DNA of 24,171 bases. It comes from a virus. The notes below the pieces were generated by a model, which was not told where the DNA came from, searched no databases, and saw nothing but the letters and a program-made list of their open reading frames with translations. Location: positions 1-24,171 of IMG/VR virus record IMGVR_UViG_3300007508_000047; one strand, given 5' to 3'. Below, piece after piece: positions 1 through 24,171 of the stretch (positions are counted from its first letter, which is position 1; every line of letters begins with the position of its first letter). A program made the translations under genes and the position numbers.

Positions 1-447
1 AAGCAAAATAAAGAACGAGATAGAATTGTACCAGATGATATTATGATTGCTACGCATACAGGTGCCGCTACATCTATGTATAATGTCATTAAAGGCAATT
101 TACCAAGAGGTGTTGATGGGCAAGTGAATATTGTTTTGAATAATAAAAATAATACGGTTAAATTTAAGAGTAGTGAATTTGCACAAGACAAAGAAATTGA
201 GAATGTTCAAGACTTTGAATATTTTAAAATAAAACGAGAAGGGCAACGTATTGATACTTCTGAAAAAGCATTTGAAAAGATAATGACATGGGTGAAAAGT
301 AACATACCTAGAAACGTAAAACTTATAGACCTTTTCAGAGACAAAGAAGGTATTATAGTTAAAGATCCTACAAAAGCAATAAGAGACCCAAAAGATGTTG
401 AAAAATTTGGTATTGGTAGAAGAATAAAACAGAGACTTAGTGCCTAA
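1..447 (+). CDS. Unidentified protein, 3' part only (start lies upstream of the window)
   Basis: The frame is open from the first base and ends at TAA 445-447, giving 148 visible residues. An ATG at 43 could be a start. The codons before it read as ordinary, charged protein (KQNKERDRIVPDDI) and no Shine-Dalgarno sequence precedes the ATG, so the real start is probably outside the window. The visible part is hydrophilic and Lys/Arg/Asp-rich. It ends in a basic tail (GIGRRIKQRLSA), with no signal peptide or membrane segment. The stop overlaps the ATG of the gp5-like gene by one base (TAATG), so the two are probably translationally coupled. In T4 the gene before gene 5 is gene 53, but the visible sequence does not resemble gp53 as I recall it. 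I do not recognise the family. Confidence 0.75.
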   Translation, partial: KQNKERDRIVPDDIMIATHTGAATSMYNVIKGNLPRGVDGQVNIVLNNKNNTVKFKSSEFAQDKEIENVQDFEYFKIKREGQRIDTSEKAFEKIMTWVKSNIPRNVKLIDLFRDKEGIIVKDPTKAIRDPKDVEKFGIGRRIKQRLSA

Positions 448-2417
448 TGGAAAATCTTGCATCAGTAATAAATGAATTTGACTCCCATAACTTTATGGGA
501 AAAAATGGTTTTGTGTGGTGGTATGGTGTAGTGGAAGATCGTAAGGATCCATTATATCTCGGACGTGTTCGTGTCAGATGTATTGGTTGGCATACTGATG
601 ATAAAAATTTAATAGCATCCGAAGACCTACCTTGGGCAGATGTGGTTCAACCTATAACTTCAGCCGCTATGTCCGGCATTGGACAATCACCTACAGGACC
701 TGTTGAAGGAACACATGTTTTTGGATTTTTCAGAGATGGTAGAGAAGCCCAACAACCTGTAGTTCTTGGAACTGTAGGTGGAATACCAGAAAGAATTGCT
801 AATAATTTAAAAGGATTTTTTGATCCAAGAGATCTGGAGCAACGTAAAACAGATCCTTTTCCACCATTTTATATTGATAGACCAAATAATGGTCAAGGTG
901 CAAATATATTTGATCATGATGATGGTGAGAATGAATTGTTGGTTGGTTTGGGAAAATCGTCAAATGAGGAAGTTGTTGAATACGTCACAGATAATGATGC
1001 TGATAAAGTATTAGTGAATTTTCTAGATTCGTCTGGTGAAGTGAGAAGAAGTTTACAACTTTTTCCATCTAATCCTGATGAAAATCGTATGATCTTTGAT
1101 GATGATGGTACAGTCAGTTATAGTTTGCCAAGCACAAATCTACTTTCAAGTGGTAAAATTCAATTTACAAGAAATGATACAACTCACAATTTTTGGGCAG
1201 ATCTTAATTTAAAAACACACAGAATAACAAGACAACTTCACAATACCAATCAGTCTTTACACGGTAACTTTTTCAATTCCGAATTAGATACCAATATTAC
1301 AAACTCAATACCAAATGAAGATGGTATTATAGATCCAATTTATCCTCATAATCATGTGACATACACAGAAAGTGGTCATATGATAGAAATGGATGATACG
1401 GTTGGTAAAGAAAGACTACGTATCATGCATCGTTCAACATCAAATATGCATTATCATCCAAATGGTGATAGAGTAGATTTAACGGTTGGTAGTCTTTATA
1501 ACATGGTAGATTCAGATTACATAAGTCATGTAATTGGAAACAAAATTGAGAGTATTGAGGGGCGGCTTGATGTTGTTGTGAGAGGTCAAAGATCCGGTAA
1601 CAAAATTTCAAGAACAACATTTGAAAATACAGATTATGAAATACGAGCAAAAAATTCTAAAAACATAATATTAAGCACTGAAGGAGAAGGAAAAATAAAA
1701 TTTAAAACATCTCATGTCACATGGGATGGTTCTGGAGGTGCAGATGCAGAAAATAAAAATTATACACTTGAAAAAATAAATTTTAAAACACAGGATTCTG
1801 CAAATGTTTTCTTTAGTAATAGTGGATCTTTTACGATTGATTCTGAAAATATTTCAATGAATACTAAATCTATGACTATTGATAGTGCAGGAGCAATTAC
1901 TTCAGACACTTTACGATCAGAATACATTACAAAATTTGATACAAATATAAAATCAACTGGTGCGCCTGGAATCAATACAATGAGTATCATAAATGTTTTA
2001 GGTAATACTTTGATTGAAAATGAAAATCCTGTGTCAAAGATTGCGATCAATGTAGGCCCAAAGGGGCTTCCTACAAATTTTGAATTGGGTCCATCTGGTT
2101 TATCATTAACTGCGGCAAGAAATGCAGAATTTACTTTAGCAACAGGAAATTTTGAAGTTGCTTGTGCTTTAGGAAATTTAGATCTTTTTGCTTCTAAAAA
2201 TGCTAAAATGTCAACTGCATTAGGTAATATAGAAATAAAAACCACAGGATTAATAGAAATAAAAAACAAAACACAATCTTTCGCAACTATAATGGAAGAG
2301 TTACTTACGGAAATATTAGCATTAAATGTACCAACCGGTACTGGACCGAGTGGTACACCAATAAATTCTGCTAAATTTACTGCCATACAAACAAAACTTA
2401 GAGGTCTATTCGCATGA
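447..2417 (+). CDS. gp5: gp5-like baseplate hub / central spike protein (no lysozyme domain visible)
   Basis: This is the homologue of the T4 gp5 trimer, which forms the membrane-piercing spike under the tail tube. Residues about 19-116 are a gp5-type OB fold: FVWWYGVVEDRKDPLYLGRV near residue 23, then a PWADVVQP segment and a GTHVFGFFRDG...VVLGTVGG strand pair. Residues about 309-350 (SGHMIEMDDTVGKERLRI followed by a His-rich HPNGD turn) match the start of the gp5/VgrG-type spike. The remaining C-terminus is repetitive beta structure, including three ATGN/ALGN rungs at about 568-605, and ends in a PTGTGPSGTP segment. The length is 656 residues against 575 in T4. In T4 a lysozyme domain sits between the OB fold and the spike, but here no T4-lysozyme-like Glu/Asp/Thr catalytic region is recognisable. 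The start at 447 overlaps the upstream stop. The next gene overlaps this one by four bases (ATGA). Confidence 0.93.
   Translation: MENLASVINEFDSHNFMGKNGFVWWYGVVEDRKDPLYLGRVRVRCIGWHTDDKNLIASEDLPWADVVQPITSAAMSGIGQSPTGPVEGTHVFGFFRDGREAQQPVVLGTVGGIPERIANNLKGFFDPRDLEQRKTDPFPPFYIDRPNNGQGANIFDHDDGENELLVGLGKSSNEEVVEYVTDNDADKVLVNFLDSSGEVRRSLQLFPSNPDENRMIFDDDGTVSYSLPSTNLLSSGKIQFTRNDTTHNFWADLNLKTHRITRQLHNTNQSLHGNFFNSELDTNITNSIPNEDGIIDPIYPHNHVTYTESGHMIEMDDTVGKERLRIMHRSTSNMHYHPNGDRVDLTVGSLYNMVDSDYISHVIGNKIESIEGRLDVVVRGQRSGNKISRTTFENTDYEIRAKNSKNIILSTEGEGKIKFKTSHVTWDGSGGADAENKNYTLEKINFKTQDSANVFFSNSGSFTIDSENISMNTKSMTIDSAGAITSDTLRSEYITKFDTNIKSTGAPGINTMSIINVLGNTLIENENPVSKIAINVGPKGLPTNFELGPSGLSLTAARNAEFTLATGNFEVACALGNLDLFASKNAKMSTALGNIEIKTTGLIEIKNKTQSFATIMEELLTEILALNVPTGTGPSGTPINSAKFTAIQTKLRGLFA
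484..499 (+). other. Short perfect hairpin just inside the gp5-like gene
   Basis: CCCATA (484-489) pairs with TATGGG (494-499) around an ACTT loop, and a flanking T-A pair (483/500) extends the stem to seven base pairs. It begins 37 nt downstream of the gp5-like start codon. It is followed by an A tract rather than a T tract, so it is not a rho-independent terminator on this strand. It could modulate translation or be chance; no function is shown. Confidence 0.3.
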
Positions 2418-2578
2418 AAGATGAAGAAGTAGTATTTGAAGAAAGCACAATTTACAATAAACCATTGGAAAATGTTTTACATCAAGCATTAAATTTCAAT
2501 GATCAATTTTTGTCATATCTTAAAGATAAAAAGGCTGAACTTGAAAAAATGAAAAAAGAGATAGAGCAAAATGGCTGA
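2414..2578 (+). CDS. Small Lys/Glu-rich hypothetical protein (54 aa)
   Basis: An ATG at 2414 overlaps the gp5-like stop (ATGA), and AGAGG at 2400-2404 lies nine bases upstream as a good Shine-Dalgarno sequence. The frame runs to TGA 2576-2578, eight bases inside the next gene. It encodes 54 residues, starting MKDEEVVFEEST and ending in a heptad-like, strongly helical stretch (LSYLKDKKAELEKMKKEIEQ), so a short coiled coil is likely. Such a peptide could be a minor baseplate or chaperone component, but I do not recognise a family. The overlaps on both sides and the ribosome-binding site support a real gene. The shortness and compositional simplicity keep confidence moderate. Confidence 0.65.
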   Translation: MKDEEVVFEESTIYNKPLENVLHQALNFNDQFLSYLKDKKAELEKMKKEIEQNG

Positions 2579-5500
2579 AAAACAAGTTCAATTTAAAAGC
2601 AATGTAAAAATTTTTGAAGGAGATGCTGGTAAAGTAGTAAATTCTATAGTACAAAATGTTGGTGATTTTAGTGATGATGTTGCTAATGGTATTGAAAATT
2701 TAAAAGTTTTTTTGAGTATTATTAAAGCCGTTTTAAGTTCAGTACAAGGACCAATTGAACAACAATTGTTAAGGCCATTAGATGCACTTATTTCAAGTAT
2801 TGAAGATCTTAAAAACATTGGGTTTGGAACTCTTCAAGTTTGGCCATGGGAAGTAGGTAAGATATCACCAGGAGTTGATGTATCAAAATTAGAAGATGCT
2901 ATTATTGCTTTAGCATTAATGAATACAGATGAAAATCCTCAAAAATACAAATATAATTCAAAAACAGGAAAATTGTTTAATACTGATACTGGAAAACAAT
3001 TTGGGTTTACGGCATCTGAGGTAGAATCAGGTGAATCAACCAATTCTTCAAAAGTTGCTCTCAATGATTCTTATAAAAATGTGCTTGATTTTCTAGATCC
3101 AGGATCTTGGAGAGGACCATTTGATGAAGTGGCGGCAGATGTTTTAACTACTGTAAATAATTCGTTTAAAATACCTCAACTCACCCCATCGCAAGTAATA
3201 AGTGAAATAAATGCATCGTTTAATGATCCTGCTGATAGCCAAAGACCTACAGGAACAGGTGAATATTTTGCTCAAGTAATTATCTTTATGCTTCCAACAC
3301 ATGATGCTTTACGAGAAATAACTCAAGCATTTGTTGATTTCTTCAGTGGTATTCTTGGTGATACTCCAAATAAATCTCCTGATGTTGGAATTAAAACAAT
3401 TGAATTGGGTGAATCGGTAGCACTTTCTGGTTTAAAAGATTTTTATGATAAAGAACTAAACATCACTCAAGATATATTAGATTCTGAATTAAGAAAATTA
3501 AATGAAGATAAAACAGGACTTGAAATGCAACTTCAAGAAAATGATTTGACTGTTTTTGGAGTTTCAGAGTTAAATGACATTAACAATCGTATAAGTGCTA
3601 AACAAAGAGAGATAATAAGATTACAAAGAAAAAATGAAAAATGGATAAAAGAAGGAAATCCTATAGCAGAAAAAGTCGTTTCTTTTGGAGATGTGACAAT
3701 ACGTAAATTTCCTGGTGTTGGGTCTTCCAAGCCTTATATGGTCAAACAAGCCCAAGGCACTCATTTATCAGAACCTATTGCTATTTATTATCATCCTGAT
3801 AATCCACAATTTGAAAGAATACCTATGTTCAAACCTGGTGATAAGATTGTTCAAGGTGATTTTGGTATTAATTTTAGAGCAGAAGTTATTGAACATGAAC
3901 CTATTAGAATAGAAAATGGGAAAATAACAAGCAATAAAGTGAAAGTCAAAGAGGTTTCAGGAGAGATAGTGCCTAATTGGTCAAAAAGAGGAGAGGGTAG
4001 AGCAGATCCGATAAGAAGATTGAATGATAGGACTTTTGATTTGGGAATCGTGGCACAAGGAGCATTGACCGCAACAACAAAACTTTTAGAAGAACCTCTT
4101 TTTCTTCCTCAGAGAAAAGATTATCCAAAACAACAAGAAAATGGTAAGTTTTTGTGTACAATAGAAGATGGTAGTCCTTATTTGCTCAATGTGATACCAA
4201 ATGATCAAGAAGTTTTGTCTTTTATGAAACAAAATGATCCTGGTGAAGGTACCTTAACAGAAAGACAAAAAGCATTCACTGAACAATTATACGGGCAAGA
4301 GATAAGAACAAACCCAAGAATACAAGAAAAATTTGAAGAATTTGCAAAAAGTTTATCAGTTGGTGAAATTATTGAGCATGAATATTTAAATACATTAAAT
4401 TTTTCTGATCTAGTTAGTGATGATGAAGAATCTTGGTTTCCAGGTAAATCATTGTCAACTTTATTACCGAATGGAGGACGTGCATATGCAATCAAAGAAA
4501 TTTTTATTGGTGATTCTGTAAGTAGTGGAAACAGTAAAGAACAATTATTTGAACTCGGTCCTGAAAATGCTAACGGTAATAGAGAGATACTTGGAATGAA
4601 TCCAATCAAAATCTCAATTGGAAGAGTCACTAAAAAAGGTGTAATAAATGATTCATATTCAAGAAACGGTATTCAAGTTCCTGGTGGAATAGCATCTCTT
4701 GGGATGGATTATACAGGCGCAAATGATGTCGGAAGAAATCAATTTAGAAGATTTGCACCAGGTATTGATTCATCATCCATACCAAACTGGAATTTTTTGA
4801 GAATACAAGACTTATATCCAGTTTATGGTGAGACTCTAGATGAAATACTTAAATTTTTACGTGGAATTAAAAAACAGGTGACAGATTTTCTTGATAAGAT
4901 TAATCGTTCAATTGAGTTTCTTGAGAAATTTATAACAGAAATAGAAAATCTCAATAAAAAAATTCAAAAAATCATTAGATTTCTTGCAAAAGGTTTAAGA
5001 AAGGCGGGACTATATAATGCAAAAATAGAAGGTACTGGTGGACCTGCAGATTTTAAACAAAAATTACAAAATGCTAAAATTCAAACGGTCTACAAAAGAC
5101 CATTTAAAGATATTGAACTTGAACCAGTCAAAGAGACAATAGTTCAAAAAAATCCGCTTACAGGTACAGATGAAAAAATTGAAGTTACCACATTAAAACC
5201 TGTTGTTAAAGAAATACCTGCATCAGAGGCAAATCCTGTTATAGAAAATAGTTCTTGGTCAGAACTTGATGCGTTAAAATATAGTGGAGCGTTTGTATTT
5301 TTTGCTCAAGGGCCTGATACAAGAAAATTTCAAAAATTTCTTGAGTTAGCGGGTTTGAAGTCCAAAGAAAAAAGTGCTGATGAAATAGCAGATGAAAAAC
5401 TTAGAAGTATTTTAGATAAACTACAGAGAGAAGTTGATAAAATACAAGTTCAAGATTCGGTAGGAACTTTTATTAACGCAGAAAATGCTATAAATGTGCA

Positions 5501-5906
5501 ACAAACTACAAAAATAAAAGTTATTTTTAAAAATAGTATTTTAACGGATGAAGAGGAAAATTTTGTAAAAGAGCAGTTAGGTGAAAATTATGATTTTAAT
5601 CCTTCAATAAGTGAGGGATCTATTTTTCCTGCCACTACTTCTACTCCTTCTGAGGGAGCAAATTTTATTGTTTCGTCTGGAGATTTTACAACCGCAATTC
5701 CGTTAAATTATAATGGTGAAATGAATGACTTACAAACTGAATTTACATTTGAGTTTAGAGATCAATTACCAGCATCTACATTATATAAAGTAAAGATAAA
5801 GAAAACCATTTTTGATGTTGAAAATAATATATTAAGAGATGATTTCATTTTAGAACAGGGATTTACAACATCAGCAACTACTGTATCAGACATAGGATTT
5901 GAATAA
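2571..5906 (+). CDS. Large probable virion/baseplate protein with two coiled coils and an Ig-like C-terminus (1111 aa)
   Basis: I cannot assign this to a T4 gene. The N-terminal ~80 residues form amphipathic helix around LKVFLSIIKAVLSS. Two helical segments look like coiled coils: residues about 298-363 (ITQDILDSELRKLNEDKTGL onward) and about 754-814 (ETLDEILKFLRGIKKQ onward, rich in I/L heptads and Lys). Between them is a mixed alpha/beta region with PGDKIVQGDFGI near residue 423. After the second coiled coil come a short segment near residue 816 (LYNAKIEGTGGPADF) and one near 900 (LKYSGAFVFFAQGPD). From about residue 975 the pattern becomes SbsA/Big_5 Ig-like, ending LPASTLYKVKIKKTIFD and a TT-containing strand, as in the next gene. 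No catalytic motif, signal peptide or transmembrane helix is evident. Its place between the hub gene and gp25, inside the same operon, implies a structural role near the baseplate. Confidence 0.82.
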   Translation: MAEKQVQFKSNVKIFEGDAGKVVNSIVQNVGDFSDDVANGIENLKVFLSIIKAVLSSVQGPIEQQLLRPLDALISSIEDLKNIGFGTLQVWPWEVGKISPGVDVSKLEDAIIALALMNTDENPQKYKYNSKTGKLFNTDTGKQFGFTASEVESGESTNSSKVALNDSYKNVLDFLDPGSWRGPFDEVAADVLTTVNNSFKIPQLTPSQVISEINASFNDPADSQRPTGTGEYFAQVIIFMLPTHDALREITQAFVDFFSGILGDTPNKSPDVGIKTIELGESVALSGLKDFYDKELNITQDILDSELRKLNEDKTGLEMQLQENDLTVFGVSELNDINNRISAKQREIIRLQRKNEKWIKEGNPIAEKVVSFGDVTIRKFPGVGSSKPYMVKQAQGTHLSEPIAIYYHPDNPQFERIPMFKPGDKIVQGDFGINFRAEVIEHEPIRIENGKITSNKVKVKEVSGEIVPNWSKRGEGRADPIRRLNDRTFDLGIVAQGALTATTKLLEEPLFLPQRKDYPKQQENGKFLCTIEDGSPYLLNVIPNDQEVLSFMKQNDPGEGTLTERQKAFTEQLYGQEIRTNPRIQEKFEEFAKSLSVGEIIEHEYLNTLNFSDLVSDDEESWFPGKSLSTLLPNGGRAYAIKEIFIGDSVSSGNSKEQLFELGPENANGNREILGMNPIKISIGRVTKKGVINDSYSRNGIQVPGGIASLGMDYTGANDVGRNQFRRFAPGIDSSSIPNWNFLRIQDLYPVYGETLDEILKFLRGIKKQVTDFLDKINRSIEFLEKFITEIENLNKKIQKIIRFLAKGLRKAGLYNAKIEGTGGPADFKQKLQNAKIQTVYKRPFKDIELEPVKETIVQKNPLTGTDEKIEVTTLKPVVKEIPASEANPVIENSSWSELDALKYSGAFVFFAQGPDTRKFQKFLELAGLKSKEKSADEIADEKLRSILDKLQREVDKIQVQDSVGTFINAENAINVQQTTKIKVIFKNSILTDEEENFVKEQLGENYDFNPSISEGSIFPATTSTPSEGANFIVSSGDFTTAIPLNYNGEMNDLQTEFTFEFRDQLPASTLYKVKIKKTIFDVENNILRDDFILEQGFTTSATTVSDIGFE

Positions 5907-8900
5907 TGCCTTTTAATCGTAACGAACCAAATAATGATGATGGTACAACTTTTTATTCAAATGTCGCAACATATTCTGACACTGATTTTGAAAATGATAC
6001 GATATTTGTTCCATTAGATACCTCTTTTAATGTTTCATTTACACAAACTATAACTGCTGAAACTGTCACAGTTCGTACTCAAAATACTGATGTTGATGTT
6101 GCTGATAGAAATAAAAGAGGGTCTATTCAACTAAGTAGTGTTGTTCAAAGCACGAAAGGAACAGCAAGTGATGCTCTTAATCTAAGAGCATTAAAGGCAA
6201 CTTCTGATCCTGCATTTACAAATGACGAAGCAGGTACACCTCCTGTATTAGCAAAAGATCAAACTGCTGATATTGAAGTTGAGATGGAAAACCAACCCTC
6301 ACCAATTAATCCAACAACAATTGATGAAACAGATTTTTTTTCAAATTTTAGTTTCAAGCCAGTTGTAAATTTAGCATCAAATACCACATATTTTTTCAAT
6401 GTCACACCAGATGTGAAAGATTCATTTGACAAACCTGTTTCTTTAACTGTAGGTAAAGGATTTGTTACGGATAATACAAAATCTGTCATAACTTTGTCAA
6501 ACCCTATTTTAGGATATCGTGTTGCATTACGAGATGATTTTGATGGAACATATAATGAAGGTGAAATCATTCTTAAAAAAGGAAGATCAACTCCAACTGC
6601 TAAAATAGTTAAGCAAGAAAAAACATCAAAAATTACTTATCAATTAGAATTAACAAGTTTCAAAATGAATGTCGCATATAGTGCGGCTAATCCATGCGTA
6701 GTTACATCAACTGCACACGGTCTTGCGGTAAATGATGTAATTACGATCTATGATATCGTTTCAGGTACAGGACTCAAAAAACAAAGATATACTGTAGGTT
6801 CAATATCTACTGATGCTTTTGTTTTAAGAAATACAGATACTTCAGGTTTCACTGCAGGTAGAATTAATTATTATGTGAATTTTGATAATGGTGATATTAT
6901 TACTACAGATAGAACTGATACAGAAAATATTGAAACTGTTATCAAATCAAGACCTCGTGAAGTATTTGAGGACTATGAAATGAACAAACTCATTTCAAAG
7001 GTTAAAGGTTCTTCAAGTGGTGATGCTTTTGCGAGATTAATAAGAGTTGATGGACAAACATTAAATTATATTCCAATAGTTGCATCAGACACTAAAGAGG
7101 TAACCAGCACAGATTCTTTTTCAAATAATATGATTATTGAGCAAGAAACTGATAATGGTACTTTAAGATCATTTGTTTCTGCGAATACGAGCCCTACAAA
7201 TAATGTACATCCTTTCCACACAAATGCTCCAATTGTTACAGGTTATGATCCTGATGCTGAAGCATCTATGACACCAACTGTAAGAATACTTTCTTTAACA
7301 CGAGATAATCTAACTGCAACCGTTGAAACAAATTCTCCACATTTTTTATCTGAAGGTGATTCTATAGTCATAGAAGGTTCAGATCAAACATCATACAACG
7401 GAACTAAAACAATTACCTCAACACCAACGTCAAATTCTTTTACTTATGATGTAACAGGGAGTCCTGCAAGTCCTGCTACTGGTGGAAAAATTTTATTGAA
7501 GATTAGTGGCAATGAACAAGCAACTTCTTTTGGTATTGATTTTAGTCAATCAATGAATACAAGCACTATCACAGTTGCAAATAATTCTCATATCATATCG
7601 GCAAATGGAACATCTGCGACATTTTCAGGTGGACAAAATAAAGCATCAAGCACAATACAACTTTCATATGACGAATTTGAAAATTTAGTAAATATTGCAA
7701 GCATTTCTGCAAACACAGGAAATTCGCATTTTGATATAATTCCAGAAACACTTGTAAATGCAAGACCATATAAAATTCGTGTTACAACTGCATGTCAAGA
7801 TCTTGGAACTACAAATGTTGAGTATACGAATTCACCAGATACAACTTTTGCTACTGGTTTAAAATTATTTGATCCCACTACAGGTAAAGAAGTTATATTT
7901 AAAGATACTGATCCCCCAGAAATACGAAAAATAAGTTTTTCAACAACTGGATCTGGTGACGTTTCTGGTAAAGTTCTAGAGAGTAATACTGCATCTGAAA
8001 TTAGCAATCCAGAAGATTTAGATACTGCATCAATAAATTTAAATGATGAGTCAATTATTGTTCAATTTACAGAATCTATGAATACACAATCAATTACTGT
8101 AAATACATCTGATACTTTGCCAGGAGGTTCAATTCAAATGAGTTGCGATGATTTTGAAACCATTGTTCAGATGGCCTCTGCACCGACAGTTACAACAACT
8201 TCATATCTTAATGATACTTTTACTTTTGCACCAAAAGCAAATTTATCTGCAAATTCAAATTATACAGTAAAAGTAAAAACAGATGTTGCAGATGAATCTG
8301 AAAATCAAAATTTTCTTGTCACAGAAAATGTTTCCAGAAATAAAATAATGACTTTGGCTGCCGAACCTTCGGCTGCATATACTGTGGGAGAAATTATTAA
8401 AGGTACTGGTACACTCACCATAAGAGCAAATACAGGAACTTTTGTTGAGGGATTGACTACAGGAGAAGTGATAGTCGGAGACACAAGTTTGGCCAAAGGT
8501 AAGGTATATGATCTAAATGTCCAGACTTCTTTAATAAGATCCATAAGATATACTGAAATTCCTTCGGCAGATGATAAAGTTCATCCTTTTATTCCAGGTG
8601 AGAATATAACAGGTGAAAATGGTGGAACTGCATCTTTATCAAATACTTCTATAACTATTCCACCTCAAGGTAAAGTGATATCATATGATAATTCTAATCC
8701 ATATAAAATTACTTACAGACAAATAAACACGGAAAGAGCATTTACTGCAGGATCAAGTTCAGCAAATGATAGAGTGGTTGGTGTATCGTCAAATTCTTAT
8801 GGAAAAACAAGCGTATCAACCGACATTGTTGGACCTGGAATCAAAACAACAACCACTGCTATAACAGTAGATGCCTTGTTTAGAAAAACAGATGATAGTA

Positions 8901-9679
8901 TTGTATCTATTACTGGAGGTAATCAAACTGGTATAGATGTTGACTCAAATGTAATAGTTAAATTCAATCAAACAATGAATGTTGATTCAATAGTGATAAA
9001 TGCTACAGATTCAACAGTTGGATCAGAAAATATCATACTATCTTATGATTCAAATTTTGCAAATTGTATACCTTTGCAAGGTGACTTTTCTTCTTCAAAT
9101 AATGACTCTACTTTTGAATTCAAACCTTTGATTTTGTCAAATACAAGTTTGCAATTAACACAGGACAAAAATCTTTTTTGTAAAGTGACAAGAACGATTA
9201 AAAATAAAGGTGATATGAATTTAGCATCTGCATCTACATTTTCAGGTAACTATGCTAATGTTGCAACAAGTCTTAGTTTTTCAGCATTGAACGCATCTGT
9301 CTATACTGATGGAGGTACAGAAGTCGTATTAGGAACTGGAACATCTGGTTCAATGCCTAATCAGTCTTCATCAATTTCAAGATCAAGTGCTATAGTTATA
9401 CATTTTAATGAGGCAATATTATTATCAACATTCGCAATAGGGTCAGGTAATGAAATCCAATTATCTACTGCTTCAGGTTTTGGATCAGGACATGTAACAT
9501 CAGTTTCATTAGTGAAGACAGGTGAATTTGGAAATTTAATTATGTTAGCACCAACATCTTTATTGACTGCAGGAACAAGATATTATCTGAGAGTTGTTCA
9601 TGGTGTTGGGGGTACAAACGAAGGTGGTAAAGCACTTGCGGCCACTGTATATTTTAATTCATTTACAACTGTATCATAA
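5906..9679 (+). CDS. Multi-domain SbsA/Big_5 Ig-like virion protein (1257 aa)
   Basis: The protein is an array of Ig-like beta domains. Each has the SbsA/Big_5 signature of a strand with F-x-[EQ]-[ST]-M-N-x-x-[ST]-[IV], and most close with a strand around a L-x-x-x-T-x-Y-x-[FIV]-x-V core. Signature strands lie near residues 45 (FTQTITAETVTV), 546 (FSQSMNTSTITV), 721 (FTESMNTQSITV), 1020 (FNQTMNVDSIVI) and 1167 (FNEAILLSTFAI), so about five domains. Between them are other beta modules: an FCCH-like one at about 252-322 (NPCVVTSTAHGL), a second at about 456-535 ending SPASPATGG, and G-E-x-I loops near 218, 826, 850 and 897. Such domains usually mediate surface adhesion or spacing in phage particles. 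The start overlaps the preceding stop (TAATG) and has AGGA at 5894-5897, eight bases upstream. It is probably an outer baseplate or fibre-like decoration protein; the exact location is inference. Confidence 0.75.
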   Translation: MPFNRNEPNNDDGTTFYSNVATYSDTDFENDTIFVPLDTSFNVSFTQTITAETVTVRTQNTDVDVADRNKRGSIQLSSVVQSTKGTASDALNLRALKATSDPAFTNDEAGTPPVLAKDQTADIEVEMENQPSPINPTTIDETDFFSNFSFKPVVNLASNTTYFFNVTPDVKDSFDKPVSLTVGKGFVTDNTKSVITLSNPILGYRVALRDDFDGTYNEGEIILKKGRSTPTAKIVKQEKTSKITYQLELTSFKMNVAYSAANPCVVTSTAHGLAVNDVITIYDIVSGTGLKKQRYTVGSISTDAFVLRNTDTSGFTAGRINYYVNFDNGDIITTDRTDTENIETVIKSRPREVFEDYEMNKLISKVKGSSSGDAFARLIRVDGQTLNYIPIVASDTKEVTSTDSFSNNMIIEQETDNGTLRSFVSANTSPTNNVHPFHTNAPIVTGYDPDAEASMTPTVRILSLTRDNLTATVETNSPHFLSEGDSIVIEGSDQTSYNGTKTITSTPTSNSFTYDVTGSPASPATGGKILLKISGNEQATSFGIDFSQSMNTSTITVANNSHIISANGTSATFSGGQNKASSTIQLSYDEFENLVNIASISANTGNSHFDIIPETLVNARPYKIRVTTACQDLGTTNVEYTNSPDTTFATGLKLFDPTTGKEVIFKDTDPPEIRKISFSTTGSGDVSGKVLESNTASEISNPEDLDTASINLNDESIIVQFTESMNTQSITVNTSDTLPGGSIQMSCDDFETIVQMASAPTVTTTSYLNDTFTFAPKANLSANSNYTVKVKTDVADESENQNFLVTENVSRNKIMTLAAEPSAAYTVGEIIKGTGTLTIRANTGTFVEGLTTGEVIVGDTSLAKGKVYDLNVQTSLIRSIRYTEIPSADDKVHPFIPGENITGENGGTASLSNTSITIPPQGKVISYDNSNPYKITYRQINTERAFTAGSSSANDRVVGVSSNSYGKTSVSTDIVGPGIKTTTTAITVDALFRKTDDSIVSITGGNQTGIDVDSNVIVKFNQTMNVDSIVINATDSTVGSENIILSYDSNFANCIPLQGDFSSSNNDSTFEFKPLILSNTSLQLTQDKNLFCKVTRTIKNKGDMNLASASTFSGNYANVATSLSFSALNASVYTDGGTEVVLGTGTSGSMPNQSSSISRSSAIVIHFNEAILLSTFAIGSGNEIQLSTASGFGSGHVTSVSLVKTGEFGNLIMLAPTSLLTAGTRYYLRVVHGVGGTNEGGKALAATVYFNSFTTVS

Positions 9680-9688
9680 GGATAACAA

Positions 9689-9940
9689 ATGTCTGTAGGT
9701 ATGAACCCAAGTGTTTTGGCAAATGCTATAGCATCGGCTTTACAAAAAGCCGAAAATAATACGGCAGATAGAACATCAGCAAGAAAAGAGTTAGCAACAG
9801 ATTTGGCAAATGCTATAGTTACCGAAGTTAAAAAGGCATCTATTACATCAACAGGCTCTGGAACGGGAACTTTTGTGGGAACTGGATCAGGTCCTGTAAC
9901 GGTTACGACCTTAACGGCAAAATCAACTGTCATTACTTAA
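9689..9940 (+). CDS. Small Ala/Gly/Thr-rich probable structural protein (83 aa)
   Basis: The ATG at 9689 is preceded by AAGGA at 9678-9682 with a six-base gap, one of the clearest ribosome-binding sites in the window. The first ~50 residues are alanine-rich amphipathic helix (NPSVLANAIASALQKAEN, later LATDLANAIVTEVKKA). The last ~30 are Gly/Ser/Thr-rich with beta propensity (GSGTGTFVGTGSGPVTV). This helix-plus-glycine-rich-tail layout resembles small phage structural proteins found beside baseplate or head genes, by my recollection rather than a search. A PAAR spike-tip protein might be expected in such a cluster, but the sequence lacks the Pro-Ala-Ala-Arg repeats, His/Cys metal ligands and length of PAAR proteins. 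It immediately precedes gp25. Confidence 0.8.
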   Translation: MSVGMNPSVLANAIASALQKAENNTADRTSARKELATDLANAIVTEVKKASITSTGSGTGTFVGTGSGPVTVTTLTAKSTVIT

Positions 9941-9946
9941 TAAATA
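9939..9946 (+). promoter_or_regulatory. Candidate late-promoter -10 box (AATAAATA) for the gp25 gene
   Basis: AATAAATA differs by one base from the T4 late-promoter box TATAAATA recognised by gp55. If it sits at -13 to -6 as in T4, transcription would start at 9952, the A of the gp25 start codon. No Shine-Dalgarno sequence precedes that codon. The first two bases overlap the TAA stop of the previous gene, so part of the match is enforced by the stop codon. Promoter activity is inferred. Confidence 0.4.
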
Positions 9947-9951
9947 CTTCT

Positions 9952-10434
9952 ATGTCTAATACTGCAACCGAAAACGATTATTTAAGCATAGGTGGAGGTG
10001 TCAATTTATTTGATGATGAAGCCAGATTCATTCTTAAAAACAGAAACAAAATACAAGAGTTTAAAGACCTTGATTTTCGTTTTGGAAGAAATCCAAACAC
10101 AAATGATGTTGTTCTTTCCACAGGTGATAATGCAGTAAAACAAGCAATAAGAAATATTCTTCTTACACAATATTACGAAAGACCTTTTCGCCCTGGTATT
10201 GGTGCTGGGATTAGATCTTTATTATTTGAACAACAAGACGAAATAACCGCAAGACAGTTAGAAGATGCTATAACCGAAGCCATAGAAAATCATGAGCCAC
10301 GAGCCCGATTATTGAATGTAAGGGTTGAATTAAATGGAGAACATGGCTACAAAGCGACAATCATTTTTGGCATTAGAAACAGAAGCACACCAGTTACATT
10401 CACAACATTCTTAGAAGCACCGAGAGAGATTTAA
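9952..10434 (+). CDS. gp25: gp25-like baseplate wedge protein (GPW/gp25 family)
   Basis: This protein belongs to the GPW/gp25 family. In contractile tails it anchors gp6 in the wedge, and the same fold occurs as TssE in type VI secretion. After a ~35-residue N-terminal extension, the family core runs from about residue 42 (RFGRNPNTNDV), through AVKQAIRNILLTQYYERPFR and PGIGAGIRSLLFE, to the diagnostic EPR at residues 115-117 within NHEPRARLLNVRVEL, and a closing beta strand. At 160 residues it is slightly longer than T4 gp25 (132). It starts 11 bases after the previous gene. There is no visible Shine-Dalgarno sequence, but an AATAAATA box sits immediately upstream. It is followed after two bases by gp6, the same gene pairing seen widely in contractile injection systems. 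Confidence 0.97.
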   Translation: MSNTATENDYLSIGGGVNLFDDEARFILKNRNKIQEFKDLDFRFGRNPNTNDVVLSTGDNAVKQAIRNILLTQYYERPFRPGIGAGIRSLLFEQQDEITARQLEDAITEAIENHEPRARLLNVRVELNGEHGYKATIIFGIRNRSTPVTFTTFLEAPREI

Positions 10435-10436
10435 TC

Positions 10437-12269
10437 ATGGCAGAAGCAAGTAAATTACAAGTATCAGAATTAGATTTTGCTCAAATTAGAGAAAATTTTA
10501 AAACATTCCTATCAACTCAAGATCAATTTAAAGATTATGATACAGATGGTTCAATCATGTCTGTATTATTAGATCTTTTGTCCTATAATACTCATTATAA
10601 TGCATTTTATCTAAACATGGTATCAAATGAGATGTTTCTTGATTCAGCAGTTTTAAGAAATTCAGTCGTTTCTCATGCAAAGGCTCTTGGATATATGCCA
10701 AGATCAAGAAGAGGTGCAGAAGCAAATGTTTCTATTTCTCTTACACCAACAAATAATCCAACATCAGTAACCATAGAGAAAAATACAAAATTTAATACCA
10801 CCGTTGATGGTGTCACTTTTACATTTGTTACTGACACGGCTTACAGTTCTACGGCAAATGGTGATAATGCTACATTAACATTTTCTAATGTTACATTAAA
10901 AGAAGGTCAACCTCTCACTTTTAGATATACTGCTAATAATGAAGATGACAGTCAAAGATTTATCATACCAAATCGTGGTATTGATTCAACTTCAATCACG
11001 GTAACAATTCAAGAATCTTCAGAAGATACGAGACAATATACTTATACTCAAGCATCCGATCTTTTGACTGTTAATTCAACATCAAATGTTTATTATCTTG
11101 AAGAGTCAACCGATTTTAGACCTGAAGTCAAATTTGGTGATGGTGTATATGGGACTAAAATTAAAACAGGTAATCTTGTAATATTAGGATATAATGTATG
11201 TTCAGGTATATTATCAAATGGTGCTAGAACATTCACTCCAGTTTCAACGGTTGCAGGATATTCTGGTGCAACTGTCACAACATCAAATGCCGCATCAGGT
11301 GGTAGTGATGAAGAAACTTCTGATTCCATAAGATTTAATGCGCCAAAACAACTTGCAGTTCAAAATCGTGCGGTTACTGCAAATGATTATAAAAGAATTA
11401 TTGAACGAGATTATCCACAAGCAGATTCCGCTATCGTCTACGGTGGAGAACAAGCAGATCCTCCAGAATTTGGAAAAGTATTCATTGGTATAAAACCTAA
11501 ATCAGGATTGTCACTTACTACTTCTATTAAAGATCAAATTCGTGATGATATTCTAAAAAAATATAATGTAGGTTCAATAACACCTGAGTTTGTTGATTTA
11601 GATACAATTTTTATAAAATTAAATACGACTATAAATTATGATTCACGATTGACCACAAGAACATCAAATGCTATGAGAACCGCAGTTATAAACACTATTA
11701 ATAATTTCTCTGGTGATAAATTAGAAGAATTCAACAATGAATTTAGATTTTCTGTTTTGACTAAATCAATTGATGAGACTGATACTGCAATTTTAGGTAA
11801 TGATACAAAGTTGTATTTGGTAAAAGAATTTATACCCACAATAGGATCATCTCTTACATATACTATAAATTTTAGCAATCAAATACACCATCCACATTCA
11901 GGTTATATTGGTGCAATAACTTCAACAAATTTTTCAATAGTAGATGGTGAAAATGTGTTAAGAACGGATTGTTCGTTAGATGATTTGGATGGTATTATCA
12001 GAATTTTTAGATTAGTAAATAATAAAAAAACGATTGTAAATGCAAATTTAGGAACAATTGATTATATATCTGGTAAAATAGTTTTAAATTCTTTTAATCC
12101 TACTGCATTTGTAGGTTCTAAATTACAAATTACAAGTATACCGGAATCATATGATATAATACCTTTAAGAGAACAAATAGTTCAGATTTCTTCTTCTTTA
12201 TTAACTGTCAATGTAAATGATATATCATCTGTCAAATCTGGAACTCAAACTTTTACATCAACTTCATAA
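10437..12269 (+). CDS. gp6: gp6-like baseplate wedge protein (baseplate J family)
   Basis: gp6 forms the inner ring of the baseplate wedge and dimerises to join neighbouring wedges. The N-terminal segment (residues 11-96) is highly typical of T4-like gp6: DFAQIRENFKTFL, then DGSIMSVLLDLLSYNTHYNA and MFLDSAVLRNSVVSHAKALG. A beta domain follows. The J-like core starts near residue 310 with NRAVTANDYKRIIERDYPQA, then a GKVFIGIKPKSG strand and an IRDDILKKYNVGSITPEFVD segment. The length, 610 residues, is close to T4 gp6 (660). The start codon has GAGAGAG at 10422-10428, eight bases upstream. The gene lies two bases after gp25 and is followed by a 23-base gap. No internal oddity is seen. Confidence 0.95.
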   Translation: MAEASKLQVSELDFAQIRENFKTFLSTQDQFKDYDTDGSIMSVLLDLLSYNTHYNAFYLNMVSNEMFLDSAVLRNSVVSHAKALGYMPRSRRGAEANVSISLTPTNNPTSVTIEKNTKFNTTVDGVTFTFVTDTAYSSTANGDNATLTFSNVTLKEGQPLTFRYTANNEDDSQRFIIPNRGIDSTSITVTIQESSEDTRQYTYTQASDLLTVNSTSNVYYLEESTDFRPEVKFGDGVYGTKIKTGNLVILGYNVCSGILSNGARTFTPVSTVAGYSGATVTTSNAASGGSDEETSDSIRFNAPKQLAVQNRAVTANDYKRIIERDYPQADSAIVYGGEQADPPEFGKVFIGIKPKSGLSLTTSIKDQIRDDILKKYNVGSITPEFVDLDTIFIKLNTTINYDSRLTTRTSNAMRTAVINTINNFSGDKLEEFNNEFRFSVLTKSIDETDTAILGNDTKLYLVKEFIPTIGSSLTYTINFSNQIHHPHSGYIGAITSTNFSIVDGENVLRTDCSLDDLDGIIRIFRLVNNKKTIVNANLGTIDYISGKIVLNSFNPTAFVGSKLQITSIPESYDIIPLREQIVQISSSLLTVNVNDISSVKSGTQTFTSTS

Positions 12270-12292
12270 CCGTAGGAACTGAGTAGTAATAA

Positions 12293-15200
12293 ATGGCGTT
12301 TGATTATTTAAAAGATACAGACCATATAACACTAGATGAAAAGGTTTCATCATTAATTCCTGGTGAATTTCCAGAATTTTTTAGAGAAGATGGAAAAGAT
12401 CTTGTAAATTTTTTCAAAACTTATTATAAATTTTTAGAGACAAATGAACTTGTAATTTCAAGTATTGAACAAAATGAATATTTTGTTACAACCGAAAGAG
12501 AAGACCCTTTTTTACTTGAAGATGGTGATAATTTAGTATTGGAGAGTAGCAGAACAACAACTTCTGCTTTTTCAAAAGGTGAAAAAATAAAAGGACAATC
12601 TTCAGGAGCCGAAGCAATAGTTGATAGGAATATTATAACAACTGATACACTTATTTTTGCTTCTGATCTTACAAGAAAAAATTTTGATGTTGGAGAAATA
12701 ATTGTAGGACAAACAAATAGATGTGAGGCCAAAGTTGTTTCTTTTCGCAAAAATCCATTATTTGCATCTCGCACACTTTTAAGAGGTATTGATGTTGATT
12801 CTACTTCTGAAGATTTTTTAAATTATTTTAGAAAAGAATTTTTATCGGATTTACCTGAAAATCTTGAAACAGACAAGAGACTTCTTCTCAAACATATAAT
12901 AAAAATTTATAGATCAAAAGGTTCTACCGATTCATTCAAATCTCTATTTAAAGCCTTATATGATATTCAAGATTTAGATATTTATTATCCGAAAAACGAT
13001 TTGCTCAAGCCGTCATCTGGTGATTGGAGAAGAGAAAACACTTTAAGAATCATCACAGACGATTCTAATGATAAATTTGAATCAAGAACCATTACAGGTC
13101 AATTATCAAGTGCCACGGCAATTGTAGATAGAGTAGAAAATTTTGTATCTGGTGCCTTGCAAGTTACTGAATTGTTTTTGACAGATATTTCAGGAACATT
13201 TATAGTTGGTGAAACGGTACAATCTTCAACATATAATGGTACGACAGGATCAGGTGTTACACAAGGTGTTTTAACAGACATCAATATTATTAGTGCAGGA
13301 ACAAATTATCTTGTTGGTGATGTTGTATCAGTAACCGGAGGCGGAGGTCAAGATGCCGCCGCAAGAGTTGAAACTATTGGAACTGGATCAATTAGAGGTT
13401 TTACTGTCTATGATGGTGGTGATGGATATATTAATGGTACTGCTCTATCAGTTAATAATTTTGCTACAGGAGGAGATGGTGTAACCGGAGAAGTTTCAGG
13501 AATTTCACATACATTTTCATTTACAACTGTTCAAGATATTATTGCAGATGTTCAATTTGTTACATTAAATTCTACTGAATTTGGTTTACAAGGTAGCACT
13601 ACTGCCAATGTAGCAAATACCTTAATTGAGGCTTTAGGTTTTGCTGTAACACAGATAGGTGCAGTATCAAATGTAAAAGCGACAGGATTAGGTACAGGTT
13701 ATGAAGCATCTCCTATAATTTCTTTAAAACAGCCTGAGATTAAAAAATTCTCTGAAACGGGTATTAGTATTTTGAATTTAAATTCAGATCCTGATAGTTC
13801 ATCTTTAACAAATGCCATTAGTGGATCTTTTACTATAGATGAAAGAATAACTTCAGCGACTGGGCAAAAAGTTGGAACATTTCATGGTATTGTAGCAACC
13901 GAATCAACAATTGATGATCCAACAAGAATAAGATTTAAACCTTTACATTATTTGGGTGCTTTTGGATTAGGTAGATATGATTTAATACCTAATACAACAA
14001 ATTATATTAATACAACTGCTCCAGCAATTTATGATATACAAATTGTGCAAACTGGAAACACAACTACAAATACATTTAAATATCGTAGAGGTGTAAATGC
14101 GGCTAGTGCAAATTCAACCAATGCATCAAATACTGATTTTACTGAATATACAAATACTCCAACCACAATAACTGCTGAAGATCAAAAACTTACATTTCCT
14201 GTATCTAGCATAACTAGAAGTTCTACAACTGCAACTGTAACAACTTCCAAAAAACATGGATTTGTAACAGGTCAAAAGGTAATAATATCTGGAGCAACTC
14301 AAGCAGAATATAATGGACAACAAACAATAACTGTTGCGAGTACAACTACATTTACTTATACTGTTTCAGGAAGTCCTGCCACTCCAGCAACTACTGCTAG
14401 TGCCATAACATATGATGAAAATGTTGCGGTAAGATTTACTTTGCCTTTTGGGCATGAGTCAGATGACCGATATCTCATGTCAACTGTAAACTTTACGAAT
14501 GATGATATAATAACGGGTTTTAGAAGTAACTCTCAAGCAACTGTAAATACAGGTGTAGCCGTTGCTGATGGTGGTATCAGAGGAAATAATGCGACTGTTG
14601 ATGTTTCAGGTTTAGCGGCTGGTTCAGTCAAATCTATTGAAATAACAAATTTTGGTGTAGGTTATGCTACTCCTCCAACGGTAAGTCTTGCCACCAAAGG
14701 AGGAGGAAATGCAAATTTAACTGCTAATATCGGTGCCGTAGGTGTAACTCCAGGTTCATATAGAAATAGGGATGGTCAACTAAGTTCAGAGAAAAAATTA
14801 ATTGATAGTAATTTTTATCAAGATTACAGTTATAGTTTAAGAAGCACAAAACAACTGAGCAAATATAAACCAACTGTTGAAAAATTACTTCACCCTGCAG
14901 GTATGAAAATGTTTGGAGAATTGAGAGATCAAGAAATCAATCTTCAAATGGGTTTTGATAATATTTTTCAACAAGAACAATCTGGTGATGCGATATTATT
15001 AGAAGATGGTGATAACATTTTAACAGAATTGTATTTTGATCCAACACATTCTATTCAATTAAATCAAAATAAACTGTTATCTAATGCCTCTGGTGGAACA
15101 ATCTCTTACACTGGTAATTCTGTAACTATTACTGGTTCTGATGCTACATTTCTTGATTTAGAAACTGCAACTCCTGGTGGATCTGGTGTTTTAAGAAATG

Positions 15201-16384
15201 AAGATCAGACTAGATTGGAATTAAATGAAAGTACAGGAACAGATTTTGCAAATGATTATCCTGAGAATTCAACTTTTGTAATTGATGATGAACAGGCATT
15301 CATTGTTTCATATGGTGAATTACTATTAGAAAATTCTTTGATAGGTACATTAAATTCTTCTTCTTCAAATGTTTTAAGTACCATCACTATTACAAATACT
15401 ACTGCCACATTTTCTGTTGGAGAAACTGTAACGCAAAAAACAGATGATGTATTGACTTTAGAACCTGTTACGGATGCTTCAAATACTACAACAATTGGTG
15501 ATTTATTGCTTGAAACATCAAATACTACTTTTGTAGAACGATTAACTTTTAATGATCAAACTACAACGGGTTCGGGTATTGTTCATTCTTATTTTACTGA
15601 TCCTGCTAATAATAAAATATTGATTTTACATTCTTCCAATGGAGCATTTTTAACAAGTGCAAATGCTGAAGGGGTAACATCAGGAGCCAGTGCAAATCTA
15701 TCGTCTTTTTCAAATAATTTAATTTATGGTGTTGGCACAGATTTTGAAGATGATTTAAGAGTAGATGATGATATAACCATAGTCGGTATATCAGGGTCAA
15801 TGAAAGTTACAGAAATTATCAATTCATCAGCAATTATATGTAATACAACAATTGGTACTGGTGTTACATTATATTTTGATAATTCTACGATAAAACATAA
15901 TTTTTTAAATGAAACATCTATAAGAGGTACTACGAGTGCCAATGGAATATTAGATGGTAGTACAACAATAACAGGAGCAAATACATTTTTTGACAATGAT
16001 CTTGATGAAAATGATATAATTACATTATCTTCTAATACATCACAAAAAGTTCAAGTGACTTCAATTACAAATTCTACTCAAATAGTGGTAAATACTGCCA
16101 TAGGAGATGGTTCATTAAATCAAACTTTTAATTTTGTGGGTTCAAGAAGATTGGACTTTGAGAGAAATAGAACTGTTTTAACTTTAAATAGACCTTATTT
16201 GGGATCAAATAACTTTTTAAGAGTTAATGATACAATAGCATCAAATGGTTTTCTGTTACTTGAAGATGGGGTAGGATTGTTAAATGTTGAATATCAAGCA
16301 ACGACTTCTACAAAAGGAACATTTCAATTTGAAGACTTGTCTACATTTTCAGAACAGTCTTCAAAATTCATCACAATTATCTGA
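12293..16384 (+). CDS. gp7-position baseplate wedge protein, enlarged (1363 aa)
   Basis: It lies between gp6 and gp8, the slot of T4 gene 7 (wedge initiator, 1032 aa), and is likely its functional counterpart. Similarity to T4 gp7 itself is not obvious to me. The N-terminus (residues 1-60) contains PEFFREDGKDLVNFFKTYYK. A second helical segment, about 185-245, reads LLLKHIIKIYRSKGSTDSFK then LFKALYDIQDLDIYYP. Both look like conserved elements of large marine myovirus wedge proteins. Beta-rich G-x-GY repeats follow (about 335-480 and 780-820). A conserved segment at about 831-880 includes FYQDYSYSL and LHPAGMKMFGE. The last ~490 residues are repetitive beta modules. LLEDG occurs three times, near residues 74, 902 and 1321. 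An AGGA at 12274-12277 is 15 bases before ATG, rather far for a Shine-Dalgarno sequence. Confidence 0.75.
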   Translation: MAFDYLKDTDHITLDEKVSSLIPGEFPEFFREDGKDLVNFFKTYYKFLETNELVISSIEQNEYFVTTEREDPFLLEDGDNLVLESSRTTTSAFSKGEKIKGQSSGAEAIVDRNIITTDTLIFASDLTRKNFDVGEIIVGQTNRCEAKVVSFRKNPLFASRTLLRGIDVDSTSEDFLNYFRKEFLSDLPENLETDKRLLLKHIIKIYRSKGSTDSFKSLFKALYDIQDLDIYYPKNDLLKPSSGDWRRENTLRIITDDSNDKFESRTITGQLSSATAIVDRVENFVSGALQVTELFLTDISGTFIVGETVQSSTYNGTTGSGVTQGVLTDINIISAGTNYLVGDVVSVTGGGGQDAAARVETIGTGSIRGFTVYDGGDGYINGTALSVNNFATGGDGVTGEVSGISHTFSFTTVQDIIADVQFVTLNSTEFGLQGSTTANVANTLIEALGFAVTQIGAVSNVKATGLGTGYEASPIISLKQPEIKKFSETGISILNLNSDPDSSSLTNAISGSFTIDERITSATGQKVGTFHGIVATESTIDDPTRIRFKPLHYLGAFGLGRYDLIPNTTNYINTTAPAIYDIQIVQTGNTTTNTFKYRRGVNAASANSTNASNTDFTEYTNTPTTITAEDQKLTFPVSSITRSSTTATVTTSKKHGFVTGQKVIISGATQAEYNGQQTITVASTTTFTYTVSGSPATPATTASAITYDENVAVRFTLPFGHESDDRYLMSTVNFTNDDIITGFRSNSQATVNTGVAVADGGIRGNNATVDVSGLAAGSVKSIEITNFGVGYATPPTVSLATKGGGNANLTANIGAVGVTPGSYRNRDGQLSSEKKLIDSNFYQDYSYSLRSTKQLSKYKPTVEKLLHPAGMKMFGELRDQEINLQMGFDNIFQQEQSGDAILLEDGDNILTELYFDPTHSIQLNQNKLLSNASGGTISYTGNSVTITGSDATFLDLETATPGGSGVLRNEDQTRLELNESTGTDFANDYPENSTFVIDDEQAFIVSYGELLLENSLIGTLNSSSSNVLSTITITNTTATFSVGETVTQKTDDVLTLEPVTDASNTTTIGDLLLETSNTTFVERLTFNDQTTTGSGIVHSYFTDPANNKILILHSSNGAFLTSANAEGVTSGASANLSSFSNNLIYGVGTDFEDDLRVDDDITIVGISGSMKVTEIINSSAIICNTTIGTGVTLYFDNSTIKHNFLNETSIRGTTSANGILDGSTTITGANTFFDNDLDENDIITLSSNTSQKVQVTSITNSTQIVVNTAIGDGSLNQTFNFVGSRRLDFERNRTVLTLNRPYLGSNNFLRVNDTIASNGFLLLEDGVGLLNVEYQATTSTKGTFQFEDLSTFSEQSSKFITII

Positions 16385-16391
16385 ATAAATA
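16384..16391 (+). promoter_or_regulatory. Candidate late-promoter -10 box (AATAAATA) for the gp8 gene
   Basis: AATAAATA is one base from the T4 late box TATAAATA. With T4 spacing the +1 would be 16397, exactly the A of the gp8 start codon. No Shine-Dalgarno sequence precedes this start. Only the first A belongs to the upstream TGA stop, so the match is not forced by the stop codon. Activity is inferred. Confidence 0.45.
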
Positions 16392-16396
16392 ATAAT

Positions 16397-18226
16397 ATGC
16401 CAAGTTTAGTCACAACAAAATTTAAAATACATAACGCTGAACAATTCATTGAATCTCTTGATGAAACGAATGCAACAAATCTTTATTTGTTTGTAGGGAG
16501 AGTTGAGGATTGGGATGCTGGTGGTGGAGCCTTTGATGATACAAATCCACCTGCACCAACTGATTCAGTTGCTAATACTAATTACGATTATTGGAATGCA
16601 ATGATTGCCGCTAAAAAAGTTACGGCAACGGATGTGAGTCATGTAATCAGAAGAATAAATTGGGAATCTCAAACAAATTATACTGCTTATACTCATACCA
16701 ATAGTGATATCTATGCTAATAATTTTTATGTTATATCAGATGATTTTAATGTCTACAAATGTTTGCAAAATAATTTAGCAAATGGTGCATCAACTATCAA
16801 ACCTACAGGAACTGGAACGGCAACTATTGAATTGACTGATGGTTATAAATGGAAATACATGTACTCTATTAGTTCTGAAGAAATTTTAAGATATACAACA
16901 AGTGCATATGTACCAGTCAAAAAAATTGGGGCAACAGATGATGGATCAGCACAATTTGACGTTGAACAAGCGGCAGTAGATGGTAGTTTAGAAATCATTA
17001 ACAAAACATCAAATGGTGATTTTAGAATAGAAATGACTGCAAGACCCTCAAATATACAGGGTGATGATCAAGATTTTATAGTAGGTGAAACTATTACAGG
17101 ACAAACATCAGAAAACGAAGGTACTATCATTTCTTATACAAGTGATGCAAATAATTTAGTTTATTTTCCGAATGGTAATTCATTAATGACTAATACAGAA
17201 GTGATTGTTGGTGGAACTTCAGGAGCAAGAGGGACACTAAGTCAATCTGTATTTTCAACATATAAATTTGATGAAGGAACATTGGCGGCAGTATCTAATA
17301 CAACTGTTATGACACTTGCATCAAGTGCAAATAATACTTCTGATAGCATTTATGTGGATTCTACTTTGTTTATTAAAAATAATGCCGCCAGAGGTGAACA
17401 ATCAAAAATAAGTGCTTACGATGCATCTTTAAGAAGAGTAACACTTGAACACGCATTGACCATAAGTCCTAATACTTCATCAGGATATACAATATCACCA
17501 ACTGTACAAATTGATGGTGACGGTGATGCTACGGTTATGGGACGAACTGAAGGTAATACAACTCATGGAGTCACTGGTATTTTCATTACTGTAAAAGGAT
17601 CGGATTATACAACTGCAACAACTAATGTATATGCAAATTCAAGTCATGGTACTGGTGCAAATGGTAATGTTATTATCAGCCCTCCTGGAGGTCACGGTAA
17701 GAATGCTATAGAAGAATTGGGCGGAAATCGTGTCATGATTGATGTGAGAGTTTCTGGTAATGAATCTGGACTTTTCACAACTGCAAATGATTTTAGACAA
17801 GTTGGGCTTGTTAGAGATCCATTACAATCAGCAAATGCAAATGCGTTTTTTACTTCATCACTTGCAGATCAAGCAGTAAAATTATCATTAACTGATGTTA
17901 CAAGTTTTCAAGAAGACGAGACTGTAAAAATGCCACAAATTTATCAAGGTAATGGTTTAGCAAATAGTACCGCTAATGGTGTGCTTATTGATTTAAAAAA
18001 TAATGTCATGAGATTAAACAGAATACAAGGTGATTTCTCATCAAATTCAACCGTCAATACAATCACTGGTGCCACATCAGGTGGTACTGCAACAATTATT
18101 ACGAGTGGTGTTACCGATCCTGATATGAAGCCATATAGTGGAGACATACTATATATTGAGAATAGAAAACCAGTAACAAGATTAGACGATCAAGTTGAGG
18201 ATTTTAAAATAGTCCTGGAGTTTTAA
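16397..18226 (+). CDS. gp8: gp8-like baseplate wedge protein with two large insertions
   Basis: gp8 is a wedge subunit that binds gp6, gp7 and gp10 in the T4 baseplate. The N-terminus matches T4 gp8 in order: VTTKFKIHNAEQFI, an NLYLFVGRVEDWD strand, PPAPTDSVANTNYDYWNAMI, VIRRINWE, and DGYKWKYMYSISSEEILRY near residue 150. The C-terminus also matches: DFRQVGLVRDPL at about 465, and a terminal segment from residue 577 (MKPYSGDILYIENRKPV) to a final DQVEDFKIVLEF. T4 gp8 is 334 residues and this protein is 609. The extra residues fall in two places, about 179-460 and 478-575, and consist of beta modules with GETITGQTS-type loops (about 229) shared with neighbouring virion proteins. No Shine-Dalgarno sequence is visible; AATAAATA sits at -13 to -6 of the ATG. 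Confidence 0.95.
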   Translation: MPSLVTTKFKIHNAEQFIESLDETNATNLYLFVGRVEDWDAGGGAFDDTNPPAPTDSVANTNYDYWNAMIAAKKVTATDVSHVIRRINWESQTNYTAYTHTNSDIYANNFYVISDDFNVYKCLQNNLANGASTIKPTGTGTATIELTDGYKWKYMYSISSEEILRYTTSAYVPVKKIGATDDGSAQFDVEQAAVDGSLEIINKTSNGDFRIEMTARPSNIQGDDQDFIVGETITGQTSENEGTIISYTSDANNLVYFPNGNSLMTNTEVIVGGTSGARGTLSQSVFSTYKFDEGTLAAVSNTTVMTLASSANNTSDSIYVDSTLFIKNNAARGEQSKISAYDASLRRVTLEHALTISPNTSSGYTISPTVQIDGDGDATVMGRTEGNTTHGVTGIFITVKGSDYTTATTNVYANSSHGTGANGNVIISPPGGHGKNAIEELGGNRVMIDVRVSGNESGLFTTANDFRQVGLVRDPLQSANANAFFTSSLADQAVKLSLTDVTSFQEDETVKMPQIYQGNGLANSTANGVLIDLKNNVMRLNRIQGDFSSNSTVNTITGATSGGTATIITSGVTDPDMKPYSGDILYIENRKPVTRLDDQVEDFKIVLEF

Positions 18227-18229
18227 TAA

Positions 18230-21200
18230 ATGCCTAAATTAACGCAAGATTTTAACATTTCACCATATTATGACGATTTTGATAGCACTAAGAATTTTTA
18301 TAAAATTCTTTTTCGTCCAGGGTTCTCGGTACAAGCCAGAGAACTTTCCCAACTTCAAACCATTTTACAAAAACAAATTGAAACACTTGGAGATTATGTA
18401 TTTTCTGATGGTGCAAAAGTTTATGGTGGTGAAGTCACTCTAAATACAACTCTTAATTCCTTGCAACTAAAAACAAATTATTCTGGTGACGAAATAGATG
18501 TAACGAACTTTGAGGATAGAATTATAACAGGTCAAACATCAGGTGCTAGGGCTTTGATTATAAAATCAGTGGCATTTACACAAACATCATTAAATACTTT
18601 AATTATTAATTACCTTGATGAAAAAACATTTGTTGACGATGAAATTATACAAACTACAACTTCAGGTACATTATCTACATATTTTGCTAATGTGGCAGGT
18701 GCGGCTGAAGGGTTAACAGGTGTAACTACATTAGTCACTTCAATCTCATCTGATGTTACTTCAACCGTAAGCATATCAGAAGCAATTTATTACATTGGAG
18801 GTTATTTCGTATATGTTGAACCTCAAACAATTGTTTTAGATCGTTTAGGGAATACTCCAACTTATAGAATTGGATTAACTGTAAATGAAGAACTTATCAC
18901 AAGCGTAGACGATACAAGTTTACTTGATAATGCTTTAGGTTCTTCAAATTATTCTGCTCCAGGTGCAAATCGTTATAAAATATCATTGACATTTTCTAAG
19001 AAAGATATTTTTGAATCTGGTGTTCCTGTCGTATCATCAGGTGTAACTTTTTCATCAGCATCAAATACAGTTACTATCACTACTTCAACTGATCACAATT
19101 TATCTGCTGGAGATTTAGTAGTTGTTTCAAATACGACACAAGCAGAATATTTAGGTAAACATACAATTGCAAGCGTTCCATCTGGTACAACTTTTACATA
19201 TTTTATTACAGGTTTACCTGTCACTCCTGCTACAGGATCTGATATTCAGTATACCAAAGTTATTACCGACCCTATTGAAAGAAATTCAGACGAAAATTTT
19301 ATTGAATTATTAAGAGTAGAAGATGGTGTAAAAACAGAAGAGGTAACATATCCAATATTAGGTGAATTAGAAAAAACTCTTGCTAGAAGAACATATGATC
19401 AATCTGGAGATTTTACGGTTAAACCATTTGGTTTAGATGTTGTTCAGCATAAAATTTCTGGTGTAGCCTCAGCAAGAACTGCCGCTAATGCATGTACAAA
19501 TTTTACAGGTAATGGAACAAATTTTGCAAGTTCTTTAAATGATTCAGATGTTATTTTTCTTTCAGGTAATACTACTCGTACAGGTACTATAAGTTCAATT
19601 ACAAATAATTCTGTTTTAACACTTTCTTCAGGTGTAACTTTAGGAGATGGGTCAGATAACCAACGAATAGGTATTGAAACAAAGTTGACTGGTGAACTTG
19701 GGCCTGGTAAAGCATATGTCAAAGGTTATGAATATGAAAGTATTAGCACAAAAACAGTAGATATAAACAAAGCACGAGATACGAGAACTGTAGATGGTGA
19801 GAGCCAAGGTGTAAATTTTGGTCCATATTTAATTGTCACAGATTTATTAGCAAATACTCAATTTGATATTGGCGCAAATACTGCAAATGGTGAGATTAAA
19901 GGTTCAGGAATGGATCTTGTTGATTTGCATATGGTTAAATATCCATCAACTCAAGACGGTCATTGTGCATCTCCTTCATCACCTATCATATTCACATCAA
20001 ATGATGAAATAGATTTTGTAGGTATTGATACTACAAGTGCCGCCACAATTGCAAATACTAAAATTGGTACTGCAAGAATAAGACAACTTGATTTTAGAAA
20101 AGGACGAGACTCGTCTGTAAGCACAAAATATGGAACTTCAGGTGCCAATACAATGCATCAAGTATTTCCTCACGTATATGATGCTCATCTTTTTGATTTT
20201 AGATTTGATAAAACAACAGGAACTGTTGGTGGTGCAGTAGCAAATACGACACTCATAAAATTAAAAACATCAGGTGCTCAATCTTTTCCAACAATGAATT
20301 GTCTGTATGGAACGACTATTACAGTCAATACTTCTTTTCAAGGTGTTGACACTTCAGATACGAGAACAATTATAAGTTGGTCAGGAGCAAATAATAATGC
20401 AGGTGTAGGGTATGATCCTGATAATGATGGATCTGCTGAAGCCGCTAATTATCATGCACAACTTGATTCTGCATTAACGCAACAAACACGAGCAGATTCA
20501 ACATATTCAATAAATTTTGGTGTTAAAGACGTTTCATCAATGGTTCAATATGCGACAACCACTATTGTAAAAGGATTAAATGTTGATCCATCAGGTAGAT
20601 TAAATGGAAAAGAAACCGCCAATACAATATTATATGACAATACTGATGATAGAAGAAGTTTAATTTTTCCATTACAAAATCAAGCGGTTGCTAATCTTGA
20701 ACCATCAGGATCAAGTAATACAAAATTCAAATTTAAAAGAACTTTTTCTGGTACGCTCACACAAAATCTTGTCACGTTAACTGCACCAACAGGAGAAAAG
20801 TTTTATCCTGGTTCTGATGGTACAATTACAACCACGGTAGCAGATGCAAATTATATTGTTTCTGTAAAGAGTGGAACACACCAGGGCGATATAATAGAAT
20901 TTTCAAATACATCAGGTTCAGGACTTCATGCTGGTGCATCAGAAACACGAACACTTGTAACTTCATCATCTGCTGGATCATTAGCAATCAATGTTCAATC
21001 AGACGATTCAAATGCAAAAAATTATGCTGGATCACAACTTGAAGTTATTGCTACAATGCAAATTGATGCCGCCACTCTAAGCACATCAGGATCAGGTATT
21101 GGTAAAAAAGTTCTTGTGTCTGGTAATACTACTGGAGCAAATGCTCTGTTTAATAGTGCAAACTCAGTTCAAGCAACCGCTGGACAAATTCATTTTGGAA

Positions 21201-24171
21201 CATCAATGAATAATGATCCAGGCGCTAATAATTCTCTTAAACTTGCTGATATTAAAAAACTTGTTGCGGTTGTGGATTCATTGTCGGATACTGTAGTTGT
21301 TTCAAATACGATGGTTACAGCCGCAATAGCAAACTCTTCTAGTCAATATAATATTACTTCAAGATTTGTATTGAATGATGGACAAAAAGATAATTATTAT
21401 GATTATGGAAAAATCTCATTGAAACCAGGTGAAACAAAACCTTCAGGACAAGTTATTGCCATTGTTGATTATTATACTCACTCTGGACAAGGGCCTTTCA
21501 CAGTAGATTCTTATACTTGGTCAGGATCAGGTAATACTTCTTATGGTGAAATACCTGATTATACATCTCCTGCTACGGGTAATAAAATTAATCTAAGAAA
21601 TGTGATTGATTTTAGACCTAAAAGAATAGGTATAGAAACTGCAAATACTGATGATGTTAATTATACGAATGATATTACCTCCACATCTAATGTTTTTGCA
21701 GAAAAAATTCTACCAGATTATGATTTTACATTTGATACAGATTATTCTCATTATATTCCTAGAAAAGATAAAATTGCATTATCAAAAGATCGTTTCTTTA
21801 AAGTAATTGAAGGTGTTTCAGACATAAATCCAGTTTTACCTCCTGATGATCCAGATGCAATGACATTGTATAATCTTGAAATTCCTGCATATACATTTGT
21901 ATCAAGTGGTGCAACAAGTGGTGTAACAAGCGGAACAACAAATGGTACTTCAAGTGGTGCAACAAGTGGAATAAAAGTTGAATATGTAGACAATCGTAGA
22001 TTTACAATGAGAGATCTAGGAAAACTTTCAAAACGAGTAGAAACGCTTGAATATTACACTGCATTGAGTTTACTTGAAAAAGAAGCAGATAGTTTGGTGA
22101 TTACAGATACAAATAATAATGATAGATTTAAAAATGGTATTTTTGCAGATCCATTTGCTGGTCATAATTTAGGAGATGTTGAAAATTTAGATTACTATGC
22201 AGGCATTGACTTTGATAAAAAACATTTACGGCCTCCTACAACTACGGATTTACAAAAATTAGAATTTAATAGTAATACAAATTTTAGCACTCTTGTAAAT
22301 AATGGAGGTGTGATCACATTGCCTTTTTCTTCAAGTAGAATTATTGATCAGCCTTTGACGGGTAGTGTAGATGGTAAAAATGTACAAAAAACATATTCCA
22401 TAAACCCCAATTCTTTAAAAAATTATATTGGTCAATTGTCGTTAGATCCTCCAACGGATAATTGGTATGATACCTCTAATCGTGCAGATGTTAAAGTAAA
22501 TTTAGAAGGACAATATGATAATTGGCTTTATGTGACAACCGCAAATGGTCATGGAACACACTATAATGATTGGGAAGATATTTGGTCAGGTGTTGAAGTA
22601 AATAATGATGTGAAAAAGAGTGTAAGAGATTCTGGTGATGTTCTATCTAATAATAGAAAAGCAAAAACCACAGGTCAGACGAAAACATTAACAGGTCTTA
22701 AATCAGGAAATGTTCCTGAAAAAATCACAAAAATTGTAGGAAATAAATCAGTTAATATTAGTGTAGTTCCTAAAATAAGAGAACAAACAATTACATTTGT
22801 TGCAAAAGGATTAAAGCCCAATAAAAATGTATATGCCTATTTTGGAGATACAAAAATTACTGCAAATGTAAAACAAGCAACTTTACTTACACTTTCAAAT
22901 GTAAGCACTTCAAATGTTTTTAGAACTACACCTGGTAATTTTGAACAAATTACAATTCAGGGCAGTGCAAGTAATGCAGGCAATACTGCAAATGTGGTTT
23001 ACATGTCAGATCGTGATAGTGCTAATGGTTGTACAATTATGATCGTTAATCAATCTACAGATGCCGCATTTACTGTAAGTTCAGTTATAAGAGGAAATGA
23101 TACACTCGCAAATGGTACAATTTCAGCAGTAACAAATTATTCTTTTGCTAATTCTGAAATAAGAGTCAATAACGAAGGGGTATCGGCAGGTGTATATAAT
23201 GTTCAATCAGGTACATTTCCAGCAGGAGAGGTTCTTTTCAGATTAACGGATGAAATAGACAATATTGTTGCCACAACAACTTCTGTTACAGAAGATATAT
23301 TTCATATTAAAGGTGTAATTGAAAATAATAGAATTGGAGATTTTATTTCAACTAGACCTATAATTTTGAGAAGAGAAGATATTACTGAGGATCGTATTGC
23401 AAAAAGTTCTACAATAGCGAGACAAACAAGTTCAAATAAATATTTGAATCCAATGGCTCAAAACTTTTTTGTTGATGAAAATTTATATCCTTTCGGATTG
23501 TTTTTATATAGTATTACACTATTTTTTAATGCTAAAGACACTTCCCTCGGATCAAAGAATCCCGTAACACTACAGTTAAGACCAACTTATAATGGAATAC
23601 CAAGTTCATCTGAAATTATTCCAGGGTCCGAAGTTGTATTGACTCCTGGTAAAGTATCCGCTAATACAACAACACCTAGTGCAAATGCATCAGGAGGATT
23701 TCCTGGAGCAACACTTGGAAATTCATTTTCTGCAAATAAAAGTGGTGCTAATGTTGGTTCAAGAACAATATTTAAATTTGATATGCCCGTTTATTTGTCT
23801 GCAGGTGAATATTCAATAGTTTTAATAACAAATAATGCAGAATATAAAATTTATGGGTTTGAACTTGGTGCGAAATCAACAGGTACAGACAGAAAAATAA
23901 CAAAACAACCTTATGTAGGTAGTTTCTTTAAACCAACAAACGCTGGAGTATGGAACCCAACCAATACTGAGGGTTTAATGTTTCAAATAGATAGATGTAA
24001 TTTTTCTACTGAAACAGGTTATGCAAGATTTGATAATAAGGTGTTTACATCAGGAAATGCATCTTCAAATACGATTATGGATGGTATGAAATTGGTTACT
24101 GAGAGAATTGAACATGCAAATACCACAATTTCTAATTTCTTTTTTGCTACAGAAAAAAGTGGAACAACAAA
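18230..24171 (+). CDS. Giant DUF4815-like virion protein, incomplete at window end (at least 1980 aa)
   Basis: The frame was followed from ATG 18230 and is open where I checked it, out to the last base. GGAG at 18217-18220 lies nine bases upstream, and gp8 ends three bases before the start. Residues 12-66 carry a signature I associate with the DUF4815 family of large phage structural proteins: PYYDDFDSTKNFYKILFRPG, then FSVQARELSQLQTILQKQIE. Further conserved-looking parts are ELGPGKAYVKGYEYESI and a KARDTRT motif (about 490-520), FRPKRIG (about 1130), a helical MRDLGKLSKRVETLEYY segment (about 1259-1288), and a C-terminal beta domain from about 1738 (NPMAQNFFVDE, later VYLSAGEYSIVLI and QPYVGSFFKP). 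It probably forms an outer baseplate, pin or fibre-like structure. It occupies the slot downstream of gp8, where T4 has genes 9-12. Homology to gp10 is not evident to me. Confidence 0.78.
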   Translation, partial: MPKLTQDFNISPYYDDFDSTKNFYKILFRPGFSVQARELSQLQTILQKQIETLGDYVFSDGAKVYGGEVTLNTTLNSLQLKTNYSGDEIDVTNFEDRIITGQTSGARALIIKSVAFTQTSLNTLIINYLDEKTFVDDEIIQTTTSGTLSTYFANVAGAAEGLTGVTTLVTSISSDVTSTVSISEAIYYIGGYFVYVEPQTIVLDRLGNTPTYRIGLTVNEELITSVDDTSLLDNALGSSNYSAPGANRYKISLTFSKKDIFESGVPVVSSGVTFSSASNTVTITTSTDHNLSAGDLVVVSNTTQAEYLGKHTIASVPSGTTFTYFITGLPVTPATGSDIQYTKVITDPIERNSDENFIELLRVEDGVKTEEVTYPILGELEKTLARRTYDQSGDFTVKPFGLDVVQHKISGVASARTAANACTNFTGNGTNFASSLNDSDVIFLSGNTTRTGTISSITNNSVLTLSSGVTLGDGSDNQRIGIETKLTGELGPGKAYVKGYEYESISTKTVDINKARDTRTVDGESQGVNFGPYLIVTDLLANTQFDIGANTANGEIKGSGMDLVDLHMVKYPSTQDGHCASPSSPIIFTSNDEIDFVGIDTTSAATIANTKIGTARIRQLDFRKGRDSSVSTKYGTSGANTMHQVFPHVYDAHLFDFRFDKTTGTVGGAVANTTLIKLKTSGAQSFPTMNCLYGTTITVNTSFQGVDTSDTRTIISWSGANNNAGVGYDPDNDGSAEAANYHAQLDSALTQQTRADSTYSINFGVKDVSSMVQYATTTIVKGLNVDPSGRLNGKETANTILYDNTDDRRSLIFPLQNQAVANLEPSGSSNTKFKFKRTFSGTLTQNLVTLTAPTGEKFYPGSDGTITTTVADANYIVSVKSGTHQGDIIEFSNTSGSGLHAGASETRTLVTSSSAGSLAINVQSDDSNAKNYAGSQLEVIATMQIDAATLSTSGSGIGKKVLVSGNTTGANALFNSANSVQATAGQIHFGTSMNNDPGANNSLKLADIKKLVAVVDSLSDTVVVSNTMVTAAIANSSSQYNITSRFVLNDGQKDNYYDYGKISLKPGETKPSGQVIAIVDYYTHSGQGPFTVDSYTWSGSGNTSYGEIPDYTSPATGNKINLRNVIDFRPKRIGIETANTDDVNYTNDITSTSNVFAEKILPDYDFTFDTDYSHYIPRKDKIALSKDRFFKVIEGVSDINPVLPPDDPDAMTLYNLEIPAYTFVSSGATSGVTSGTTNGTSSGATSGIKVEYVDNRRFTMRDLGKLSKRVETLEYYTALSLLEKEADSLVITDTNNNDRFKNGIFADPFAGHNLGDVENLDYYAGIDFDKKHLRPPTTTDLQKLEFNSNTNFSTLVNNGGVITLPFSSSRIIDQPLTGSVDGKNVQKTYSINPNSLKNYIGQLSLDPPTDNWYDTSNRADVKVNLEGQYDNWLYVTTANGHGTHYNDWEDIWSGVEVNNDVKKSVRDSGDVLSNNRKAKTTGQTKTLTGLKSGNVPEKITKIVGNKSVNISVVPKIREQTITFVAKGLKPNKNVYAYFGDTKITANVKQATLLTLSNVSTSNVFRTTPGNFEQITIQGSASNAGNTANVVYMSDRDSANGCTIMIVNQSTDAAFTVSSVIRGNDTLANGTISAVTNYSFANSEIRVNNEGVSAGVYNVQSGTFPAGEVLFRLTDEIDNIVATTTSVTEDIFHIKGVIENNRIGDFISTRPIILRREDITEDRIAKSSTIARQTSSNKYLNPMAQNFFVDENLYPFGLFLYSITLFFNAKDTSLGSKNPVTLQLRPTYNGIPSSSEIIPGSEVVLTPGKVSANTTTPSANASGGFPGATLGNSFSANKSGANVGSRTIFKFDMPVYLSAGEYSIVLITNNAEYKIYGFELGAKSTGTDRKITKQPYVGSFFKPTNAGVWNPTNTEGLMFQIDRCNFSTETGYARFDNKVFTSGNASSNTIMDGMKLVTERIEHANTTISNFFFATEKSGTT
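21903..21974 (+). repeat. 12-bp in-frame tandem repeat, six imperfect copies
   Basis: Units of 12 bp related to CAAGTGGTGCAA follow each other without gaps: units at 21903, 21915, 21927, 21939, 21951 and 21963. Units 1 and 5 are identical; the others differ by one to six bases. They encode repeats of the type (T/S)-(S/N)-G-x, starting SSGATSGVTSGT. They lie inside the DUF4815-like giant at about residues 1225-1248, directly before the helical MRDLG segment. The encoded stretch is probably a flexible Gly/Ser/Thr linker. Confidence 0.85.

Follow-up and report, generated by a model that had tools for sequence, protein, structure and literature searches.

In a 24,171-nucleotide stretch of DNA from a marine virus of bacteria (hereafter the window), two baseplate wedge genes, gp25 and gp8, are each preceded by the octamer AATAAATA, followed by five bases and then the ATG (9952 for gp25 and 16397 for gp8; Table 1). 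We consider it likely, with a probability of about 85%, that T4-type late promoters make leaderless mRNAs for both genes. Our model suggests that both sites would be late promoters carrying the gp55-class box NATAAATA and set so that the first transcribed base is the A of the start codon. The resulting messages of gp25 and gp8 would be leaderless, and ribosomes would need to initiate at their 5'-terminal AUG without a Shine-Dalgarno (SD) sequence; downstream genes of the same units, such as gp6, which is presumably on the same message as gp25, would keep SDs of their own. The box, its spacing, the missing SD, the conservation and the initiator bases are directly observed, and from them we infer use by the gp55-RNA polymerase, the exact 5' end and leaderless translation. 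A sequence-only reading of the window had proposed that a late promoter makes a leaderless message here, and the present analysis gives that proposal strong support at the level of sequence. Beyond it, the pattern recurs in cultured phages and at other late genes, and, judged by the bases at which leadered promoters initiate, +1 falls on the A of the ATG.

Table 1. Features of the window and of the HTVC008M genome discussed in the text.
Feature	Position	Strand	Remarks
Small ORF upstream of gp25 (PHROG 5576, unknown)	9689..9940	+	TAA overlaps the gp25 box; own start with SD
Putative late-promoter box AATAAATA of gp25	9939..9946	+	Positions -13 to -6 of the ATG
gp25 baseplate wedge gene	9952..10434	+	PHROG 261, 3.5e-41; SD energy +1.6
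gp6 baseplate wedge gene, just 3' of gp25, SD-led	10437..12269	+	PHROG 219, 1.1e-170; SD -5.1
Baseplate wedge gene (gp7 position), SD-led	12293..16384	+	PHROG 17744; SD -4.2; TGA abuts the gp8 box
Putative late-promoter box AATAAATA of gp8	16384..16391	+	Positions -13 to -6 of the ATG
gp8 baseplate wedge gene	16397..18226	+	PHROG 438, 3.8e-105; SD energy +0.4
Long gene after gp8 (DUF4815), SD-led	18230..24169	+	SD -5.9; continues past the window end
HTVC008M ATGs preceded by ATAAATA-N5	6280, 7562, 19456, 31132, 49760, 75559, 142360	+	
HTVC008M ATGs preceded by ATAAATA-N5	16007, 18916	-	

The identities of gp25 and gp8 are firm, and the octamer lies at exactly -13 to -6 of both ATGs, as the earlier reading had claimed. 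That reading had counted one other copy in the window, which holds for the plus strand (23435-23442, intragenic) and not for the minus strand, where it missed copies at 3782 and 12979. As a word, WATAAATA is not over-represented in the window (5 observed against 9.7 expected); thus, the signal is its placement. When the 40-base regions preceding nine window starts were shuffled locally 5,000 times, ATAAATA never fell at -12 of two starts and did so at a single start 26 times. The same nine starts confirmed that gp25 and gp8 are the poorest in SD, with pairing energies of +1.6 and +0.4 kcal/mol against -2.9 to -6.0 kcal/mol for the seven others. The occurrences of AATAAATG at 12293 and 18230, about which doubt had already been expressed, belong to ordinary starts with purine-rich, SD-like sequence (-4.2 and -5.9).

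We then turned to the relatives of gp8. Among the best 80 of 597 loci found with the gp8 protein in IMG/VR, the start could be read in 78 (L036 and L040, without a gp8 start, were left out of the counts). All 29 loci at 49-100% identity (L004-L031 and L035) carry ATAAATA-N5-ATG without an SD, as does the distant locus L083, and most of the remaining 48 have SD-like sequence, the box often lying farther from the start. The 29 loci represent 21 distinct sequences, in all of which ATAAATA and the T at -1 are invariant; the heptamer is conserved at 2.00 bits per base, compared with 0.80 for positions -30 to -14. In HTVC008M and Mosig gp8 is leadered, as is gp25 in Melnitz, so the layout is not bound to one gene.

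To extend this beyond single genes, 24 records of the window's clade (20 fetched, the window and three near copies) were scanned independently of gene calls; certain clade sets exclude L003, L004, L036 and L084, which are copies of the window, and site counts include shared ancestry among sequences. With the distance from ATAAATA to the start codon (the spacer) varied from 0 to 60, spacer 5 gave 33 distinct sites, and the 60 other spacers together gave 48, with at most 7 at any one. Twelve control heptamers reached at most 6 sites at spacer 5, compared with 30 for ATAAATA; such heptamers took the place of a reversed-box control, which is uninformative because ATAAATA reads the same backwards. 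Spacer 5 is found at gp25, gp8, an LtfC-like gene of 116 aa, an HNH_3 endonuclease and gp2 (DNA end protector). Exceptions do occur: CTAAATA replaces ATAAATA at gp25 of G005, G006, G010 and G013 and at gp2 of G005, G006 and G014, in gp2 of G004 CTAAATA stands at spacer 4, and neither heptamer occurs at the place of the box in gp25 of G016. The start codons at spacer 5 in the clade are 39 ATG, one GTG and no TTG, a bias that is weak evidence because HTVC008M itself has only 8 non-ATG codons among its 198 annotated starts. In these clade records, the box also lies 40-51 nt 5' of two SD-led genes, which we take to be gp18 and gp20 from their N-termini together with HTVC008M matches in the same records. 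A single box found in two placements, abutting the ATG and far from SD-led genes, points to a promoter and not to a translation signal.

These observations bear on an alternative in which gp25 and gp8 are translated by read-through and re-initiation or by 70S scanning, the AT-rich box keeping the start accessible or being a by-product of stop codons. Both window boxes do touch an upstream stop (TAA at 9938-9940 for gp25 and TGA at 16382-16384 for gp8, 11 and 12 nt from the ATG), and scanning 70S initiation is an established route according to the available text of PMC9031893. Stop-codon composition as the origin of the box is nonetheless rejected, because at gp25, gp8 and gp2 of the relatives the distance from the upstream stop to the ATG ranges over 4-35 nt and the box does not shift. 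Furthermore, the HNH_3 endonuclease and LtfC-like genes, with the same spacing, are the first genes of divergent units, and their nearest same-strand ORF (at least 60 aa), where found, ends 423-3,193 nt upstream. Read-through also leaves the box 40-51 nt 5' of gp18 and gp20 without an explanation, as no role in translation is possible there. We therefore regard this alternative as improbable.

The late-promoter reading extends to cultured phages. When ATAAATA-N5-ATG was searched in twelve named phages, all nine matches in HTVC008M, whose genome holds 5,611 ATG triplets, were annotated CDS starts (Table 1), belonging to a dioxygenase-like gene, csgF, gp48, gp25, a tail-fibre-like gene, two small genes, the tape measure gene and gp2; one of the nine sites has a fair SD (-5.4). 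With no motif supplied, the top pair of 7-mer and position across the 198 annotated HTVC008M starts was ATAAATA at -12 (n=9), tied at 9 with its own one-base shift and ranking above the SD. In Mosig, five of six matches within the annotated stretch examined were annotated starts. Among the best 80 of 241 IMG/VR relatives of HTVC008M gp25, all 80 have an in-frame ATG 5-9 nt after the box (36 at 5, 20 at 6, 3 at 7, 19 at 8 and 2 at 9), and none of the 31 distinct sequences has a strong SD. For gp2 of HTVC008M, 24 of 30 relatives have the box at 5 or 8 (L284 was left out before these counts).

Next, we counted the spacer-5 sites whose start codon begins an ORF of 60 aa or more and compared each count with the mean of 100 upstream shuffles. 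The counts (shuffle means in parentheses) were 9 (0.44) for HTVC008M, 8 (0.60) for G032, 6 (0.43) for Mosig, 5 (0.09) for G030, 4 (0.18) for G033, 3 (0.39) for Melnitz, 3 (0.18) for G023, 3 (0.26) for P-HM2, 2 (0.20) for G034 and 1 (0.28) for S-PM2. No such site was found in T4, Syn9, Ochrobactrum phage OC, G022 or G029, the last counted over 140,000 of its 150,810 bases. Chance or AT-rich composition might be invoked, as the genomes have 29-40% GC and WATAAATA is common enough to be expected 9.7 times in the window. However, single shuffles never gave more than 4 sites in HTVC008M or 1 in G030, T4, OC and G029 have similar AT content and no sites, and the spacer scans exclude this explanation, to which we assign a negligible probability. 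Box enrichment at -13 in related genomes, a check that the sequence-only reading had put forward, is thus borne out by the gp8 loci, the clade scan, the HTVC008M 7-mers and the shuffle comparison. A large group of marine T4-like phages shares the layout, cultured pelagimyophages and the methylophage Melnitz among them. The late genes that have it are gp25, gp2, gp8, gp48, and tail (including tail tube) and hub genes; these structural roles fit the late class, membership of which is judged from gene roles alone.

The anticorrelation between box and SD strength, which the sequence-only reading had also put forward as a check, is present (p = 6e-5 in the window's clade and 9e-17 in eight related records). 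With [AC]TAAATA as the box and -4.5 or better as a strong SD, strong SDs are absent from all 29 clade sites, and occur at 3 of the 59 in the eight related records, when the box is 4-9 nt from the start. At 15-60 nt, the figures are 10 of 24 and 70 of 115, respectively. Spacers of 10-14 are sparse (2 sites in the clade and 7 in the eight related records), a gap that fits a rule of either zero leader or a leader long enough for an SD. In seven other records (T4, Syn9, S-PM2, P-HM2, OC, G022 and G029), where only 8 of 196 box sites lie at 4-9, SD strength does not differ significantly (p = 0.09).

Where would transcription start? T4 late boxes are numbered -13 to -6 (PMC2988020, in the text available), so at spacer 5 the A of the ATG is +1. 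In the leadered promoters of these phages, the sixth base after the box is A in 52, G in 15, T in 9 and C in none (n=76), that is, a purine in 67 of 76. Base -1 at spacer 5 is T in 39, C in 12, A in 2 and G in 2 of 55 non-redundant starts, a pyrimidine in 51 (93%). By these initiator bases, +1 is predicted to be the A at 9952 for gp25 and the A at 16397 for gp8. A genuine late promoter might instead have its true start a few bases upstream, giving a leader of 1-5 nt, or inside the gene, so that the message would not be strictly leaderless. The available description of T4 late starts as lying roughly one helical turn away from the box (PMC2988020) would allow this, and the existence of spacers 6-9 means that small leaders are tolerated. 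Yet in leadered promoters the purine/pyrimidine pattern identifies the sixth base after the box as +1, and it shifts as expected: spacer 6 has a pyrimidine there in 6 of 7 cases, so that initiation would move on to the A of the ATG, and spacer 8 has a purine there in all 9 cases, with a predicted leader of 3 nt. Spacer 5, with its pyrimidine at -1, also dominates, with 55 non-redundant families against 7, 6, 9 and 3 at spacers 6, 7, 8 and 9; we thus think a short leader at gp25 and gp8 very unlikely, and it is the minority sites at spacers 6-9 that may have leaders of 1-3 nt rather than zero. Divergent pairs agree with a start on the A. In HTVC008M, gp2 and a divergent head-completion gene are 26 nt apart, one with ATAAATA and the other with CTAAATA, both at spacer 5, and in G002 two divergent start codons, separated by 25 nt, flank the shared palindrome TATTTATAAATA; intervals this short have no space for leaders, and such pairs also speak against read-through.

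The late machinery that leaderless gp25 and gp8 messages would need is encoded in HTVC008M, Mosig and Melnitz, all of which have gp55, gp33 and gp45. In the window's clade, gp33 was found in four records, and gp55 (by BLAST and a profile) and gp45 were not found in contigs that do not cover their genome region. Both window sites match the eight-base box (TATAAATA or NATAAATA), and A at -13 is a natural T4 variant, present at 9 of 50 sites in the available part of PMC2988020. Regarding the hallmarks of leaderless genes, the SD is absent and the start is AUG at both, the AUG test being of low power. T4 late promoters (gp55/gp33/gp45, TATAAATA) and their cyanophage S-PM2 variant NATAAATA share the same 8-base box and late structural genes. 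T4 differs in that its box lies at least 12 nt from any ATG that begins an ORF of 60 aa or more (spacers 0-11 are empty), mostly at 15-40 and usually with an SD between, whereas in the marine phages described here the box abuts the start codon. Transcript starts of syn9 have reportedly been published.

Bacterial leaderless mRNAs (lambda cI; common in Mycobacterium and Deinococcus; PMC9031893, as far as its available text goes) likewise have no leader or SD and begin with AUG, as inferred here. The cases named in that text are host genes or a repressor, in contrast to a virus-specific late promoter class serving virion genes of a lytic phage. The cyanophage late box NATAAATA was already known (PMC2984593), late-promoter prediction in pelagimyophages has been described as unsuccessful (PMC7029224), and the Melnitz paper predicts 15 late promoters with TATAAAT and, in its available text, has the word "leaderless" only in a reference title (PMC9004378). 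A passing remark elsewhere states that phage transcripts are often leaderless (PMC5312081, available in part). We found no account of late promoters located at start codons in the accessible portions of the pelagiphage, cyanophage and T4-like literature, mostly non-subscription papers. The box is known, and its flush placement at the start codon is new to the literature searched. This placement provides a concrete rule for a share of pelagimyophage late promoters and a start-codon rule for annotation, and it predicts 5' ends to the exact base in cultured isolates. Confirmation would mean that phages very abundant in the ocean express major virion genes from leaderless mRNAs.

Finally, the layout may relate to the ribosomal protein bS21 that some of these phages encode. 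The bS21 of HTVC008M is reported to enter E. coli 70S ribosomes, and phage bS21 has been proposed to select phage transcripts late in infection; the paper on these systems does not contain the word "leaderless", and its available text names no selected mRNA feature (PMC9723584). A leaderless layout would be a candidate for that feature and, if confirmed, a testable one for how phage bS21 could favour phage transcripts. This link is speculative, and we hold it doubtful that marine T4-like phages with their own bS21 operate a two-part late switch, in which bS21-modified ribosomes would initiate efficiently on leaderless messages and flush late promoters would make selected virion mRNAs leaderless, so that late phage translation is kept apart from the SD-led translation of the host. 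A late box is absent from the 150 nt upstream of bS21 in all 50 distinct regions (L420, L471, L479 and L492 were left out of this count), so bS21 would not be directly under this promoter class, which counts against simple late co-expression. The bS21 gene was found in HTVC008M, Mosig, Melnitz, G023, G030, G032, G033, G034 and G037. It was not found in T4, syn9, S-PM2, P-HM2, OC, KVP40, phiM12, pf16, P-SSM2, G021, G022 or G029, in the partial records G024, G031, G035 and G036, or in 17 clade contigs, which do not cover the whole genome. Near-leaderless sites number 2.1-9.7 per 100 kb in eight whole bS21 records, compared with 0-1.6 in seven others. At least four sites at spacers 5-9 occur in 7 of the 8 bS21 records and 0 of the 7 others, with a cut-off chosen after the counts were seen and borderline for Melnitz (with bS21) and P-HM2 (without), which have three sites each. 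The bS21 records are relatives, and shared descent alone could be sufficient for this association. The partial records G031, G035 and G036, with no bS21 match, contain 3, 5 and 2 pattern matches, respectively.

In four records of the window's clade (G005, G006, G010 and G013), the box adjacent to the gp25 start codon reads CTAAATA rather than ATAAATA, with a spacer of 5 nt. The same substitution stands beside the start codon of gp2, the DNA end protector gene, in G005, G006 and G014 with a spacer of 5 nt, and in G004 with a spacer of 4 nt. Because CTAAATA replaces ATAAATA at the start-adjacent place, these sequences suggest that the late box is wider than ATAAATA, that is, [AC]TAAATA.

Late boxes also occur in divergent back-to-back pairs with a gap of 0-4 nt (pattern TATTTAK-N-[AC]TAAATA), located at the gp2/head-completion junction, the LtfC-like junction and other junctions. 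Convergent pairs numbered only four across all records scanned for box pairs (T4, two; the larger records G023 and G030, one each).

Start-codon-adjacent boxes precede the genes of small proteins with a GGCAGFEY-like motif, which we take to be putative HesB/IscA-like proteins, in three different larger records. The HNH_3 endonuclease gene of L147, a compared locus, has such a late box of its own, placing a mobile-type gene under a predicted virion-gene promoter.

Coordinates of the features discussed
Feature	Location	Strand	Remark
Phage bS21 genes	L189:11228-11431; L415-L494		
Very long gene pair	window 2571-5906 and 5906-9679		gp5-gp25 interval
Divergent late-box pairs	G007, G008, G011, G015, G016, G020 and others; L185 about 18917-18942		
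HNH_3 endonuclease gene	L147:14163-14585	(-)	adjoins gp18
GGCAGFEY-like motif proteins	G032 141998		
	G033 65196	(-)	
	G030 101214	(-)	

The two long window genes encode products of 1,111 and 1,257 aa, neither with a PHROG match.

Phage bS21 genes and the predicted leaderless layout were found together. No late box was present within 150 nt upstream of bS21 (0 of 50 distinct upstream regions). Many bS21 upstream regions carry a conserved hairpin-like leader, tcgttcataatgtagacctc, which matched no Rfam family at the gathering threshold in loci L431, L443 and L456. In locus L415, bS21 is preceded by a tRNA gene ending 17 nt before it.
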